The notes beneath the pieces were generated by a model. That model worked only from the letters and a program-made list of their open reading frames with translations, ran no database searches and was not told the DNA's origin. Below are positions 1 through 64,000 of a stretch of DNA of 64,000 bases, one piece after another. Positions within the stretch are counted from its first letter, which is position 1. Each line of letters begins with the position of its first letter. The DNA comes from Methanoculleus chikugoensis (GTDB lineage Archaea; Halobacteriota; Methanomicrobia; Methanomicrobiales; Methanoculleaceae): NCBI RefSeq assembly GCF_900095385.1, contig NZ_FMID01000028.1, positions 1-64,000 on the forward strand, written 5' to 3'. A program made the position numbers and the translations under genes.

Positions 1-882
1 TCTACCGTCTACCTGCACTTTGACGGTGTAAGCCGCGAGACGAACTCGAAACTCGCGAGCGATCAGCGGGCGATAGAGAACTGCGCGGCAATCGGCCTCG
101 GGGTGGTGCTGGTGCCCACGGTCATCAAGGGCAGGAACGACCATGAGGTAGGCGCCATCATCAAATACGCCGCAGAGCGCATCAAGGTCATCCGTGGCGT
201 AAACTTCCAGCCGGTGGCGTTTACCGGGGCTGCAAGCGAGGATGACGTCAGGAACGAACGGATCACCATCCCGGAACTTGCGGAACGGATCGAGGAGCAG
301 ACGGACGGCGTGATCAAGAAGGACTACTTCTACCCGGTGCCCTGCGTCGTCCCGATCTCCGAACTCGTCGAAGCCTACACGGGCAAACCCCAGATCACGT
401 TCACCACGCACCAGCACTGCGGCGCAGCGACCTACGTCTTCGTCACCGATGAAGGGATGGTTCCGGTCAACAAGATGGTGGACGTCGACGCCTTCTTTGA
501 GTCGGTCGAGAAGATGACGGCGAACCTCGCGAAAGGCGGGTCGCTCAACAAATACGTGACCCTCGTCGAGGGGGTCAAAGACCTCTACTACTCCACGAGG
601 AGGGCGGAGCAGAAGAACACCGGGGAGTTCATGAAATTGATTGGGAAGGCTCTCATCATGCAGAACTTCGAGGCCCTGCGCGAGTTCCACTGGAACGCCC
701 TCTTCATCGGCACGATGCACTTCATGGACAAGTACAACTACGACCTCTGCCGGGTGCAGCGGTGCTGCATCCACTACGCGACCCCGGACGGCCGCCTGAT
801 CCCGTTCTGCACCTACAACAGCGGCCCGGTCTACCGCGAACAGGTCTGGAAGGCCTTCGCGCAGCCCGGGACGGAAGAGTAA
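1..882 (+). CDS. Radical SAM protein, Tes/MJ0619-like (partial, 5' end outside window)
   Basis: The frame is open from base 1 to the stop at 880-882, so the gene begins upstream and its N-terminal CxxxCxxC cluster site is not visible. The C-terminal part has the segments GVNFQPVAFTG, YPVPCVVPIS, THQHCGAATYVF and RVQRCCIHYATPDGRLIPFCTYN, whose Cys-rich tail is characteristic of the MJ0619 family. That family was first reported as a class D radical SAM pterin methylase and later as the tetraether lipid synthase (Tes) that joins archaeol tails. Which activity applies here is inference. A poly-T tract follows the stop within 60 bases. Confidence 0.72.
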   Translation, partial: STVYLHFDGVSRETNSKLASDQRAIENCAAIGLGVVLVPTVIKGRNDHEVGAIIKYAAERIKVIRGVNFQPVAFTGAASEDDVRNERITIPELAERIEEQTDGVIKKDYFYPVPCVVPISELVEAYTGKPQITFTTHQHCGAATYVFVTDEGMVPVNKMVDVDAFFESVEKMTANLAKGGSLNKYVTLVEGVKDLYYSTRRAEQKNTGEFMKLIGKALIMQNFEALREFHWNALFIGTMHFMDKYNYDLCRVQRCCIHYATPDGRLIPFCTYNSGPVYREQVWKAFAQPGTEE

Positions 883-902
883 CTCGCCTGCCCACGCGGA
901 GA

Positions 903-946
903 CGGAGGAGGATCGGTCAACTTCCTCCCCGGCGGTTTTTTTTGTG
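903..946 (+). terminator. Poly-T terminator after the radical SAM gene
   Basis: An imperfect inverted repeat (ggaggagg...cttcctcc) is followed by a run of eight or more T residues at about 938-945, 55 bases after the stop codon. Archaeal RNA polymerase terminates at such T tracts on the coding strand. Confidence 0.5.
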
Positions 947-1007
947 TATCCTATCTTTTGCGCGAAGTATTGGGGATGGTAACTTCACTGATTCTGGTGG
1001 GGGCTAT

Positions 1008-1077
1008 TGAGACAGGGAGGGGGGATGCTCCCCCTCTCCCCGCGAGTCGCCTCCCCCGATGGCGATACTCCCACGGT
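1008..1077 (+). repeat. Half copy of the dispersed GC-rich TIR repeat
   Basis: This stretch carries the module gagacaggg-aggggg-...-cgcgag-cgcctccccc-atggcgatac-cccacgg. The same module forms the right half of the copy at 1131-1335 and, in reverse orientation, the left half of the copy at 17682-17857. It lies directly upstream of the full copy in the same orientation. Confidence 0.65.
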
Positions 1078-1130
1078 TCGCTGAACGGGAAGATCTCGGA
1101 AAAGGACGATTTTCCGGCTAGTTCCCGGGA

Positions 1131-1335
1131 CACGGCTTCCCACCGGGTATCGCCACGCACTGCCCCCGCCCCCTTGGGGGCGGGGGAGGAGGCCGAAGGC
1201 CGGGCGGGGTGGGGGTTACAGATATACCGAATTGGTGGGGGATACCGGGAGAAACCATATGCGGTAGAGACAGGTGAGGGGGGCACGCCCCCCTCCCCGT
1301 CAGCCCCACCCCCAATGGCGATATCCCACGGCCCA
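1131..1335 (+). repeat. Full copy of the dispersed GC-rich repeat with terminal inverted repeats
   Basis: The left end reads cacggcttcccaccgggtat followed by cgccacgcactgcccc, and the right end reads ccccaatggcgatatcccac. The ends are therefore inverted relative to one another around the core ggtatcgcca / tggcgata. Inside are a perfect GC hairpin (gcccccgcccccttgggggcg, written 5' to 3' in part), the block gtgggggttacagat and the module tagagacagg-gagggggg-cacgcccccctcccc. The same parts occur in the same order, inverted, at 17682-17857. No coding capacity is seen, so the element resembles a MITE. Confidence 0.65.
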
Positions 1336-1542
1336 CAGTATTGGGAGGTGCCGGGAAATGTGGTGTATGCGTCCTGGAGCCATGTTTTTCCACCGGCTAT
1401 CGCCATTACTGCTCCCTTCCAGCGTGGGCGGGGGAGTGCCGGGCGGATTTCTCCCCCTATGAGGCGGAGGCAAGCTTGGCAAAGACGGGGTCATCTTCAT
1501 TCGTACAGCATGGACACCCAATCATCTGGCCTCGTGCAAGTG

Positions 1543-2481
1543 TCAGGGGAACGGCAGTTCGTACTCCCCCTCGTCCCGCAGGATGAGGGCGGCGATGGCG
1601 AGGTCCTGGATGGCAAGCCCGGTGGAGTCGAAGATCGTGACGACGTCCGGGGACGACCGTCCTTTCTTCCCGATGACGACCTCGCCGAGGGTTCCCGCGA
1701 TCCGGGCGGGGTCGTAGTGCCCGGTGCTGATCGGGACGTTGATCTCGCCCGAGTGGGCCGCCTGGCCGGGGTCGTCGACGAAGACCTCGGCTCTTTCGAG
1801 TATCGCGGGGTCCAGTTCCTGCTTCCCCGGGGCATCCGCGCCGATCGCGTTGATGTGCGTCCCTTCACGGATCCAGTCCGCCATTATGATCGGTTTCGTC
1901 GACGGCGTCGTCGTGGTCAGCACGTCGCAGTCGCAGGCACGCTCGATCGGGACGCTCCGGGCGTTGTAGTCGGAGTAACGCGCTGCAAACGCCTCTGCAC
2001 TCTTCTCTGTCCTGCTCCAGACCAGGATCTCCTCGATCGCGAGCGAGGCAGCCGTCGCCTCGACCTGCGCCTCTGCCTGCCGCCCGGTTCCCACGATCCC
2101 GAGGGTGACGGGGTGACGGGGCGCGAGATACTTCGCCGCGATGGCGCCCGCTGATCCGGTGCGCAGCGCAGTGAGTTCGGTGGCGTTGATGATCGCCGTC
2201 GGGATACCGGTCGTTATATCGATGATGATGGTGAGCGCCATGACGGTGGGAAGGCCCCTTGCGCGGTTATGGGGGTGGACATTGACGATCTTCACCCCGG
2301 CAATCCCCCGGGCCGGGAGGTATGCAGGCATCGTCCGGAAGTCCCCGTTCTCAACGAGCGTCACGTAGACCTTCGACGGCATCTGGACGTTGCCTCTCCC
2401 GTGCTCGGCAAAGGCCGCTTCAATCGCCGGATTCACCTCGGCATACGGCGGGTATCCGGCATGAACCGGGTAATATTTCAT
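1543..2481 (-). CDS. ala: Alanine dehydrogenase / ornithine cyclodeaminase family
   Basis: A 312-aa protein of the ornithine cyclodeaminase/mu-crystallin family. Family landmarks are the substrate-side stretch GVKIVNVHPHN, the Rossmann motif GIVGTGRQAEAQ near residue 148, TTTTPSTKPI, and the C-terminal DSTGLAIQD. Archaeal members such as the Archaeoglobus enzyme are NAD-dependent alanine dehydrogenases that interconvert alanine with pyruvate and ammonia, but ornithine cyclodeaminase and other imine reductases share the fold, so the substrate is inferred. The gene stands alone, with repeats downstream and 240 bases of spacer upstream. Confidence 0.8.
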   Translation of the reverse strand: MKYYPVHAGYPPYAEVNPAIEAAFAEHGRGNVQMPSKVYVTLVENGDFRTMPAYLPARGIAGVKIVNVHPHNRARGLPTVMALTIIIDITTGIPTAIINATELTALRTGSAGAIAAKYLAPRHPVTLGIVGTGRQAEAQVEATAASLAIEEILVWSRTEKSAEAFAARYSDYNARSVPIERACDCDVLTTTTPSTKPIIMADWIREGTHINAIGADAPGKQELDPAILERAEVFVDDPGQAAHSGEINVPISTGHYDPARIAGTLGEVVIGKKGRSSPDVVTIFDSTGLAIQDLAIAALILRDEGEYELPFP

Positions 2482-2719
2482 AGGGCGATCCCCCCGCGAG
2501 GGCAGGGTCGCCTCGCCGTTCTCTTCGATCCGATGAAGAGATGCATAGGACTACTCCGGCGGGCGGAGATATCAACTGTTTGGTGCGTTCGTGCGCGCTC
2601 CGGGAGATCCTGCAATGCGGCAAAAATGAGTGCGTACGGGTTCTCCCGTACATGGGCCCCGCACGCACCGTCAAAACGGTTCGCCGGGAGAGAGGGGAGT
2701 GCCGGAACCGTCCCTTCTC
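2482..2719. other. Intergenic spacer
   Basis: This 238-base spacer lies between alanine dehydrogenase and the last gene of the hydrogenase/Roadblock operon. It has short GC palindromes but no supported gene; the promoter of alanine dehydrogenase must lie here, although no strong TATA box stands out. Confidence 0.4.
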
Positions 2720-3391
2720 TCACCCGGGGTTATCCTGCATCCCCCGTATCGAGAGCCGGATCAGGCCGAGGTTGGCATCCGGCTTTGCAAGGATGCAGAG
2801 GGAGAGATCGCCGTAGGGTGCGATGATGAGCTTCCCCGTCGGTGTCTCGAGGATTATCTGGGAGAGGCCGCCCATCTCCATATCGCCGGTGATGCGGGTG
2901 CCGGCACGGAGCAGGTCTTCGGAGACCGCGGCCACCTGCTCGAAGTCCCCGGATCCGAGCGATTGGAGGGCAAATCCCTCGTGGAAGACCGAGACGGCGA
3001 CGACACCCGGCTGCCGTGCGATCTGGTCGAGGCAACTCGTCTCCACCGACCCAATCCGGGAAGATGGCTTTGCACCGCCCTCGGTGATCAGGCACCCGGC
3101 CTCACGGGAGGCTTCCCGGGCCACCTCGGTCTCCCCGGCGGTGTAGGCGATCAGTTCGGATTCAAGCGACGGCCGATCAAACAGGTATCTGTACGCTTCG
3201 TCTCCGCTGAGCAGCAAACCTTTGCTGCCGTTCTCGAACGCGGCTGCATAGGGCTTTCCGGTCTGAACCAGGACAAAACCGGTTCCTCCGGTCTCGTTGA
3301 TGCGGACCGCTCCGGTGAAGTGAGGGCTGATTGAAGCAAGGGCCGAGAGAGGCCCCTGCAGTCGTCCAAGTGAGATGCCGTCGGGTAGCAT
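2720..3391 (-). CDS. Two-part Roadblock-related protein, last gene of the hydrogenase operon
   Basis: A 223-aa soluble protein. The N-terminal ~95 residues (starting MLPDGISLGRLQGPL, with an FTGAVRI...GFVLVQTGKPYAAAFENG stretch) resemble the domain seen at the start of the protein at 8527-9156, which reads nucleic-acid- or signal-like but has no known activity. The C-terminal part (about 115-215: QIARQPGVVAVSVFHEGF, LSQIILETPTGKLIIAPYG, ANLGLIRLSI) has the alpha/beta pattern of Roadblock/LC7 domains, as in MglB. Only 4 bases separate it from the Roadblock gene upstream, so the two are surely co-transcribed. Function is not known. Confidence 0.6.
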   Translation of the reverse strand: MLPDGISLGRLQGPLSALASISPHFTGAVRINETGGTGFVLVQTGKPYAAAFENGSKGLLLSGDEAYRYLFDRPSLESELIAYTAGETEVAREASREAGCLITEGGAKPSSRIGSVETSCLDQIARQPGVVAVSVFHEGFALQSLGSGDFEQVAAVSEDLLRAGTRITGDMEMGGLSQIILETPTGKLIIAPYGDLSLCILAKPDANLGLIRLSIRGMQDNPG

Positions 3392-3395
3392 CGTC

Positions 3396-3743
3396 TCACA
3401 GGGCAGCAGTTATCCGATCCCTGTTCTTCTTCAGTTCGTAGCGGATTCTCCCGACATTAACGTTCGCGTTCGCCACGATAGCGATCAGCTCGTCCTCCGA
3501 GAGCGGGGAGAGCAGGATCGGCCCGTTCTCCAGTTCGATGAGCATCTGGCTCATCTCACCCTTCCCGAGTTCGTCGCTCATGGCTTCGGACGTACCCATA
3601 CCTGTCGACGCCATGGCGCCCAGGGCTTCGACGTCCACGTCCCCGGCAACGACGCTCTCGATCACAAAGCCGTCCCGCCCCGCCACGACTGCGGCGGTAA
3701 CCCCATCAAGTTTCAGGAATTCTCCCAGAATCTGTTTAAGCAT
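3396..3743 (-). CDS. Roadblock/LC7 domain protein
   Basis: A 115-aa single-domain protein with the classic Roadblock/LC7 pattern: helix LKQILGEFLKLDGVTAAVVAGRDGFVIES, a middle helix with Gly/Met (ALGAMASTGMGTSEAM), and strands MLIELENGPILLSPL and ELIAIVANANVNVGRIRYEL. Such proteins (MglB type) dimerise and control small GTPases or ATPases in polarity, motility and signalling. It sits 11 bases downstream of the hydrogenase large-subunit gene and 4 bases upstream of the next gene. A role in controlling or positioning the hydrogenase is inferred from context only. Confidence 0.8.
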   Translation of the reverse strand: MLKQILGEFLKLDGVTAAVVAGRDGFVIESVVAGDVDVEALGAMASTGMGTSEAMSDELGKGEMSQMLIELENGPILLSPLSEDELIAIVANANVNVGRIRYELKKNRDRITAAL

Positions 3744-3754
3744 GGTCTATCTCC

Positions 3755-5122
3755 TCACGTTCTCCGAACGCACTCTATCTTGAGGGGCATCCTCCCGATC
3801 GCGTGCGTTGCGCACGAGATACAGGGGTCATACGCCCTGATGATCATCTCGATGCGGTTTGCTGCCCCTTCGGTCAGCGCTCCGTTCTCCACCACCCGGC
3901 GTGCCATATCCTCCACGCCGCGATCCATCCCGTAGTTATTCTGGCAGGTCGCCACGATCAGATTGCACCGCTCGATGATGCCGTTCTCATCGACGGTATA
4001 GTCGTGGATCAGGGTGCCCCGGGGAGCCTCGATGATCCCGACGCCCCGGCGGTTCACGACCGCTCCCACCGGCGTCCGGATCTCTGAGCCGGTGATGCCC
4101 GGGTCGGAGAGCAACTGGACGGCCCGCTCGCACAAGGCGAGGAACTCGATGTAGCGTGCCAGGTTGTATGCGAGCGTGGCCTGGGTGAGGGTGCCGAACC
4201 GCTCGCGGTACTCCGCGAGAGCGGCGTCCGCGTGCTCCGTGCCCATCTTCTGCACGATGTTGAGCCGGGCAAGCGGCCCGACCCGGTAGTAGTTTCCGCC
4301 TTTGAACCGGGCGAACTTCAGGTACGACCAGTCTTCCGAGTACTCCTCGATGAAGTTCGTGTAGTCCTGACCCGAGAACGAGCCGAGTTGGTTCCCGTCC
4401 GGGCCGAGCATCATAGCAGGCCCATCGCAGGTCGAGTAGACCCCGTTGTTGGCCATGCCGAGGAACCCGGTCGTTACTGCCCCGAACTCCGTGTCGACGC
4501 CGTCGAGGAGACCGCGAGCGAGATCCCATCCCTCGCGCGCGATCCCGAGCGCCTCATTCGCCATGGTCATCAACTCGTTTCTCTTTCCTTCCGTGAGCGG
4601 CGTCGACATCCCGCCGGGCAGCGCGTTCGACGGGTGAATGGGTTTGCCGCCGACCGCCTCCGTCAGGCGCTGACCGAACTTCCTGGCCGCGATCGCCTTC
4701 TTTGCGAGATCCGGCGAGTGGCGAGCAAGCCCGATGACGTTCCTGCTCTCCGCTGGCGCGTCGTGTCCCAGGATGAAGTCCGGAGCCGCGAGCATGAAGA
4801 AGTGGAGGGCGTGGGAGTGGATGAACTGCCCGATGCTCAAGAGTTCCCGGAGTTTCTTCCCGGTCGCGGGCGGTTCGACGCCGTAGATCTGGTCGGTCGC
4901 CTTCGCTGCAGCCAGGTGGTGCGCCGAGGGGCATATCCCGCATATGCGGGGCGTGATCCGGGGTGCCTCCTCGATCGAAGCGCCGATAAGGAACTTCTCG
5001 AACCCCCTCAGTTCCACGACCTGGAAGTGGGCCGAGTCGACCTCTCCCCGGTCGTTGAGGTAGATCCTGACGCCGGCATGCCCCTCGATCCGGGTCACCG
5101 GGCTGATCGTGATCTCTTTCAT
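3755..5122 (-). CDS. Group-3 NiFe hydrogenase large subunit (MvhA-like)
   Basis: A 455-aa catalytic subunit that binds the NiFe(CN)2CO centre. The N-terminal ligand motif RICGICPSAH provides Cys61 and Cys64; the C-terminal motif DPCISCATH provides Cys434 and Cys437, with His440 at the processing site. A 15-residue tail (AIGRMPLKIECVRRT) follows His440 and would be removed by a HycI/HyaD-type endopeptidase such as the one at 9258-9734. The start overlaps the small-subunit stop by 4 bases (ATGA). It is cytoplasmic, since no Tat signal is present on the small subunit. It resembles F420-non-reducing (Mvh) more than Frh, because no FrhB-type gene accompanies it; no hdrA or mvhD is nearby, so its electron acceptor is unknown. 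Confidence 0.88.
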   Translation of the reverse strand: MKEITISPVTRIEGHAGVRIYLNDRGEVDSAHFQVVELRGFEKFLIGASIEEAPRITPRICGICPSAHHLAAAKATDQIYGVEPPATGKKLRELLSIGQFIHSHALHFFMLAAPDFILGHDAPAESRNVIGLARHSPDLAKKAIAARKFGQRLTEAVGGKPIHPSNALPGGMSTPLTEGKRNELMTMANEALGIAREGWDLARGLLDGVDTEFGAVTTGFLGMANNGVYSTCDGPAMMLGPDGNQLGSFSGQDYTNFIEEYSEDWSYLKFARFKGGNYYRVGPLARLNIVQKMGTEHADAALAEYRERFGTLTQATLAYNLARYIEFLALCERAVQLLSDPGITGSEIRTPVGAVVNRRGVGIIEAPRGTLIHDYTVDENGIIERCNLIVATCQNNYGMDRGVEDMARRVVENGALTEGAANRIEMIIRAYDPCISCATHAIGRMPLKIECVRRT

Positions 5123-6036
5123 CTGCTCCTCTCCTTTACCAGATCCCGGATCTTTGAGTTCTCCTTGTCTTCCATGATCAGACTCCCGATGGTGAAGGCA
5201 TACATCGTGTGTGCGACGTCGTAGAGTTCCTTCTCCACCTCTTTCTGCGGCTTATCGGTGAGATCCGAGATTCTTCGCACCATCATGCCGTAGATGTCCC
5301 GACAGGGCTCGCGAAGGATATCGAGCGAGGGGCCGTTGCACCCGTGGCACGGGACGTTGTTTTTCGGACACGACGCGCCGCATCTCCCGAAGGTGACGCT
5401 CCCGAGGCAGAGATAGCCCTGCCCGAGCAGGCAGTGCTCGCGGTCGGGAATACCCTCGTGCCGGCGCTTGAGCGTCCAGTTCTCGACCTGCCCCATCTTC
5501 CTGTCGCATTCCGAGCAGACGGACTTGCGCGAGAGTTCGAGGGTGTCTCCCGCGACCATTGCCGGGAGAAGTTCTTTCAGGAACGCCTCTTTCGGCGGGC
5601 AGCCCGTGACGTAGTAATCGATCTTCACGAGATCGCCGACCGCGAACGCCCGATAAAGGAACGGCGGCACATCCGTCGGGATAACCCCGTCGGGCTTCGT
5701 CGTCGCCGCCTCCCGGTAGACGCAGGAGAAGATGTCCTCGTTCGAGCTCAGCATCGAGAGGCCCGATACGCCCCCGTAGCAGGCGCAGGTCCCGAGTGCG
5801 ACAAGCGTCTTTGACCGTTTCCGGATCTTTTCGAGGCGCTCGCGGTTCTCTTCGTTTCGGACGGCTCCGGTCACGAACGCGATATCGATATCCTCGGGAG
5901 GCTCCTTGACGTCCATGATCACCGGAGAGTAGACGATGTCCGCTTCCGCGACGATATCGAGCAACATCTCGTGGAGGTCGAGCACCGCGATCGTGCATCC
6001 CGAGCATCCCGCGAGTTCTTCAATAGCAATCTTCAT
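5119..6036 (-). CDS. Group-3 NiFe hydrogenase small subunit (MvhG-like)
   Basis: A 305-aa iron-sulfur subunit. The proximal-cluster motif is GCSGCT (Cys11, Cys14), followed by GTCACYGG and YYVTGCPPKEAFLKELL. Two further Cys-rich stretches, VCSECDRKM and LCLGSVTFGRCGASCPKNNVPCHGCNGP, supply ligands for the medial and distal clusters. It lacks both a Tat leader and the C-terminal ferredoxin extension typical of FrhG, which points to the Mvh-like branch. It is translationally coupled to the large subunit and 10 bases downstream of the V4R gene. Confidence 0.87.
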   Translation of the reverse strand: MKIAIEELAGCSGCTIAVLDLHEMLLDIVAEADIVYSPVIMDVKEPPEDIDIAFVTGAVRNEENRERLEKIRKRSKTLVALGTCACYGGVSGLSMLSSNEDIFSCVYREAATTKPDGVIPTDVPPFLYRAFAVGDLVKIDYYVTGCPPKEAFLKELLPAMVAGDTLELSRKSVCSECDRKMGQVENWTLKRRHEGIPDREHCLLGQGYLCLGSVTFGRCGASCPKNNVPCHGCNGPSLDILREPCRDIYGMMVRRISDLTDKPQKEVEKELYDVAHTMYAFTIGSLIMEDKENSKIRDLVKERSR

Positions 6037-6046
6037 CGTCCTCGCC

Positions 6047-6610
6047 TCATTTCAGGATCAGTTTCTTCAGGCAGGCGTTCGGGCCGGTGTGAACGATCTC
6101 CAGTTTGGCTTTCCTGCCGGTGATCTCCTCGACCGCGCCGACGACGTACCCGAAGAGGGTCTGGCAGAGCGGGCCGCCCTGGTCGAGACCGTTGCGCCGG
6201 AGCGTCTGGCGGACGATGCAGTCGTGGAAGACGAGGTAGATGAACGTCTCGCCGTTCTCCTCGATGATGAACGTCTCCTTGTCTTCGGGTTTCCAGACCT
6301 CGAACGAGTACTGGCCCCGGAGCAGGTCGGAGAGTTCGTGAAGCGCTCCTTCCACGTCCTCGCGCTTCTGGAAGTACTGGGCGACCTCGTGACCGAACTT
6401 CTTCCCGGCACGGTAGGTGACGGCATTTGCCCCGCGGCCGGCGATCTCCTCAAGCGACCTGATCACGAGGCCGTTGAGTTTCATCACGCCGTGGAGCGTA
6501 TGTTCCAACTCTTTTGGTTTCGGTGAACACTCGAGGGGAATATCCTCGGCACGGTAGATGAGATCCGAGTGAAAAGCCTCGTGCATCTCATCGATGTATC
6601 CAGCGCTCAT
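6047..6610 (-). CDS. V4R-domain protein of the hydrogenase operon
   Basis: A 187-aa protein with a C-terminal V4R-like domain: a strand/helix region followed by conserved cysteines in DCIVRQTL, GPLCQTLFGYVVGAVEEITG and GPNACLKKL. V4R domains (BchJ, XylR regulator) bind small ligands or metal and can act as sensors or assembly factors. The start codon overlaps the ferredoxin stop (TGATG). Placed between a ferredoxin and the hydrogenase small subunit, it could sense a ligand or assist cofactor assembly; the sequence does not decide between these. Confidence 0.65.
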   Translation of the reverse strand: MSAGYIDEMHEAFHSDLIYRAEDIPLECSPKPKELEHTLHGVMKLNGLVIRSLEEIAGRGANAVTYRAGKKFGHEVAQYFQKREDVEGALHELSDLLRGQYSFEVWKPEDKETFIIEENGETFIYLVFHDCIVRQTLRRNGLDQGGPLCQTLFGYVVGAVEEITGRKAKLEIVHTGPNACLKKLILK

Positions 6611-6852
6611 CAGACCACCTTTCGAAGCATTTCACAGACCTTGATGTCGATGTAGTGTCTCCGGGCAGCGTAGATGCCCCGGTGTTCGAGTGCCTGAGCC
6701 GGGCAGATCTCGTGGCAGGAAAGGCATCCCATACAGTTGTTCGGCCTGACCGCGACACTCACGTTGTCCTGGAGTTCGTACACGTGCATCGGGCAGTCCT
6801 TGACACAGAGACCGCACCCTACGCACGCGTTCTTATCCACATGTATCTCCAT
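6610..6852 (-). CDS. 2[4Fe-4S] ferredoxin, first gene of the hydrogenase operon
   Basis: An 80-aa protein with two cluster motifs, CVGCGLCVKDCP and CMGCLSCHEICP, followed by a short basic C-terminal tail (KVCEMLRKVV). It is probably the electron partner of the hydrogenase encoded 570 bases downstream. A GAGG ribosome-binding site precedes the ATG, and a good TATA element lies about 40-50 bases upstream, so the operon 6852-2720 has its own promoter. Confidence 0.85.
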   Translation of the reverse strand: MEIHVDKNACVGCGLCVKDCPMHVYELQDNVSVAVRPNNCMGCLSCHEICPAQALEHRGIYAARRHYIDIKVCEMLRKVV

Positions 6853-6885
6853 TGCGAGCCTCAGAAGGTGGTTAACACTTCCTGC

Positions 6886-6904
6886 TATTAAAAGTATATA
6901 GTTT
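6886..6904 (-). promoter_or_regulatory. TATA-box promoter of the ferredoxin-V4R-hydrogenase-Roadblock operon
   Basis: Read on the minus strand the stretch gives acaaactatatacttttaat, an AT-rich island in GC-rich DNA placed 35-50 bases before the ferredoxin ATG. This fits an archaeal BRE/TATA element with a short leader carrying the GAGG site. Confidence 0.6.
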
Positions 6905-7162
6905 GTTCGCTAAGAGCATCTCTCAAGCAGAAGAATATTTCTGATTTTATGCAGTTTTACTCCACTCCGGGGTTGTACAGGGCGTTTTAGAGTTCCTGCA
7001 AAAATAACCGTGCCGGCGGCGGCGACGGGAAGGACGCTCTCTCCCTGACGCCTTGCGCAGCCGGAACCGGTATCGGCGGGGTCGGCTCCGCATTGCTCTC
7101 CGTGCGAAAACGGATAGATAAAAGGGGGTGATGAGCGTGATAGGCCGTGCCGACCGCAACGA
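6905..7162. other. Spacer between minD and the hydrogenase operon
   Basis: About 260 bases with no supported gene. It separates the MinD half from the hydrogenase half of the cluster. T-rich minus-strand pieces after the minD stop could serve as a terminator, but no clear hairpin is seen. Confidence 0.4.
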
Positions 7163-7951
7163 TCACGCTTTCGCCCGGAAGAGGGCACGGGCAAGCCGGT
7201 CGACAAAGCCTTCCCGGGAAGGTTTTGTCTCTTCCTCGGTATACTCGATGCCGGCTATATCGGCGGAAAGGCGCTTGAAGGCACGGGATGCACCGGACGA
7301 GGGGTACTTCACCACGATCGGCGACCTCCCGGCAGATGCGCGCCGGATGTTCGGGTCTTCCGGTATGATCCCGAGCACCCGGACCCCGAGGAGTTTCTCC
7401 ATCTGTGCGCTGTTGAAATCGTTCCCGGCGGCCGCGACCCGGTTGATGATCGCCCCTTCGACATGCCCGCCGACGGTCTCGGTCAGGATCTTTGTCTTTA
7501 GTGAGTCGACGATCGAGGAGATCTCGGGGTTTACGATGAGGATCACCCCGTCGGCAATCGTCAGCGGGATGACGCCGTCTTTGCTGATCCCTGCAGGAGC
7601 ATCCAGGATCAGGATGTCGAACTCGCTCACGAGGTCGGTCATGATGTCCTTGAGCCGGTCGGGGTTCGATTGCTGGAAGCCCTGCAGGGAGAGCCCGCAC
7701 GGGACGACCTTCACGCCGAACGGCCCGTCGTAGATGGCGTCCCGGACGCGCGCTTTGCCGGCCAGCACTTCGTGCAGGGTCACCGGCAGGTTTTCAAGCC
7801 CGAGAACAAGCCCGAGGTTCGCCATCCCGACGTCGGCATCCAGGATGCATGTCTTCTTTCCGTATTGGGCAAGCATCGGGCCCAGGTTTGCTGTGACCGT
7901 TGTTTTGCCGGTACCGCCCTTACCAGACGCAATCGTGTATACTTTTACCAT
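7163..7951 (-). CDS. minD: MinD/ParA-type P-loop ATPase
   Basis: A 262-aa ATPase with the deviant Walker A motif SGKGGTGKTT near residue 9, the Walker A' DADVGMANLG and the DAPAG Walker B loop. The C-terminus (FVDRLARALFRAKA) is basic/amphipathic and could touch the membrane as in MinD. The ATG at 7951 was chosen over an in-frame GTG three codons upstream because GAGTGATC precedes it at ribosome-binding distance. It is 32 bases downstream of a membrane-anchored Roadblock-like gene. MinD/ParA proteins position protein complexes, and some act in cluster assembly; here it may position or regulate the hydrogenase (inference). Confidence 0.8.
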   Translation of the reverse strand: MVKVYTIASGKGGTGKTTVTANLGPMLAQYGKKTCILDADVGMANLGLVLGLENLPVTLHEVLAGKARVRDAIYDGPFGVKVVPCGLSLQGFQQSNPDRLKDIMTDLVSEFDILILDAPAGISKDGVIPLTIADGVILIVNPEISSIVDSLKTKILTETVGGHVEGAIINRVAAAGNDFNSAQMEKLLGVRVLGIIPEDPNIRRASAGRSPIVVKYPSSGASRAFKRLSADIAGIEYTEEETKPSREGFVDRLARALFRAKA

Positions 7952-7983
7952 GGTGATCACTCGCTGTTTTGCTCTCTTTGGTC

Positions 7984-8505
7984 TTACACCCAGTGCTGCA
8001 GGGTTTCCCGGATATCCTGCTCGAGTGCGTTCGTCTGTTCGCTGGAGAGCCGCTCCGGCGGATGGGCGATGCCGACCACGGTCTCTCCGCGATAGGAGAC
8101 GCCGAGGAGTTCCACTCCTTCCTCTTCGTGCAACCTTCCCTGCGAGTAGAGGTGGCTGTATCGCGCGGCCTCGCCCTCGCTGCCGGGCCTCGTCGATCCG
8201 ATCAAAAGACCGTCTGCGGTTGCCAGCGTCAGGGATGCAAGGCTGTATTTCTCGCTGATCGCACCGAGCGTCTCCCCAAGGCTCCCCATCTTCGCGGGCT
8301 CGATCGGCGTTGCGGGAGGCGCGGAGATGAGTTCGGCATAATCCGGATCCGGGGATTCCTCCGGTGTTATGGGAGCCTCTGGAGAACTCTGCCGGTTGAG
8401 TGCCCGGGAGATCTCTGCAAGGTAGTACGTAATGCCGGTGAAACCGGCTACCGTTATTATCGTGAGGAGGATGAGGATAAACTGGGTAATGCCTGTTGAA
8501 TCCAT
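7984..8505 (-). CDS. Membrane-anchored Roadblock-like protein
   Basis: A 173-aa protein with one N-terminal transmembrane helix (about residues 8-28, ITQFILILLTIITVAGFTGI), a Pro/Glu-rich linker to about residue 70, and a C-terminal domain whose pattern (LGETLGAISEKYSLASLTLATADGLLIG; ETVVGIAHPPERLSSEQ) fits Roadblock/LC7 or a related PAS-like fold. It lies between the gene at 8527 and minD with gaps of 20-32 bases. It may recruit the soluble Roadblock proteins or MinD to the membrane. Confidence 0.6.
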   Translation of the reverse strand: MDSTGITQFILILLTIITVAGFTGITYYLAEISRALNRQSSPEAPITPEESPDPDYAELISAPPATPIEPAKMGSLGETLGAISEKYSLASLTLATADGLLIGSTRPGSEGEAARYSHLYSQGRLHEEEGVELLGVSYRGETVVGIAHPPERLSSEQTNALEQDIRETLQHWV

Positions 8506-8526
8506 TCTGTTACCAGCTCCTGAAGG

Positions 8527-9156
8527 TTAGGTCTCTTTGTCCTTGATGAGGTGGTCGAGATGGATCTTCTTGAGCATGTCTCTGCAGTTCAGTTTGAAAC
8601 TGCCGACCAACTGCTCGACGTCCATCTCTTCCATGTTCTGGACGAGCTCATTGATCTCGTCACCCCCCGATTGAGGCGCTTCGGCCTTTTCCTGCGCGGG
8701 TTTCACTCCCGGCATGGGGATATGATGCACCTCTGCGGCCGGCTCTGGGCGACGCCTGGATGAAGAGGCCGCATCGGCACTCTTCGGTGTGGCGGGCGCC
8801 GCTCTTCCCGGAGCGCCTTTCCCTGCCGACGGCCGACCGGATCTTCCGGGCGTCTCTATCGCAAACAGGGGATTGAACTCCAGGGCGAGCCGCACCTGTT
8901 CAGGCGTCAGAAGGTTCAGTTCTGCCGCCACCTCGTCTTCTTCACCATCCAGCACCGTCTCCAGTGCGTGCTGCCCTTTCATGCCCCCATATTCAGCAAG
9001 CACAACCTCACCGTCGTTCAGCACAAGGGTAGCGCTCTCGCTACGCAGAACAATCGTGCAGATCCCGGTGAACCTTTCTGCGTTGATCTCATTTGTCAGG
9101 GCACGGGTTGTCGTGGATTTGATTAGACGATGGAACCGGCCGCGTGGCAGTTGCAT
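8527..9156 (-). CDS. Conserved methanogen protein (DUF2226-like N-terminus), first gene of the MinD operon
   Basis: A 209-aa protein. Residues 1-90 form a folded domain (FTGICTIVLRSESATLVLNDGEVVLAEYGGMKG) related in pattern to the N-terminal part of the protein at 2720-3391. A disordered Pro/Ala/Lys linker spans about 100-160, and a C-terminal acidic/leucine helix pair (INELVQNMEEMDVEQLVGSFKLNCRDMLKKIHLDHLI) may be a docking segment. No enzyme motif is visible. Proteins of this layout were noted in archaea as partners of Roadblock-type genes; the function is unknown. A TATA box 25-35 bases upstream implies a near-leaderless transcript. Confidence 0.6.
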   Translation of the reverse strand: MQLPRGRFHRLIKSTTTRALTNEINAERFTGICTIVLRSESATLVLNDGEVVLAEYGGMKGQHALETVLDGEEDEVAAELNLLTPEQVRLALEFNPLFAIETPGRSGRPSAGKGAPGRAAPATPKSADAASSSRRRPEPAAEVHHIPMPGVKPAQEKAEAPQSGGDEINELVQNMEEMDVEQLVGSFKLNCRDMLKKIHLDHLIKDKET

Positions 9157-9177
9157 TCAGAGTGTTTTAGCCTAGTG

Positions 9178-9204
9178 GTATATGATAAATCTTGTTATTT
9201 ATTC
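9178..9204 (-). promoter_or_regulatory. TATA-box promoter of the MinD/Roadblock operon
   Basis: The minus strand reads aataaataacaagatttatc then ataccac, an AT-rich island with a TTTATCATA-like box 25-35 bases before the ATG at 9156. Confidence 0.55.
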
Positions 9205-9257
9205 CCCTCGTAAGAGGCGCCGATATGTAATATTCCAGGTAGTATGGCGATGTCTAT

Positions 9258-9734
9258 CTAGGATCTGCTCTCCTGATCACCTGTCCACTCCCTGAGGATG
9301 GTGAGGATCGTCTGCTCGGCAGCCCGGATCCCCTCTTCAACCTCCTGGTCGATATCCTTGCTGAACGCCTGGATCTCGCCTACTTCAATCCCGACGGTCA
9401 CGATATCCCGGGCATATCCGAGTTCCCGGGCGATCGTCACCACCTCGCCGATCCCGATGTCGTGGAGCGCGTATGCCGGAAGGTCCCACGACGGCGGGGC
9501 ATCGAACACGATGACCTCCCCGATGCGGTCGCCGACACCCACCATCGCATCGACGATCACCACTTTCTCGTACCCTTCCATCAGAGGTATCAGGCCAAAC
9601 CCGCCGGTGCCGCCGTCGATGACGTCCACCCCAGGCAATCTCCCGTCAAATAGGTGCATCACCGAGATTCCCGCCCCGTCGTTCCCCATGAAGGGGTTTC
9701 CGCACCCGATGATGCATACCCGGTTCTTCTGCAT
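9258..9734 (-). CDS. Hydrogenase maturation endopeptidase (HyaD/HycI family)
   Basis: A 158-aa protease with the family signature GCGNPFMGNDGAG at residues 10-22, DGGTGG near residue 40 and VVIVDAMVGVG with the second acidic nickel ligand. These enzymes sense Ni in the large subunit and cut after the His of the C-terminal CxxCxxH motif; the hydrogenase at 3755-5122 retains such a tail. The ATG at 9734 (MQKNRVCIIGCGNP) was chosen because the motif normally begins within about 10 residues of the N-terminus; longer in-frame starts would run into the divergent gene's start. It is divergent from the gene at 9832. Confidence 0.85.
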   Translation of the reverse strand: MQKNRVCIIGCGNPFMGNDGAGISVMHLFDGRLPGVDVIDGGTGGFGLIPLMEGYEKVVIVDAMVGVGDRIGEVIVFDAPPSWDLPAYALHDIGIGEVVTIARELGYARDIVTVGIEVGEIQAFSKDIDQEVEEGIRAAEQTILTILREWTGDQESRS

Positions 9735-9831
9735 GCTCTCGTCCCTACCGGTTATATCCGTCAAGGTACAAAATGGTACTGAATATTCCCCGACCGTGAA
9801 CGGGCCGCTCCGGGAGCGGGATGTGAGGCAC

Positions 9832-10626
9832 ATGATCTACATCGTACCAAAACCGACCGATACGCCGGACGACAACTCGACCGGCGCTGTTATGCGGGAA
9901 CTGGAGAAAGCCGACGCCCGATACGGGGTTCTCGATCTCGGTGAAGTCGACCCCCTCGATTCCGGGCTTGAGAACGAACTGATCTGGGTCTGCGGTATCC
10001 GGCAGGACGGACACCAGTTCGAGACGTTGAACGTCCTCTCGCTCAATAACCGGGTGATCAACACACCTGCAAGCATTGTTGCCTGCGCATCCAAGGTGAT
10101 GACGACGGCACTCCTCCTCGCGAACAATGTGAGGACGCCGGATACGGCCTACACCCGGTCGGAGGAGCGGGCGCGGGAGTTCCTTTTGCGGCACAAAAAG
10201 ATCGTCTACAAACCGCTCTACGGGTATGACGGAAACGGTATCCGGCTCGTGACGGAGCCCGGGGAACTCGGGCCGGGGCCCTGGTACCTGCAGGAATACG
10301 TGAAGAACGACCGGGACTTCCGCGTCTTCGTCCTCGGGGGCGAGGCCGTCGGCGCGATAGCCCGCATCTCCGATACCCTGACGCACAACATCCATCAGGG
10401 CGGGATCGGGATGCCGGTCGCGATCGACGAGGAGATGCGCGCCGTCGCCGAGGCGGCGGCGGCGGCGATCGGGACCGACTACTGCGGGGTCGATCTCCTC
10501 CTCGATCGCGAGGGTTATACCGTCCTCGAGGTGAACGGAACGCCGAACTGGCACTGTATGGCGGCACCCATCCCGAACCTGCTCGCTCGATACCTCATCG
10601 AGCGCGAGCGCGAGATGCGTGCCTGA
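9832..10626 (+). CDS. RimK/MptN-type ATP-grasp ligase
   Basis: A 264-aa ATP-grasp ligase. An N-terminal pre-ATP domain is followed by a swivelling ATP-binding region (KIVYKPLYGYDGNGI near residue 123; WYLQEYVKNDRDFRVFVLGGEAVGAIAR) and the metal-binding end GVDLLLDREGYTVLEVNGTPNW. MptN and CofF are methanogen RimK relatives that add glutamate to tetrahydromethanopterin and F420, respectively. The MptN role (tetrahydrosarcinapterin-type cofactor) is the best guess but CofF or another ligase is possible. A GTGAGG site precedes this ATG. Confidence 0.65.
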   Translation: MIYIVPKPTDTPDDNSTGAVMRELEKADARYGVLDLGEVDPLDSGLENELIWVCGIRQDGHQFETLNVLSLNNRVINTPASIVACASKVMTTALLLANNVRTPDTAYTRSEERAREFLLRHKKIVYKPLYGYDGNGIRLVTEPGELGPGPWYLQEYVKNDRDFRVFVLGGEAVGAIARISDTLTHNIHQGGIGMPVAIDEEMRAVAEAAAAAIGTDYCGVDLLLDREGYTVLEVNGTPNWHCMAAPIPNLLARYLIEREREMRA

Positions 10627-10684
10627 AGGAGAGGGAGCCTTTGGTCCCGGCACCGTATCGGGGGTACGGTGCGCGGATACGGGA

Positions 10685-10969
10685 TCACTGGAGATACTCT
10701 ATCTCTTTCAAGGTCTTCTCGGCGAGTTCCTTCATCCGGGCGGAGATCCGGCCCGACGACGAGAACTCCACGTCCTTCATGGCGTTCGCAATCTCTGTCC
10801 CCAGGACGAATATTGCGTATTTATGTTCCATTTTGCTCTTATGCACCTGAGAAGGCTCTATCTTCAATGCGTAATATTGCGAAAATTTCAGGTCCGGGTT
10901 CTGCAACTCAAAAAAGTCTTTAATCTCGGTAAGAATCCCATGTAAGGCTATCAACTCTTCCTTGTGCAT
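10685..10969 (-). CDS. UPF0058 family protein
   Basis: A 94-aa protein beginning MHKEELIALHGILTEIKDFFE, the hallmark of the archaeal UPF0058 family (MTH224 type), with a Lys/Glu-rich helical rest and the segment EIANAMKDVEFSSSGRISARM. The internal ATG at 10969 with a GGAGAG site just upstream is preferred to a longer start that adds an AT-rich, hydrophobic extension. The function of the family is not known. It is convergent with the ligase gene upstream. Confidence 0.8.
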   Translation of the reverse strand: MHKEELIALHGILTEIKDFFELQNPDLKFSQYYALKIEPSQVHKSKMEHKYAIFVLGTEIANAMKDVEFSSSGRISARMKELAEKTLKEIEYLQ

Positions 10970-11032
10970 ATTCTCTCCCAGATATAAAAATGGTGAATAT
11001 AAATATATATAAATTTGCACCGGGGATAACCG

Positions 11033-12247
11033 TCACCCTATCTTAATGAGTCTGATGGAGAGCGGGCGCTTTATTATACCTTTAAAGTCCCGGGCAGCCA
11101 CGAACTCGAAGTCTCTCCCCCCAAACTGATCGAGGAGTTTCTGGTCGATGATACGATCGACGACAACCCCCTCGATGTCGCCGTTCAGGTTCTGGAGTGC
11201 GCCCTCGACGTCGGTTGCGTTGGATTCCAGGAGGACGGTGTAGTCCGGTGAGAGGAACCGCGCAATCTTCTTGTCCCGGACGTCGGCCATATGCTCCCCG
11301 AGCGTCGAGGGGGGCTTCTGACCCCATTCCCGGAGCGACGGCTGCTCGTCCTCTTCCACATCGGCCGGAGCCCGAATCCCGGTGCGGGCCGCCTGCCCGG
11401 GCCGCTCGATCTTCTCCTCGGCGGGGGGCTGGTCGATGACCCCCACCGCAGGCACTTTGTTCCGGAGTGCCTTGACGATCTCCTTGCGGCTCATCTCCTC
11501 GACGCTCTTCCCCCGGGGACTGTAGGCCACGAAGTCGATCTCGGCGACCTGGAGGAGTTCGCGAAGGATCAGTTCTCCGCCCCGGTCGCCGTCGAGCAGG
11601 GTCGTCGCGGTCTTCTCCTTACAGAGTTCGATGATGATGCGCGGGATGTTGGTTCCTTCGACCGCAACGGCGTTCTTGATCCCGTAGCGGAGCAGGTTGA
11701 TGACGTCTGCCCGCCCTTCGACGAGGATGATGGCGTCGGAGTCCATGGCGTTCGGCCCCGCGTGCACCCTCTCTTCGCCGAGGTACTCGAGTTTCTCGAT
11801 CCGGATCGTCTCCCTGACCTCGTCGAGGATATCGTCGCTGTTGATGGAGCCTTCGTCGAAGTCCTCAAGGAGGAGTTCTTTGGCGCGCTCGATGATCCTG
11901 CGCCGCTTGGTCACCCTGATGTCCTCGATGCGGTCGACCTTCACGTGCGCCGTGCACGGGCCGACCCGATCGATCGTCTCGAGTGACGAGGCGAGGAGCG
12001 CGGTCTCCGCCCGGTCAAGTGAAGACGAGATGAGTATCTCGCCTTTAGTCTCTCCTCGTTTCGTGGTGATCTGAACATCGATCCGGCCGACGCGGCCGGT
12101 TCTCTGTAAATCGCGCAGGTCGAGGTCTTCGCCGAGCAGCCCTTCGGTCTGGCCGAAGATGGCGCCCACTACGTCGGGTTTATCTACCACCCCCTCGATC
12201 TGCAGGATAAGATGAATAAGATACTTTGTGGTATCCGGTGAATACAT
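11033..12247 (-). CDS. dnaG: Archaeal DnaG-like protein
   Basis: A 404-aa protein with an N-terminal archaeal DnaG domain (MYSPDTTKYLIHL; RTGRVGRIDVQITTKRGETKGEI), a central Toprim domain at about 165-260 (AIILVEGRADVINLLRYG with the catalytic Glu and LLDGDRGGELI with the metal-binding Asp pair), a disordered middle at 275-330 and a C-terminal domain. Archaeal DnaG is an exosome-associated poly(A)-binding subunit and has also been shown to prime DNA. A strong AAGGAGG site precedes the ATG by about 10 bases. Confidence 0.95.
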   Translation of the reverse strand: MYSPDTTKYLIHLILQIEGVVDKPDVVGAIFGQTEGLLGEDLDLRDLQRTGRVGRIDVQITTKRGETKGEILISSSLDRAETALLASSLETIDRVGPCTAHVKVDRIEDIRVTKRRRIIERAKELLLEDFDEGSINSDDILDEVRETIRIEKLEYLGEERVHAGPNAMDSDAIILVEGRADVINLLRYGIKNAVAVEGTNIPRIIIELCKEKTATTLLDGDRGGELILRELLQVAEIDFVAYSPRGKSVEEMSRKEIVKALRNKVPAVGVIDQPPAEEKIERPGQAARTGIRAPADVEEDEQPSLREWGQKPPSTLGEHMADVRDKKIARFLSPDYTVLLESNATDVEGALQNLNGDIEGVVVDRIIDQKLLDQFGGRDFEFVAARDFKGIIKRPLSIRLIKIG

Positions 12248-12323
12248 GGAGTCTGGCCTCCTTCAGTATGGGTAAGTCTGATGCCGTATCCGCACGGATT
12301 CTGGCCTGCGCGGACGTACGGTT

Positions 12324-12341
12324 AATCATATATCTAGAGTG
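12324..12341 (-). promoter_or_regulatory. TATA-box promoter of dnaG
   Basis: The minus strand reads actctagatatatgattaac, an AT-rich TATA element roughly 80-90 bases before the dnaG start, leaving a leader with the AAGGAGG site. The rest of the 256-base spacer to 12503 shows no gene. Confidence 0.45.
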
Positions 12342-12503
12342 CAATTACTTAAATAAGATGGCGGGTTCGGCGCAAGATTTTTGTAAAGATGAACCTAAAC
12401 CCATGGCCCCAAAAGAGAGCATTCGGGCATACCCTGCTCTATCGCCTGTTCACGACAAAGACCGCCCTGCCATGGGTATCCCGCTTTTCCCGTCCGCATC
12501 TGC

Positions 12504-12821
12504 TCAGGTCCCGGAGGCGTTCAGGCGCGTAAGCGCATGAGAGCGCGATATCCCGGCGATTGCCACGGTCTTTGAGGAAGATGTGTGTCCGGTGATGATC
12601 TCCACGTCGGCGCGGGGCACGCCGAACGTCGCCGCGAGGAGGTCGGTGATCGCGCGGTTCGCTTTTCCGCCGACCGCAGGGGCCGCTATCTGGCACTTGA
12701 TGCTCCGCCGCCACTCGTTGTAGCCGGCAGGAAACGTGGAGCGTTTTGCACCCGCCGTGACGTCGAGCGTGACAGTCACCCCGTGCGGGGTCTCGGCGAC
12801 GGCGTCGGCGTAGAGTTCCAT
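12504..12821 (-). CDS. UPF0235/DUF167 (YggU) family protein
   Basis: A 105-aa protein with the conserved DUF167 elements VTAGAKRSTFPAGYNEWRRSIKCQI, the central APAVGGKANRAITDLLAATFGV, and EIITGHTSSSKTVAI. Small alpha/beta proteins of this family occur in all domains and have no established function. It is a solitary gene between dnaG and pyrC. Confidence 0.8.
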   Translation of the reverse strand: MELYADAVAETPHGVTVTLDVTAGAKRSTFPAGYNEWRRSIKCQIAAPAVGGKANRAITDLLAATFGVPRADVEIITGHTSSSKTVAIAGISRSHALTRLNASGT

Positions 12822-13016
12822 GAGAAAAGTCCTCGTGAAGGATGTCGCCCGACACTAACGATCGGTGTTCACAGGTGGCTTCTGCCGTTCCTCACCCGAT
12901 CGAACCCATATGCCGGGCGTGCCTGTCGCGCACCTGGGTTGTCCCGCGGATCATGTCCGGGCGTCTCGCCAGATGATCACCCGGGGACCTATAAGGTGCG
13001 CTTTATCGGCCTTGTA

Positions 13017-14279
13017 TTATTTATTTTTCGAGGGTAAATATCCTTGCCCGGGGTACCACGCTGCACGGGTTTCCAGGAGATCGCCGTGGACGTAGGCCCG
13101 CGTTCCCCCGACGATCACTACTTCCGGGAAGATCGCGTCGAGCCCCTCGAACGGCGACCAGCCGCACTTTGCGTGGAGGTGCGAGGCGTCGATCCGGGTG
13201 ATCTCGTCCGGGTAGAGGGCGTAGTCCGCCCGGTCGCCCGGCTCGAATCCCGCGCGCGGGATGCCGAGGATGGCTGCGGGTCTCCACGACGTCTTCTCGA
13301 TCACCGAGGCGAGGGTGATCCGTCCTCTCCGCACCGCCGCCATCAGGAGCGGCACCATCGTCTCGACCCCCGGGATGCCGGAGGGCGCGGTCTCGAAGGG
13401 CATCCTCTTCTCGTGGAGCGTGTGCGGGGCGTGATCGGAGGCGACGACGTCTATCCTCTCCCAGCACGACCAGAGTTCGCGCCGGGTCTCCTCGTCCCGG
13501 AGGGGAGGGTTCACCCGGGCTCCGGTCTCGTCCGGGTCGAAGGCCTCGCGCGAGAGGAAGAGGTGGTGCGGCGTCACCTCCACCGTGCCGCGCGCGGCCC
13601 TGACTGAGGCGGCGGTGCTGAGGTGGCAGAAGTGGAGCCGCAGCCCTGCCGGGGCGAGACCGGCAACCTTCTGCACGGCCCGTGCCTCCCCCTCACCGGA
13701 CCGGGCGCGGTCGTGGTCGGCGAGCGTCGCCGGCTCCCCGCCGGAGACCTCCTCGGCATGGACGGTCGCGACCCCCCCGAGGGCGTGGATGCGGTCAAAC
13801 AGCCCTTTAAGCGTCTCCGCATCGAGCCCCTCGCCGTAGCTCGACGGAGCGGCGAAAGTCTCCCCGAACGCCATCGCGCCGGCATCCCACATCCCCTCAA
13901 GATCCGCCCCCGGCACGACGCCCGCGTTCACCGCGAACCCGCATACGGCCTCTCCCGCCGCCTCGCGGACACGAGCCCGGAGGAGTTCGGGCGTGGTCAG
14001 GGGAGGGACGGTGTTCGGCTGGTCGACGACGACCGTCACCCCGCCGGAGACCGCGCTCGTCGTCCCCGTCCGCCAGTCTTCCTTTTCGGCCTGCACCCCT
14101 CCCCGCATGTGGACGTGCATGTCGACCGCACCGGGAAGGCAGGTATACCCGGTGCAGTCGATCGTCTCGCCGGCACGCGCCGGTGCGCCGACGTGCCGGA
14201 CGATACCGTCGGCGACGACGATATCGGCGCGCCTCCCCGTCGGGAGCGTCACGTTTCGGAGCACCAGGTCGGCGGTCAT
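13017..14279 (-). CDS. pyrC: Dihydroorotase
   Basis: A 420-aa amidohydrolase that cyclises carbamoyl-aspartate to dihydroorotate in pyrimidine synthesis. Visible metal-site motifs are DMHVHMRG (HxH near residue 53), the later His in THAEEV and HFCHLSTA, and the C-terminal ASDHAPHT with the catalytic Asp. The ATG at 14279 overlaps the stop of the upstream DUF2156 gene by 4 bases; an in-frame longer frame would extend into that gene and is not used. Coupling to the upstream gene is through the overlap only; no functional link is known. Confidence 0.9.
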   Translation of the reverse strand: MTADLVLRNVTLPTGRRADIVVADGIVRHVGAPARAGETIDCTGYTCLPGAVDMHVHMRGGVQAEKEDWRTGTTSAVSGGVTVVVDQPNTVPPLTTPELLRARVREAAGEAVCGFAVNAGVVPGADLEGMWDAGAMAFGETFAAPSSYGEGLDAETLKGLFDRIHALGGVATVHAEEVSGGEPATLADHDRARSGEGEARAVQKVAGLAPAGLRLHFCHLSTAASVRAARGTVEVTPHHLFLSREAFDPDETGARVNPPLRDEETRRELWSCWERIDVVASDHAPHTLHEKRMPFETAPSGIPGVETMVPLLMAAVRRGRITLASVIEKTSWRPAAILGIPRAGFEPGDRADYALYPDEITRIDASHLHAKCGWSPFEGLDAIFPEVVIVGGTRAYVHGDLLETRAAWYPGQGYLPSKNK

Positions 14280-15190
14280 CGGCAGCACGCTTCCAGGTCG
14301 GCCCGGGTCACGTAGTAGACTCCGACCATGTACGCAGGGTGGTAGCGCGTCTTCGATTCCCGGAGCCCGGCGACACCCATATCGCATTCCCGATTGACGT
14401 AGGGGTAGCGGTCCTGGAGCGCTGCCGCCGTCTCGGTCGTGATCACCTTGTAGATGTTTCTGTAGGTCTCGGGAAGGGCTTTCTCGAAGTGAACGACCGC
14501 CATCGACTCATTGACCGGCCCGACGATTGATATCGCCCCGATGGTGCCGCCGATCCTGATGATACATCCCTCGAGCCCGGTGGCGAAGAAGTTGTTCACG
14601 GCAAAGAGGATGGCTTCTTTTTCGTAAGCGAGAAGGGGTTCGGAGTCGCAGTCCCGCCACTCGCACCAGACGACGAGGAACTCCCAGACCTCCTCGATGT
14701 TCTCCTCCGTGATCCCCTCGACGGTATACGCGTATTCCCGCCCGAACCGGTTGACCTGGCGGCGGATGGTGGCATAGTTCTTTCCGGCGAGTTTGGCCAG
14801 ATCTTCTGTCCGGTAGATGTAGTCGAAGAAGTCCCGATTCTCGTGGAGTGGGAGGCCCGGGTAGGCCTCCCGGAGCCATGCTTCGTTTGCCGGGTCGAGA
14901 ACCCGCAACGGTATATCGCTCCCCTCCCGGAGCGCGAGGTCGACGACGTCCTCGAGGAGATCCGGGTTTCTCGGGCCGATCGGCATCCGGAACGCCGTCA
15001 CGCCGTCGATGGTGCTCGAGAGGACGATCGAACCTTCGACCTCTGCGAAGCGGTAGTCCGCGTAGTGGTTCCAGCAGACCATGTTCGCGAACGTGTTGTC
15101 GCTGTGCACCTGGGGGTACTGCCGGTAGTGCCGCGAGAAGAGATCATGCTCGTCCAGGCTCACGGGTTTGAAGTCGGTAAATCTCAGCAT
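14276..15190 (-). CDS. DUF2156 family protein (acyl/aminoacyl-transferase-like)
   Basis: A 304-aa protein with a tandem GNAT-like fold of the DUF2156 family, related to the C-terminal domain of phosphatidylglycerol lysyltransferase (MprF). Landmarks are MLRFTDFKPVSLDEHDLF, MVCWNHYADYRF, KNYATIRRQVNRF and the C-terminal YPYVNRECDMGVAGLRESK. No membrane part is present. A substrate cannot be assigned. It is 3 bases downstream of the GNAT gene and overlaps pyrC. Confidence 0.8.
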   Translation of the reverse strand: MLRFTDFKPVSLDEHDLFSRHYRQYPQVHSDNTFANMVCWNHYADYRFAEVEGSIVLSSTIDGVTAFRMPIGPRNPDLLEDVVDLALREGSDIPLRVLDPANEAWLREAYPGLPLHENRDFFDYIYRTEDLAKLAGKNYATIRRQVNRFGREYAYTVEGITEENIEEVWEFLVVWCEWRDCDSEPLLAYEKEAILFAVNNFFATGLEGCIIRIGGTIGAISIVGPVNESMAVVHFEKALPETYRNIYKVITTETAAALQDRYPYVNRECDMGVAGLRESKTRYHPAYMVGVYYVTRADLEACCR

Positions 15191-15193
15191 CTC

Positions 15194-15625
15194 TCACCTG
15201 TCCTGTGGATTCCAGCGCATGGGTGTATGTTCTTCCATCTTCCGAAAACCGAGCGCGGTGTAGAACGGCTCCGTCCCGGGTTCGGCGACGAGGGCGATCC
15301 AGGCGACACCTTCAGCCGTACAGTAATCGAGCAGTGCAGATAAGATCATCGTTCCGATGCCCCGGCCGCGGTATCCGGGGAGGACAACCAGGTCCTGGAC
15401 GTAGCCGTCCGAGACCCCGTCCGATATCACCCTGCCCATGCCGACCGCTCTGCCGGTCGCCCGGTCGATGGCGACGGCGAAGGCGAAACTCCCTGCGATG
15501 AGGGCGGCGAGATTGGCAGGGTCCCATCTCTCGTCCCACCAGCCGCCCGCCCGGTAGAGGTCGGCGATCGTCTCCACGTCCCAGACGTACACCAGGCGCA
15601 CCTCGATCCCCGCCTCCTCCGTCAT
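15194..15625 (-). CDS. GNAT N-acetyltransferase
   Basis: A 143-aa GCN5-type acetyltransferase. The acetyl-CoA loop is VLPGYRGRGIGTMILSALLDYC (Q/RxxGxG/A type), preceded by the strand VQDLVV and followed by AWIALVAEPGTEPFYTALGFRKM. The ATG at 15625 has GGAGAGG nine bases upstream; an ATG six codons further up would place that site inside the gene. Substrate unknown. Confidence 0.8.
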   Translation of the reverse strand: MTEEAGIEVRLVYVWDVETIADLYRAGGWWDERWDPANLAALIAGSFAFAVAIDRATGRAVGMGRVISDGVSDGYVQDLVVLPGYRGRGIGTMILSALLDYCTAEGVAWIALVAEPGTEPFYTALGFRKMEEHTPMRWNPQDR

Positions 15626-15688
15626 CGTTTCATGCCTCTCCATATCGCGCGTATATGGGCCCGGGTTAAAAATGGGTATGGTTGCCGG

Positions 15689-16684
15689 CTAGCAGACACG
15701 CGGGACCGGGTCGCCGACCGGCGGTTCGATGAACCGTTCCCCGCCGATGGCGGTGCGCATGACCACGTTCGAGCCTTCGACGACCTCGCCGACGATCGCC
15801 GCGTCGCGCCCGTAGGGATGCGAACGGAGCGCCGCGAGGACGGCCTTTGCATCAGTGGGCGCGACCCCCATCACGACCTTGCCCTCGTTCGCCACCTCGA
15901 GGGGGTCGAGGCCGAGCATCCCGGCGGCGCTGCGGACGCTCGCCCGGAAGGGGAGCGCCTCCTCCTCGATGACGACGCCGACGCCGCTTTTTCTCGCCAT
16001 CTCGTTGATGGCGTTCGCGAACCCGCCCCGGGTCGGGTCTTTCATGGCGTGGATCTCCCCGGCGGCGAGCGCTCGCTCGACGAGTTTCCAGAGCGGAGCG
16101 ACGTCGGAGTGGATCTGGCCGCCGAAGTCGAACCCTTCGCGGTGGGCCATGATGGCGATGCCGTGGTCGCCGATGGTGCCGCTGACGATGATCGTATCCC
16201 CGACCTCCAGGCCGTTGTCCCGCACCACCCGCTCGGCGACGCCGATGCCGGCGGTGTTGACGATGATGGTGTCGAGAGCGCTCCGCTCCAGCACCTTGGT
16301 GTCCCCCGTGACGAGGCTTGCCCCGCACTCGCCGAGCGCTGCGTCCATCGACGCCACGATCCGCTCGAGGTCAGCGACCTCGAACCCCTCGGGGATGACC
16401 ATGCCGCACGAGAGTGCGATCGGCCGCCCGCCCATCATCGCGAGGTCGTTGATCGTTCCGCAGACGGCGATCCGCCCGATGTCCCCGCCGGGGAAGAAGA
16501 TCGGCGAGACTACGTGGTTGTCGGTCGTAAAAACGATGTTCTGGCCGTTCAGGGGGATGACTGCGCCGTCGTCCAGCGATTCGAGCCCGATCCCGCCGGC
16601 GTTGTTGTGCTCGAGGTTGGTGATGACGCGCAGGAGCTCGCCCATCACCTCGCCGCCGGCACCGTGCATGAGGTTGACTTTCAT
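15689..16684 (-). CDS. hypE: Hydrogenase maturation protein HypE
   Basis: A 331-aa ATP-dependent dehydratase that turns HypF-donated carbamoyl on its C-terminal cysteine into the cyanide ligand of the NiFe site. The start MKVNLMHGAGGEVMGELL, the central motifs FTTDNHVVSPIFFPGGDIG and MKDPTRGGFANAINEMA, and the C-terminal PRVC are all family marks. The start overlaps the hypA stop by 4 bases. It forms a hypC-hypA-hypE operon. Confidence 0.93.
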   Translation of the reverse strand: MKVNLMHGAGGEVMGELLRVITNLEHNNAGGIGLESLDDGAVIPLNGQNIVFTTDNHVVSPIFFPGGDIGRIAVCGTINDLAMMGGRPIALSCGMVIPEGFEVADLERIVASMDAALGECGASLVTGDTKVLERSALDTIIVNTAGIGVAERVVRDNGLEVGDTIIVSGTIGDHGIAIMAHREGFDFGGQIHSDVAPLWKLVERALAAGEIHAMKDPTRGGFANAINEMARKSGVGVVIEEEALPFRASVRSAAGMLGLDPLEVANEGKVVMGVAPTDAKAVLAALRSHPYGRDAAIVGEVVEGSNVVMRTAIGGERFIEPPVGDPVPRVC

Positions 16685-17022
16685 TCTTCGTCCACTTCTA
16701 TCTCGATGTTGGTGACTACAATTTCCATTCCTGTAACGATTTCGGGGAGTTTTCCGCATCCGGGGCAGACGAACCGCTCGTCCCCCTCGTAGCCGCAGGA
16801 GCAGCGGGTGCGGGCCTCGATGTTGCGACACGAGAGTTGTGCCCCCGAGAAGAGCGGGTCGTCCTCGATGATGACGTTGAAGAGGAACTCCACCTGTTCA
16901 GGGTTCACCATCGCCAGTTTGCCGACATCCACAGAGACGCATTTCACTTCTTTTGCGTTGTTCTCGATCGCCGCCCGGCGGGCGGTCGTGTAGATGTCGT
17001 AGGCGATGCTGTACTCGTGCAT
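16681..17022 (-). CDS. hypA: Hydrogenase nickel insertion protein HypA
   Basis: A 113-aa protein with the invariant nickel-binding N-terminus MHEYSIA and a zinc site formed by RCSCGY and VCPGC. HypA delivers Ni to the large subunit before endoproteolysis. The first Cys pair is C-x-C rather than the usual C-x2-C. It overlaps hypE and abuts hypC, whose stop and this gene's start share a base. Confidence 0.93.
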   Translation of the reverse strand: MHEYSIAYDIYTTARRAAIENNAKEVKCVSVDVGKLAMVNPEQVEFLFNVIIEDDPLFSGAQLSCRNIEARTRCSCGYEGDERFVCPGCGKLPEIVTGMEIVVTNIEIEVDEE

Positions 17023-17246
17023 TACTCCTCCATCGCGGCGTAGACCTGCCTGAAGATCTCGCGGGTCTCAAGCCCCTCCTCTCTGCTGAGGCGCTGGATG
17101 GCGAACCCGACGTGGACGAGGACGAACTCCCCGACCTTCACGTCGACAAGGTCGAGCCTGACCTCCTGCTGCAGGTCGCCGAAGTCGACGACGCCGATGT
17201 TGCCCTCTTTTATCTCGAGTACCTCAGCGGGCATTGCAATACACAT
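17022..17246 (-). CDS. hypC: Hydrogenase maturation chaperone HypC
   Basis: A 74-aa protein with the invariant start MCIAMP and core motif GVVDFGDLQQEVRLDLV, followed by VGEFVLVHVGFAIQRL. HypC carries the Fe(CN)2CO unit with HypD and presents it to the large subunit; Cys2 is the ligand. First gene of hypCAE; hypD, hypB and hypF are not in the window. Confidence 0.94.
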   Translation of the reverse strand: MCIAMPAEVLEIKEGNIGVVDFGDLQQEVRLDLVDVKVGEFVLVHVGFAIQRLSREEGLETREIFRQVYAAMEE

Positions 17247-18027
17247 TGACCTCTCTTCCTCATCTGTTGTTGTGTCCGAATGTCAAAAAAGATTGACCAT
17301 GCTGCACGGAGGAGCCCGGGAACAGCCGCATCGACCGGCGCGGTTCTTGCTTCCCCGTATTCAGGTACCTATAGGTCGGTCCGGGCGGGTAAAAAGGTAT
17401 GTCTATCCCCGGTTCCGGCGGCCCGGGAGGGGCGGAGGGTGGGACTGGCCGTGGTGTGCCCTTCTGGTACTTGTGCCCGGGAGCGTAACGTTATGGGAGT
17501 ACCGTATCTCTGCCCGCCTGTCCCTGTGCAGTGGACGGTGGTGGCCTACCGCCCGCCGGTGCTCGAGATCCTGAATCAAAACTTTTCGGTTTTCTCATCC
17601 AAACTTTCGGCATACCCTAATCGGAGAGCATAATCCCTAGAAATCTGCCATATGAGGCCTATCCTAGGCGTTGAGGGTGAAACGGTTTTCCATTGGGTAT
17701 CGCCATTGGGGGAGGCGGCTCGCGGGGAGGGGGCGTGCCCCCCTCCCCTGTCTCTACCTTGTACTCGGACATCTGTAACCCCCACCACCCGCGCTTCGCG
17801 CTCCTCCCGCCCCTAAGGGGGCGGGCAGTGCGTGGCGATAGGCGATGGAAATCCGTGCATGGGGTTATGCGATATTCAGATGGGAACGACAGTCTGCAGG
17901 ATGCGATGGCCCGGAGAGTGCGACGTTCCAACGGAACGGAGAATGGAGGGAGAAGGTGGTTCTTGTCAACCTCAAGTATACGTACCTTTCAGACCGGGAC
18001 CCGGCCGCCCTGAGTGCAGAGCCCTCT
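17247..18027. other. 780-base intergenic region holding a MITE-like repeat
   Basis: Open frames here encode low-complexity Pro/Arg strings over the GC-rich repeat and are not believable. Apart from the repeat at 17682-17857 and the presumed hypC promoter near 17280, no feature can be supported. Confidence 0.6.
17682..17857 (-). repeat. Full copy of the dispersed GC-rich repeat with terminal inverted repeats
   Basis: The ends read acggttttccattgggtatc-gcca on the left and tggcgataggcgatggaaat-ccgt on the right. They are inverted relative to each other with only a few mismatches over about 24 bases. Between them lie the modules gcctccccc / ggcacgcccccctccc / gtagagacagg, then gttacagatgtcc, gtgggtggtggggg-type blocks, and the GC hairpin gcccctaagggggc. 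The copy is in the opposite orientation to 1131-1335. Confidence 0.68.
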
Positions 18028-18651
18028 TTACCCCTCCCGGCGAAACACTCCTTCCACCTCGGCCCGGGGGAGATCCTCTCCCCTGACCCGCATCCGCCAG
18101 CGGTGCGTCCTGACCGAGACCGCCACGAGCGGCGCGAAGAGTTCCGCCGTCTCGGCCTCGGTGAAGTAGTGGGTGATGATGCCCTCGCCCCGGAGGAACG
18201 TCCACGGCTCCGTCTCCGTCCCCTTCCCGGCGCGCATATCCTCGACGGAGAACCCCCGGAAGAAGAGCGTTCCGCTGGGCCTGAGAACCCGGACGGCCTC
18301 GGAGGCTATGGCCGTTCTGCCCCGCAGGGGCAGGTGGCCGGCGATGTGGACCAGGAAGACCGCGTCGAACGCCTCGTCCCGGAACGGCAGGTGCCGGGCG
18401 TCCGCGACGGCGAGGTCGGCCTCTGCCGTCCCCGGGCGGCGCCGGGCGAGGGCGACGGCCTCGGGAGATATATCGACCGCGGTCACGCGCGAGGACTGTC
18501 GGGCGAGGGCTTCGAAGGTCTTGCCGTTCCCGCAGCCGATCTCGAGGACGGCGGCATCGGTGGGAATATCGGGGAGTGGTGCCGGGGCTCCTCCCCAGAG
18601 ACTTCCCCGCCTCCGGTAGTCCTCGTCCCAGGGGGATGGTTGGGCGGTCAC
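18028..18651 (-). CDS. Class I SAM-dependent methyltransferase
   Basis: A 207-aa Rossmann-fold methyltransferase. Motif I is AAVLEIGCGNGKTFEAL near residue 36, the acidic loop is VTAVDISPEAVALARRR, and motif IV is ADLAVADARHLPFRDEAFDAVF. The C-terminal half (FFRGFSVEDMRAGKG, THYFTEAETAELFAPL) is typical of Methyltransf_11/25 proteins acting on small molecules, but the substrate cannot be told. A single gene flanked by the repeat region and msrB. Confidence 0.85.
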   Translation of the reverse strand: MTAQPSPWDEDYRRRGSLWGGAPAPLPDIPTDAAVLEIGCGNGKTFEALARQSSRVTAVDISPEAVALARRRPGTAEADLAVADARHLPFRDEAFDAVFLVHIAGHLPLRGRTAIASEAVRVLRPSGTLFFRGFSVEDMRAGKGTETEPWTFLRGEGIITHYFTEAETAELFAPLVAVSVRTHRWRMRVRGEDLPRAEVEGVFRREG

Positions 18652-18682
18652 TGATCAGTGGGTCGGCGCCGCTCCCGGATAA

Positions 18683-19168
18683 TCATTCGGGCCGGCCGGA
18701 GAGATCCTTCTTCCGCACGAACCGGAGCGATGCCGAGTTCATGCAGTAGCGCTGGTAGGTCGGCGGCGGCCCGTCGTCGAAGACGTGGCCGAGGTGGGCG
18801 TCGCACCGCCGACAGAGCACCTCTGTTCGGTTCATGAAGAACCGGGTGTCGAGATCCGTCCTGATGTTCCGGTCACAGATCGGTTTTGTGAAACTCGGCC
18901 AGCCCGTCCCCGACTCAAACTTCGTCTTCGAGGAGAAGAGGTGGTTGCCGCAGCAGACGCAGACGTAGAGGCCGTCCTCCTTGCAGTCGTGGTACCTCCC
19001 GGTGAAGGCCGGTTCCGTCCCTGCCTTACGTGCAATGGAGAACTCTTCCGGCGTCAACTGGCGCCGCCACTCCTCGTCGGATTTGACGACTCTCTCGACC
19101 TCTTCCATCTCCCCGGTCACGGCGTTGCAGACCGTCACCTTCCCGGTGGTCTCTGCCTCCCTGATCAT
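18683..19168 (-). CDS. msrB: Peptide-methionine (R)-S-oxide reductase
   Basis: A 161-aa MsrB that repairs methionine-R-sulfoxide. It has the zinc-binding pairs CVCC and CRRC, the motif GTGWPSFTKP, LGHVFDDGPPPTYQRYC and the catalytic Cys in YCMNSASLRF. The ATG at 19168 is preferred: a TTTATC-type TATA element lies about 28 bases upstream, as for leaderless archaeal transcripts. In-frame ATGs at 19180 and 19222 would give a slightly longer protein. Confidence 0.88.
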   Translation of the reverse strand: MIREAETTGKVTVCNAVTGEMEEVERVVKSDEEWRRQLTPEEFSIARKAGTEPAFTGRYHDCKEDGLYVCVCCGNHLFSSKTKFESGTGWPSFTKPICDRNIRTDLDTRFFMNRTEVLCRRCDAHLGHVFDDGPPPTYQRYCMNSASLRFVRKKDLSGRPE

Positions 19169-19229
19169 CGTCCCGGCCATTGCCCGGAGAGCAGATAAAT
19201 CGTTCCCCGGCTCGGGATACATTTTCGCA

Positions 19230-19244
19230 TCCGTTATATACCCG
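19230..19244 (+). promoter_or_regulatory. TATA box of the lipoprotein gene
   Basis: The sequence ccgttatatacccg lies about 25 bases before the ATG at 19262, which predicts a leaderless transcript. The box is AT-symmetric, but the msrB promoter is better explained by a second box at 19191-19203. Confidence 0.5.
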
Positions 19245-19261
19245 CCGGTCGATGAACCATC

Positions 19262-19726
19262 ATGAAAGACCCTCTCCCGGGAAAGAGTTTTGTCATCCTT
19301 ATCCTCCTCGGCTGCCTCTTCGGCGCTGCCGTCACGGCGGGCTGCATAGGGAATTCCGCAGAGCCGGAGCCGGAGGACCCGACCCCGGCGGCGACACCGG
19401 GCGCGTATACCACCTACTCCCCCGCCGGGCCGAGACCGTCGTTCTCAGCCGACGTCACCACGCCCGAGAAGCGTATGCGCACCGACGGGTCCTGTTACTG
19501 GACCGTGACGGGAAGGGTGACCAACGACGGTGATGGGCCCGCACGAAACGTCGTCGTCCGGTTCATGCTCGTCGACGACGAGAGCAATATGATCCGGGCG
19601 ACCGAGACCGTTCTCGCCCCCCGGTTCCAGGCCGGCGAGATGAAGATATTCACCACCAACCCGCTCCCCGGCGACTGCGACCGGCAGTACCATGCCGAGA
19701 TCGACGTCACGCACGATATTCCGTGA
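19262..19726 (+). CDS. Secreted lipoprotein with a FxLYD-like domain
   Basis: A 154-aa protein with a basic N-terminus, a hydrophobic signal segment (FVILILLGCLFGAAV) and a lipobox-like TAGC at residues 25-28, so it is probably lipid-anchored outside the membrane. A Pro/Thr-rich spacer follows. The C-terminal 85 residues (CYWTVTGRVTNDGDGPARNVVVRFMLVDDESN; FQAGEMKIFTTNPLPGDCDRQYHAEID) have the pattern of FxLYD/DUF3426-type extracellular beta domains. No specific role can be given. Confidence 0.65.
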   Translation: MKDPLPGKSFVILILLGCLFGAAVTAGCIGNSAEPEPEDPTPAATPGAYTTYSPAGPRPSFSADVTTPEKRMRTDGSCYWTVTGRVTNDGDGPARNVVVRFMLVDDESNMIRATETVLAPRFQAGEMKIFTTNPLPGDCDRQYHAEIDVTHDIP

Positions 19727-19779
19727 GGCTGCGGGTAAGGGTTATCCGGGATACGGGTTTACAGACCGGAGGAGATGAG

Positions 19780-20448
19780 ATGAAGATACTTGGAATCAAT
19801 GGAAGCCCCCGCGCTTCAAGGAGCCAGACGCTCCGGCTCGTTCAGGCCGTCCTCGACGGGGCAAAGAGCGCCGGAGCGGAGGTGGAACTCGTGGATGTCG
19901 CGAAGCTCCGGATCGAGTACTGCAACGGGTGCACGATCTGCTATGAGCGGGGGGAATGCGTCAGGAAAGACGATTTTGCCGAACTCTACCAAAAGATGCT
20001 CGATAGCGACGGGATTGTCCTCGGGTCGCCCAACTACATCAACTCGGTCACTGGCCAGATGAAGACGATGCTCGACCGGATGGCGGACGCCATTCACTGC
20101 CAGACGTTCATCGGGAAGTACGGGTGCGCCGTCTCCACGGCGGGCGGTTCCGGGGCGGACGAGGTTGTGGAGTACCTGAACGGGGTCATGCAGACCCTGG
20201 GTGCGAACACCGTGGGCGGCGTCGGCGTGGTTCTCGGCGGCGACCCGGAGACGATCGTGCCTGCGGAGGGGCGGGCCTACGAACTCGGCAGGAAGCTTGC
20301 CCGGGCCATCGAGAAGAAGGAGACCTATCCCGACCAGGAGGAGTTCCACGCCGAGATGCTGGACCGGATGCGGGCGCTGGTCACGGCAAACAGGGATCGC
20401 TGGCACCACGAGTACGACTACTGGAGAGAGGCCGGGCGGATACCCTAA
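19780..20448 (+). CDS. Iron-sulfur flavoprotein (Isf family, FMN-dependent reductase)
   Basis: A 222-aa flavodoxin-fold protein. MKILGINGSPRASRSQTL binds FMN phosphate, the compact cluster motif has Cys48, Cys51, Cys54 and Cys60 (CNGCTICYERGEC), and GSPNYINSVTGQMKTMLDR is the family's FMN loop. Isf of Methanosarcina takes electrons from ferredoxin and helps reduce O2 or peroxide. GGAGGAGATGAG precedes the ATG. Its stop codon overlaps the stop of the convergent HEAT gene, and a copy of this 3' end survives at 24054-24104. Confidence 0.85.
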   Translation: MKILGINGSPRASRSQTLRLVQAVLDGAKSAGAEVELVDVAKLRIEYCNGCTICYERGECVRKDDFAELYQKMLDSDGIVLGSPNYINSVTGQMKTMLDRMADAIHCQTFIGKYGCAVSTAGGSGADEVVEYLNGVMQTLGANTVGGVGVVLGGDPETIVPAEGRAYELGRKLARAIEKKETYPDQEEFHAEMLDRMRALVTANRDRWHHEYDYWREAGRIP

Positions 20449-23400
20449 CTCCCCTCCTTTGCGCGGATCTCTCTCGCGATCCGCTGCAGCCCCTCCCGGA
20501 TCCCCGGCTGCTCCTCCTCGCTCTCCGCCAGGTCGAGGGCCGGGAGCACCGCCTCGCCCATCTGGATCAGGGCCCATTCGGCCCGCTTTCTGACCGCGAG
20601 CGCATCGTCTTTGAGCGCCTGAATGAGCGGGACGACGGCGCCCTCTCCCCCGATCCGGTCGATGGCCCGGACGGCGTTCGTCCGCACCTCGATCAACGGA
20701 TCGGAGAGCGCTTCCGCAAGTACCGGCAGCGCGTCGGCACCGACTCGTTCTACCTCGGCCCACCTCCCCTGTGCCATGAGGTGGAGCGTCCGTTCTTCGC
20801 CGGTCTCCGGTCTCCAGCCGCCTGCTTCCAGCGCCTCGGCGACCCCCGCCCGGAACGTCCCGTCCCCTGAGCGGAGAGCGCCGATCAGGTGCCGGCGCAT
20901 CGTCTCGCCGGGATCTTTCAGGGCTTCGAGTGCGGCGTACCTGACCCGGTCGTCCACGTCGTGGAGCGCCAGGACCAGCGGTTCTAAGGCGCTCAGATCC
21001 CCGATGTAGCCGAGCGAGCGGGCGGCGGCAACCTTGACTCCCTCGTCCCGGTCCTGCAGCGCCAGGGCCAGCGGCTCAATCGCCTGCTGGCTTCCCACGT
21101 ACCCGAGAGCCTCCGTCACGGCCGTCCGGACCACGCTGTCGCGCTCGCTCTTCAGGGATCCGCTCAAGGCCTCGATGGCCCGTGTGTCTCCGATATTGCC
21201 CAGGTTTTGGGCAGCAACGAGCCTGACGAACCGGTCGCTGTCGCGCAGGGCATCCATGAGCGGTTCGAGTGCCGCCTCCCGCATCTCCCCGAGAACACCC
21301 GCAGCGGCGACCTGTATCTCCCGGTCTTCTTCCTTGAGCGCCATGAGCAGCCCTTCGGCGGCAGGACGCCCCATCCTGATCAGCCGGGTGGCGGCGGACG
21401 CCTGCACCTCCAGGGACTCGTCCTTGAGGGCGGCGATGAGCACACCGATCTCCTGCTGCTCTTCCTGTCCGGCGGCGACCCCGCCCCGGTTGCCGGGGGC
21501 GTCTCTAGCACGCCTCCTGAGGAGAACGGCTGCCGCTTTTTCCCTGATCTCTCTGTCTCTATCGCGCAGGGCGTACTCCAGGGCTCCGTTTGCACTCTCC
21601 GCCTCGATCCTTTCGAGCGCATCGATTGCTGCAAGGCGTCCGCCTATCCCTCCTTCGCACAGCATCCTCGCGAGCGGTTCGACCGCGGAGTGCCCGAACT
21701 CTCCGAGAACCCGGGCGACAACTGCGACGACCCCCCGATCGGGATCCTCGAGGTGCCCGACGAGGGATGGTATCGACCGGGGGTTTCCGACGATCCCGAT
21801 GCTTTTCGCCGCCGTTGATCGGACTGTCGGCACCGGGCTTTCAAGTGCCGCTTCCAGCGGTTCGAGCGCATCGGAGCCGGACGCTGCAACGGCCCCGGCC
21901 GCAACGGACCTGACTTCGGGGTAGTCGTCACAGAAGAGGCGTATGAGCGGGCCGACCGCACGCGCATCCACTATTCGTCCGAGCGCGGCGGCAGCGGCAC
22001 CCCGGATATCCGGTCCGGCATCACCGGTGAGGAGGACCAGCGCGTCGACGCCGTCCGGATCCCCGATCTCGCCGAGTCCTTCCGCGGCGGCGATCCTGAC
22101 CGCATCATGCGGATCGGAGAGCGCGGCGATGAGGTACCCGACCGCCGGCGTCCCAAGGCTGCGTAGCGCTGCAACCGCCGCGGCCCGGATCTCTGCGTCG
22201 TCGCTCTGCAAGGCGTTGAGGTACCGTTCAAACGACGCCTTCCCCGATGCCTGCTCCGGTGGTGCGGTTGAGGTCTCCGGCTCCGGCAGGTCCGTCCTCT
22301 TCGGCTTCGCGGGAGCAGTACTCTTCTGCTCCGTGTGCTCCTTGTCATCGGTCTCCTGCTCAGCACCCATGTCCGGGACGAGCTCGTCCAGTGAGACCGG
22401 TCTCCTCGGTCCCGGCCGGATATTCTCTCCGGCCCATGCCTCTTCGGTCTCCGGTCTCTCTTCCAGGAGCTTCTCGACATCCTCGTCATCTTCCGGTTGT
22501 TGGGCGACGGGTTCGGGTGCGAGGTTTATCTCTTTCCCGCTGGTGGCCGGTTGCACCGCTTCCAGCCGTGCCGGCGGTGACGCGCCTCGATGAGCCGGCC
22601 GGCTCTGTGGGCTGGAGGCCGACTCGATACGGTCTTCGATTCGCTTCCTGGCGGCAAGCCCCTCTCTGAGTTCCCGGTCGTAATTGGAAGACGCCGTCTG
22701 TACTGGCCTTGCCGTGGAGTTCTCCTCGTTGCGCGACCTGATGTAATCCAGCGCAACAGTTGCCTGCTCGCGAATTTCGGGACTGTCCGATCTCATCGCC
22801 GCATACAAGGCATCGAGCGCGGGTTGTCCCAGTTGCCGCAACGCTTCGCTCGCGCCGGTGCGGACACCCGAGTAATCGACCTCCAGCGCCCGGATGAGCG
22901 GCGGGATGGCCGCCTTCCCCATCCGGACAAGGTCGTTCCACTGCTCCTTCGCGATAAGGTATCCTGCTCGTTCGAGATCGCTCTCCGGAATCCAGTCCAG
23001 CCGGTCCAGCGCCCAGGCCGCCTCCATCCGCACCGGATGGTGGAGATCGTCCAGGGCTTTGACCAGGGCAGGCTTCCCGCGGTCGTTGCCGGACTCTCCC
23101 AGCGCTTCGGCAGCACGTACCCGGACGTCCGCCTGTGGGTCTCCCATCGCCCTGACAAGCGCCGGAATGACCCGGGAGTCGCGGATCTTCCCGAGCGCTC
23201 GGGCCGATTCGCTCCGTATCCGGTGATCCTTGCTGCCGAGGCCCTTGAAGAGGACCGGGACGGCTGCTGCCTGGAGTTTTACGAGTTCCGCCCAGTCTTC
23301 CAGGAGGAAGTAATACCACACCTTCTCCGGGAGTTCGTCGGGCACCCACTGCAATGCGGCAAGCGCGCCGGCAGCCTCTTTCCGGACCGAATAGCTCTCA

Positions 23401-23846
23401 TCGCGGAACGCTTCAGCAAGCGGCGGGACCGCCTTTTTGCCCATTCCCCGGATACCTAACACGCCGGCACGCCGGACCGCCGGTTGCTTGTGGCGCAGCG
23501 CGAGCAGCAGCGCTTCAAACATCGAGTCGCCCGTCTCCGCGATCGCGCGGGTGATGGATGCCTGCAGGGGAGGGCTTGCCCGGAGAATCAGGGCAAGGAG
23601 CAGGGGGAGAGAAGGAGCGCCGCCCGAAGAGAGCGCCTTGAGCATCCGGGCCCGTGAGACGCGGTTGGCGTTCTCGAGACCCTTGAGGAGGTCGGGGACG
23701 ACGGAAACCCCGAGGGCAGAGAGAGCCCGCGCTGCAGCGGCACGGCTACCGGGGTCTTCACCGTCCAGGGCTACAATCAGGCTGGGACGATCCGCTGTCT
23801 GCCGTAACCCTCCGATATTCATCCGGAATTTATCAAAGAATGCCAT
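20445..23846 (-). CDS. Large HEAT-repeat protein, copy 1
   Basis: A 1133-aa protein built of HEAT/PBS-lyase-type repeats (units such as VRRAGVLGIRGMGKKAVPPL, DHRIRSESARALGKI, DAVRIAAAEGLGEIGDPDGV). Residues 1-395 form one repeat array, about 395-555 are a disordered acidic/Pro-rich linker, and 560-1133 form a second array. Several repeats carry a W-containing insert (for example AQGRWAEVERVGADALPVL). No catalytic domain is seen; a scaffold is the natural inference. It starts MAFFDKFRMNIGGL. The last ~200 residues are nearly identical to those of the neighbouring copy 2, whereas the rest is clearly diverged. Confidence 0.85.
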   Translation of the reverse strand: MAFFDKFRMNIGGLRQTADRPSLIVALDGEDPGSRAAAARALSALGVSVVPDLLKGLENANRVSRARMLKALSSGGAPSLPLLLALILRASPPLQASITRAIAETGDSMFEALLLALRHKQPAVRRAGVLGIRGMGKKAVPPLAEAFRDESYSVRKEAAGALAALQWVPDELPEKVWYYFLLEDWAELVKLQAAAVPVLFKGLGSKDHRIRSESARALGKIRDSRVIPALVRAMGDPQADVRVRAAEALGESGNDRGKPALVKALDDLHHPVRMEAAWALDRLDWIPESDLERAGYLIAKEQWNDLVRMGKAAIPPLIRALEVDYSGVRTGASEALRQLGQPALDALYAAMRSDSPEIREQATVALDYIRSRNEENSTARPVQTASSNYDRELREGLAARKRIEDRIESASSPQSRPAHRGASPPARLEAVQPATSGKEINLAPEPVAQQPEDDEDVEKLLEERPETEEAWAGENIRPGPRRPVSLDELVPDMGAEQETDDKEHTEQKSTAPAKPKRTDLPEPETSTAPPEQASGKASFERYLNALQSDDAEIRAAAVAALRSLGTPAVGYLIAALSDPHDAVRIAAAEGLGEIGDPDGVDALVLLTGDAGPDIRGAAAAALGRIVDARAVGPLIRLFCDDYPEVRSVAAGAVAASGSDALEPLEAALESPVPTVRSTAAKSIGIVGNPRSIPSLVGHLEDPDRGVVAVVARVLGEFGHSAVEPLARMLCEGGIGGRLAAIDALERIEAESANGALEYALRDRDREIREKAAAVLLRRRARDAPGNRGGVAAGQEEQQEIGVLIAALKDESLEVQASAATRLIRMGRPAAEGLLMALKEEDREIQVAAAGVLGEMREAALEPLMDALRDSDRFVRLVAAQNLGNIGDTRAIEALSGSLKSERDSVVRTAVTEALGYVGSQQAIEPLALALQDRDEGVKVAAARSLGYIGDLSALEPLVLALHDVDDRVRYAALEALKDPGETMRRHLIGALRSGDGTFRAGVAEALEAGGWRPETGEERTLHLMAQGRWAEVERVGADALPVLAEALSDPLIEVRTNAVRAIDRIGGEGAVVPLIQALKDDALAVRKRAEWALIQMGEAVLPALDLAESEEEQPGIREGLQRIAREIRAKEGS

Positions 23847-24053
23847 TTCTGCAGAGGTAGAGTGGGTTATCAGAGGTGGTGTTCAGCCGGATCTCTGTCT
23901 ATTCAAATCTTATTTGTTATCCGTTGCCAATAAATCTTGCATTTCGTGATTCGCGGCATACCCGGGTTGCGGGGTGGGCTGATCGTATCTTCCGGCGTTC
24001 CTCCTGCTCCGATCGACGCGAATTTCAATCGGTAAAAGGTTGTTATCGGGCCG

Positions 24054-24104
24054 GAGGATCGCCGGCACCACGAGTATGGGAGAGAGGCCGGGCGGATACC
24101 CTAA
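24054..24104 (+). pseudogene. Fossil of the 3' end of the iron-sulfur flavoprotein gene
   Basis: The stretch ggatcgccggcaccacgagt followed by gagagaggccgggcggatac and cctaactcccctcc repeats the last codons and stop of the gene at 19780-20448 (20394-20448), with an internal loss of about 7 bases. It sits directly after HEAT copy 2 in the same arrangement as the original. It shows that the duplication that produced the two HEAT genes reached into the flavoprotein gene. Confidence 0.75.
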
Positions 24105-27100
24105 CTCCCCTCCTTCGCGCGGATCTCTCTCGCGATCCGCTGCAGCCTCTCCCGGATCCCCGGCTGCTCCTCCTCGCTCTCCGCCAGGTCGAGGGCCGGG
24201 AGCGCCACCTTGCCCATCTGGATCAGGGCCCATTCGGCCCGCTTTCTGACCGCGAGCGCATCGTCTTTGAGCGCCTGAATGAGCGGGACGACGGCGCCCT
24301 CTCCCCCGATCCGGTCGATGGCCCGGACGGCGTTCGTCCGCACCTCGATCAACGGATCGGAGAGCGCTTCTGCAAGTACCGGCAGCGCGTCGGCGCCGAC
24401 CCGTTCTACCTCGGCCCACCTCCCCTGTGCCATGAGGTGGAGCGTCCGTTCTTCGCCGGTCTCCGGTCTCCAGCCGCCCGCTTCCAGCGCCTCGGCGACC
24501 CCCGCCCGGAACGTCTCGTCTCCCGAGCGGAGAGCGCCGATCAGGTGCCGGCGCATCGTCTCACCGGGGTCCTTCAGGGCTTCGAGTGCGGCGTACCTGA
24601 CCCGGTCGTCCACGTCGTGGAGCGCCAGGACCAGCGGTTCTAAGGCGTTCAGGTCGCCGATGTAGCCGAGCGACCGTGCGGCGGCGATCTTGACTCCCTC
24701 ATCCCTGTCCCGCAACGCCAGGGCCAGCGGCTCGATCGCCTCCTTGCTTCCTATGTAGCCGAGGGCTTCCGCCACGGTCGTCCGGACCTCGATGTCGTGG
24801 TCCTGGTGCAGGGAGCCGAGCAGGGCTTCGATAGCTCGTTTGTTCCCGATCTGGCCCAGGTTGCGGGCGGCAACGATCCTGACGTACCGGTCGCTGTCGC
24901 GCAGGGCATCCATGAGTGGCGTGACCGCGGCCTCGCGCATGTCGCCGAGGATACTGGCGGCAGCAGACCGGATCTCTGAATCTTCGCCCCTGAGTGCATG
25001 GATGAGGGCGTCCACGGCGGGGCGTCCCATCATGATGAGACGTGTAGCGGCACTGAGTTGCGCTTGCCAGTCCTTGTCCTTGAGCGCGCCGATCAGGGTG
25101 TCGATATTCTCCTGGCCCGACTGCTCGAACGCCTTCTTATCCTCCACCCGGACCTTCCTCGTCTTCTTCGAGGTGCGCTCCTCCTCCTCGACCTGGCTGC
25201 CGAGCGTCCTCCGCCAGACGTCGATCACCTGCCGTTTTCTGAGGGCGGCCGCGGCCCTTGTCCTCACTTCCTCGTCTCTGTCATCGAGAGCGTAGCGCAG
25301 GACATCGCCTGCACCCTCGTCCGGTATCTCCCAGAGGGCGTCGATTGCGGCAAGCCTCATCTCCTTGTTGCCCGTTCTCAGCACAAGGAAGAGCGGCTCG
25401 ATCGCCATGGCGTCGAAGGTGCTCAGGGCCCGGGCAACGCTCCACCGGACGTCCGGCGCACTGTCCCCGAGATGCGTGATGAGGACGGGGACCGACTCGG
25501 TTGCGCCGATGAGCCCTATCGCTTTCGCCGCCGTCACCCGGACGACCGGTAAGGGGTCGTCCAGTGCCTCTTCGAGTTCCCTGAGTGCGCCACGGCCGAA
25601 TTCCGCGACGGCATCCGCCGCAGCGACCCGGACGCCGTGGTACCTGTCGCGGAAGAGGTGAATGAGCGGGTCAACCGCACGGCGGTCGCCGATACGGCCG
25701 AGCGCCGAGATGACGGCGATTCGCACGTCTTCTCTCGCGTCACCGAGTGCCTGGATCAGCGCCTCGACGGCATCTGCCTCCCCGATCTCGCCGAGCGCTT
25801 CCGCGGCGGCGATGCGGACGCCATAGTGGGGGTCGGTTAACGTTTCGATGATGTATCCGACCGCCTCCTTCCCCATGCCCTGGAGCGCGGCGACCGCCGC
25901 AGCCCGGATGCTGGCGTCGCTGCTCCTGAGCGCTTCAAGGCACTTTTCGAGCGGCGTCTTTTCGGGGAGCGGCTCGGGGGGTTCCGGCGGTTCAACCGTA
26001 TCTTTCGCGATGATCGGGATATCCAGCTCCTGCGGCTCCCGGTCCTCCTCCTCGGGCCGGTAGGCAAACTGCTCCTCCTCTCCGGCCTCGCCGGTCTCGA
26101 CGATCTCCTGCTCAAACTCAATCGGGATGAGCTGGTCCAGCTGGATCGCACCACCGGAAGCCGCCGGGATATCGACCTTCCAGCGTGCCTTGACCTGTGC
26201 CCACGCAGCCTCCGCCTGCCGGCTCTCCTGGATGAGATCGCTGAGGCTCACGGGCGCCTTGGGTTCTTCCTGCGTCTGCTCTACGGGTATCTCCGGCGTC
26301 TCTTCCCGGGCCGGCGCCGGGGGTTTTTTGGCCGGTTCGTTCGGGGCGTAGTTCGGGCGCCCGAACTGCTTCTCGAACCGTTTCTGGATAGCAAGTCCTT
26401 CTTTGAGTTCCTCACTGTACCGGGACTTATCCTCCAGTGCGGGCTGGGTCAGGGTCGCTTCTTTCTGGCGCTGCCGGATGTACTCGAGGGCGGCCAGGGC
26501 CTGCCGTTTCCGTGCGGGGTCTTTCGACGAGGCTTCCATATTCAGGGCGTTGAGTGCAGGCTGCCCCAGTTGCCGCAACGCTTCGCTCGCACCGGTGCGA
26601 ACGCCCGAGTAGCCGATCCCCAGCGCACGGATGAGCGGCGGGATGGCCGGTCTTCCCATCCGGATCAGGTCTTTCCACCGTTCGCCTGCGATCAGGTACT
26701 CCGCTCTCTGCAGGTCGCTCTGCGGCACCCAGCCCAGTTTGCCGAGGGCCCATGCCGCTTCCATCCGGACCTGGTGGTGGGGATCGCTCAGGGCGTCGGC
26801 CAGCGGGGGTTTCGCCCGGTCGTCGCCGACCTCGCCGAGCGCCTCGATGACACGTATGCGGACTTCCGGCTGGGGGTCTTTCACGGCTTTGATGAGCGGC
26901 GGGACAACCCGGGCGTCGCGGATCTTTCCCAGAGTTCGCGCCGACTCGCTCCGTATCCGGGGGTTCTCGCTCCCCAGGGCCTTGAGGAGAACCGGGACGG
27001 CCGCTCCCTGGAGTTTGGCAAGTTCCTTCCAGTCTTCCCTGATGTAGTAGAACCGCACCTTCTCCGGGACGTCTTCGGGCGACCATTGCATCGAGGCAAG

Positions 27101-27583
27101 CACGTTTGCGGCCTCTCTCCGCACCGAGAGGTTGGCGTCACCAAGCGCTTTCGTGAGGGGCGGGATCATCCTCCTGCCCACCCCCTGGAGCGCGATCACC
27201 GTAGCGCGCCGGATTGCCGGCTGTTCGTGGTGCAGCGCGGGCATCAGCATCTCGGCCATCGAGTTCTCCGCCTCCGCGATGGTGCGGGAGATGGATGCCT
27301 GCAGGTCGGGGCTGGCCTGGAGGACCAGGGCGAGGAGCAGCGGGATAGACGGTGCGCCGACTGAGACGAGCGACTCGATCATCCGGGTTCGCGACGCGGG
27401 ACGGGCACGCTCGAGCGCCCTGAGTATATCCGGGATGGCGGGAACCCCGAGGACGGCGAGAGCCCGGGCTGCATCGGCACGGTTGCCGGGATCTTCGCCG
27501 TTCAAAACCGCAACCAGGCCGGGGTAGTCCTTCGCCTGCTGTAACCCGTCGATCTTCGTCCGGAACTTATCAAAGAATGCCAT
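24101..27583 (-). CDS. Large HEAT-repeat protein, copy 2
   Basis: A 1160-aa paralogue of the gene at 20445 with the same plan: repeat array (1-390), charged/disordered linker (about 390-560, rich in Glu and Pro), second repeat array (565-1160) with an extra basic loop near 820-845 (KKTRKVRVEDKKAF). It starts MAFFDKFRTKIDGL. The C-terminal ~200 residues differ from copy 1 at only a handful of positions and the DNA there is nearly the same, so gene conversion or a partial recent duplication is likely. Upstream 100 bases also resemble those of copy 1 (ttatccgttaccaataaatctt). Confidence 0.85.
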   Translation of the reverse strand: MAFFDKFRTKIDGLQQAKDYPGLVAVLNGEDPGNRADAARALAVLGVPAIPDILRALERARPASRTRMIESLVSVGAPSIPLLLALVLQASPDLQASISRTIAEAENSMAEMLMPALHHEQPAIRRATVIALQGVGRRMIPPLTKALGDANLSVRREAANVLASMQWSPEDVPEKVRFYYIREDWKELAKLQGAAVPVLLKALGSENPRIRSESARTLGKIRDARVVPPLIKAVKDPQPEVRIRVIEALGEVGDDRAKPPLADALSDPHHQVRMEAAWALGKLGWVPQSDLQRAEYLIAGERWKDLIRMGRPAIPPLIRALGIGYSGVRTGASEALRQLGQPALNALNMEASSKDPARKRQALAALEYIRQRQKEATLTQPALEDKSRYSEELKEGLAIQKRFEKQFGRPNYAPNEPAKKPPAPAREETPEIPVEQTQEEPKAPVSLSDLIQESRQAEAAWAQVKARWKVDIPAASGGAIQLDQLIPIEFEQEIVETGEAGEEEQFAYRPEEEDREPQELDIPIIAKDTVEPPEPPEPLPEKTPLEKCLEALRSSDASIRAAAVAALQGMGKEAVGYIIETLTDPHYGVRIAAAEALGEIGEADAVEALIQALGDAREDVRIAVISALGRIGDRRAVDPLIHLFRDRYHGVRVAAADAVAEFGRGALRELEEALDDPLPVVRVTAAKAIGLIGATESVPVLITHLGDSAPDVRWSVARALSTFDAMAIEPLFLVLRTGNKEMRLAAIDALWEIPDEGAGDVLRYALDDRDEEVRTRAAAALRKRQVIDVWRRTLGSQVEEEERTSKKTRKVRVEDKKAFEQSGQENIDTLIGALKDKDWQAQLSAATRLIMMGRPAVDALIHALRGEDSEIRSAAASILGDMREAAVTPLMDALRDSDRYVRIVAARNLGQIGNKRAIEALLGSLHQDHDIEVRTTVAEALGYIGSKEAIEPLALALRDRDEGVKIAAARSLGYIGDLNALEPLVLALHDVDDRVRYAALEALKDPGETMRRHLIGALRSGDETFRAGVAEALEAGGWRPETGEERTLHLMAQGRWAEVERVGADALPVLAEALSDPLIEVRTNAVRAIDRIGGEGAVVPLIQALKDDALAVRKRAEWALIQMGKVALPALDLAESEEEQPGIRERLQRIAREIRAKEGS

Positions 27584-27724
27584 TTCTGCTGCCGGTAAAA
27601 TACGTTATCGGAGGTGCTGTCTGAAATCCCGTTTATTTAGATTATATTCGGTATCCGTTACCAATAAATCTTCCATCGTGCGTCCCGCGGTACACCGGGG
27701 CCGCGACCGGGTCAGCCCGGGCGA

Positions 27725-27742
27725 TGCGAATCTTTATCGGTG
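27725..27742 (+). promoter_or_regulatory. TATA-box promoter of the GalT-like gene
   Basis: tgcgaatctttatcggtgg carries a TTTATC box about 30-36 bases before the ATG at 27766. The same gaatctttatc string precedes the exonuclease gene at 33432. Confidence 0.45.
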
Positions 27743-27765
27743 GAAGGCCGGTATACCGGGAGCCT

Positions 27766-28818
27766 ATGATACGCCTTGATATAACCCGGCTGCCGGGGAT
27801 CGTGAAGGAACTCGCGCCGGAGATGGAGGAACTCGTCTCGCGGATATACTCCTGGTACGTCGAGCCCGGACACCTCGTCCTCACCGACGCGATGCTTGAA
27901 TGGGTGCGGGAGAAGTACGGCGATATCGAGACGCAACAGATCGTGAGGGTGACCAACAACCAGACCGGCGAGAGCACGCTGTTTAACTCCGTTCGGGCAC
28001 GCCGGCCTATTCTGACCCCCCGCGCAGAGGAGACGCGGGATCTTTCGGCGCTCTCTGCGGAGGGGCCGTTCGCAGACCCTCTGGAGAAGACGCCGGCCGA
28101 TACGTTCGGGCGGATCGACGGCGACCACTGGGTCACGGCAAGCAACATCGCCAGGTACGATTACCTCCACGCCGTCATCATCGCAAAGGAAAACGACCCT
28201 TTCGTCACCAGCGAACCGCAGGTCGCCGATATGATCAGCGTGGCTATCCGGTGGTGCCAGGACGCGAACCGCACCAACCCCCGGGCGGTCTACCCCTTCG
28301 TCATCTGGAACTTTCTCTGGCGTGCGGGGGCGAGCATCGTGCACAACCATGCCCAGGTGCTGCTCACGCACCTCCCCTACGCCGCTCCGGCACGGCTGGA
28401 GCGGGTTCGCGATGAGTACCGGTGCCGCTACGGGAGCGAGTACTACGACGACCTCTTCGCCGCCCACACCGCTATCGGCCTCGGGCTCGTCTACAGAGGC
28501 GCCCGGGTCATGGCGCACCTCACCCCGAGAAAGGAGCACGAGGTCGCGATCGTCACGGAGTCGCCGCACGATATCGCCCCGGCTCTCGCGAAGGTGCTCG
28601 AGTGTTACCGCAACATCGGGGTGCAGAGTTACAACGCGGCGATCTACATGCCCCCGCTCGGGGAGGCGGGGTATTACGTCACATGGGTGGTCGACCGGGG
28701 CGACCTCCATTCCCGGACGTCGGATATCGGGGGGATGGAGTTCTATGCCGGGACGCCGATCGTCTCGTCCGACCCGTTCCGCCTGATGGAGCACCTTATG
28801 GCTGCCATGCTGCCGTGA
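27766..28818 (+). CDS. Galactose-1-phosphate uridylyltransferase-like protein (HIT superfamily)
   Basis: A 350-aa protein of the GalT/HIT superfamily. The nucleotidyl-transfer motif is SIVHNHAQVLL (His-x-His-x-Gln) near residue 195. The upstream elements NNQTGESTLFNSVRARRP and RYDYLHAVIIAKEN and the second half (HLTPRKEHEVAIVTESPHD; YNAAIYMPPL) fit the family. The first motif is HNH rather than the usual HPH. Sugar substrate is unknown. The ATG at 27766 is 30 bases after a TATA element; a longer in-frame start lies within the promoter. It is convergent with a GT4 glycosyltransferase, 2 bases away. Confidence 0.7.
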   Translation: MIRLDITRLPGIVKELAPEMEELVSRIYSWYVEPGHLVLTDAMLEWVREKYGDIETQQIVRVTNNQTGESTLFNSVRARRPILTPRAEETRDLSALSAEGPFADPLEKTPADTFGRIDGDHWVTASNIARYDYLHAVIIAKENDPFVTSEPQVADMISVAIRWCQDANRTNPRAVYPFVIWNFLWRAGASIVHNHAQVLLTHLPYAAPARLERVRDEYRCRYGSEYYDDLFAAHTAIGLGLVYRGARVMAHLTPRKEHEVAIVTESPHDIAPALAKVLECYRNIGVQSYNAAIYMPPLGEAGYYVTWVVDRGDLHSRTSDIGGMEFYAGTPIVSSDPFRLMEHLMAAMLP

Positions 28819-28820
28819 CG

Positions 28821-29975
28821 TCAGCAGGGGATCGTCTCGGAGTTCGCGAGTTTTTTATAGACGCCTTCGATCCGCTCGCCGACCCGGCCCCACAGGAACT
28901 CTTTCTTCACTTTGTCGAGCCCTTCCCGGCCCATGGCGAGCGCTTTCTCAGGCGAATCGGCCACCCGGGAGAGCCCCCGGGCGATCGAGTCGGGGTGCGG
29001 GCGCACCTTGACCCCGTCGGTTCCGTGCTCGATGTTCTCCGAGAGCCCGCCGACATCGGAGGCGACGACGCACCGGCCGGCGCTCCATGCTTCGAGGAGC
29101 ACAAGCCCGAACGGCTCGTTTCTGCTCGGGATGGCGACGATGTCGCTTGCGTTGAGGAGCGAGACGTACTCCGCGTCGGAGAGCCGCCCGAGGAACCGGA
29201 CGGGGAGCGACCGGGCCCGGGTCTCGAGCCCCCGGCGCATCTGTCCCTCGCCGACGAAGACGAACTGGCCGTCGGCGTGCTCCCGGAGGTGGCCGGGAGC
29301 TGCGTCCACCAGCATGTCGGGCCCTTTCTGCCACGCAAGCCGCCCGATGAAGAGTATCAGCGGGGAGTCGGGGTCAAGGCCGTGGCGCCGCTTTACCGCT
29401 TCCGGATCGACGTCCGCCTGGTAGTGGTCGGGCACGATGCCGTTATGGACGACGTCGATCTTCCAGTCCGGGATCTCGTAGAGGGTCATGGCCTCCCGCC
29501 GGAGGGCCGTGGAGACCGCGGTTATGTGTTTTGCAATCGATGCACCGTAGCGCTCGATCCTGAATATCTCCGTAAAAGGCCACTCGTTGCTGAAATTGTT
29601 CCCGTTTCTTCCAAACTCGGTCGAGTGGTAGGTGAAGATCGTCTCCCTGTTCCGGAGCCGCTGGAGCGCGTCGACCACGTGCCAGTCGTGGAAGTGCAGG
29701 AGGTCGAACGGCTGCGTGTCGAACTCGCCGAACCGCTCAAGCATCTTCCGGCTCATGTCGGCACAGTACCGGACGATGTTCTCCCCTGAGGGCCGGCAGT
29801 AGTGGTACTGCACCCCGTTGATCTCGGCGTCTCTCTCCTCTCCCCGGGTGAAGAAATGCACCTCATGGTCCCGCGCCAGCGTCTCGGCGAGGTTTGTCGC
29901 AGCGTTTGCGAGCCCGCCGACCCGCTCCGCATACAGCGACTCCCAGCAGAAGAATGCTATTTTTTGACTCTCCAT
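28821..29975 (-). CDS. GT4-family glycosyltransferase (glycogen-synthase-like)
   Basis: A 384-aa GT-B enzyme. The N-terminal domain begins IAFFCWESLYAERVGGLANAATNLAETLAR and has the HFHDWHVVDAL segment typical of starch/glycogen synthases. The C-terminal domain has LILFIGRLAWQKGPDMLVDA and the donor-binding EPFGLVLLEAWSAGRCVVASDVGGLSE (E-x7-E). It probably transfers glucose from a nucleotide sugar to a polymer or glycan; the acceptor is not clear. It faces the GalT-like gene tail to tail. Confidence 0.82.
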   Translation of the reverse strand: MESQKIAFFCWESLYAERVGGLANAATNLAETLARDHEVHFFTRGEERDAEINGVQYHYCRPSGENIVRYCADMSRKMLERFGEFDTQPFDLLHFHDWHVVDALQRLRNRETIFTYHSTEFGRNGNNFSNEWPFTEIFRIERYGASIAKHITAVSTALRREAMTLYEIPDWKIDVVHNGIVPDHYQADVDPEAVKRRHGLDPDSPLILFIGRLAWQKGPDMLVDAAPGHLREHADGQFVFVGEGQMRRGLETRARSLPVRFLGRLSDAEYVSLLNASDIVAIPSRNEPFGLVLLEAWSAGRCVVASDVGGLSENIEHGTDGVKVRPHPDSIARGLSRVADSPEKALAMGREGLDKVKKEFLWGRVGERIEGVYKKLANSETIPC

Positions 29976-30150
29976 TGTCCTCTCCCTGAAATGCTATCCC
30001 GGCCCCGTTGCAGGCGTTCCGGCCGATGAGTGATCGGCCCATGCCGTCGCGCCTCATTCTCCCTGAACGTTGATATACCTTTGGATTCTCAAGAAATGGC
30101 CTGAAAGGCGAGGGTTCCGCAATCCTGCCGGGGGTGCTGCAGGCGCCCGG

Positions 30151-30642
30151 TCAGGGAGAGAAGGTTTCTCTCAGGCGCTGCTCGAGCCGGTGGCCGTGCG
30201 AGCCCATCCAGTAGAGTTTCCGGCACGTGGGGCACCATGAAAACTCTTTTCCCCGGGTCGACCGCGGGGCGTAGCGTGCCTCGTGGATCTCGCGCAGGGT
30301 TGCCGGCCGGAGGCGCGTGTTGCAGAGCGAACAGCGGCTCAGCCGGATCTCGGGCTCGATCAGCCCGAGGCCGGCAACCTGCCGGATCTGGGCCATGATC
30401 GCTTCGGACTCGATGTAGACCGCCTGCTCGGCGCCCCGCCGTGCGAGTTCGCGGTCGCGGGTGAGGAGGATCCGGCCGTCCTGGAGGGCGATCTCAAGGA
30501 GGAGGGTGTCTTCCCGGGTGCTCCCGGGAGAGAGGGTGTTTGCGCTCATGGTGTCGTAACCCATGAACCGGAGGTAACGGGTGAGGGTTCCGAGCATCCG
30601 GTCGGTCAGGAACCTCCGGCGTTCACCGGATCTCTGAGACAT
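30151..30642 (-). CDS. Mut7-C (PIN-fold) RNase domain protein with zinc ribbon
   Basis: A 163-aa protein. The first half (RFLTDRMLGTLTRYLRFMGYDT; LEIALQDGRILLTRDRELARRG) is the Mut7-C domain with acidic residues in PIN-like positions. The second half is a zinc ribbon with CSLCNTRL and CPTCRKLYWMGSH. The start at 30642 overlaps the AmrS gene by 20 bases, so the two are co-transcribed. Family members are assumed to be RNases; no substrate is known. Confidence 0.78.
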   Translation of the reverse strand: MSQRSGERRRFLTDRMLGTLTRYLRFMGYDTMSANTLSPGSTREDTLLLEIALQDGRILLTRDRELARRGAEQAVYIESEAIMAQIRQVAGLGLIEPEIRLSRCSLCNTRLRPATLREIHEARYAPRSTRGKEFSWCPTCRKLYWMGSHGHRLEQRLRETFSP

Positions 30643-31636
30643 ACTCGATCCGCCCGCCGCATTCGGTGCAGGTGTGGTCGTCAAGCCCGGTTATCCGGAC
30701 GGCGTAGCCCGACCGCTCGATGACAGGGCTACCGCAGGCGGGACAGTAGGTGTTCTCGTAGGGGTGGCCGCCGACGTTGCCGAGATACGGGTAGTGGAGC
30801 CCGAGTTCTTTTGCCCGCTCGTAGATCTTCTCAAGGACTCTGATATCGGTCGGCCGTGCGTCGAGCATCCTGTAGTCGGGATGGAACCGGGTGAAGTGCA
30901 TCGGGGTATCGGGGCCGAGGTTCTCGAGCACCCACCGAATAAGTGTCTCCATCTCGTCCATCGAGTCGTTCTGCCCCGGGATGACCAGGGTGACCGTCTC
31001 GATGTGCATCCCGAGTTCTTTTGCAAGTGCCGTCGCGTCGAGGACCGGTTGCAGCCGCCCCCCGCAGACCTTCCGGTAGAAGGTATCGGAGAACGATTTG
31101 ATGTCGACGCGAAACGCGTTGAGCGTCCCTGCGAGCTCGCGGAGCCCCTCTTCGGTGATGTAGCCGTTCGTGACGTAGACCGTCCCGATCCCCTTCTGCC
31201 GTGCAAGCGTCCCCATCGCGAGGGGATACTCGTGCCAGATGGTGGGCTCGTTGTAAGTCCATGCGATGCTTGCAGAGCCCGACCGGCCTGCCCGTTCCAC
31301 GCCCTGCTCCGGGCTGATATCCCTGAGCCCCTCCATCTCCAGCGTCTGCTGGGATATGTGCCAGTTCTGGCAGTGCTCGCAGCGGAAGTTGCACCCGATG
31401 CTGCCGAGCGAGTAGCATCGGGTTCCGGGCAGGAAGTGGTAGAGCGGCTTCTTCTCGATGGGGTCGACTGCCTCGGCGATGACCTTACCAAACGTGGCGG
31501 CATAGAGCGTGCCGCCGCGGTTGATGCGGACGCCGCAGACTCCGTGTCTGCCCTCCTTGATGGTGCACCGGTGTGCGCAGAGGGAGCAGTGGACGGTGCC
31601 CTCCTCCAGTTTCCGGTAGAGTCGCGCCTCGTGCAT
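30623..31636 (-). CDS. amrS: AmmeMemoRadiSam-system radical SAM enzyme (AmrS)
   Basis: A 337-aa radical SAM protein with CNFRCEHCQNW (CxxxCxxC near residue 82), a preceding Cys-rich site CSLCAHRC...VCG, the motif SIAWTYNEPTIWHEYPL, and a C-terminal zinc ribbon (CPACGSPV; CTECGGRI). This matches the AmrS component of the AmmeMemoRadiSam system, whose AmmeMemo (AmrB/A) partners are not nearby here. The reaction is unknown. It shares an operon with the Mut7-C gene. Confidence 0.85.
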   Translation of the reverse strand: MHEARLYRKLEEGTVHCSLCAHRCTIKEGRHGVCGVRINRGGTLYAATFGKVIAEAVDPIEKKPLYHFLPGTRCYSLGSIGCNFRCEHCQNWHISQQTLEMEGLRDISPEQGVERAGRSGSASIAWTYNEPTIWHEYPLAMGTLARQKGIGTVYVTNGYITEEGLRELAGTLNAFRVDIKSFSDTFYRKVCGGRLQPVLDATALAKELGMHIETVTLVIPGQNDSMDEMETLIRWVLENLGPDTPMHFTRFHPDYRMLDARPTDIRVLEKIYERAKELGLHYPYLGNVGGHPYENTYCPACGSPVIERSGYAVRITGLDDHTCTECGGRIEYVSEIR

Positions 31637-31676
31637 ATGATCACCGCGTGTGGGGAACCATGATAGTTATTGCGGG

Positions 31677-31826
31677 CTACCGGTCGTCCGGCTCTCTGTC
31701 ATCATATTCGACGACCAGCGCCCCGGAGTAGCCGCAACGCTTGCAGCGATAGATACAGCCCGCATAACCGCCGGTGACCGGCCAGATGTCCGTAGAGTTG
31801 CATACCGGACAGTACAGCCTCTTCAC
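31677..31826 (-). CDS. 49-aa zinc-ribbon protein with GTG start
   Basis: Reading back from GTG at 31824-31826 gives a 49-residue frame ending in TAG at 31677-31679. The product has CPVCN (Cys6, Cys9) and CKRCGY (Cys28, Cys31), with an extra Cys24, followed by SGALVVEYDD and an acidic tail. This is a rubredoxin/RNA-polymerase-subunit-like zinc ribbon. It is 40 bases divergent from pyrH and 40 bases downstream of the AmrS start region. No Shine-Dalgarno is clear; function unknown. Confidence 0.65.
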   Translation of the reverse strand: MKRLYCPVCNSTDIWPVTGGYAGCIYRCKRCGYSGALVVEYDDREPDDR

Positions 31827-31866
31827 AACAGGTATATGAGTAAATCAGGGATAATAATAGGGTAGG

Positions 31867-32571
31867 ATGAAGAAGATCGTAATTTCTCTGGGCGGGTCGG
31901 TTCTGGTTCCTTCGCTTGAATCGAACAATATCGATCGATATGTGTCTGTTCTGAAAAAGATGGCTGGAAAATGCCGGATTTTCATCGTTGTCGGCGGCGG
32001 CGGGGAGGCGCGCCGGTACATCGGGGTCGCCCGCGGTCTCGGCGCCGGGGAGGCGGCGGCGGACGAGCTCGGCATCATGGTGACCCGGCTGAACGCGCGT
32101 CTTCTCATCGCCGGGCTGGGGGATGCGGCCTACCCGCGCGTCGCGGAGAACTACACGGAGGCGCTGGAGTTCGCAGAGACCGGCAAGATCGTCGTCATGG
32201 GCGGCATCACCCCCGCGCAGACGACCGACGCGGTCTCCGCGGTTCTCGCCGAGAGCGTCGGCGCCGATCTCCTGATCAACGCGACGTCGGTCGACGGGAT
32301 CTACAGCGCCGACCCGAAGAAGGATCCCGGGGCGGTGAGGTACGAGCGCCTTACGCCGCAGGAACTCCTTGATATCATCACCGGGAGCCGGATGGATGCG
32401 GGCGCGAACATCGTGCTCGATATCGTGGCTGGAAAGGTGATCGAGCGCTCAGGCATCCCGCTCCTGGTGCTCGACGGCCGCGACCCGGAGAACCTCTGCC
32501 GGGCGGTCGTGGAGGGCGCGTTCGTCGGCACCGTCGTCTGCGAAGAGGGGTCGAACCCCCTGCTCTCCTGA
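31867..32571 (+). CDS. pyrH: Uridylate kinase (archaeal UMP kinase)
   Basis: A 234-aa amino-acid-kinase-fold enzyme that phosphorylates UMP to UDP. KKIVISLGGSVL binds phosphates, IFIVVGGGGEARRYIG is the second glycine loop, VMGGITPAQTTDAVSAVLAE and INATSVDGIYSADPKKDPGA mark the nucleotide sites. The short N-terminus and RNFLESNNIDRY-type opening are the archaeal kind. It stands just upstream of the tRNA gene. Confidence 0.92.
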   Translation: MKKIVISLGGSVLVPSLESNNIDRYVSVLKKMAGKCRIFIVVGGGGEARRYIGVARGLGAGEAAADELGIMVTRLNARLLIAGLGDAAYPRVAENYTEALEFAETGKIVVMGGITPAQTTDAVSAVLAESVGADLLINATSVDGIYSADPKKDPGAVRYERLTPQELLDIITGSRMDAGANIVLDIVAGKVIERSGIPLLVLDGRDPENLCRAVVEGAFVGTVVCEEGSNPLLS

Positions 32572-32627
32572 ACCCTCTCCTTCATCGGCAACTATTTTTG
32601 TCCGGCTCTCCAACATATGGAGGTACA

Positions 32628-32702
32628 GGGGCAGTAGGGTAGCCTGGTCCATCCTAGAGCGTTTGGGACGCTTTGACGGCAGTTCGAATCTGCCCTGCCC
32701 CA
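32628..32702 (+). tRNA. tRNA-Pro (anticodon UGG)
   Basis: Acceptor GGGGCAG pairs perfectly with CTGCCCC and the discriminator is A. The D arm is GGGT...ATCC, the anticodon arm is GAGCG-TTTGGGA-CGCTT with TGG at the anticodon, and the T arm is GGCAG-TTCGAAT-CTGCC. No intron is present and CCA is not encoded. Confidence 0.93.
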
Positions 32703-32708
32703 TCAGTC

Positions 32709-33365
32709 ATGAACCGCACGACCGCCTGCGAGGTCCATCGCCGTCTTCTCAAGGAGTATCCGATCGTCGACGGCCAGCGCCATTTTCTCGAATTTTATAA
32801 CCCCTACGAGACGCTCATCCTTACGATCCTCTCCGCGCAGACGACCGACCGCGCCGTCAACGCCGTCCGCGACGATCTCTTTGCCCGCTACCCGACGCCG
32901 GAGGCTCTGGCCCGCGCGGAGCCCGAAGATGTGGAGCCGCTCATCAGGACGATCGGGTTTCACCGCACGAAGGCGCGCCACATCGTCGGGGCGGCGAGGA
33001 AGGTCGTCGACGAGTTCGGCGGCGAGGTCCCGCGGACGATGGAGGAACTCCTGACGCTCCCCGGGGTCGGGAGGAAGACCGCGAACATCATCCTCTCCCA
33101 GGCGTTCGAGATCAACGTCGGGATCGCGGTCGATACCCACGTCGCCCGGCTCTCAAAAAGGCTCGGGTTCACGGACAGCACGAACCCCGACATCATCGAG
33201 CGCGATCTCGTCGCCCTCTTCCCCGAGGAGGCCTGGCGGGACATCAACTACCTCCTGATCCGCCACGGCCGGGCCGTCTGCACGGCGCAGAACCCGAAGC
33301 ACGCGGAGTGTGTCGTCGCGGACCTCTGCCGGTATTACCGGGAACTGGGGGGCGGGGAGGAGTAG
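32709..33365 (+). CDS. nth: Endonuclease III (DNA glycosylase/AP lyase)
   Basis: A 218-aa HhH-GPD enzyme that removes oxidised pyrimidines. The hairpin LLTLPGVGRKTANII provides the catalytic Lys, and VDTHVARLSKRLG provides the catalytic Asp. The C-terminal cluster loop reads Cys191-x6-His198-x2-Cys201-x5-Cys207, so the second of the four usual Cys ligands is His. The ATG is 7 bases after the tRNA; RNA processing probably separates the two. Confidence 0.92.
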   Translation: MNRTTACEVHRRLLKEYPIVDGQRHFLEFYNPYETLILTILSAQTTDRAVNAVRDDLFARYPTPEALARAEPEDVEPLIRTIGFHRTKARHIVGAARKVVDEFGGEVPRTMEELLTLPGVGRKTANIILSQAFEINVGIAVDTHVARLSKRLGFTDSTNPDIIERDLVALFPEEAWRDINYLLIRHGRAVCTAQNPKHAECVVADLCRYYRELGGGEE

Positions 33366-33429
33366 TTCCGCTCATCAGGGGCGCCTGCTATTGCCCTGTA
33401 TCAACGCACGGCGTAGCCGGCGGTGAATG

Positions 33430-33442
33430 AGAATCTTTATCC
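33430..33442 (+). promoter_or_regulatory. TATA box of the exonuclease gene
   Basis: gagaatctttatccg lies about 38 bases before the ATG at 33474, which also has a GAGAGG ribosome-binding site. Confidence 0.45.
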
Positions 33443-33473
33443 GCCTATCTGTAGTTCCTCCTTTGAGAGGACG

Positions 33474-33899
33474 ATGTATTGTCAGAGGAACCTGTGCAGG
33501 GCCGATGATCCGGTGCGGCCCGATAAGGAGGCATACCTGTTCTTCGATACGGAGACCGCCGGCCTCCCCCGTTACCGGAATGCTCCACTGCACGATACGC
33601 GAGCCTGGCCGCGATTGGTGCAGATCGCGTGGCTTCTCTGCGACAGTGAAGGACATGCCGGCCGGCAGGCCTGTTTCACCATCCGTCCGGAAGGGTTTAC
33701 GATCCCACCGGGCGCTGTGAGCGTTCACGGCATCACAACCGATACGGCGATTCGCACAGGTGTTTCGCTCAAGACGGCACTCGACGCGCTCTGCCGGGAG
33801 GTGGCACGGTGCGGCACCGTCGTGGCCCATAACGCAGCATTCGACAGTGCAGTGGTCGCCGCTGAGTGCGCGAGAACTGGGTTGGCAAATCCGCTCTGA
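33474..33899 (+). CDS. Truncated DEDDh (DnaQ-like) 3'-5' exonuclease
   Basis: A 141-aa protein with exonuclease motif I YLFFDTETAGLPR and motif II VVAHNAAFDSAVV, but the frame stops at 33899 before motif III (HxxxxD), which is normally 40-60 residues further on. Immediately after the stop begins a fragment of an unrelated gene, so the 3' part has been lost by recombination. The product is likely inactive. GAGAGG precedes the ATG by three bases. Confidence 0.65.
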   Translation: MYCQRNLCRADDPVRPDKEAYLFFDTETAGLPRYRNAPLHDTRAWPRLVQIAWLLCDSEGHAGRQACFTIRPEGFTIPPGAVSVHGITTDTAIRTGVSLKTALDALCREVARCGTVVAHNAAFDSAVVAAECARTGLANPL

Positions 33900-34345
33900 A
33901 GGTACGGGTTCGTGAAGCCCAGGTTCGGGCTACCCTCTCGGTGAACCGGGAACTGATCCTGCTCTACTGGCAGATCGGGCGGGATATTATACAGCGGCAG
34001 CAGGAGGAGGGCTGGGGAGCGAAGGTGATCGACCGGCTTTCGGCGGACCTTCGGAGAGAATTTCCGGATATAAAAGGCTTTTTCTTCGCGAAACCTCAAG
34101 TACATGAGCGCGTTTGCACGAGCATATCCGGACGAGGCAATTGTGCAGGAGGTGCTTGCACAAATTACCTGGTATCACACGGTCACGCTGCTTGACAAGG
34201 TGAAGGACCCGGCGGCCCGGGAGTGGTACATCCGCAAAACCATCGCGAACGGCTGGTCGCGGAACGTGCTCGTGCACCAGATCGAGAGCGGTCTCTGTGA
34301 ACGCGAAGGACGGGCGGTCACCAACTTTTCGGCGACCCTGCCGGG
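33890..34345 (+). pseudogene. Decayed YhcG/DUF1016 (PDDEXK nuclease family) remnant
   Basis: The translated DNA matches the DUF1016 N-terminal domain: REAQVRATLSVNREL, LLYWQIGRDIIQRQ, GWGAKVIDRLSADLRREF in one frame up to about 34080, then SRNLKYMSAFARAYPDEA and ITWYHTVTLLDKVKD, REWYIRKTIANGWSRNV in another frame from about 34089. The frame changes at the T/C-rich stretch at about 34075-34090, where four extra bases separate KGF from SRNLKYM. The gene has no start of its own, and after NFSATLP (34331) the sequence no longer matches, so the C-terminal nuclease domain is absent. Confidence 0.75.
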
Positions 34346-34733
34346 TGCGGATAACGTGTGGATACATGGGTGTGGTATGGTAGCGCACTGGACGATACCT
34401 CTCGCACGAGAGGGAGCCGCGATCGTCGTCCGGGGCGAGGGCGACGATCCCCACGCGCCCGACAGGATCGACTACGAGGTTCGCGGCGGCCCCGGCGGGG
34501 TTGAAATTGTGCCACCGCCTGTGGCACAAACGACGGGGAGTCGCCTGCGCCGGAAAGCGGCGACGTTCCGTTCTCGGGAATCAGAAGGCACCGGCACTCC
34601 AAGCATGAACGAACCCCGCTACCGAGATCAGGAAACAGTTCAGTGCGGTCATCGGCGACTGCAGGGTGCTCCCTGACGTCCAATCGTCACGGCGATCGAC
34701 GGCATGGTGCCTCTACACCGGGTCTACGCGGGA
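34346..34733. other. Degenerate stretch without a supported gene
   Basis: About 390 bases between the YhcG remnant and the TBP gene. An open frame continues the remnant for some 110 codons, but it has no recognisable domain and is probably fortuitous. Confidence 0.45.
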
Positions 34734-35252
34734 CTACGCAACATTCTTGATCTTTGCCTTCAGCCCGGACGCGAACGCCTCCATCGAGTCCAGGTCTTTG
34801 AACCCGGCGAAGATCACCTTCCCCGACGAGAAGATGAGAGCGGTCCCTGCGTCGCCCCGGTAGATCAGACCCGGGAACTGTTCGGGCTCGTACTCGACCT
34901 GCTCCATCCTGAGCGCGACGACGAGTTGCAGGAGCGGGATCTCGATCTGGAAGTCTTCCATGCCGACGATGTTCCTGACCTCCGGTGGCGACGCGAGTGA
35001 AGGGTCGATGAGGGGCGAGATACGGGTGAGGAATTCCCGATAGGAGGTATCGACCTCGTCGAGGGACGCAAGGCCGTAGATGATGTATTTCCCGCTCCTG
35101 TAGATGGTGGCCTTCCCTCGGGAGAGGAGGATGTAGGCCCCGTGGTAGTTCTCAGGATTATATCGGTAGTTTGTATCGGGGAGCTCCGGCAACCGCTCAA
35201 ACGAGACAGACTGGTGAAGGTCGCCGGAAGCGACGATGTTGATGATCTTCAT
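34734..35252 (-). CDS. tbp: Divergent TATA-binding protein (TBP paralogue)
   Basis: A 172-aa protein with the two-fold TBP repeat: IVASGDLHQSVSFERLPELPDTNYRYNPENYHGAYILLSRGKATIYRSGKYIIYGL, then LQLVVALRMEQVEYEPEQFPGLIYRGDAGTALIFSSGKVIFAGFKDL. Both lack the phenylalanine pairs of ordinary TBP that kink the DNA at their usual positions as far as can be judged by eye, and the linker is short. The ATG at 35252 (MKIINIVASGDL) is the natural start. A specialised or DNA-binding-altered TBP is inferred. Confidence 0.75.
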   Translation of the reverse strand: MKIINIVASGDLHQSVSFERLPELPDTNYRYNPENYHGAYILLSRGKATIYRSGKYIIYGLASLDEVDTSYREFLTRISPLIDPSLASPPEVRNIVGMEDFQIEIPLLQLVVALRMEQVEYEPEQFPGLIYRGDAGTALIFSSGKVIFAGFKDLDSMEAFASGLKAKIKNVA

Positions 35253-35271
35253 TCCCGAAAAGATATGGGAC

Positions 35272-35700
35272 TTACTCCCGGAGATACCTTCCCCCGACCG
35301 GGACAAACCGTTCGGGTTTCTTCACTGAATCGTATTTTCGGACATCCTCGAGTTCGAGGGCCATCCAGGGCCGCTTTCGGGGCACCTCCTTCCTGACCCT
35401 GGCCCCCTGCCACCGTTCCTGGTTCTTGACGTAGGCTTTTGCCTCCTCCCGGGTGAGGAAGATCGCATCGCCGAAGGTCTCGAAGAACGCGAGGGGGTCT
35501 TCGTTGATGACGATCCGCTTGATCGTCGCCTCCCCGGCGTAGCCGGTGTCCTCGTGGGACTGGTAGAAGACGAGCTTCATGCCGCTCCGGAGTTCCTTGA
35601 AGACGGTGGCGGGTTTGATGAAGACGGTCTTGCCTTCGGCAAAGAAGCGTTTCATGTACTGTTTCGGGACGGGGAAGGTGACGCCGGTGATCTCGGACAT
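35272..35700 (-). CDS. DUF365 family (PUA-like) protein
   Basis: A 142-aa protein with a PUA/ASCH-like fold: MSEITGVTFPVPKQYMKRFFAEGKTVFIKPATVFKEL, MKLVFYQSHEDTGYAGEATIKRIVI and IFLTREEAKAYVKNQERW. This is the archaeal DUF365 family of presumed RNA- or nucleic-acid-binding proteins. It is 3 bases downstream of the EVE gene and 19 upstream of the TBP gene, so the three probably form an operon. Confidence 0.7.
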   Translation of the reverse strand: MSEITGVTFPVPKQYMKRFFAEGKTVFIKPATVFKELRSGMKLVFYQSHEDTGYAGEATIKRIVINEDPLAFFETFGDAIFLTREEAKAYVKNQERWQGARVRKEVPRKRPWMALELEDVRKYDSVKKPERFVPVGGRYLRE

Positions 35701-35703
35701 CGG

Positions 35704-36153
35704 TTATGCCTCCACTCCGGCCCGCTTGAGGATGAGCCGGTAGTCCTCCTCGGGGATCTCGCGCATGGCTATCCTGAGGTGGCCGCTCCACATCGTTTTG
35801 TTCGTGATGAATGTGAGATCCCCGATCAGCGGCTTGAACTCAAGGGGTTTTGCGAAGACTGCCACCGGCCTGACCTTCATGCGGTAGGGGAAGACCTCGT
35901 CGCCCATCTGCGGAGGGGTGATGAAGAGGCGGGCGTGGTCTTCGTAGGGCTCGGAGGCGACTTCGTAGGCGCCGGTTATCGCGGAGGGGAGGACCGTGTC
36001 GCCCTCTTTTTCCTGCCGGACGTATACGAGGATGGTGTCGCCGGGCTTCACCCGCTGCATGAGGGTTTTGTTCCGCTTTGGAACTCCCCAGATGTGCTTC
36101 TTATCGAGGATCTTGGCGTTGTCGCGGTTCGAGGAGGCGATCCAGTGGGTCAT
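35704..36153 (-). CDS. EVE-domain (UPF0310) protein
   Basis: A 149-aa EVE/PUA-fold protein. Typical pieces are MTHWIASSNRDNAKI, IWGVPKRNKTLMQRVKPGDTILVYVRQ and the C-terminal LIGDLTFITNKTMWSGHLRIAMREIPEEDY. EVE domains bind modified bases in DNA or RNA and often occur in restriction or defence contexts. It heads the EVE-DUF365-TBP operon and is divergent from BREX. Confidence 0.8.
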   Translation of the reverse strand: MTHWIASSNRDNAKILDKKHIWGVPKRNKTLMQRVKPGDTILVYVRQEKEGDTVLPSAITGAYEVASEPYEDHARLFITPPQMGDEVFPYRMKVRPVAVFAKPLEFKPLIGDLTFITNKTMWSGHLRIAMREIPEEDYRLILKRAGVEA

Positions 36154-36334
36154 ATGATAGAGTCATTGACCCCACATAATATGAGGTTTGTTTTTGGGAT
36201 TGATCTTGAGAACCAATTTCCCACATAGATATCTCTCTTACAATGAGCATTTCGCTAAAACATTTCTGAAGTGACCGAAATTTATCAAAAACAATCCCTA
36301 ACGTTTTTATCGGAGAACAAGGTTATTAAAACAT
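36154..36334. promoter_or_regulatory. Divergent promoter region of the EVE operon and BREX
   Basis: The 181-base gap is markedly AT-rich. On the plus strand taacgtttttatcggagaac places a TATA-type box about 25-30 bases before the GTG at 36335, which suggests a near-leaderless BREX transcript. On the minus strand the AT-rich stretch ataatatgagg near 36175 may serve the EVE gene. Confidence 0.5.
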
Positions 36335-37117
36335 GTGCAGTACCGTATCAGCGTTCAATCATATCTCAAAGATGCAGGCTTTTTAAACGGAGTCGGAGTG
36401 CACACCGCCCGAACAATAATGTTCAAAGAGATTTCAACCATTCTGGGCACAACTGATGTAGATACTTCGTTCGATGAAATCAAGGGTAAAGTAATCGATG
36501 AGAACCTACTCCAAAAGGCCAGCATCTCCGGGAGACGAAAGTCATTTGCTCATCTGAAGAAAGCATACGGGCTCGATCTCGACATCCCAATTTTCAGAGC
36601 GCTCCGCTGGGCATGGACCGTGAGCGAAGAAGGCGAACGTCCACTCCTGGCACTTCTCTGTGTTCTCTGTCGCGATGCATCTCTCCGTGTTTCAGCATCT
36701 TACATCCTTACCCTGCCTATTGGAACGTTCGTGGAGAAACAGGCGCTGTCCTCAGAACTGGAGCGCGCATTTCCAAACGTGTATAGCCCGGCAGTGGTCG
36801 AGTCGATGACCAAAAACCTGCTCTCATCATGGACTCAGTCCGGGCATCTCCAGGGGTTCCAGAATAAGAGTCGAGCGAAAGCCTCGTCTCACGCCGGGTC
36901 AACTGTGTTTGCGCTTTATATTGCGTCTTTGACCGGATTAAAGGGGCGGACACTCTTTGACTCACTCTGGGTTCGGGCGCTCGATGCAACCGATCGCGAA
37001 CTTCAGGACTCAATTCACCTGGCATCGCGGCGTGGGTGGCTGAAATATCACGAAAGTGGTGGTATGATGGAGATTACTTTAATACCTGAGATATTCGCCG
37101 GGGCGAGAGGGCTATGA
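36335..37117 (+). CDS. brxA: BREX type 1 protein BrxA-like (first gene of the operon)
   Basis: A 260-aa protein in the position of BrxA (DUF1819). A family-like stretch is DENLLQKASISGRRKSFAHLKKAYGLD; the C-terminal half is helical (LYIASLTGLKGRTLFDSLWVRAL; RGWLKYHESGGMMEITL) and resembles winged-helix endings of BrxA-type proteins. BrxA is a DNA-binding factor of the BREX phage-defence system. The start is GTG, with a TATA element close upstream. It overlaps brxB by 4 bases (ATGA). Assignment rests on position and weak similarity. Confidence 0.6.
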   Translation: MQYRISVQSYLKDAGFLNGVGVHTARTIMFKEISTILGTTDVDTSFDEIKGKVIDENLLQKASISGRRKSFAHLKKAYGLDLDIPIFRALRWAWTVSEEGERPLLALLCVLCRDASLRVSASYILTLPIGTFVEKQALSSELERAFPNVYSPAVVESMTKNLLSSWTQSGHLQGFQNKSRAKASSHAGSTVFALYIASLTGLKGRTLFDSLWVRALDATDRELQDSIHLASRRGWLKYHESGGMMEITLIPEIFAGARGL

Positions 37118-37665
37118 GTAAGATAGATGATCTGCTCGCGGCGTATCAAAAACAGATCTCGCTCCCCTGGAATGATCTACTATCGCCGCAGGAGAAGGTC
37201 TGGTTCTGCATTTACGATCCTTCACAGGAACGCCGGCTCAGGAAGCAGATGGAGGCGTTCGCCATCGTCACCCAGGAGACGGGGCATGACTGGATCCCGA
37301 TCGACGTTACGTTCCTCTTTGAGCAGTTTCTCGCATCCAACGAGCATCACGAGAAATACTACCGGAATCCCAGGCTCATGAAATTCGAAGAGAAGAACTT
37401 CCTCGAGCATCTCTCAAACTACGTTGGGAGCCGGGCCAGTTCGAGCACTCCATCGTCTGTTGTTGCGATCAGCGGTATTGGGGCACTGTATGGCATCATA
37501 CGTGTCAGCAAGATCGTCGAGGAGATTGTGAAGACCGTCCCGATTCCCGGTCGCCTTCTGGTTTTTTTCCCTGGAGAGCGGGATGGAAGAAACTACCGAT
37601 TATTAAAGGCACGGGATGGGTGGAACTATCTCGCCACCCCTATTGAGGCAGAGGAGATGGAGTAA
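37114..37665 (+). CDS. brxB: BREX protein BrxB
   Basis: A 183-aa DUF1788 protein. It starts MSKIDDLLAAYQKQISLPW, contains WFCIYDPSQERRLRKQMEAF and RLLVFFPGERDGRNYRLLKARDGWNYLATPI. BrxB is a small core BREX protein of unknown biochemical role. It overlaps brxA upstream, and its stop shares bases with the brxC start (TAATG). Confidence 0.85.
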   Translation: MSKIDDLLAAYQKQISLPWNDLLSPQEKVWFCIYDPSQERRLRKQMEAFAIVTQETGHDWIPIDVTFLFEQFLASNEHHEKYYRNPRLMKFEEKNFLEHLSNYVGSRASSSTPSSVVAISGIGALYGIIRVSKIVEEIVKTVPIPGRLLVFFPGERDGRNYRLLKARDGWNYLATPIEAEEME

Positions 37666-40600
37666 TGACAGTAAATTCCCTTACAGTCTTAAATCGCGAG
37701 GTATTCTACAACGATCCTACGACCTACGCCCTACCAAACGACGGCGTGGCGAGGGTAGGGCCGCTTCCGGAGGACAGAGAGGACAAGCAATGGGCTGTTG
37801 CACGTTACGAACTCGAACACTTCGTCTGTGAAGGATCTTACCACGACGGGCTAAAGAGAATCCTTAAATCGTATATCGAGAACCTCGATCAGGGATCACA
37901 ACCCGCCGTCTGGGTGAGTGGGTTCTTTGGGTCAGGTAAATCGCACCTCGTTCGCGTGCTCGAGTTTCTGTGGTCAGATCTCAGTTTTGTCGACGGGGCC
38001 ACCGCCCGCGGGATCTGCAATCTTCCATCAGACATTGAAGAAGCCTTGAGAGAGTTAACGACAGAGGCTCGTCGGGCTGGGGGTATCTGGTCTGCGGCCG
38101 GGACACTCTCCAGCGGCGATTCAGATGATCCTCGTCTTGCGGTGCTCCAGGTGGTGCTCCGTTCCGCAGGCCTGCCTGATATCCTCGACATCGCACGCGT
38201 ACATCTCTGGCTCGCGCACGAGGGTATCCTCGACGGCATGCGCGAGAAGTTACGGGCGATCGGGAAAGAGAAGGATATGGAACTGCCGTTCGTTTCGGAA
38301 CATTTTGCGCAGGCCCTTCTTGAACTGAAACCAAGGTTCGCCGAGTCCGCCACACAGGCAACCGAGTTTCTCAGCAACCAGTTCATCACGGACCGCCAGA
38401 TGACGAACGCCGAACTGATCGGCCTGATGAAGGACATCTTCCTCCTCAAGGGTTCGGCCAGAGGGCAGGTTCCTCTTGTTCTTCTCGTGCTCGATGAGGT
38501 GCAGCAGTACCTGACGATCGGAGAAGGGAGCAAGCAGCTGCTCGCATTTCAGGAGATCATCGAGGCCTGCTGTAAAAGTTTCGGGGGGAAGTTGCTCGTC
38601 GTCGCTACCGGGCAGGAAGCCCTCCAGGCGAACGTCCTGCTCCAGAGGCTTCAGGGGCGCTTTTCGGTCCCGGTTCAACTGGAGTCGAAGGATGTCGATG
38701 TCGTGCTTCACCAGACTGTGCTTCGCAAGAAGGAGTCGATGAAGAAGCCGTTGCAGTCGGTCTTCGACCAGGTGAACGGGGAGATATCAAGGCATCTCGG
38801 CGGGACGAAACTCGCTCACCAGATGGAGGACGACGCCGCCCTCCTCCTCGATTATCCGCTTCTTCCCACCCGAAAGCGGCTATGGGATAGGATTCTGCAC
38901 GCTGTTGACACCGGCGGCATGAGTACGCAGCTACGCACGCAGCTGCGTCTGGCATACGAAGGTTCCCGGAGCACTGCGCTTGAACCCATCGGGAGCGTCA
39001 TTCCGGCAGACTTCATCTTCAACCAGTTGAGCACCTACCTGATACGGAACGGGCTGCTTGCGGATGAGATCAACGAGATGATCCGGAAGGAGGATGACGG
39101 GACACCGGACGGGAACCTCAGGTCACGCATCTGTGCACTGATCTACCTCATCCAGTATGTCGACGAGTCGTTCGGGGTTTACGCGAACGCACAGACGTTA
39201 TCCGATCTTCTGGTCACGGATCTCCCTGCAGGGAGCGAGATGCTGCGGAAGAAGGTTCCTGAGCTTCTTCTGGAACTCAATGACCGCGGCGTGATCAGCG
39301 ATGTGGGGAACCGGGTCTACCATATCCAGACCAAGGAGGGAAAGGCCTGGGACTCGGATTATCGGACGAAGCTTGCGCAGTACAAGGCGGACGATTCGAG
39401 AGTCATGTTCAAGCGGGATGAACTGCTCGGCCGCGCGGTTGAAGAAAAGTTGCGTGGGCTCAGCCTGGTCCAGGGGAAGAGCAAGACCCCGCGCCAGACG
39501 GAATTTACTGTCTTCGGGTCGCAGAAACCGGAGATCGGCACGAAAGTTCCAGTCTGGATTCGCCACGGGTGGGAGGTGCCGGAGTCCCAGGTGAGATCCG
39601 AGGCACAGGAGGAGGGGACCGAGAGTCCCCTGCTCATGGTCTTCCTGCCCCGGATGCACCACAATGAGATCCGGAATGAGATCGCCGGAATGCTTGCCGC
39701 CACCGAGATACTTCAGAGCCGGCCGACACCGACGACGTCGGAAGGGCATCAGGCCAGAACCAATATCGAGGCAAAATGCAGGAACCACGAAACGAAACTC
39801 ACGGAGTATATCACATCCATTCTTGCGAACACGAAGTTGTATCCCGGGGGCGGGAGCCCGGTTGACTGCCCGGATCTGGTCAAAGCAGTCCGCGACGCGG
39901 CGCAGAACTCGATCCTCCGGATGTTTCCGCGGTTCAGCGATGCGGATGCCGTCGGCTGGGACCGGGTGATCCCCCGGGTAAAAGCAGATGCAAAAGCTCC
40001 GCTTGAGACGATCGGCTTTGCCCGGGCGACTGAGGAGCATCCGGTCTGCAAAGAGATCCTGCACCGGCTGCACTCGGGTCCAAAGACCGGCAATGAGATC
40101 CGGAACGCGCTCGACGCTCCGCCGTTCGGGTGGCCGAGGGATGCGATAGACGGAGCGCTCATTGCCCTCTGTGCCTCGGAGCATCTGGTCGCCACACTGC
40201 AGCGGAAACCGGTTCCCGCGAAGGAGATCGACCGGAAGAGTCTTGGGAAGATGGAGTTCCGCACGGAGACGGTCGTACTCGAGACCAACGATAAGATCGC
40301 CCTGCGGGGTGTCTGCAGCGTCCTCGCGATCCCGACCGAGGGTGTTGCAGAGGTTGAGTCCGCACGCAGTGTGCTCGATGCGATACGTGCGCTCGCCGGG
40401 AAGACCGGAGGTAAAGCGCCGCTGCCGGAGCCGGAGGTGCCGGAGTATCTCTCTGAACTGCGGACACTCTCCGGGAATCAGCTCGTTAAAGCGATCGTGG
40501 CCCGTCAGTCGGAGATCCGGAGTGACGTCCGGAGATGGCAACAGACGGCCGGACGGATCGAAGAGCGCATGCCTGCGTGGACACAGCTGGCAACCCTGAT

Positions 40601-41147
40601 CGATTATGCGGAGGGGCTCGACGTCCTCGACGAGGTCCGGGAACAGTATGACGCGATACTGGAGCGGCGGAGCCTGCTCAACGATCCCGATCCGGTGCCT
40701 CCTCTCCTGCAGAAGATCCGGAGCAGGTTGCGCGAAGCCCTGACCGAGGGGGCGAAGCAGGTGAAACATGCGCAGGAAACCGTGCTTGACGAGTTGCAGG
40801 ACGACGCCCTCTGGATGCGGCTCCCAGAGTCTCAGAAGGGGGATCTCCTGAGCAGGCACCAACTTGTCGTCCAGTCCCTCCCCTCGCTGAAGGACGATGT
40901 GGCCATAATCGGGCAGCTCAAGAAGACGCCGCTTGCCTCGTTCGCGCAGACAGCCCGCCTGATCGAAGGGTCTCTGCCTGAGATCAGGGCGGAGATGGCG
41001 AAGCTGCTTGAGCCGAAGACGGTGACGGTGCGGCTCGCATCGGGGGTCGTCGTTAAGACGGAGGAGGATCTCGATGCTTACCTGGCCGACCTGAGGCTCC
41101 GGGCAATGAGCGAACTGGAGCAGGGCAACCCGGTGGTGTTGAAGTGA
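37665..41147 (+). CDS. brxC: BREX ATPase BrxC
   Basis: A 1160-aa P-loop ATPase, the usual BrxC length. The Walker A motif GFFGSGKSHLVRVLEFLWSD lies near residue 87 and the Walker B-like LLVLDEVQQYL near residue 280. A C-terminal region has coiled-coil-rich segments. BrxC is required for BREX methylation and phage exclusion. It overlaps the GTG of pglX by 4 bases. Confidence 0.93.
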   Translation: MTVNSLTVLNREVFYNDPTTYALPNDGVARVGPLPEDREDKQWAVARYELEHFVCEGSYHDGLKRILKSYIENLDQGSQPAVWVSGFFGSGKSHLVRVLEFLWSDLSFVDGATARGICNLPSDIEEALRELTTEARRAGGIWSAAGTLSSGDSDDPRLAVLQVVLRSAGLPDILDIARVHLWLAHEGILDGMREKLRAIGKEKDMELPFVSEHFAQALLELKPRFAESATQATEFLSNQFITDRQMTNAELIGLMKDIFLLKGSARGQVPLVLLVLDEVQQYLTIGEGSKQLLAFQEIIEACCKSFGGKLLVVATGQEALQANVLLQRLQGRFSVPVQLESKDVDVVLHQTVLRKKESMKKPLQSVFDQVNGEISRHLGGTKLAHQMEDDAALLLDYPLLPTRKRLWDRILHAVDTGGMSTQLRTQLRLAYEGSRSTALEPIGSVIPADFIFNQLSTYLIRNGLLADEINEMIRKEDDGTPDGNLRSRICALIYLIQYVDESFGVYANAQTLSDLLVTDLPAGSEMLRKKVPELLLELNDRGVISDVGNRVYHIQTKEGKAWDSDYRTKLAQYKADDSRVMFKRDELLGRAVEEKLRGLSLVQGKSKTPRQTEFTVFGSQKPEIGTKVPVWIRHGWEVPESQVRSEAQEEGTESPLLMVFLPRMHHNEIRNEIAGMLAATEILQSRPTPTTSEGHQARTNIEAKCRNHETKLTEYITSILANTKLYPGGGSPVDCPDLVKAVRDAAQNSILRMFPRFSDADAVGWDRVIPRVKADAKAPLETIGFARATEEHPVCKEILHRLHSGPKTGNEIRNALDAPPFGWPRDAIDGALIALCASEHLVATLQRKPVPAKEIDRKSLGKMEFRTETVVLETNDKIALRGVCSVLAIPTEGVAEVESARSVLDAIRALAGKTGGKAPLPEPEVPEYLSELRTLSGNQLVKAIVARQSEIRSDVRRWQQTAGRIEERMPAWTQLATLIDYAEGLDVLDEVREQYDAILERRSLLNDPDPVPPLLQKIRSRLREALTEGAKQVKHAQETVLDELQDDALWMRLPESQKGDLLSRHQLVVQSLPSLKDDVAIIGQLKKTPLASFAQTARLIEGSLPEIRAEMAKLLEPKTVTVRLASGVVVKTEEDLDAYLADLRLRAMSELEQGNPVVLK

Positions 41148-44100
41148 CGGTGCTGGAGAAGTCCACCCGGAACCAACTGGACAAGGCGGTGCAGGCCGCC
41201 CGCCGGGCCGCGACCGCCGGCGCCGACCGAGCCCTGCGGGCGCTCGCCGTGGACCAGGAGAAGAAGCCGGCGCATCTGACCCCGGAGCAGAGCGAACTGC
41301 GCCGCCGGCTCCGTGTCCGGTGCCGGGGGCTCGGGTCATGGCAGGACCTCGTCCGGGCAGTCGCGTATGAGCAGTGGCACCGGATGCTGTTTGCCCGGTT
41401 CCTGGCCGAGAACGACCTCCTGATCCACCCGGAGTATCATGCGCCGGTGACGCTTGAGGAGTGTGCCGAGATCGCGCGGGACCGCGGGCTCGACCCGTGG
41501 GAGGTCGCGGCCGAGTATGCGGCCGGGATGCTGCCGGGCATCTTCCAGCAGGACGATCCCCTCCTGCTCCTGAAGTATGCCCCGGAGGACCGGGCCGCCC
41601 TGCAGGAGATCCTTACGGGGATTCCGGCGGAGACATTCCGCACGCAGGACGCGCTCGGCTGGACCTACCAGTTCTGGCAGACGGAGGAGAAGGCGACGGT
41701 CAACAAGTCCGGGAAGAAGATCGAGGGAGCAGACATCTGCGCCGTGACGCAGCTCTTCACCGAGCCGTACATGGTGCAGTTCCTGCTGCAGAACACGCTT
41801 GGCGCCTGGTGGCTCGACCGACACCCGGAGAGCCCGCTCCGTGCGGAGTGGGTCTACTATAAGGATCAGGTGCAGCACGACTTCTCAGCGTTCCCGGAGA
41901 AGGCCGGCGACCTGAAGATCCTCGATCCTGCCTGCGGCAGCGGACATTTCCTCGTCGAAGCGTTCCACATGCTGCTTGCGATGCGGCAGGAGGAGGGCGA
42001 ACCCCTTGAAGCGGCGATCGCGGGCATCGTCCGGGACAACCTGCACGGGCTTGAGATCGATCCCCGCTGCATCCAGATCGCCGGGTTTGCCGTCGCGATG
42101 GAGGCGTGGAAGGCCGGTTTCCCCACCGACGAGTACCTGCCGCTCCCGAACCTCGCCTGCGTCGGCCTCCCCATCCGTGCGGAGAAGGAGGAGTGGCTGA
42201 AGCTTGCCGGCGGGGACGGGCTGCTCGAAGGCGAACTTGAGAAGTACTACGACCTCTTCAAGAACGCCGACAGCCTCGGCAGCCTGATCCAGATCGAGGA
42301 GGGCGGCACGCTCGTCCCCGGCGATGTGCTGACGCAGAAGCTGGAGAGGGCGCTAGCAAAGGAGAAGGCGACCGGCGATCCGGTGGCGGAGGCGTTCGGG
42401 GAGACGGCGAGCGGGGTGTTGAAAGCGGTCCATTACCTAAGAAAGAAGGACTTCCATATTGTGGTGACGAACCCGCCGTTTTTAGGATATAGAAAACAGA
42501 TCAAGATATTGCAAGACTATTGTGAACAAAAATATCCCCATTCAAATGCCGATTTAGCAACGTCGTTTTTTGAAAGGTGCAACTCATTCGTGAGACCCTA
42601 TGGGCAATATGGGCTTGTAACTCCCCAAAACTGGCTATATTTAACCACATATGAGATATTAAGAACCACTTATCTTCATAATCAAATGTTTGGCACGGTT
42701 GCTAGACTAGGAGCGAATGCATTTGAAACGATTGGTGGATCTGTTGTTCAAGTAGCATTGATTACATTAGCAAATACGCATCCAAAAGAGGAATCTATCT
42801 TTCTCTTTTCGGATCTATTAGCAACTAAATCGACGATTGAAAAGTCCACGGAACTAAAAGAAAATTTTAAAGAAATCCATCAAAAAGATCAATTGAAAAA
42901 TCCAGATGCACGAATCGGATTGGATGCAGATTTGAGTTGTTCTAAGACGCTGGATAATTTTTGCTATTCAGCACAGGGCATAGGAACAACAGATAACCCT
43001 CATTTTGTAATAAAATTTTGGGAGATTGCTGAAATAAATGGAGATTGGGTTTACTTCCAGACTGCAAATAAAACAAATAGTCTAATTGGCGGATATCATT
43101 CTCTATTGAGATGGGGGTCGGAATATTTTGATTACATTAACCTACTCAAATCGCAAAACAGGATTGGGGGGGGATGGCAAGCCGGGCGTTTAGCATGGGG
43201 TCACAAGGGTTATGCAATTAATGTAACCGGTTCAAAATATGTTACGATTTACTCTGGATGTAAATTTGATACCACGATTGGAGTTGTCATACCCCGTGAA
43301 GAGAGATACCTTGCAGCGATTTACCGTTATATTACTTCAACAGAATATATCGATAATTTATTGAAAATCGATCCCACATTAAGCATAACTGAAGGGACGC
43401 TAATTAAGGTCCCCTTCGACCTCTCTTATTGGCAAAAAGTCGCTGATGAGATGGGCCCGCTCCCCGAACCCCACTCCGACGACCCCACCCAGTGGCTCTT
43501 CAAGGGCAACATCGCCGGCAGCGAACTGCCGCTCCACGTTGCCATCGCCCGGATGCTCGGCTACCGCTGGCCGGAGCAGCCGGCAGACGATCCCGCCGAC
43601 GCCTTCGCCGACCAGGACGGTATCGTCTGCATCCCGCCGGTCTGGGGCGAGCGCCCGGCGGTCGAACTGCTCCGGAGCATCCTCGCCGCCGCGTACGGGA
43701 GCGAGTGGTCGCCGCGGAAGGAAGAAGAACTCCTGCGGCAGGCCGGATACATGAAGAACGGCGGCCTCGAAGGGTTCCTCCGCGACGAGTTCTTCGCGTC
43801 GCACTGCAAGCTCTTCCACCACCGGCCGTTCATCTGGCAGGTCTGGGACGGCACGAAAGACGGGTTCTCGGTGCTGCTCAACTACCACAAACTCAACCGG
43901 AGGACGCTTGAGAAACTGATCTACACCTACCTCGGCAACAACTGGATCTCGCAGCAGAAGGACGAGGTCCGGCAGGAGAAACCCGGCGCCGAGCGGAGGC
44001 TTGCCGCCGCCGAAGCGCTCCAGGCGAAGCTCGAGCAGATCCTCGAAGGCGAGCCGCCGTATGACATCTACGTCCGGTGGAAACCGCTCCACGAGCAGGC

Positions 44101-44332
44101 GGTGGGCTGGGAGCCGGATTTGAACGACGGTGTGCGGATGAACATCCGGCCGTTCATGGAGGCCGGCGTCCTGCGGTGGAAACCGAACGTCAAGTGGGGC
44201 AAGGACCGGGGCACCGATCCGGTCCCGAACTGCTCCGGGACGACGGAGCGGTTGAACGACCTGCACTTTACGCTCGCGGAGAAGCGGAAGGCGAGGGAGA
44301 ATGCTGGAAGGATTGAGACAGAAAGTCAGTGA
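41144..44332 (+). CDS. pglX: BREX adenine-specific DNA methyltransferase PglX
   Basis: A 1062-aa N6-adenine methyltransferase. SAM-binding motif I DPACGSGHFLVEAFHML lies near residue 263 and the catalytic NPPF near residue 444. Residues about 435-765 (42450-43430) cover the presumed target recognition region. This segment is AT-rich and uses different codons from the GC-rich flanks, so it looks replaced by recombination. The start GTG overlaps brxC. The end overlaps the next gene by 32 bases. BREX methylates the host at one strand of a short site to mark self. Confidence 0.92.
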   Translation: MTVLEKSTRNQLDKAVQAARRAATAGADRALRALAVDQEKKPAHLTPEQSELRRRLRVRCRGLGSWQDLVRAVAYEQWHRMLFARFLAENDLLIHPEYHAPVTLEECAEIARDRGLDPWEVAAEYAAGMLPGIFQQDDPLLLLKYAPEDRAALQEILTGIPAETFRTQDALGWTYQFWQTEEKATVNKSGKKIEGADICAVTQLFTEPYMVQFLLQNTLGAWWLDRHPESPLRAEWVYYKDQVQHDFSAFPEKAGDLKILDPACGSGHFLVEAFHMLLAMRQEEGEPLEAAIAGIVRDNLHGLEIDPRCIQIAGFAVAMEAWKAGFPTDEYLPLPNLACVGLPIRAEKEEWLKLAGGDGLLEGELEKYYDLFKNADSLGSLIQIEEGGTLVPGDVLTQKLERALAKEKATGDPVAEAFGETASGVLKAVHYLRKKDFHIVVTNPPFLGYRKQIKILQDYCEQKYPHSNADLATSFFERCNSFVRPYGQYGLVTPQNWLYLTTYEILRTTYLHNQMFGTVARLGANAFETIGGSVVQVALITLANTHPKEESIFLFSDLLATKSTIEKSTELKENFKEIHQKDQLKNPDARIGLDADLSCSKTLDNFCYSAQGIGTTDNPHFVIKFWEIAEINGDWVYFQTANKTNSLIGGYHSLLRWGSEYFDYINLLKSQNRIGGGWQAGRLAWGHKGYAINVTGSKYVTIYSGCKFDTTIGVVIPREERYLAAIYRYITSTEYIDNLLKIDPTLSITEGTLIKVPFDLSYWQKVADEMGPLPEPHSDDPTQWLFKGNIAGSELPLHVAIARMLGYRWPEQPADDPADAFADQDGIVCIPPVWGERPAVELLRSILAAAYGSEWSPRKEEELLRQAGYMKNGGLEGFLRDEFFASHCKLFHHRPFIWQVWDGTKDGFSVLLNYHKLNRRTLEKLIYTYLGNNWISQQKDEVRQEKPGAERRLAAAEALQAKLEQILEGEPPYDIYVRWKPLHEQAVGWEPDLNDGVRMNIRPFMEAGVLRWKPNVKWGKDRGTDPVPNCSGTTERLNDLHFTLAEKRKARENAGRIETESQ

Positions 44333-45950
44333 TTGGATAAATGCTGATCCCTATAGGCGTGGGTTTGGTATTTATAGTGCCCTTTTTATATCGGCATTTG
44401 CTGCAGCTTTGTTGATTGTATTAACTTTTCCAGAATTCAGTATCACCGAAGAGAGCGCCCGATCTTTTATTAGCACTTCCAACCAGATCCAGGCAACAAT
44501 TCTTGCTATTGTAATTTCTCTCACGCTCCTTGCAGTTGAAATGACTGCATCAAAGTATTCGCCGAGAGTCATTGAAATATTCAAGAAAAGTGCGACACTG
44601 TGGTTTTTCCTCTTTAGCTACATTCTCTCTATTATAATCGGCTCGATAATTCTCATACAAATCAATGGTTCTAATTCGCCGATACCTACTACACTCGGAA
44701 CGCTTTTTGTTCTTGTATTAGGGATGTATCTGTCCTTAATGCTTATTCTCTACGTCTTCAATACCCTAGATCTCCTAAATATGGAGAGAATTGTTGAAAA
44801 TCTCGTGGATTTGATCGATACAGAGACGATCAGTCCGCAAGTTGATCCGTTCCAATCAGTCTTTGATGTCATTTATGGCGCAATTAAGATTAATGATTTT
44901 ACAACCATGAGCACGGGGTTGACCTACGTTGAAAGACGATTTAAACAGCTTATCGCTAATGGTCCGGCGAATTGGCAGGACGATTACATTTCGTTCCGGC
45001 TCTTTGATGATATCAAACGCTGTGGATTCTTGCTCATCGAAAAGAGGGAAGATAAATATGTGTTTGAGATTATCACTCGTTTGAAAACAATTAATGAATG
45101 GGCTTTCAAAGAGCAGCGGATACTTGTTCTTAATAGATCTTGCTCCGCGATAGAAGATGTTGCAGTTAAAGCGTGCGAATATAATCTGGTTTCTGTTGTT
45201 AATCATTCACTCACAACATTAAAAGAAACAGCCAAATCTATTGGAGGCATTGAGGGATTATCTCAAGATGATGGTATTACGAAAAAATGGAGGCACACAT
45301 TATTCTCGTTCGTTGAATCGATAAGCAACATTGGTAAAGCTTCGGTTAGGCATGATCTGGACACTTCGTCACAGAAAGCAATTGAAATACTTGATAGCCT
45401 TGGAAGGTATGCAATAGAAAAGAACCTTATCTTCGAGGATGATTTTGTCTTTAAAAGAATCGGTGAGATAATACTCGAATATGTAAACCGGGATAAAACT
45501 ACGTTAGTTAATTCATCGGTTCAGATGTTGCAATTCCTTGGCGAGTATGCCGTCGATCACAATCATAGCAAGGAAGCGCTTTGGATACTGGATGAATTAA
45601 GAAAAATTGGGAAAAACGCAGCGCATCAAAAGAAGGCGCAGGTTATCCAGAGGGTGGCAGGTGCAATTCAATCTATTGCCATTTGTGCTACAGCAAAAAA
45701 GAGGAGCGATATTGAAGCAAATACTATTGACTTAATTGTGAAGTTTAAATTGATATACCCTGCACTTTTTAAAAGTGGGAAGGGAGTTCAGTTATTTGAT
45801 TATAACCCTCCCGATACAATCACAATTCCTAAAGAAGAGTATGATTTAGTATTCCAGTACGAGTCTTACCTAGTGGACGAATATCTTCGTCCACCAGACG
45901 ATTGGGAAGGCGATTATGACGATGATGGAACAATTGTCATCTCGCTCTAA
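44301..45950 (+). CDS. DUF2254-like four-helix membrane protein inside the BREX operon
   Basis: A 549-aa protein with four predicted transmembrane helices at about 24-45, 64-84, 98-118 and 128-152, then a long soluble helical part of about 390 residues. The loop ...VEMTASKYSPRVIEIFKKS fits the DUF2254 signature. A strong GAGGGAGA site precedes the ATG, which overlaps the pglX end. DNA is AT-rich and distinct from the flanking GC-rich BREX genes, as is the pglX centre, so it was probably acquired with it. No known BREX core gene has this architecture; a toxic, sensing or abortive role is speculation. Confidence 0.75.
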   Translation: MLEGLRQKVSDWINADPYRRGFGIYSALFISAFAAALLIVLTFPEFSITEESARSFISTSNQIQATILAIVISLTLLAVEMTASKYSPRVIEIFKKSATLWFFLFSYILSIIIGSIILIQINGSNSPIPTTLGTLFVLVLGMYLSLMLILYVFNTLDLLNMERIVENLVDLIDTETISPQVDPFQSVFDVIYGAIKINDFTTMSTGLTYVERRFKQLIANGPANWQDDYISFRLFDDIKRCGFLLIEKREDKYVFEIITRLKTINEWAFKEQRILVLNRSCSAIEDVAVKACEYNLVSVVNHSLTTLKETAKSIGGIEGLSQDDGITKKWRHTLFSFVESISNIGKASVRHDLDTSSQKAIEILDSLGRYAIEKNLIFEDDFVFKRIGEIILEYVNRDKTTLVNSSVQMLQFLGEYAVDHNHSKEALWILDELRKIGKNAAHQKKAQVIQRVAGAIQSIAICATAKKRSDIEANTIDLIVKFKLIYPALFKSGKGVQLFDYNPPDTITIPKEEYDLVFQYESYLVDEYLRPPDDWEGDYDDDGTIVISL

Positions 45951-45979
45951 CTTACATCAGACTACATGAGGAAATCCAG

Positions 45980-48277
45980 ATGAAACAAACCTTCCTTGAC
46001 CGGGTCCGCGAATCGCTTACCAGCGCCATGAACGATTACAACCGGGAAGACGTCGTCCGGCAGCAGGTGGTCGTCTTCCCGGACAAGAACGGCGAGTGGG
46101 CGCCCATCGTTGCCCGCCTCCGGGACAGCCTCCCCATCATCACCTTCGGCGCCTATGACCCGGAACACCTCACCGGCCCGGCCATCTACCTCCGCTGCCT
46201 CGTCGCCCATACCATCGACTCACCCCTCACAAAAGACCAGCCGGTCATCGTGTACCTCCCCGGATACTCACGCGAGCAGCTCCGGAACCTCGAAGACTGC
46301 CCCGATGAGATCAAACCGCTCGCCGGCCTCCAGTACCTCGGCAACGTCTGGTCGCAGCGGAACGGGCGCGACTGGACCGTGCTTGCGTTTCTGAAGACGA
46401 GCCAGGGCGGCCTCTCCATCCAGGTCCACGACGACGCCGAGACACGGGATGCCATCCGGAGCGCCGCGGCCGTCCTCGCCGACGAATCTGTCGAGTTCCT
46501 GAAAGCAAAGGAGCCGCTCAACGCGGCCTTCTTTGACGAACTCCACCACCCCGACCCGAACAAGCAGATCCTCCAGTGGATGAACGCCCCGGCCGGGGAA
46601 GAGCAGCGGATGAAGGTCAGCGGCGACTGGGGAGCGTTCTGTAAGATATGCGGGAAAGAGTACGACTTCGACCCGGAGAAGGACGGTGCGTCTACCGCCG
46701 CGGAGAAACTGGGCTCTCAGTCCGGCAGGTGGGCGGACGTATGGGAGCGGTTCACGGAGAAGCCCGGGGCCTACCCTGAGATCCCCCGGCTCCTCCGTAG
46801 CGTAAAATTGCCCGGCTGGATGCCCTATCCGGACTCATGGCCGCAGTACAACGACGCACGCGAGAAAGAACTCTACCTGGTCTTCATGGCCCTTGCCGAG
46901 GCCTCCCCGGAGGAAGCGCGCAGGCAGATCGCGGATCTGGAACGGGTACATGCCCCGCGGCGGGAGTGGGTCTGGGCCGGAATGGGGGAGAGCCCCCTCG
47001 CACGGGCTCTCGAACACCTCGCGCACCTCGCGATCATCACAAACGACATGATGTTCGGGGGAACCGTACTCGAGCAGGCAGAGCGCTACGCCAATACCAC
47101 ATGGCAGGCCGACGATGCCGTGGTCCGTGCACTTGAGCAGGCGACGGACAGGAAGAGCAGCGAGGCCGTTGCAGCCGTTGTCAACGTGCTCTACCGGAAC
47201 TGGCTCGACGCGATGGCAGAGGCGTTCCAGAAGGAGTGGCTGCGGGAACCGGCACCGATGCGCAAAGAGAACCAGGAACCCGTTGCCGGCGAGGTCCTGC
47301 TCTTTGTCGACGGCCTCCGCATGGACCTCGGCCATCGCCTCTCTTCGAGTCTGAAGGATGCCGGATACTCCTGCAGCCTCTCCCACCGCTTCAGTGCTCT
47401 TCCAACGCAGACCTCGACGGCAAAACCGGCGGTCATGCCGATCGCCGGTGAACTCGTTGCCGGGGAAAAACTGACCCCCAGAACGAAGAGCGGGGCGCTC
47501 GCGACGATCACCGCATTACGCAGCATCCTTAACGACAAAGGGTTCAGCGTACTCAGCGACTCCGAGACCGGCGATCCTGCGCACTCCGCCTGGACAGACT
47601 GCGGAGACATCGATACGGAAGGGCATAACAAAGGGGCTGCCCTCCCTGCAGTCCTCGACCGGGAGCTCGAGAAGATCCGCGACCGGGCGATCGAACTCCT
47701 TGAGGCCGGCTGGCAGCAGGTGCGCATCGTCACCGACCACGGCTGGCTCCTCCTCCCGGGCAAACTCCGGAAGACCGAACTGAAACCCGGGCTCACCGAG
47801 GTGAAGAAGGGGCGCTGCGCCGAGCTGCGGGCCGACGCAGAGACCGACTACCCCGTGGTCCGGTGGTTCTGGGACCACAACATCCGGATCGCTCTGGCTC
47901 CCGGAGTCTCCTGTTTCGAGGAGGGGAAAGAATACGAGCACGGCGGCCTCAGCCCGCAGGAGACTGTCGTGCCGGAGATTGTCGTAAAAATCGGTGCGAC
48001 CCGCAGCAAGGGTATCGAGATCGGCCAGATCCGGTGGGTCGGAATGATCTGCAGGGTTCATGTTGACGGTGCCGAAGGCTACACTGTCGACATCCGGTGG
48101 AGACCGGCCGATACAGAGAGCAGCGTCACGACCGGCAGCCGTACAGTCAGCATCGAGGGCAACGCCTCGCTCACCGTCGAAGATAGCAGCAACGAAGGGA
48201 AAGAGGCCTGGCTCGTCGTTCTGGACAGCCAGAACTCTCCCGTAGCACAGCGAGGTGTCCGAATAGGACTGGAGTGA
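45980..48277 (+). CDS. pglZ: BREX alkaline-phosphatase-superfamily protein PglZ
   Basis: A 765-aa protein with the PglZ domain: VLLFVDGLRMDLGHRL (metal-ligand Asp) near residue 440 and VRIVTDHGWLLLPG near residue 600, where TDHGW is typical. The N-terminal half is of the BREX type 1 kind. PglZ is a core BREX component with predicted hydrolase activity. GAGGA lies 9 bases before the ATG. Confidence 0.92.
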   Translation: MKQTFLDRVRESLTSAMNDYNREDVVRQQVVVFPDKNGEWAPIVARLRDSLPIITFGAYDPEHLTGPAIYLRCLVAHTIDSPLTKDQPVIVYLPGYSREQLRNLEDCPDEIKPLAGLQYLGNVWSQRNGRDWTVLAFLKTSQGGLSIQVHDDAETRDAIRSAAAVLADESVEFLKAKEPLNAAFFDELHHPDPNKQILQWMNAPAGEEQRMKVSGDWGAFCKICGKEYDFDPEKDGASTAAEKLGSQSGRWADVWERFTEKPGAYPEIPRLLRSVKLPGWMPYPDSWPQYNDAREKELYLVFMALAEASPEEARRQIADLERVHAPRREWVWAGMGESPLARALEHLAHLAIITNDMMFGGTVLEQAERYANTTWQADDAVVRALEQATDRKSSEAVAAVVNVLYRNWLDAMAEAFQKEWLREPAPMRKENQEPVAGEVLLFVDGLRMDLGHRLSSSLKDAGYSCSLSHRFSALPTQTSTAKPAVMPIAGELVAGEKLTPRTKSGALATITALRSILNDKGFSVLSDSETGDPAHSAWTDCGDIDTEGHNKGAALPAVLDRELEKIRDRAIELLEAGWQQVRIVTDHGWLLLPGKLRKTELKPGLTEVKKGRCAELRADAETDYPVVRWFWDHNIRIALAPGVSCFEEGKEYEHGGLSPQETVVPEIVVKIGATRSKGIEIGQIRWVGMICRVHVDGAEGYTVDIRWRPADTESSVTTGSRTVSIEGNASLTVEDSSNEGKEAWLVVLDSQNSPVAQRGVRIGLE

Positions 48278-48281
48278 TAGA

Positions 48282-50330
48282 ATGGTGGATCTTGACACGC
48301 TTGATGCAAAAGTAACAACGGCGTTTGAAGGCTACGTGGTCCGGAAGGACCTCGCCCAGAAGTTCCGTGGCGGCTACCCCGTTCCAACCTACGTCGCCGA
48401 GTTTCTGATCGGTAAGTACTGTGCGACCACCGACGAAGCAGAGATTCGCGAAGGCCTCGCCATCGTCCAGCGGCAACTCACCGAACGGATCGTCCGCGCC
48501 GGTGAGAACGAACTCTTCAAAGCCCGCGCCCGCGAGCAGGGCTCGGTCAAGGTGATCGACCTGATCACAGCCCGGCTCGACACGCGCTCAGACACGTTCG
48601 TGGCCACCATCCCTACCCTCCTCCTCAACGATGTCTACATCCCGGCCGAGATGGTCTACGAGAACGAGCGGATGCTGACCGGCGGGTTCTACGCCGAGGT
48701 CGAACTCGAGTATGGCTCCGGCCCCGGCGAGGGCAAGAGCGGCCGACCGTTCTCCATCACCAACCTCCGGCCGATCCAGCTCTCCAAGCGAAATGTCCTC
48801 AATGATCTGGCCCGTGGCCGCGAGGAAATGACCACCCGTGAGTGGAAAGACTTCCTGATCCGCAGTATCGGCCTTGAACCTTCTTCCTTTGACGAACGGG
48901 CGCAGAACGTCCTCTTCCTTCGGATGGTCCCGTTTGTCGAGAAGAACTACAACTGCATCGAACTCGGCCCGCGGGGCACGGGCAAGTCCTATCTCTACCA
49001 GCAGATCAGCCCCTACTCGCACCTCGTCTCCGGTGGCAAGGCGACCGTAGCCAAGATGTTCGTCAACAACGCCTCCGGGCAGCGTGGTCTCGTCTGCCAG
49101 TATGATGTCGTCTGCTTCGACGAAGTCTCCGGGATCAGGTTCGACCAGAAGGACGGCGTCAACATCATGAAAGGCTACATGGAGTCGGGCGAGTTCAGCC
49201 GCGGCCGCGAGAGCATCCGCGCCGAGGGCGGCATCATCATGCTCGGGAACTTCGATGTCGACGTCGAGCACCAGCAACGGATCGGCCACCTCTTCGGCCC
49301 GATGCCTCCCGAGATGCGAGACGACACGGCCTTCATGGACCGGATCCACAGTTACATCCCGGGATGGGATTACCCGAAGATCCATCCCTCCATGATGACC
49401 GAACACTACGGGCTCGTCAGCGACTTCCTCAGCGAGTCCTGGCGGCAGCTCCGGAACGGCAGCCGGCTCCACCTGATCACCGACCGGCTCCTTCTCGGTG
49501 ACGCACTGTCGGGCCGCGACCGTCGTGCGGTCCTGAAGACGATCGACGGTCTTCTCAAACTTCTTTATCCGTCACCTGACTGCGAGATCTCAGATGACGA
49601 TCTCGAATGGGCCACTCGTATTGCTCTCGAGTCACGGCGCCGGGTGAAGGAGCAACAGAAGCGTATCGGATCGGCTGAGTTCCGGAACACGATGTTCAGC
49701 TACCGGCTCGGGCCGGATGGGATTGAGCAGTATGTCACCACCCCGGAACTTCACAGGGAGAACGCGATCAGCCCCGAACCGCTGCCGCCTGGACAATGCT
49801 GGGCCGTAGGGCCTGGCGAGGAGGGAGGGGGTAGCGGCCTCTATAAGATCGAGGTGACGGTCACACCCGGCTCAAGCATCAGGTTGATCAACGTCAAGGC
49901 GCCGGCAGGGCTTCGTGAGAGCCTCCGGGCGGCCGAGCAGGTGCTCTACACTCAGGCTCGCCATCTGGTTGGCGATCACGATCCTGGAGATGCCGAGTAT
50001 TCGGTCCAGGTGAGATCGATGACGCCGGTCGGCGCTGGCGCATCTCTCTCGGTCTCGATCCTCATGGCTCTCGCCTCGGCCACGCTCAACAGGAGTCTTA
50101 AGGGAGGCATGGCGATCGCAGGAGGTATGAGTGTCGGGGGCACTATCGAGCCTGTATACCATGCGCTCGACATGGCAGAGCTTGTGGTCGAAAAGGGAGC
50201 GACCATGCTCCTTCTCCCTGTTGCAAGCCGCCGGCAGATGAACGAGATGTCGGACGAGTTAGCAGCCCGGCTCACCGTGATCTACTATACCGATCCCCGC
50301 GATGCGTTCCTTAAGGCGATAGGAGAGTGA
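48282..50330 (+). CDS. brxL: BREX Lon-related AAA+ protein BrxL
   Basis: A 682-aa protein that defines BREX type 1. The AAA+ part has Walker A ELGPRGTGKSYLYQQ near residue 227 and Walker B VVCFDEVSG near residue 280. The C-terminal Lon-like domain has GAGASLSVSILMALASA near residue 580. In Lon, a catalytic Lys follows the strand after the Gly-rich turn; here the matching stretch is PVYHALDMAELVV and no lysine occupies the expected place, so peptidase activity is doubtful. It is 4 bases after pglZ. Confidence 0.92.
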   Translation: MVDLDTLDAKVTTAFEGYVVRKDLAQKFRGGYPVPTYVAEFLIGKYCATTDEAEIREGLAIVQRQLTERIVRAGENELFKARAREQGSVKVIDLITARLDTRSDTFVATIPTLLLNDVYIPAEMVYENERMLTGGFYAEVELEYGSGPGEGKSGRPFSITNLRPIQLSKRNVLNDLARGREEMTTREWKDFLIRSIGLEPSSFDERAQNVLFLRMVPFVEKNYNCIELGPRGTGKSYLYQQISPYSHLVSGGKATVAKMFVNNASGQRGLVCQYDVVCFDEVSGIRFDQKDGVNIMKGYMESGEFSRGRESIRAEGGIIMLGNFDVDVEHQQRIGHLFGPMPPEMRDDTAFMDRIHSYIPGWDYPKIHPSMMTEHYGLVSDFLSESWRQLRNGSRLHLITDRLLLGDALSGRDRRAVLKTIDGLLKLLYPSPDCEISDDDLEWATRIALESRRRVKEQQKRIGSAEFRNTMFSYRLGPDGIEQYVTTPELHRENAISPEPLPPGQCWAVGPGEEGGGSGLYKIEVTVTPGSSIRLINVKAPAGLRESLRAAEQVLYTQARHLVGDHDPGDAEYSVQVRSMTPVGAGASLSVSILMALASATLNRSLKGGMAIAGGMSVGGTIEPVYHALDMAELVVEKGATMLLLPVASRRQMNEMSDELAARLTVIYYTDPRDAFLKAIGE

Positions 50331-50532
50331 GTGGAACATGGTGGAGCCACAAATATCACTCTGGTTACCACCACAGTTCCTTCTACGTGCTTAACCAAGG
50401 ATCCCTGCCTCTAGGAGAGCGAAAACAAAATGGAGCTAGATACCAATTAGATGCTTGAAAAAGTTGATAGGAGCGCTTGTAATCGGGCAAAATCCAAAAA
50501 CCTAAATTAATCCTCACCCTATCCTCTTTTCC
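50331..50532. other. AT-rich spacer between BREX and the nuclease-like gene
   Basis: A 202-base spacer with no gene. The string aacctaaattaatcctcacc near 50497-50516 is a plausible TATA element about 25-30 bases before the ATG at 50533, so that gene is probably transcribed separately from BREX. Confidence 0.4.
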
Positions 50533-51072
50533 ATGGGCTTTCTCGATAAACTAGCAAAGACGCTCGACCTCTGGCTGGCGGACGAAGAAGCGGAAGACGT
50601 CAACTACCAAAAAGGGACGGACTTCGAGAAATATGTCGCAGGCCTTTTCACCCGGAGATCCGACTACTTCGCCATCAGCGACTGGACGCGAGACAATCAC
50701 GACAAGAGCAAGGGCATCTATGTGGAGTCCAACACCAACCCGGATCTCGTTATTCGCTACAAGCCGACGAACGAGAAGTTTGCCGTCGAATGCAAGTACC
50801 GCTCCGGATTTTACAGGAGCCAGAAGATCAATGGGCCCGTCGTCAAATGGGCGGCTCCCGACCAGATCAGGAGATATAACGCCTACTCCCGGTCGAACCG
50901 CATCCCTGTCTTCGTGGTGATCGGTGTCGGAGGCAGCCCGAAAAAGCCGGCCACGATGTTCTGTATCCCTCTCGGAGATGCGAAATATCCCGAAATCTTC
51001 CCGAGCGTCTTTGAAAAATACGAACGGGACCCCGGAAAGACCTTCTTCTGGCGGGACGGGATGCTGAAATAG
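50533..51072 (+). CDS. PD-(D/E)XK nuclease-fold protein
   Basis: A 179-aa protein with the restriction-endonuclease core: NPDLVIRY (acidic residue) followed by FAVECKYRS (ExK) at about residues 76-97, plus a conserved helix with DFEKYVAGLF before it. The rest has the motif VVIGVGGSPKKPATMFCIPL. Such proteins act as restriction or repair nucleases. It directly follows BREX, consistent with a defence island, but no partner methylase or DNA-binding domain is seen. Confidence 0.65.
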   Translation: MGFLDKLAKTLDLWLADEEAEDVNYQKGTDFEKYVAGLFTRRSDYFAISDWTRDNHDKSKGIYVESNTNPDLVIRYKPTNEKFAVECKYRSGFYRSQKINGPVVKWAAPDQIRRYNAYSRSNRIPVFVVIGVGGSPKKPATMFCIPLGDAKYPEIFPSVFEKYERDPGKTFFWRDGMLK

Positions 51073-51394
51073 TCCCCTCACCCGGCCGAGCCCCCCCCAC
51101 AATCACCGCCACCACCCTCGCCGGGCCGATCGCGCCGCCCCCGCCCCGCAAACCGCGGCCCCGGCAGCCCCGCGGGCCCCGATCGTTGTGCGGCAGCGGT
51201 GTCGCACCACCTCTTTTGTGCGACACAAAACTTATTCTATGTCGCACAAGATCGGTTGTGGGTCATGGGTGTCGCACAAATTCCGTTGCGCGTCATGGTT
51301 GCCCTGCAACCGTCCCCGGGGCATGGAATACGCCGGTGCATACAACGTTGCATGGCGAATCGATCCACAGGACGGCTCGCAGGTACCGGGGTAT
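51073..51394. other. GC-rich and repeat-containing intergenic region
   Basis: The first ~110 bases are almost pure C/G and simple. The following part holds four near-identical TGTCGCACA motifs, listed separately. No gene is supported. Confidence 0.5.
51200..51278. repeat. Four TGTCGCAC(A) motifs, three direct and one inverted
   Basis: TGTCGCAC occurs at 51200-51207, TGTGCGACA (inverted) at 51217-51225 within the palindrome ttttgtgcgacacaaaa, TGTCGCACA at 51240-51248 and TGTCGCACA at 51270-51278. Spacing is 17, 23 and 30 bases. Such clustered motifs fit binding sites or small hairpins, but no adjacent promoter is clear, since both neighbouring genes end here. Confidence 0.6.
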
Positions 51395-52504
51395 TCACAA
51401 CCGGTCTCCTTCGGTGATGGCGAGCAGGCGCGGGAAGGCATAGGTCGCGGCACGCCTTCCCCCGCCCTCCGCGAGGACGGCGATGATCCCGTGTTCCCGG
51501 AGTTGCTGGAGGATCCGCTCTGCCGCCCTCCGTGGTATCGCCGCCTGCTCGAAAAACTCAGCCGAACTGAAGATCGGCGTCTTAAAGAGCGCATCGAGCG
51601 CGGCGACCGCATACTGCGACCGGGTCACCTCCGGCACCGTCTGCTTCATCTCGTCGTAAAGGTCGAGGATTGCCGTTGCTTTCCGGCCGTTCGCCCCCGC
51701 CTGCTCCTCGATGGCGTGGAGGAAGAACGCGATCCAGCCGTTCCAGTCCCCGTCCCGCGAGACCGCGAGCAGCCGCTCGTAGTAGACCGGCCGGTTCCGC
51801 TCAAGGTAGGCGCTGATATAGAACATCGGGCTTCCTATCAGCCCCTTATCGTACAGGATCAACGGCACGAGCATCCGCCCGATACGCCCGTTGCCGTCGC
51901 AGAACGGGTGGATGAGTTCGAACTGGGCCTTCAGGACCGAGAGTTGGACGAGAACGTCCAACTCCCCGCCCTGCAGGTATGCCTCCCAGTCCCCGAGCGC
52001 CCCGGAAAGATCCTCCGGCGCCGGCGGGATATAGATCGCGTGCTCGATCTGGGCGTCCCGCCCGATGAAGTTCTGGATCGTGCGGACGCACCCCGGTTCC
52101 CGGTCCATGCCCCGGCTGCCGGAGAGAAGGACCCGGTGCAGGTCGCAGACGAGGGCTAGATCCAGCCGCCGGGTCTTGAGAGCTTCCACCGCGGTATTCA
52201 GCGCCTCCCGGTAGTTGATGATCTCCCGGATGTCGGCAAGCGCCGCATCGCCGATCGGCTCCTTCGGGTTCGCCTCAAAGCGCAGGACGTCTTCGAGCGA
52301 TGCCTGGGTTCCCTCGATCCGTGACGAGAGCACCGCCTCCTGGGTCAGGAGCGGGGAGAGGAGGAGCCGCGGGTTCGGGATCGCCTGGAGGATGCCGTCG
52401 TACCGGGCGAGGGCGCGGTTCGCCGACGCAATCCGGGGGATATGGGCCTCCCAGTCGATGCCTGCCGGGGGCAGCGGCTCCGGGACGTAGGGTTGGACCG
52501 TCAC
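51395..52504 (-). CDS. Fic-domain protein (AMPylation-type, class II)
   Basis: A 369-aa Fic/DOC protein. The active-site motif HPFCDGNGRIGR lies near residue 200, and the N-terminal inhibitory helix has SSRIEGT at residues 60-66 (S/T-xxx-E-G), which places it in class II. A C-terminal winged helix (AAERILQQLREHGIIAV...RRAATYAFPRLLAI) suggests DNA binding. Fic proteins transfer AMP or other nucleotides to hydroxyl side chains. It stands alone on the minus strand. Confidence 0.9.
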   Translation of the reverse strand: MTVQPYVPEPLPPAGIDWEAHIPRIASANRALARYDGILQAIPNPRLLLSPLLTQEAVLSSRIEGTQASLEDVLRFEANPKEPIGDAALADIREIINYREALNTAVEALKTRRLDLALVCDLHRVLLSGSRGMDREPGCVRTIQNFIGRDAQIEHAIYIPPAPEDLSGALGDWEAYLQGGELDVLVQLSVLKAQFELIHPFCDGNGRIGRMLVPLILYDKGLIGSPMFYISAYLERNRPVYYERLLAVSRDGDWNGWIAFFLHAIEEQAGANGRKATAILDLYDEMKQTVPEVTRSQYAVAALDALFKTPIFSSAEFFEQAAIPRRAAERILQQLREHGIIAVLAEGGGRRAATYAFPRLLAITEGDRL

Positions 52505-52536
52505 GCCGTCTCTGCCTCCTGGTTATCCACTCCTGT

Positions 52537-52667
52537 CATTCTTCACCCTCCGCAAGGTCGTAGTTCGTCCGTACCACCCCGATATCGTGCTCGAGACTCA
52601 CCATCTGCTTGCCGTTCATCAGGGCAATCGGCGTCCTGTCCGGCTGCTCCGCGTCCTGCCGTATAAC
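52537..52667 (-). pseudogene. Possible remnant of the C-terminus of a Mrr-type restriction endonuclease
   Basis: The minus strand encodes RQDAEQPDRTPIALMNGKQM-VSLEHDIGVVRTNYDLAEGEE before a stop at 52537-52539. The end of Mrr-family restriction enzymes has a related string, with PIxLxNGxQLVxL followed by EHDIGV. A few residues are missing between VSL and EHD, and no start or catalytic domain precedes it. The match is from memory of family patterns. Confidence 0.4.
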
Positions 52668-52814
52668 TATTTGATGGCGAGAGAGTGTATTAAGAGTGCT
52701 TATTTACGATTGCGCGGGTTCCAAACCGACGGATCCGCCGGCCATCTCGCCCGGTATAAACGATTCAAACCCGGACCCCACTGGTCCTATACCAAAAAGA
52801 TGGATCTCCCGCCC
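52668..52814. other. Short AT-containing spacer
   Basis: No gene is supported here. An AT-rich island (gtattaagagtgcttattta) lies at about 52686-52705, next to the decayed fragment. Confidence 0.35.
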
Positions 52815-53999
52815 TCAAACAATCGCGCCAAACGCCGCCTGGCCGACAACGTAGCAGAGCCCGGCCACGATCGCCGCCGCCGGGATGGTCAGGACCCACG
52901 CGGCGACGATCTCGCGGACCACGCCCCACTTGACCGCCGAGTAGCCGCGTGTCGCGCCGACACCCATGATCGCGCCGGTCGTCGCATGGGTCGTCGAGAC
53001 GGAGATACCGAAGATCGTCATCAGCGAGAGGACGCCCCCGGCAGTGGCCGATGCCGAAAACCCCTGGTAGGGCCGGATCTTCGTGATCCGGTTGGCCATC
53101 TTGTCGATGACCCGCCAGCCCCCTAAGAACGTCCCGACCGACATGGCGAGCGACGACGCCAGTATGACCCAGAGCGGGACCGAGAACTCGGCGATCAGCC
53201 CGCCGGCAAGGAGCATGGCGGTGATGATGCCCATCGCGTTCTGGGCATCGTTCGCGCCGTGGCCGATCGCCTGAAACGACCCCGAGAATATCTGGAGGTT
53301 CCGAAAAAGGCCCGATAGGCGCCGCGGATGATAGTTGCGGAAGACATTGACGACGAGGGTGCTGAGGGCGAACGCCACGATGAACCCGAGCATCGGGGAG
53401 ACGACGATGAAGATCAGGATCCCGAGGATGCCGCTGATCTTCAAAAATCCGGTTGCCATGGCGAGCGGGATGACCGCCGTCACCCCGATGAGTCCGCCGA
53501 GGAGGAGGTTCCACGGCTTGAAGTCACCCCGATGATACGCAACCACACCCGTGACGACCGCACCGAGGACCGCGCCGGTGAGCCCGTAGAAGAAGACCTG
53601 CTCGACCATATCAAGCGACGGCCAGAGCACCGCCCCCGTCCCCGCCGCAGCGATTCCCGTGCCGAGGAGGCCCCCGATCAGGGCGTGGCTGCTCGATACC
53701 GGGATCCCGAGGAACGATGTCACGAGGACCCAGAGGACCGCACCGACCAGGGCCACCAGGATCAGCGTCGGCGTAAGGAAGGAGGGGTCGACGATCCCTC
53801 TTCCAATGGTTGCCGCAATTGCCGTAGTGAAGAGGAGAGGGCCGAGGAGGTTGAAGACCCCCGCGAGGAGGACCGCCTGCAGGGGGGTCAGGGCTTTTGT
53901 CGCGATGATGGTGGCGATCGAGTTGGCGGCATCGTTCAAGCCGTTTGCAAAATTAAAGAGGAGGGCTAGAAGAATGCCGAGGATGACGATCGGGTCCAT
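52815..53999 (-). CDS. pit: Low-affinity inorganic phosphate transporter, PiT family
   Basis: A 394-aa membrane protein with about ten hydrophobic helices and both PiT signature repeats, NFANGLNDAANSIATIIATKALTP near residue 16 and IGHGANDAQNAMGIITA near residue 240. It transports phosphate with H+ or Na+. It lies 5 bases downstream of the DUF47 gene, the usual pair (pho regulator-like DUF47 before PiT). Confidence 0.92.
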   Translation of the reverse strand: MDPIVILGILLALLFNFANGLNDAANSIATIIATKALTPLQAVLLAGVFNLLGPLLFTTAIAATIGRGIVDPSFLTPTLILVALVGAVLWVLVTSFLGIPVSSSHALIGGLLGTGIAAAGTGAVLWPSLDMVEQVFFYGLTGAVLGAVVTGVVAYHRGDFKPWNLLLGGLIGVTAVIPLAMATGFLKISGILGILIFIVVSPMLGFIVAFALSTLVVNVFRNYHPRRLSGLFRNLQIFSGSFQAIGHGANDAQNAMGIITAMLLAGGLIAEFSVPLWVILASSLAMSVGTFLGGWRVIDKMANRITKIRPYQGFSASATAGGVLSLMTIFGISVSTTHATTGAIMGVGATRGYSAVKWGVVREIVAAWVLTIPAAAIVAGLCYVVGQAAFGAIV

Positions 54000-54004
54000 A
54001 GCGC

Positions 54005-54634
54005 TCAGGAATGTCTGATGGCTATGTCGCTCAAGACGTTGGCGACGTCTTCACACTTATCGGTCGCCATCTCCAGGTTCTCGTAGATGTCCTTGAGCTT
54101 GATGATGGTGATCGCATCCTTCGTCTTGAAGAGGTCCATGATGGCATGGCCGAGGACGTTGTCTGCGATGTTCTCCAGGCGGTTCACCTCGATGCACCGT
54201 TCCTCGATCAGGCCCGGATCCTTGATCGACCGTATGCCGGTGACGGCCTTCTCGATCTCGACGACGCTCAACTGGATCAGCTTTGCAAGTTCGATCATCG
54301 AGTCGTCGGTCTCGGTGATGCCGTAACTGTACATCTGCTGTGCGGTGCCGTCGATGTAGTCGAGAATATCGTCCAGCGCTGAGGCGAGGCGGGAGATCTC
54401 TTCGGGCTCAAGCGGCGTGATGAACGTCCGGTTCAGCTGCTCGTAGATCTGGTGCGTGATGTCGTCTCCCCGGTGCTCGATCTGCTTCACCTGATAGCAC
54501 TTTTCTTTCACGTTCTCGAAGTTCTCGACGAAATCAACGAGAAGATCGGCTGCGGAAACGACTGTTCCGGCCATCTCGTCAAAGAGGTCAAAAAAAACCT
54601 TATCCTGAGGGACTACCCACTCCTTAATGCCCAC
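54005..54634 (-). CDS. DUF47 (PhoU-like) phosphate transport regulator
   Basis: A 209-aa all-helical DUF47/PhoU-like protein (VGIKEWVVPQDKVFFDLF; CYQVKQIEHRGDDITHQIYEQLNRTFITPLEPEEISRLASALDDILDYID). Partners of PiT. GTG at 54632-54634 is chosen as the start: a TATA element (minus-strand cggtatatagcc near 54665-54675) is about 30 bases upstream, which implies a leaderless mRNA. An ATG start further upstream would lie above the promoter and its N-terminus lacks family similarity. Confidence 0.85.
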   Translation of the reverse strand: MGIKEWVVPQDKVFFDLFDEMAGTVVSAADLLVDFVENFENVKEKCYQVKQIEHRGDDITHQIYEQLNRTFITPLEPEEISRLASALDDILDYIDGTAQQMYSYGITETDDSMIELAKLIQLSVVEIEKAVTGIRSIKDPGLIEERCIEVNRLENIADNVLGHAIMDLFKTKDAITIIKLKDIYENLEMATDKCEDVANVLSDIAIRHS

Positions 54635-54663
54635 AATGATCGGTATAAGTTTCTCCCGCCAGG

Positions 54664-54676
54664 GGCTATATACCGA
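54664..54676 (-). promoter_or_regulatory. TATA box of the DUF47-pit operon
   Basis: The minus strand reads gatcggtatatagcccctgg, about 30 bases before the GTG start. A second ctataccgatcat-like string at 54640-54650 is closer and less suitable. Confidence 0.5.
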
Positions 54677-54809
54677 TCGGTCATGCCGCCCTTCCGGGCG
54701 GCAGGAGACGGCGAAACGGGGACAGAGGAAGTTCAAGGCCGCCCGGTGAGCGCATCGACCGGCCGTCCGACGTTATGCCGGGCGAGCGGGACGCCGCCGG
54801 TCCCGCCCC

Positions 54810-55118
54810 TCACTCCGAGACTTTCACGAGGTTGTCGCGGATGAACTCGATATCCGCATCCTTTGCCGCGATCTCGAAGAGCATCGTCCCGTAACCGGGG
54901 CAGGGCTTCGTAAACGGCAGCAGAATCTTTCCCTTCCGGATCTGGAGGCCGACGAGCATAGGTTTTTTTAAGAGCATCCGGATATCCTTGAAGACGAATC
55001 CCGGTTCCATCTCGTAGTATTCTTTGCTGTGCTTTCGCACGTAGTCGTTCACCTGATCGGGTGTCACGTCCTTGAGAAGCACCAGTCCACCCAGGTTGTT
55101 TACGCAGCGCGATGCCAT
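54810..55118 (-). CDS. Conserved hypothetical protein, 102 aa
   Basis: I do not recognise this family. The protein begins MASRCVNNLGGLVLLKDVTPDQVNDYVRKHSKEYYEME, then has a strand-rich part (MLVGLQIRKGKILLPFTKPCPGYGTMLFEIAAKDADIEFIRDNLVKVSE) with two cysteines. It is small, soluble and well-formed, with an AT-rich promoter (gcgaattatttatag on the minus strand) directly upstream, consistent with a leaderless gene. Confidence 0.6.
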   Translation of the reverse strand: MASRCVNNLGGLVLLKDVTPDQVNDYVRKHSKEYYEMEPGFVFKDIRMLLKKPMLVGLQIRKGKILLPFTKPCPGYGTMLFEIAAKDADIEFIRDNLVKVSE

Positions 55119-55263
55119 CTATAAATAATTCGCATTTAGGCGAATAAACTTTGCGTAACCTCCCGGCCCGCCGCACCAGGGCGTTGCGCCGTGTTGCTCC
55201 CGGTACCGGACGTCCTTTTTCCGGCGAGGGAAAGGTTATCGCATACCGGGCTGATACCCAGGT

Positions 55264-55818
55264 ATGAAGCCGTATGGTATGCCGGCCCGCTCGCTCCGGG
55301 CCCGTCTCTTCCTCCTGGTGGCTTTCTCTGCCCTCCTCATCATGCCCTGCTCCGTCTCGGGCGCGACGCCCCCGCCGCTTCCGTCTCTCACGCTCTCGAT
55401 ATCGAACGACACCCTCTCCGGGGACGAAGACCTTGTTATCTCCGCCGCCTGGAGCCGGGACGCGAGTTTCTACCGTCCCCCGGGAAGCGTCGACGTGCTG
55501 ATCTACAGCATCTCTTCCGGATCGCCCGTTGCAGGCTACACGATCCTCGAAGACGATCGGGTGGCCGCCGACGATACCACCCGGTATTTCCGCGGGACGG
55601 TGCCCTCCTCGGAGTTGCCGGAGGGGAAGCTCCTGCTCGTCGCCACCGACCCGGTCTCCGGCGCTGAAGCCCGCGCCCTGATCGACGTCATCGAGCCGGG
55701 TCCGGATTACCCCGGCGTTCAGGCGAAGCGGTATGCCGAGACCGCCTTCTTCGCGGTTGCGGCGATCCTGCTGGCCGTCCTCGTTGCCGGTCTCGGCCTG
55801 CTCTTGCGGCGGTCGTGA
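55264..55818 (+). CDS. Secreted protein with C-terminal membrane anchor
   Basis: A 184-aa protein. Residues about 13-33 (RLFLLVAFSALLIMPCSVSG) are a signal peptide with a probable Ala cleavage site. The middle is beta-rich (LTLSISNDTLSGDEDLVISAAWSRDASFY) and residues about 158-180 (AFFAVAAILLAVLVAGLGLLL) are a transmembrane segment ending in RRS. It is probably a surface-exposed, anchored protein. Function unknown. Confidence 0.65.
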   Translation: MKPYGMPARSLRARLFLLVAFSALLIMPCSVSGATPPPLPSLTLSISNDTLSGDEDLVISAAWSRDASFYRPPGSVDVLIYSISSGSPVAGYTILEDDRVAADDTTRYFRGTVPSSELPEGKLLLVATDPVSGAEARALIDVIEPGPDYPGVQAKRYAETAFFAVAAILLAVLVAGLGLLLRRS

Positions 55819-55896
55819 GGGGGAGGGGGTGCCGCTGCGTCCCGGCGCCCCCTCATCGGTTCCCTTAATGTCTGCAGAAAACCAACTGTTCTTTAC

Positions 55897-58536
55897 GTGA
55901 ATCGCGAACCGGCAGTAAAAAAAGTTCTCTACTGGTGCGACCAGTGCAACGTCCCCCTCATCGGGCGCACCTGCTCCTGCAAGGCGAGGGCCCGGGAGAT
56001 AGAACTCCTGCAGCCGCACGACGTCCGCCCGGCCCTCGCGGCGGATACGGCCCTCATACGGCGCCTGCTCTCCGACCGGTTCGGCGATGTACCCCTGCCT
56101 CGCGTCGTGCTCCTGAACAAGACCGGCGGCGCCGACCGGGCGGACCTCGTGATCGTCCACGGCGACCGGCTCGGCTGGCTCACGTTCGACCCGATCGCGC
56201 GGAAGTTCAGCCTCGATATCGCTCCCGAAGCACTCCCGTACATTCTGCCGTATGCAACGAGAGGCATCGTCGATCTCGATGCCGAGCCCGCTGTGCGCGC
56301 GCATAAGGGCCGTATCGGCGGGAAACGGTTCGCCCTGGCGACCGGGGTGCCCGACGGGACGGTCATCGTCGCCTACAAGAACCGGTTCGGCACCGGCGTC
56401 GTCAAGGACGGACAGGTCCGGGTGAAGGAACTCGTCTCTGTTGCGCCCCGCACCCGGCCCGACCCGGGCTGGGACGAGGTGATCGAGAAGAATCGCTACC
56501 ACTTAAAAAACCTTGAACGCAACGCCGTCCGGACCATCAAAAAGCACATGAACGACCGGCCGTGCGCGAACGTCTCGTTCTCCGGCGGCAAGGACAGCAC
56601 CGCCGTCCTCCACCTCGCCCGCAAGGCAGGGGTGGAGAAGGCGTTCTTCATCGATACCGGGATCGAACTCCCCGAGACGGTGGAGTTCGCGGCGTCGCAG
56701 GACGTCGAGATCATCAGAAAAGGCGGCGACTTCTTCCAGGCGGTCGAGAAGGCCGGGCCGCCGGGGAAGGACCACCGCTGGTGCTGCAAACTCCTCAAAC
56801 TCCACCCCTTGAAGATCTACCTCGCCGATACCGGCCCCTGCGTCACCATCCAGGGGAACCGCTGGTACGAGTCCTGGAACCGGGCCGACCTCGACGAGAC
56901 GAGCCAGAACCCGGCAAACCCCCTGCAGCTGAACGTCTCGCCGATCCGGAACTGGCGGGCGCTCGAGGTCTTCCTCTACCTCTGGTGGCAGGAGGTTCCC
57001 ATGAACCCGCTCTACGAGAAGGGTCTTGAGCGGATAGGCTGTTACCTCTGCCCGGCGGCGCTCGAGAGCGAGTACGAGGGGCTCCGGGAGATGCACCCCG
57101 ACCTGACGGACCGCTGGGACGAATTCCTTGTCCGGTGGGCGGAGAAGAACGGGTTGCCGGATGCCTACCACCAGTGGGGGCTCTGGCGGTGGCGGGCGCT
57201 GCCCCCGAAGATGCGCGAGGTCTGCCGGGAGCGGGGGATCGCCGTGAACGAGGATTTCACCCTGAAGGAGGCCCCGGTGAAGAAGGAGGCCCGGGCGGCA
57301 ATCATGAAAAGTATGGATACCCATGAGCCGGCACCGCCGGCAGAGATCGAGTCCGTCGCGGACGGGATCAGGAAGGACTTCCCGATCCTCGGCGACATCA
57401 TCTATCTCGACAACGCAGCGACGAGTTTCTCGCCGGAGCCGGTGGTTGAGGCGGCGGTCGAGTTCGAGCACCGCTACCGGGCGAACGTCGGCCGGGGCGT
57501 CCACCGGCTGACCCGGATCGCGACGCAGCGCTACTGGCACGCCCACGAGAAGGTGGCCCGGTTCGTCGGCGGTGAGGCAGGGGTGACGGTCTTTACGAAG
57601 AACGCCACGGACGCGATCAACATGGTCGCGCAGGGCCTCTCCTGGAAGCCGGGCGACCGCGTGGTGACCACCATCCTCGAGCACCACTCGAACCTCCTCC
57701 CCTGGAGGGCGCTTGCGAAGCAGGGGGTTGCGCTCGACGTGGTCGGGATCGACGCCGACTACGCGCTCGATCTTGCCGCGCTCGAAGAGACCCTGGCCGG
57801 GGGCGGCGTCCGGCTCGTCGCCGTCACCCACGCCTCAAACGTCCTCGGCGTGACGACACCGGTCCCCGAGATAGCCCGGCTCTGCCGGGAGCACGGCGCC
57901 CTCCTCCTGGTGGACGGGGCACAGTCGCTGCCGCACATGCCGGTGAACGTCGCGGAACTCGGCTGCGACTTCCTCTGCTTTGCGGGGCACAAGATGTTCG
58001 GGCCGATGGGAACCGGGGTCCTCTGGATGCGCGAGGCGCTCATCGAGCCGCCGGTCCTCGGCGGGGGGATGGTCACGAGCGTGACGGCGGAGGGGCACGT
58101 GGCCGCGGAGGGCTACCAGCGCTACGAGGCCGGCACGCCGAACGTCGGCGGCGGGATCGCGCTCGGCGTCGCCGTGGACTACCTCTCGGCGATCGGGATG
58201 GAGCGGATCCACCAACATGAGGAACGCCTGACCGCCCGGCTGATCGCGGGGCTCTCCGGGATTGACGGGGTCACGGTCTATGCCGCCCCGAGACCGGGTG
58301 CCCGGATCGGGGTCGTCTCGTTCACCATCGACGGTGTCCACCCGCAGGAGGCAGCGCAGATGCTCGACGAGGATGCGGATATCCTGGTGCGGTCGGGGCA
58401 CCACTGCTGCCAGCCGCTGATGGAGCACCTGAACCTCCCGGAAGGGACGGTACGGGCGAGCATGGCGGCCTTCACGACGGAGCAGGAGATCGATCTCCTG
58501 GTTGCGGCCGTCGACGAGATCAGCCGGGGACGGTGA
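55897..58536 (+). CDS. Fusion of PUA-like, PP-loop ATP pyrophosphatase and SufS-type cysteine desulfurase
   Basis: An 879-aa multidomain protein. The N-terminus is a zinc-ribbon-like WCDQCNVPLIGRTCSC, followed by a PUA-like region (about 40-190) ending in VIVAYKNRFGTGVVKDGQ. Residues about 205-455 are a PAPS-reductase-like PP-loop ATPase (VSFSGGKDSTAVLHLA near 227; HRWCCKLLKLHP; GCYLCPAALESEY). Residues about 500-879 are a class V cysteine desulfurase (IIYLDNAATSFSPEPV; the PLP Lys in FAGHKMFGPMGTG near 695; catalytic Cys in RSGHHCCQPLM near 835). It likely mobilises sulfur for a thiolation; the substrate is unknown. Start is GTG; the next gene cluster has fdhD and fdhAB. Confidence 0.85.
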   Translation: MNREPAVKKVLYWCDQCNVPLIGRTCSCKARAREIELLQPHDVRPALAADTALIRRLLSDRFGDVPLPRVVLLNKTGGADRADLVIVHGDRLGWLTFDPIARKFSLDIAPEALPYILPYATRGIVDLDAEPAVRAHKGRIGGKRFALATGVPDGTVIVAYKNRFGTGVVKDGQVRVKELVSVAPRTRPDPGWDEVIEKNRYHLKNLERNAVRTIKKHMNDRPCANVSFSGGKDSTAVLHLARKAGVEKAFFIDTGIELPETVEFAASQDVEIIRKGGDFFQAVEKAGPPGKDHRWCCKLLKLHPLKIYLADTGPCVTIQGNRWYESWNRADLDETSQNPANPLQLNVSPIRNWRALEVFLYLWWQEVPMNPLYEKGLERIGCYLCPAALESEYEGLREMHPDLTDRWDEFLVRWAEKNGLPDAYHQWGLWRWRALPPKMREVCRERGIAVNEDFTLKEAPVKKEARAAIMKSMDTHEPAPPAEIESVADGIRKDFPILGDIIYLDNAATSFSPEPVVEAAVEFEHRYRANVGRGVHRLTRIATQRYWHAHEKVARFVGGEAGVTVFTKNATDAINMVAQGLSWKPGDRVVTTILEHHSNLLPWRALAKQGVALDVVGIDADYALDLAALEETLAGGGVRLVAVTHASNVLGVTTPVPEIARLCREHGALLLVDGAQSLPHMPVNVAELGCDFLCFAGHKMFGPMGTGVLWMREALIEPPVLGGGMVTSVTAEGHVAAEGYQRYEAGTPNVGGGIALGVAVDYLSAIGMERIHQHEERLTARLIAGLSGIDGVTVYAAPRPGARIGVVSFTIDGVHPQEAAQMLDEDADILVRSGHHCCQPLMEHLNLPEGTVRASMAAFTTEQEIDLLVAAVDEISRGR

Positions 58537-58831
58537 GGGGTCTCCCTCCCAAAATTGACACTCTACCTCTTTTAGTCCCCCCACCGCCCGCGCTTCGCGC
58601 TCCTCCCGCCCCCGGGAGGGGGCGGGCAGTGCGTGGCGATAACCGGTGGAAAGCCGTGCACGGTCCTTCCTGAATCTCATCATAAAGTGGACTAAGGGGA
58701 TATTACCCGGGGGGAACGACGCCTCCGCAGGACGGGAGTTCGACCACCGTCAGGTGCGGGAAGCATGGGTGTTGGCGGTCAAACCCTTCGTGGCCTCGCA
58801 CGAGGAACTGGCACCGGAGTTGCGCGCCCCC
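58537..58831. other. Intergenic spacer containing a half repeat
   Basis: Besides the repeat at 58574-58662 it has no supported gene; the rest to the fdhD stop at 58832 is featureless. Confidence 0.5.
58574..58662 (-). repeat. Half copy of the dispersed GC-rich repeat
   Basis: The right half of the repeat seen at 17682-17857 recurs here in the same orientation: ccccaccgcccgcgcttcgc-gctcctcccgcccccgggaggg-ggcgggcagtgcgtggcgat-aaccggtggaaagccgtgca. Only this terminus is present; the other module set and terminus are missing. Confidence 0.65.
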
Positions 58832-59557
58832 TCACCCCTCCATCCCCGCTATCCTCTCCGGATGCGTATACACCGCCATCTCCGGCGTCCCCGCGAACCC
58901 GACGATACAGAGTTCGGTCTCCTCCGCGACCTTCACGGCGAGGGCGGTCGGGGCGCCGGTGGAGGCGAGCAACGGGATGTTTGCCATGAGGCACTTCCTG
59001 ACCATCTCGGAGGTGACCGTGCCGGTGCCGACCGCAACCGTCCGGGAGAGGTCGAGACGGTCAAGGAGCCCCCTCCCGATCACGCGGTCAAGGGCGTTGT
59101 GCCGGTCGAGATCTTCCGCCCGGGCGACGACGCGGCCTTCTGATGCAAGAACAACCGAATCGAGCGGGCCGGTGAGGGCGGCAGCGGCGGCCTCGATCTC
59201 GGGCACGGCAACCACGATACCGGACTCGATCGCGGGCAGTTTCTGGGTGTCGATGTAGGAGACCGCCCCCCCGCAGCCGGAGAGGATGGTCTTTTTTACG
59301 CTGACCCGCTTGAAGATGTTCTTCGTGATGACGCTGATCCGGTTCTCCTCGACCCTGACCGATTCGATCTCGTCCGCGCTCCGGATGATCTCCTCGGTGT
59401 AGAGGTAGCCGGTGATGAAATCCTCAAAACCGCCGGGGCTCAGGATGACGGTCGTCAGGTGCCGGCCGTTGACGAAGATCGCAACCGGTTTCTCTTCGGC
59501 GGCGGCGTAGGTGACGCTCCCCCCACCGATACGGGTACAGGCAATTTTCTTGAACAT
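58832..59557 (-). CDS. fdhD: Formate dehydrogenase accessory sulfurtransferase FdhD
   Basis: A 241-aa FdhD family protein, needed to transfer a sulfur from a cysteine desulfurase to the molybdenum/tungsten cofactor of formate dehydrogenase. Family marks are GYLYTEEII, IFKRVSVKKTILSGCGGAVSYID, VARAEDLDRHNALDRVIG, and MVRKCLMANIPLLASTGAPTALAVKVAEE. The active-site motif has one Cys (SGCGGA) rather than the CxxC of the E. coli protein. It lies beside a cysteine-desulfurase fusion and 900 bases from fdhB. Confidence 0.9.
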   Translation of the reverse strand: MFKKIACTRIGGGSVTYAAAEEKPVAIFVNGRHLTTVILSPGGFEDFITGYLYTEEIIRSADEIESVRVEENRISVITKNIFKRVSVKKTILSGCGGAVSYIDTQKLPAIESGIVVAVPEIEAAAAALTGPLDSVVLASEGRVVARAEDLDRHNALDRVIGRGLLDRLDLSRTVAVGTGTVTSEMVRKCLMANIPLLASTGAPTALAVKVAEETELCIVGFAGTPEMAVYTHPERIAGMEG

Positions 59558-59666
59558 GCTTCCTCACTTCAGGATACCTGCGGCATCCCGGATCATGCCG
59601 GGCGCTACCCGGCAGAACCGATCCTGGTACAAGAGATGCACGGGAGAGGACTATATCATACCGGTC

Positions 59667-60137
59667 TTACGGCAGTACGCATCTCCGGACGAACTCTTCC
59701 GGCATCGAGGTGCGCCGTGCCGTCTCTTCGACCGAGAGTCCGCTCTTGAGGAACCTCTTCACCACGCTCTCCATGGGTTCGCCGACCTCGACGATGTGCA
59801 TATCGGGGTCGTAGAGCCTGACGGCCCGTTGCCCCCAGGGCTGCTCAATCACCCCGTGGACGTACCTCACCGAGTCCATCCTTTTGAGCCGTTCGAGAAA
59901 GGCGTCCAGATCGTCCTCTTCGAAGTAGAGTTCGGCGTTTTTCGATCCCCGGATGATATCGTCTTCGTCGACGCCGATCAGATCGGCAAAATGCGACCGG
60001 AGGTGGATCGCAAAACCGCCCTCGAACGATACGTTCTCACCGAGATCGTAGCCGACCTTCTGGCCGAGCACCTCTTCGTAGAACGCCCTGGAGATCCCGA
60101 TGTCGCGAACGACAATAAGCGGGCATACGAATTGCAT
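59667..60137 (-). CDS. VOC (glyoxalase/bleomycin-resistance-like) protein with helix-turn-helix-like tail
   Basis: A 156-aa protein. The VOC fold is seen in MQFVCPLIVVRDIGISRAFYEEVLGQKVGYDLGENVSFEGGFAIHLR and WGQRAVRLYDPDMHIVEVGE. The last ~30 residues (KRFLKSGLSVEETARRTSMPEEFVRR) look like a helix-turn-helix. Ligand unknown; a ligand-sensing regulator is possible, as this combination occurs in methanogens. Upstream on the plus strand is fdhD, downstream of which a spacer holds an actatatcat box. Confidence 0.7.
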   Translation of the reverse strand: MQFVCPLIVVRDIGISRAFYEEVLGQKVGYDLGENVSFEGGFAIHLRSHFADLIGVDEDDIIRGSKNAELYFEEDDLDAFLERLKRMDSVRYVHGVIEQPWGQRAVRLYDPDMHIVEVGEPMESVVKRFLKSGLSVEETARRTSMPEEFVRRCVLP

Positions 60138-60448
60138 ACAGGGTTTCGTAAGAATCCCCGACAGTTCAGTCTGCCGATCGGCGGTTCGTCCGCTACGGGA
60201 ACGTTCTCCGGTGAAATGTTCCGGATACCTGGAGAAGAGAGGTTATTACGGCTGGCCCGGCGGCGCGAAGAGATGACAGGGGAATCCTTCCCCGCCACCG
60301 GGTATTGCCAGACACACCTTCTGCGCCCCGGCACGGGCGCAGTCAGGCTTTTATGGAACTCAAGACGGTCTACCACACACCCGACCGAACGGTCGGGCAC
60401 CGGCAGGCTCAGGGGTGTTACCCCCTCACCGCCTGCCGTAATGCGCGA
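60138..60448. other. Intergenic region with candidate terminator hairpins after fdhB
   Basis: The 311-base gap has a perfect GC hairpin (ccgaccgaacggtcgg at about 60382-60397) and a second (ggggtgttacccc, about 60414-60426) downstream of fdhB on the minus strand. They may end the fdhAB transcript. No gene is supported. Confidence 0.45.
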
Positions 60449-61687
60449 TTATTTGAACACGTCGAATATCTGGTCGCTGCCGGTCGCGAAGAGCCGGTCG
60501 CGTTCCGCCCTCTCCTCGACGAGCGCGAGCACCGGGAGTTCCATGTCCACACCCGGGGTGTGACCGAACATCTTCTCCATGTCCGTCTGCAGGGCGTGCA
60601 TGTAGAGCGAGTTCGCGATCTCCATCGGGCAGTTCTCCTCGCACTGGCCGCAGTTGACACATGAGTCGGCCACGTGAGCGTAGCGGATCAGGTGGAACAT
60701 GAACGGCACGGGGAGCACGCCGGGCGCTACCAGGTAGGGCTTCTTCGTGCTGCACTCGACGCAGTAGCAGATCGGGCAGTTCTCGATACAGGCGTAGCAC
60801 TTGGTACACCGGCTCGAGTCCTCCATGATCTTCTGGAGGCGCTCCTTCCCTTCCCCGAGGCTCTCGAAGTAGCGCGCCCGCCACTTGTCGCCGAGTTTCA
60901 GCATCGCGTTCTCGACCTTGCCGCGGATCTCGATGCCCTTCGGGTTCGCGGGCTCGGTGGCGATCGCTCCGGCCTTCACGGCCGCGTCGAGGAGGTTTGC
61001 CCCCTTCTCGGAGCAGACCTCGACGAAGGTGGCCTTGCCGGCCTTATCGCCGATGACGCCCCAGTTACCGCAGGCGAGGTCCGCCTGGCGGGGGATCTTC
61101 ATCTTGCAGCGGCGGCAGTTCGACCGGCGGCCGAAGCCTGCCTCCTCGAGTTCGTCCATCGAGATGCCCTTGTGCTGGCCGTCCTTCGTGACGATGATGA
61201 ACTGGCCCTTGTCAATCTCTTCCTTGACGACATCGTTCGGGTCGACCTCGAACTTCTCGCGGATCATCTTCCGGGCGGTCACCGGGCTGACCGAGCCGCC
61301 GCAGTTGACGCCGATCAGGAGGAGGTTGTCCAGGTTGACCTGGTTGCGCTTCGCGAGTTCATAGATGCCCATCGCGTCGCAGCCCTTCACCGTCACGGCA
61401 AGGCGCATATCCTCGGCGCCGTCCAGGTACTTCTTGATCAGTTTCGAGAGCAGGAGCGTTCCGCAGTGGAGCGAGCCTGCCGTCTGTCCGATCTCCGCGG
61501 GGTCGGTGATGATCGTGGGAACCGCATCGTAGAGGTCCACGCCCTTCTTCACCGCCAGCACGGCGTCGACGATCTTGTTCTCCAGGGCGTACTTGAGCAG
61601 TCCGGTCACCGCACCGCCGCACTCCGCCACTTTGGCGAGATCGGCGTTCGTTGTCCAGGCGTATATCATATCTCCCTTTGCTGCCAT
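60449..61687 (-). CDS. fdhB: F420-type formate dehydrogenase beta subunit
   Basis: A 412-aa F420-reducing subunit (FrhB/FdhB fold) that passes electrons from FdhA to F420. FrhB features include GDMIYAWTTNADLAKVAECGGAVTGLL and KGCDAMGIYELAKRNQVNLDNLLLIGVNCGG near the flavin site. A C-terminal ferredoxin-like part has CTKCYACIENCPICYC and CVNCGQCEENCPMEIA. It is adjacent to fdhA, whose stop lies just before this gene's start; together they oxidise formate. Confidence 0.94.
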   Translation of the reverse strand: MAAKGDMIYAWTTNADLAKVAECGGAVTGLLKYALENKIVDAVLAVKKGVDLYDAVPTIITDPAEIGQTAGSLHCGTLLLSKLIKKYLDGAEDMRLAVTVKGCDAMGIYELAKRNQVNLDNLLLIGVNCGGSVSPVTARKMIREKFEVDPNDVVKEEIDKGQFIIVTKDGQHKGISMDELEEAGFGRRSNCRRCKMKIPRQADLACGNWGVIGDKAGKATFVEVCSEKGANLLDAAVKAGAIATEPANPKGIEIRGKVENAMLKLGDKWRARYFESLGEGKERLQKIMEDSSRCTKCYACIENCPICYCVECSTKKPYLVAPGVLPVPFMFHLIRYAHVADSCVNCGQCEENCPMEIANSLYMHALQTDMEKMFGHTPGVDMELPVLALVEERAERDRLFATGSDQIFDVFK

Positions 61688-63757
61688 TTACTGCACCCCC
61701 GTGATCTTCTCGACGGCAACCGCACTGTGTTTCAACTCCGGCATCTTGGAGAGCGGGTCCAGCACATTGTTCGTAAGCAGGTTCACAGACCCCTTCCCGC
61801 CGAAGTGCATCGCCATCATCAGCACGCCGGGCGCGACCTCGTCGGTCACTCTGGCAAGGGCCTCCGCCTCACCGCGTCTGCTCCGAAGCCGGATCATCTC
61901 TCCGTTCTGGATCTTCAGCCGCGCGGCATCCTCTTCGTTGATCTGCACGTAGGCTTCCGGCACCTCCTGGTGGAGGATCTTCGCCCGACCGGTCTGGGTC
62001 CGGGTGTGGTAGTGGAAGATCAGACGTCCGGTCATCAGGGTGAACGGATACTCGGCGTCGGCGACCTCCGCGGGCGGCCGGTACTCGAGCCCGAAGAAGG
62101 TGCCGAGACCGTCGGCCGCGGAGAACTTCTCGCGGTGCAGGATCGGGGTTCCCGGGTGCTCCTCGGTGGGGCAGGGCCAGTGCACGGACTCCGGCTTCTC
62201 CATCCTCGCGTAGGAGATGCCGGCCATCGACGGGGTGACCCGCCGCATGTCGTCCCAGATATCCTCCGGAGAGTTGAAGTCGAATCCATTGAGGCCGAGC
62301 TTGTGGGCCAGGTCGACGAAGATCTGCCAGTCTTCCTTCGCGTCTCCGGGGGTATCGACGGCCTTCCTGATACGGTTGACACGCCGCTCGGCGCTGGTGA
62401 ACGTCCCGTCCTTCTCGGCGAAGGATGCACCGGGGAGGATCACGTCTGCGTACTGGGCGGTCTCGGTCATGAAGAGGTCCTGCACGACCAGGAAGTCCAG
62501 TTTCTCAAGCGACTTCATTACGTGGTTCGCGTTGGGGTAGGAGACGACCGGGTTCAGCGCGAAGATGTACATCGCCTTGATTGGGTCGCCGCACTGGTTG
62601 ATCTGCTCTGTCAGGGTCACGCCGTAATCGCTTGGAAGCCCGGTGACGCCCCAGAGTTCCTCCATCCGCTTCCGGGCGACGGGGTCTTCGCACTTCTGGT
62701 AGCCGGAGAAGACGTTCGGGTAGGCACCCATGTCGCAGGCGCCCTGGACGTTGTTCTGGCCACGGAGCGGGTTGACGCCGACACCGGGTCTCCCGATGTT
62801 GCCGGTGAGCATCGCGAGGTTTCCGAGCGACCGAACGTTGTCGGTACCGGTCGAGAGTTCCGTGATGCCGAGGCAGTAGATGATCACCGCGTTGTTCGCG
62901 CTGGCGTACATCCGGGCGATCTCCTTGACCCGCTCGGTGGGAACGCCGGTGATCGACTCGACATCCGCGTACTTCTCCACGACCTTCCTCATATCCTCGT
63001 ATCCCTTCGTCCGCTTCTCGATGAACTCCTTGTCGTGGAGGTTCTCCTTGATGATCCAGTACATGATCGAGTTGATCAGGGCAATGTTCGTCGAGGGGTT
63101 GTAGCGGACGTAGTGGTCAGCCAGGCGCGCCGTGGGCGTGTAGCGCGGGTCGCAGACGATGAGCGTCTTGCCCGCCTTCTTTGCCTGGAGGATCCGGCGG
63201 CCGGCGAGCGGGTGTGCCTCGACACTGTTCGCGCCGATCATGAAGATGAGGTCCGTGTTCGCGAGGTCCTCGAAGGGGTTCGTCGCGGCACCGGAGCCGA
63301 ACGAGAGCGAGAGCCCCGCGACGGACGGCCCGTGGCAGATACGTGCGCAGTTGTCGATGTTGTTGGTCTTGAAGGCCACCCGCGCGAGTTTCTGTATGAT
63401 GTAGCACTCTTCGTTGGGCGTCCGGCACGAGACCTGGAAGCCGAGGGACTTCGGTCCGAACTTCTCGTAGGTCTCCTTGAACTTCGAGGCGATGAGGTCG
63501 TATGCCTCGTCCCAGGACGCTTCTTCGAACTTGCCGTTCTTCTTGATGAGGGGCTTCGTCAGCCGGTCGGGGCTCTGCACGAACTCCCAGCAGGTCATTC
63601 CCTTGGGGCAGAGTTTGCCCTCGTTGATCGGGGTCCTCTTGTAGGGTTCGACCCCCACGAGTTTACCGTCGTTCACCACAAGGTTGAGCCCGCACCCCAC
63701 GCCGCAGTACGGGCAGGTTGTGGGAACGTAACGTAATTTACCATTAATGTCAGCCAT
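61688..63757 (-). CDS. fdhA: F420-type formate dehydrogenase alpha subunit
   Basis: A 689-aa molybdopterin (Mo or W) formate dehydrogenase. The N-terminal [4Fe-4S] motif is TTCPYCGVGCGLN...KLCPKG; the metal ligand is a standard Cys (ARICHGPSVAG near residue 138), not selenocysteine. The MGD-binding pattern (GANSVEAHPLAGRRIL; VSYPNANHVMKS) follows. The start at 63757 (MADINGKLRYVP) has a GGGAGAA site; a longer start at 63799 lacks one. It is the first gene of fdhAB. Confidence 0.94.
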   Translation of the reverse strand: MADINGKLRYVPTTCPYCGVGCGLNLVVNDGKLVGVEPYKRTPINEGKLCPKGMTCWEFVQSPDRLTKPLIKKNGKFEEASWDEAYDLIASKFKETYEKFGPKSLGFQVSCRTPNEECYIIQKLARVAFKTNNIDNCARICHGPSVAGLSLSFGSGAATNPFEDLANTDLIFMIGANSVEAHPLAGRRILQAKKAGKTLIVCDPRYTPTARLADHYVRYNPSTNIALINSIMYWIIKENLHDKEFIEKRTKGYEDMRKVVEKYADVESITGVPTERVKEIARMYASANNAVIIYCLGITELSTGTDNVRSLGNLAMLTGNIGRPGVGVNPLRGQNNVQGACDMGAYPNVFSGYQKCEDPVARKRMEELWGVTGLPSDYGVTLTEQINQCGDPIKAMYIFALNPVVSYPNANHVMKSLEKLDFLVVQDLFMTETAQYADVILPGASFAEKDGTFTSAERRVNRIRKAVDTPGDAKEDWQIFVDLAHKLGLNGFDFNSPEDIWDDMRRVTPSMAGISYARMEKPESVHWPCPTEEHPGTPILHREKFSAADGLGTFFGLEYRPPAEVADAEYPFTLMTGRLIFHYHTRTQTGRAKILHQEVPEAYVQINEEDAARLKIQNGEMIRLRSRRGEAEALARVTDEVAPGVLMMAMHFGGKGSVNLLTNNVLDPLSKMPELKHSAVAVEKITGVQ

Positions 63758-63800
63758 GTGAATTCTCCCGATAGTTGCATTCAACGTCGGTTTTGCCATG

Positions 63801-63823
63801 CATGTCCGGCTAGAACGGACATG
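63801..63823 (-). promoter_or_regulatory. 8-bp perfect inverted repeat in the fdhA leader
   Basis: CATGTCCG at 63801-63808 and CGGACATG at 63816-63823 flank a 7-base spacer (GCTAGAA). The element lies between the TATA box and fdhA, probably within the first 30 bases of the transcript. It may be an operator or an mRNA hairpin. Confidence 0.6.
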
Positions 63824-63849
63824 TTAACAGTGGCTTTACTCTACTAAGT

Positions 63850-63864
63850 AGTATATAAATTTAA
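63850..63864 (-). promoter_or_regulatory. TATA-box promoter of fdhAB
   Basis: The minus strand reads taaatttatatactacttag, a strong TATA element in a very AT-rich island, about 95-105 bases upstream of the fdhA ATG, leaving a leader of about 75 bases that carries the inverted repeat and GGGAGAA. Confidence 0.65.
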
Positions 63865-64000
63865 ACTTACTCTTTTAACCTTGGCCGGATTTTCATCCTA
63901 TATAGTTGATCGCTTCCCCGACCCAATCTCCGGCACCGGGGGTACCGACTACGATATCATTTATTATGCGATTCGGTGACGCTTCCTCGGCGATACACCG
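63865..64000. other. Right window edge, no gene seen
   Basis: The last 136 bases have no reading frame or motif that can be supported; this may be the 5' flank of a gene beyond the window. Confidence 0.4.

Follow-up and report, generated by a model that had tools for sequence, protein, structure and literature searches.

The closest described relatives of the locus considered here are the type 1 BREX systems of Escherichia coli HS, Salmonella D23580 and StySA, and Acinetobacter, which have six genes in a common order and a cargo slot between pglX and pglZ. Type 1 BREX is further characterised by the methylation of a non-palindromic 6-bp motif and by the exclusion of phages. The slot of the Salmonella BREX island holds PARIS (PMC11341690), and that of the E. 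coli locus L133 holds ariAB-like genes. Published accounts give PglX a gamma-class methylase domain, a target recognition domain (TRD), a spacer, and a C-terminal region (PMC11341690, PMC11842806). Divergence of pglX between E. coli HS and StySA has been described (PMC9009780), and published BREX systems are already known to differ in their TRDs and to have cargo genes nested in them (PMC9009780, PMC11341690, PMC12839542). BREX targets are chosen via PglX, and natural changes of target have been little described. In type I restriction-modification systems, the specificity of HsdS is exchanged by domain movement.

The BREX operon of Methanoculleus chikugoensis

The window analysed here is a stretch of 64,000 nucleotides from the methanogen Methanoculleus chikugoensis (order Methanomicrobiales), taken from an assembly of 70 contigs that is 99.7% complete. 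Judged by sequence, the genes at 36335-50330 make up a complete type 1 BREX, with the following features.

36335..37117, + strand: brxA (PADLOC BrxA, E 6e-74)
37114..37665, + strand: brxB (PADLOC BrxB, E 2e-62; Pfam PF08747 above cut-off)
37665..41147, + strand: brxC, P-loop ATPase (PADLOC BrxC, 1278 bits; Walker A GFFGSGKSH in the translation)
41144..44332, + strand: pglX/brxX, adenine methyltransferase and specificity factor, 1062 aa (PADLOC PglX, 1214 bits)
41924..41944, + strand: SAM-binding motif DPACGSG, aa 261, in the GC-rich N-terminal part of pglX (sequence)
42419..43439, + strand: AT-rich exchangeable cassette of pglX, aa 426-765 (maximum-likelihood change-points; fourfold-site GC 0.38 versus 0.90/0.94)
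42470..42481, + strand: catalytic motif IV NPPF, aa 443, just within the upstream edge of the cassette (sequence; exchanges in E. coli begin here too)
42878..43537, + strand: TRD, approximate, aa 579-798 (alignment to the exchange edges of E. coli PglX alleles)
44301..45950, + strand: 549-aa membrane protein of the DUF2254 family, encoded as cargo between pglX and pglZ (PF10011)
45980..48277, + strand: pglZ (PADLOC PglZ, E 2e-265)
48282..50330, + strand: brxL, Lon-like (PADLOC BrxL, E 4e-284; PF13337, PF20442, PF05362)

The genes brxA, brxB, brxC, pglX, pglZ, and brxL stand in the standard order in one operon on the plus strand. All six have PADLOC matches, with E-values from 2e-62 (brxB) to 0 (brxC and pglX), and neighbouring genes overlap or nearly do so. 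PADLOC and Pfam thereby confirm the gene list of a preliminary description of this DNA, which had named these genes and a membrane protein, in one direction and with overlaps. Within 36335-50330 there is neither brxHI nor brxHII, the type 5/6 helicase genes, nor a second brxC, and the only extra gene encodes the DUF2254 protein. The locus differs from the type 1 BREX of E. coli, Salmonella, and Acinetobacter in its archaeal host and in its slot, where the DUF2254 membrane protein replaces the PARIS of Salmonella or the ariAB-like genes of E. coli L133.

The window PglX is about 26% identical to the E. coli forms, and its relatives among solved PglX/BrxX structures are 8c45, 9ewz, and 8zek. Its sequence and its alignment to 8c45 and 9ewz reveal SAM motif I, motif IV, a TRD, and a C-terminal region, the same layout as in published PglX proteins. 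Residue 597 of the window protein corresponds to residue 664 of its Salmonella counterpart (8c45), the TRD of which begins at residue 662 (PMC11341690). The difference lies in the exchanged unit, which starts at motif IV and not at the TRD.

Base composition of pglX

Over codons 426-765 of pglX (42419-43439), GC content falls from 66% to 38%, and GC at fourfold sites (GC4) is 0.90 in the N-terminal part, 0.38 in the centre, and 0.94 in the C-terminal part. A two-change-point likelihood fit to the composition of the gene placed the edges at 42419 (support 42416-42437) and 43439 (43409-43457), with a gain in lnL of 115 over no change. The AT-rich centre had previously been put at 42450-43430, and the contrast is indeed sharp. 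The upstream edge falls in the methylase domain, 17 codons ahead of motif IV, so the block is more than the recognition domain alone; motif IV and the rest of the second methylase half belong to it, together with the TRD. The GC-rich outer parts that were also described earlier hold as a contrast but not as a uniform background, as brxA and brxB are intermediate at 51-53%. The GC content of the DUF2254 gene is 39%. No mention of such an AT-rich cassette or of its two edges was found in the accessible open-access literature, GC-directed searching included.

The dip extends through the gene family. In a set of 48 related pglX genes, drawn from many bacterial phyla as well as from archaea and not all phylogenetically independent, GC4 of the centre lay below that of the N-terminal part in 47 and below that of the C-terminal part in all 48. 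A both-sided dip at the same relative positions was present in 44/47 pglX genes, compared with 8/43 brxC, 13/40 pglZ, and 6/33 brxL genes. It is absent from pglX of Ligilactobacillus salivarius (33% GC), but there the flanks are themselves AT-rich and a floor effect is possible. The earlier view that AT-richness marks a replacement special to this strain is not supported, given the same dip in nearly every related pglX.

Two other explanations of the dip have little to recommend them. The number of contigs in the assembly might suggest a chimera or a misjoined MAG contig, an extremely improbable explanation given that the reading frame is open across both edges, the gene overlaps are intact, and a Methanoregula BREX (L042) also carries this centre, again with matching flanks on either side. 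Conservation within pglX is lowest in the TRD, and the dip might be attributed to the amino-acid make-up or weak conservation of this domain. This too is very improbable: the dip is seen at fourfold sites, and at alignment columns more than 90% conserved GC4 is 0.76 in the N-terminal part, 0.44 in the TRD, and 0.71 in the C-terminal part, a dip of the same size as that at poorly conserved columns. Being equal at conserved and variable columns, it is not explained by constraint on amino acids or by selection on codons at conserved positions.

Exchange of the specificity cassette

Among the 48 pglX genes, upstream composition steps fall into two clusters, at aa 426-464 (motif IV) and aa 548-608 (TRD start), and the downstream step is mostly at aa 750-790. 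A search of E. coli with one plasmid pglX gave 69 records with flanks mostly 90-95% matching, of which coverage exceeded 80% for the query itself alone; a second E. coli allele as query gave 4 of 350 genomes. The 12 alleles that were retrieved from E. coli break either at motif IV (NPPY) or at the TRD start, and both kinds end in the spacer. Alleles with unrelated centres have flanks that are 90-100% identical. As these breaks match the positions of the composition steps, the step marks an exchangeable specificity cassette. Among the E. coli alleles examined, swapped and unswapped methylase halves showed no clear difference in GC.

Exchange is also evident in other lineages. For example, the near-identical operons of the methanogen loci L036 and L039 have pglX genes with identities of 96% in the N-terminal part, 99% in the C-terminal part, and 30% in the TRD, and in the Opitutae loci L054 and L055 the flanks are about 97% identical and the centres 28-60%. 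Together with the E. coli alleles, these sequences uphold the earlier reading of the pglX centre as the specificity part, exchanged between BREX operons. The preliminary description had held that an AT-rich centre in all archaeal pglX genes of diverse GC content, free of signs of recombination, would count against it; the AT-rich centre proves to be nearly general, and signs of recombination accompany it. Furthermore, in pglX of L033, L034, and L037 the methylase half is GC-rich and the dip is confined to the TRD, so the edge tracks the exchanged segment and not a fixed position.

HsdS resembles PglX in having swappable recognition segments between conserved parts, and its gene is also lower in GC4 (below hsdM/hsdR in 6/6 pairs from the window's order). 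PglX is unlike HsdS in combining methylase and specificity in one chain, with part of the catalytic domain moving too. The natural swap unit of BREX can in this way be located: it begins at motif IV or at the TRD start, ends in the spacer, and is marked by nothing more than its base composition. Its edges could serve as a natural design rule for altering BREX specificity and as a quick finder of exchanged alleles.

The cassettes may come from a shared AT-rich pool with two fixed upstream edges, which would serve bacterial and archaeal PglX alike and involve transfer between domains. We advance this tentatively and would put it at somewhat below an even chance. The evidence for cross-domain transfer comes from L033, an archaeal locus of the window's genus, and the Opitutae bacterium L055, whose TRDs are 64% identical over 187 aa compared with 45% in the N-terminal part. 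If the pool exists, the GC step would allow cassette edges to be recognised in any high-GC genome.

The slot between pglX and pglZ

The ATG of the DUF2254 gene overlaps the end of pglX by 32 nt. Its product matches PF10011/DUF2254 at 38.5 bits (gathering cut-off 28.8) over profile positions 9-162 of 368 only, and the C-terminal part of the protein lies outside the match. An AF2 model (pLDDT 79) has four long N-terminal helices, putatively transmembrane, followed by a helical-repeat domain, for which a fold search against the PDB returned generic helical repeats only. The protein has no PADLOC match and does not appear in the text of the 2026 BREX survey, and the accessible open-access literature yielded no mention of DUF2254 in defence.

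DUF2254 occupies the BREX slot in the window and in L032, L036, L039, and L037, the last from Methanocalculus chunghsingensis (G069), of the window's order, with the same gene map as L043. Its GC content is 31-44% in the contexts measured. In L129 (2796-10006), a DUF2254 relative lies directly after hsdS, overlapping its end, in a type I restriction-modification operon hsdR-hsdM-hsdS. No defence operon was identified in the other, partly annotated contexts (L124-L128, L130, and L131). DUF2254 genes thus recur in the slot as AT-rich cargo. The protein may act as a membrane effector or sensor, an anti-virus accessory, and we regard it as a newly recognised candidate accessory of BREX and, possibly, of type I restriction systems in methanogens.

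Other methanogens have DUF2254, the YhcG nuclease (PDC-S02), or HEC-01 in this slot, and HEC-01, PDC-S02, and DUF3800 cargo was found in L035, L036, L039, L042, and L043; these archaeal BREX use the same slot as the window, where the cargo is DUF2254. The pair of genes for an ATPase and a DUF4276 protein in L035, L042, and L043 was considered as PARIS, a name rejected on the PADLOC assignment of the pairs in L042 and L043 to HEC-01.

The cargo and the pglX centre are decoupled. In L032, a different pglX centre accompanies the same DUF2254 (64.9%), and L042 has the pglX centre of the window with DUF3800 and HEC-01 genes as cargo and without DUF2254. On this sequence evidence they are separate modules, and the earlier proposal that the specificity domain and the accessory gene were replaced together is not supported by these loci.

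Traces of rearrangement were observed in two slots. In L043 (12453-14760), the pglX 3' end borders DUF2254 on one side and is duplicated on the other, forming direct repeats of 313 bp and 91% identity. In L050 (14872-15661), the slot holds a fused remnant of the pglZ N-terminal and pglX C-terminal parts, as if two cargo slots had been stacked. Scars of both kinds are expected if cargo enters by recombination at the slot edges, and the L043 repeats are likely to be a scar of cargo gain by this route.

Age and origin of the cassette in the window

The operon most similar to that of the window is L032 (G067, from another family), with identities of 77% in brxC, 86% in the N-terminal part of pglX, 79% in pglZ, and 90% in brxL. 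Its pglX centre is 41% and 29% identical to that of the window, and the corresponding figures for L042 are 67% and 74%. Window and L032 are sisters in the brxC, pglZ, and brxL trees. In the tree of the pglX centre, the window groups with L042 (support 100/100), and a clade of window and L032 is rejected (AU 8e-6). On first branching, window versus L042, the pglX flanks disagree with pglZ and brxL. With one cassette common to the window and L042 and another in L032, the simplest account is a single change on the L032 branch. The window cassette has then probably been resident for a long time, remaining AT-rich as the composition of its flanks came to match that of the host. Its age rests on one partial contig, as L042, the sole relative with the same cassette, is a MAG contig beginning inside pglX. 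Dating by pairs with the same cassette was tried and set aside: TRD GC rises with flank GC at a slope of about 0.62-0.68, alike for related and unrelated TRD pairs, which follow host GC equally and so provide no clock. In a search for an empty insertion site, the left and right flanks of the operon were found not to be adjacent in relatives.

The preliminary description had instead proposed that the specificity domain and the accessory gene were replaced from an AT-rich donor, taken here as a recent event in the window lineage. The sharp edges, the unrelated centre of L032, and the strongest contrast among the 48 pglX genes (residual -0.27) would all suit such an event. We nevertheless consider it decidedly unlikely: the dip is family-wide, the same AT-rich cassette is present in the Methanoregula BREX, so that a single change on the L032 branch accounts for its distribution, and DUF2254 is common to the window and L032, which has another centre. 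Searches for the donor of the centre returned, as full-length matches in 393 genomes of the phylum, pglX only (24-37%); phages gave six weak matches and viral contigs one 35-aa stretch, neither a donor, and the best plasmid match was a pglX at 44%. Alternatively, the dip may be intrinsic to this region of the gene and kept in every host, not imported, either because selection acts on codons, on expression, or on DNA structure or because GC-biased gene conversion is lacking where alleles do not align. Its occurrence across phyla and host GC points in this direction, as do the AT-rich centres of the window and L042 despite a difference of 0.26 in flank GC4. We think this unlikely, as the methylase half is GC-rich in L033, L034, and L037, with the dip in the TRD only, and no dip is seen at the low GC of Ligilactobacillus, subject to the floor effect noted above.

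The reading that we favour, and consider likely, is a conserved BREX chassis with two plug-in points. The first would be the pglX cassette, either motif IV onward with the TRD (a long form, as in the window) or the TRD alone (a short form), swapped by homologous recombination in the conserved pglX flanks; each swap should change the motif that is methylated and protected. The cassette would be AT-rich wherever the host is mid- or high-GC, with the GC step marking its edges, and the pool of cassettes may itself be AT-rich. The second would be the slot between pglX and pglZ, with changing defence cargo, here the DUF2254 membrane protein. In the window genome both are probably old residents, inherited independently.

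Genes around the operon

Divergent from brxA, at 34734-36153 on the minus strand, are genes for an EVE-domain protein, a DUF365 protein, and an additional TATA-binding protein, a diverged copy that is 31-45% identical to the others in the genome. EVE and DUF365 genes also lie directly after brxL in L033 and L043, and a copy is located about 3 kb from hsdS in contig C36 of genome G000. It is possible that the EVE/DUF365/TATA-binding set is a BREX-linked reader or regulator cassette. Downstream of brxL, at 50533-51072 (+), is a gene for a 179-aa protein that has no Pfam or PADLOC family and no homologue in the BREX loci compared, and that contains a possible nuclease-like D...ExK pattern (VECKY). 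Near the operon, a truncated DUF1016_N (YhcG-type) fragment lies at 34104-34676 (+). Elsewhere in the window, at 20445-27583 (-), two adjacent genes encode giant HEAT-repeat proteins of 1133 and 1160 aa with near-identical N-termini.
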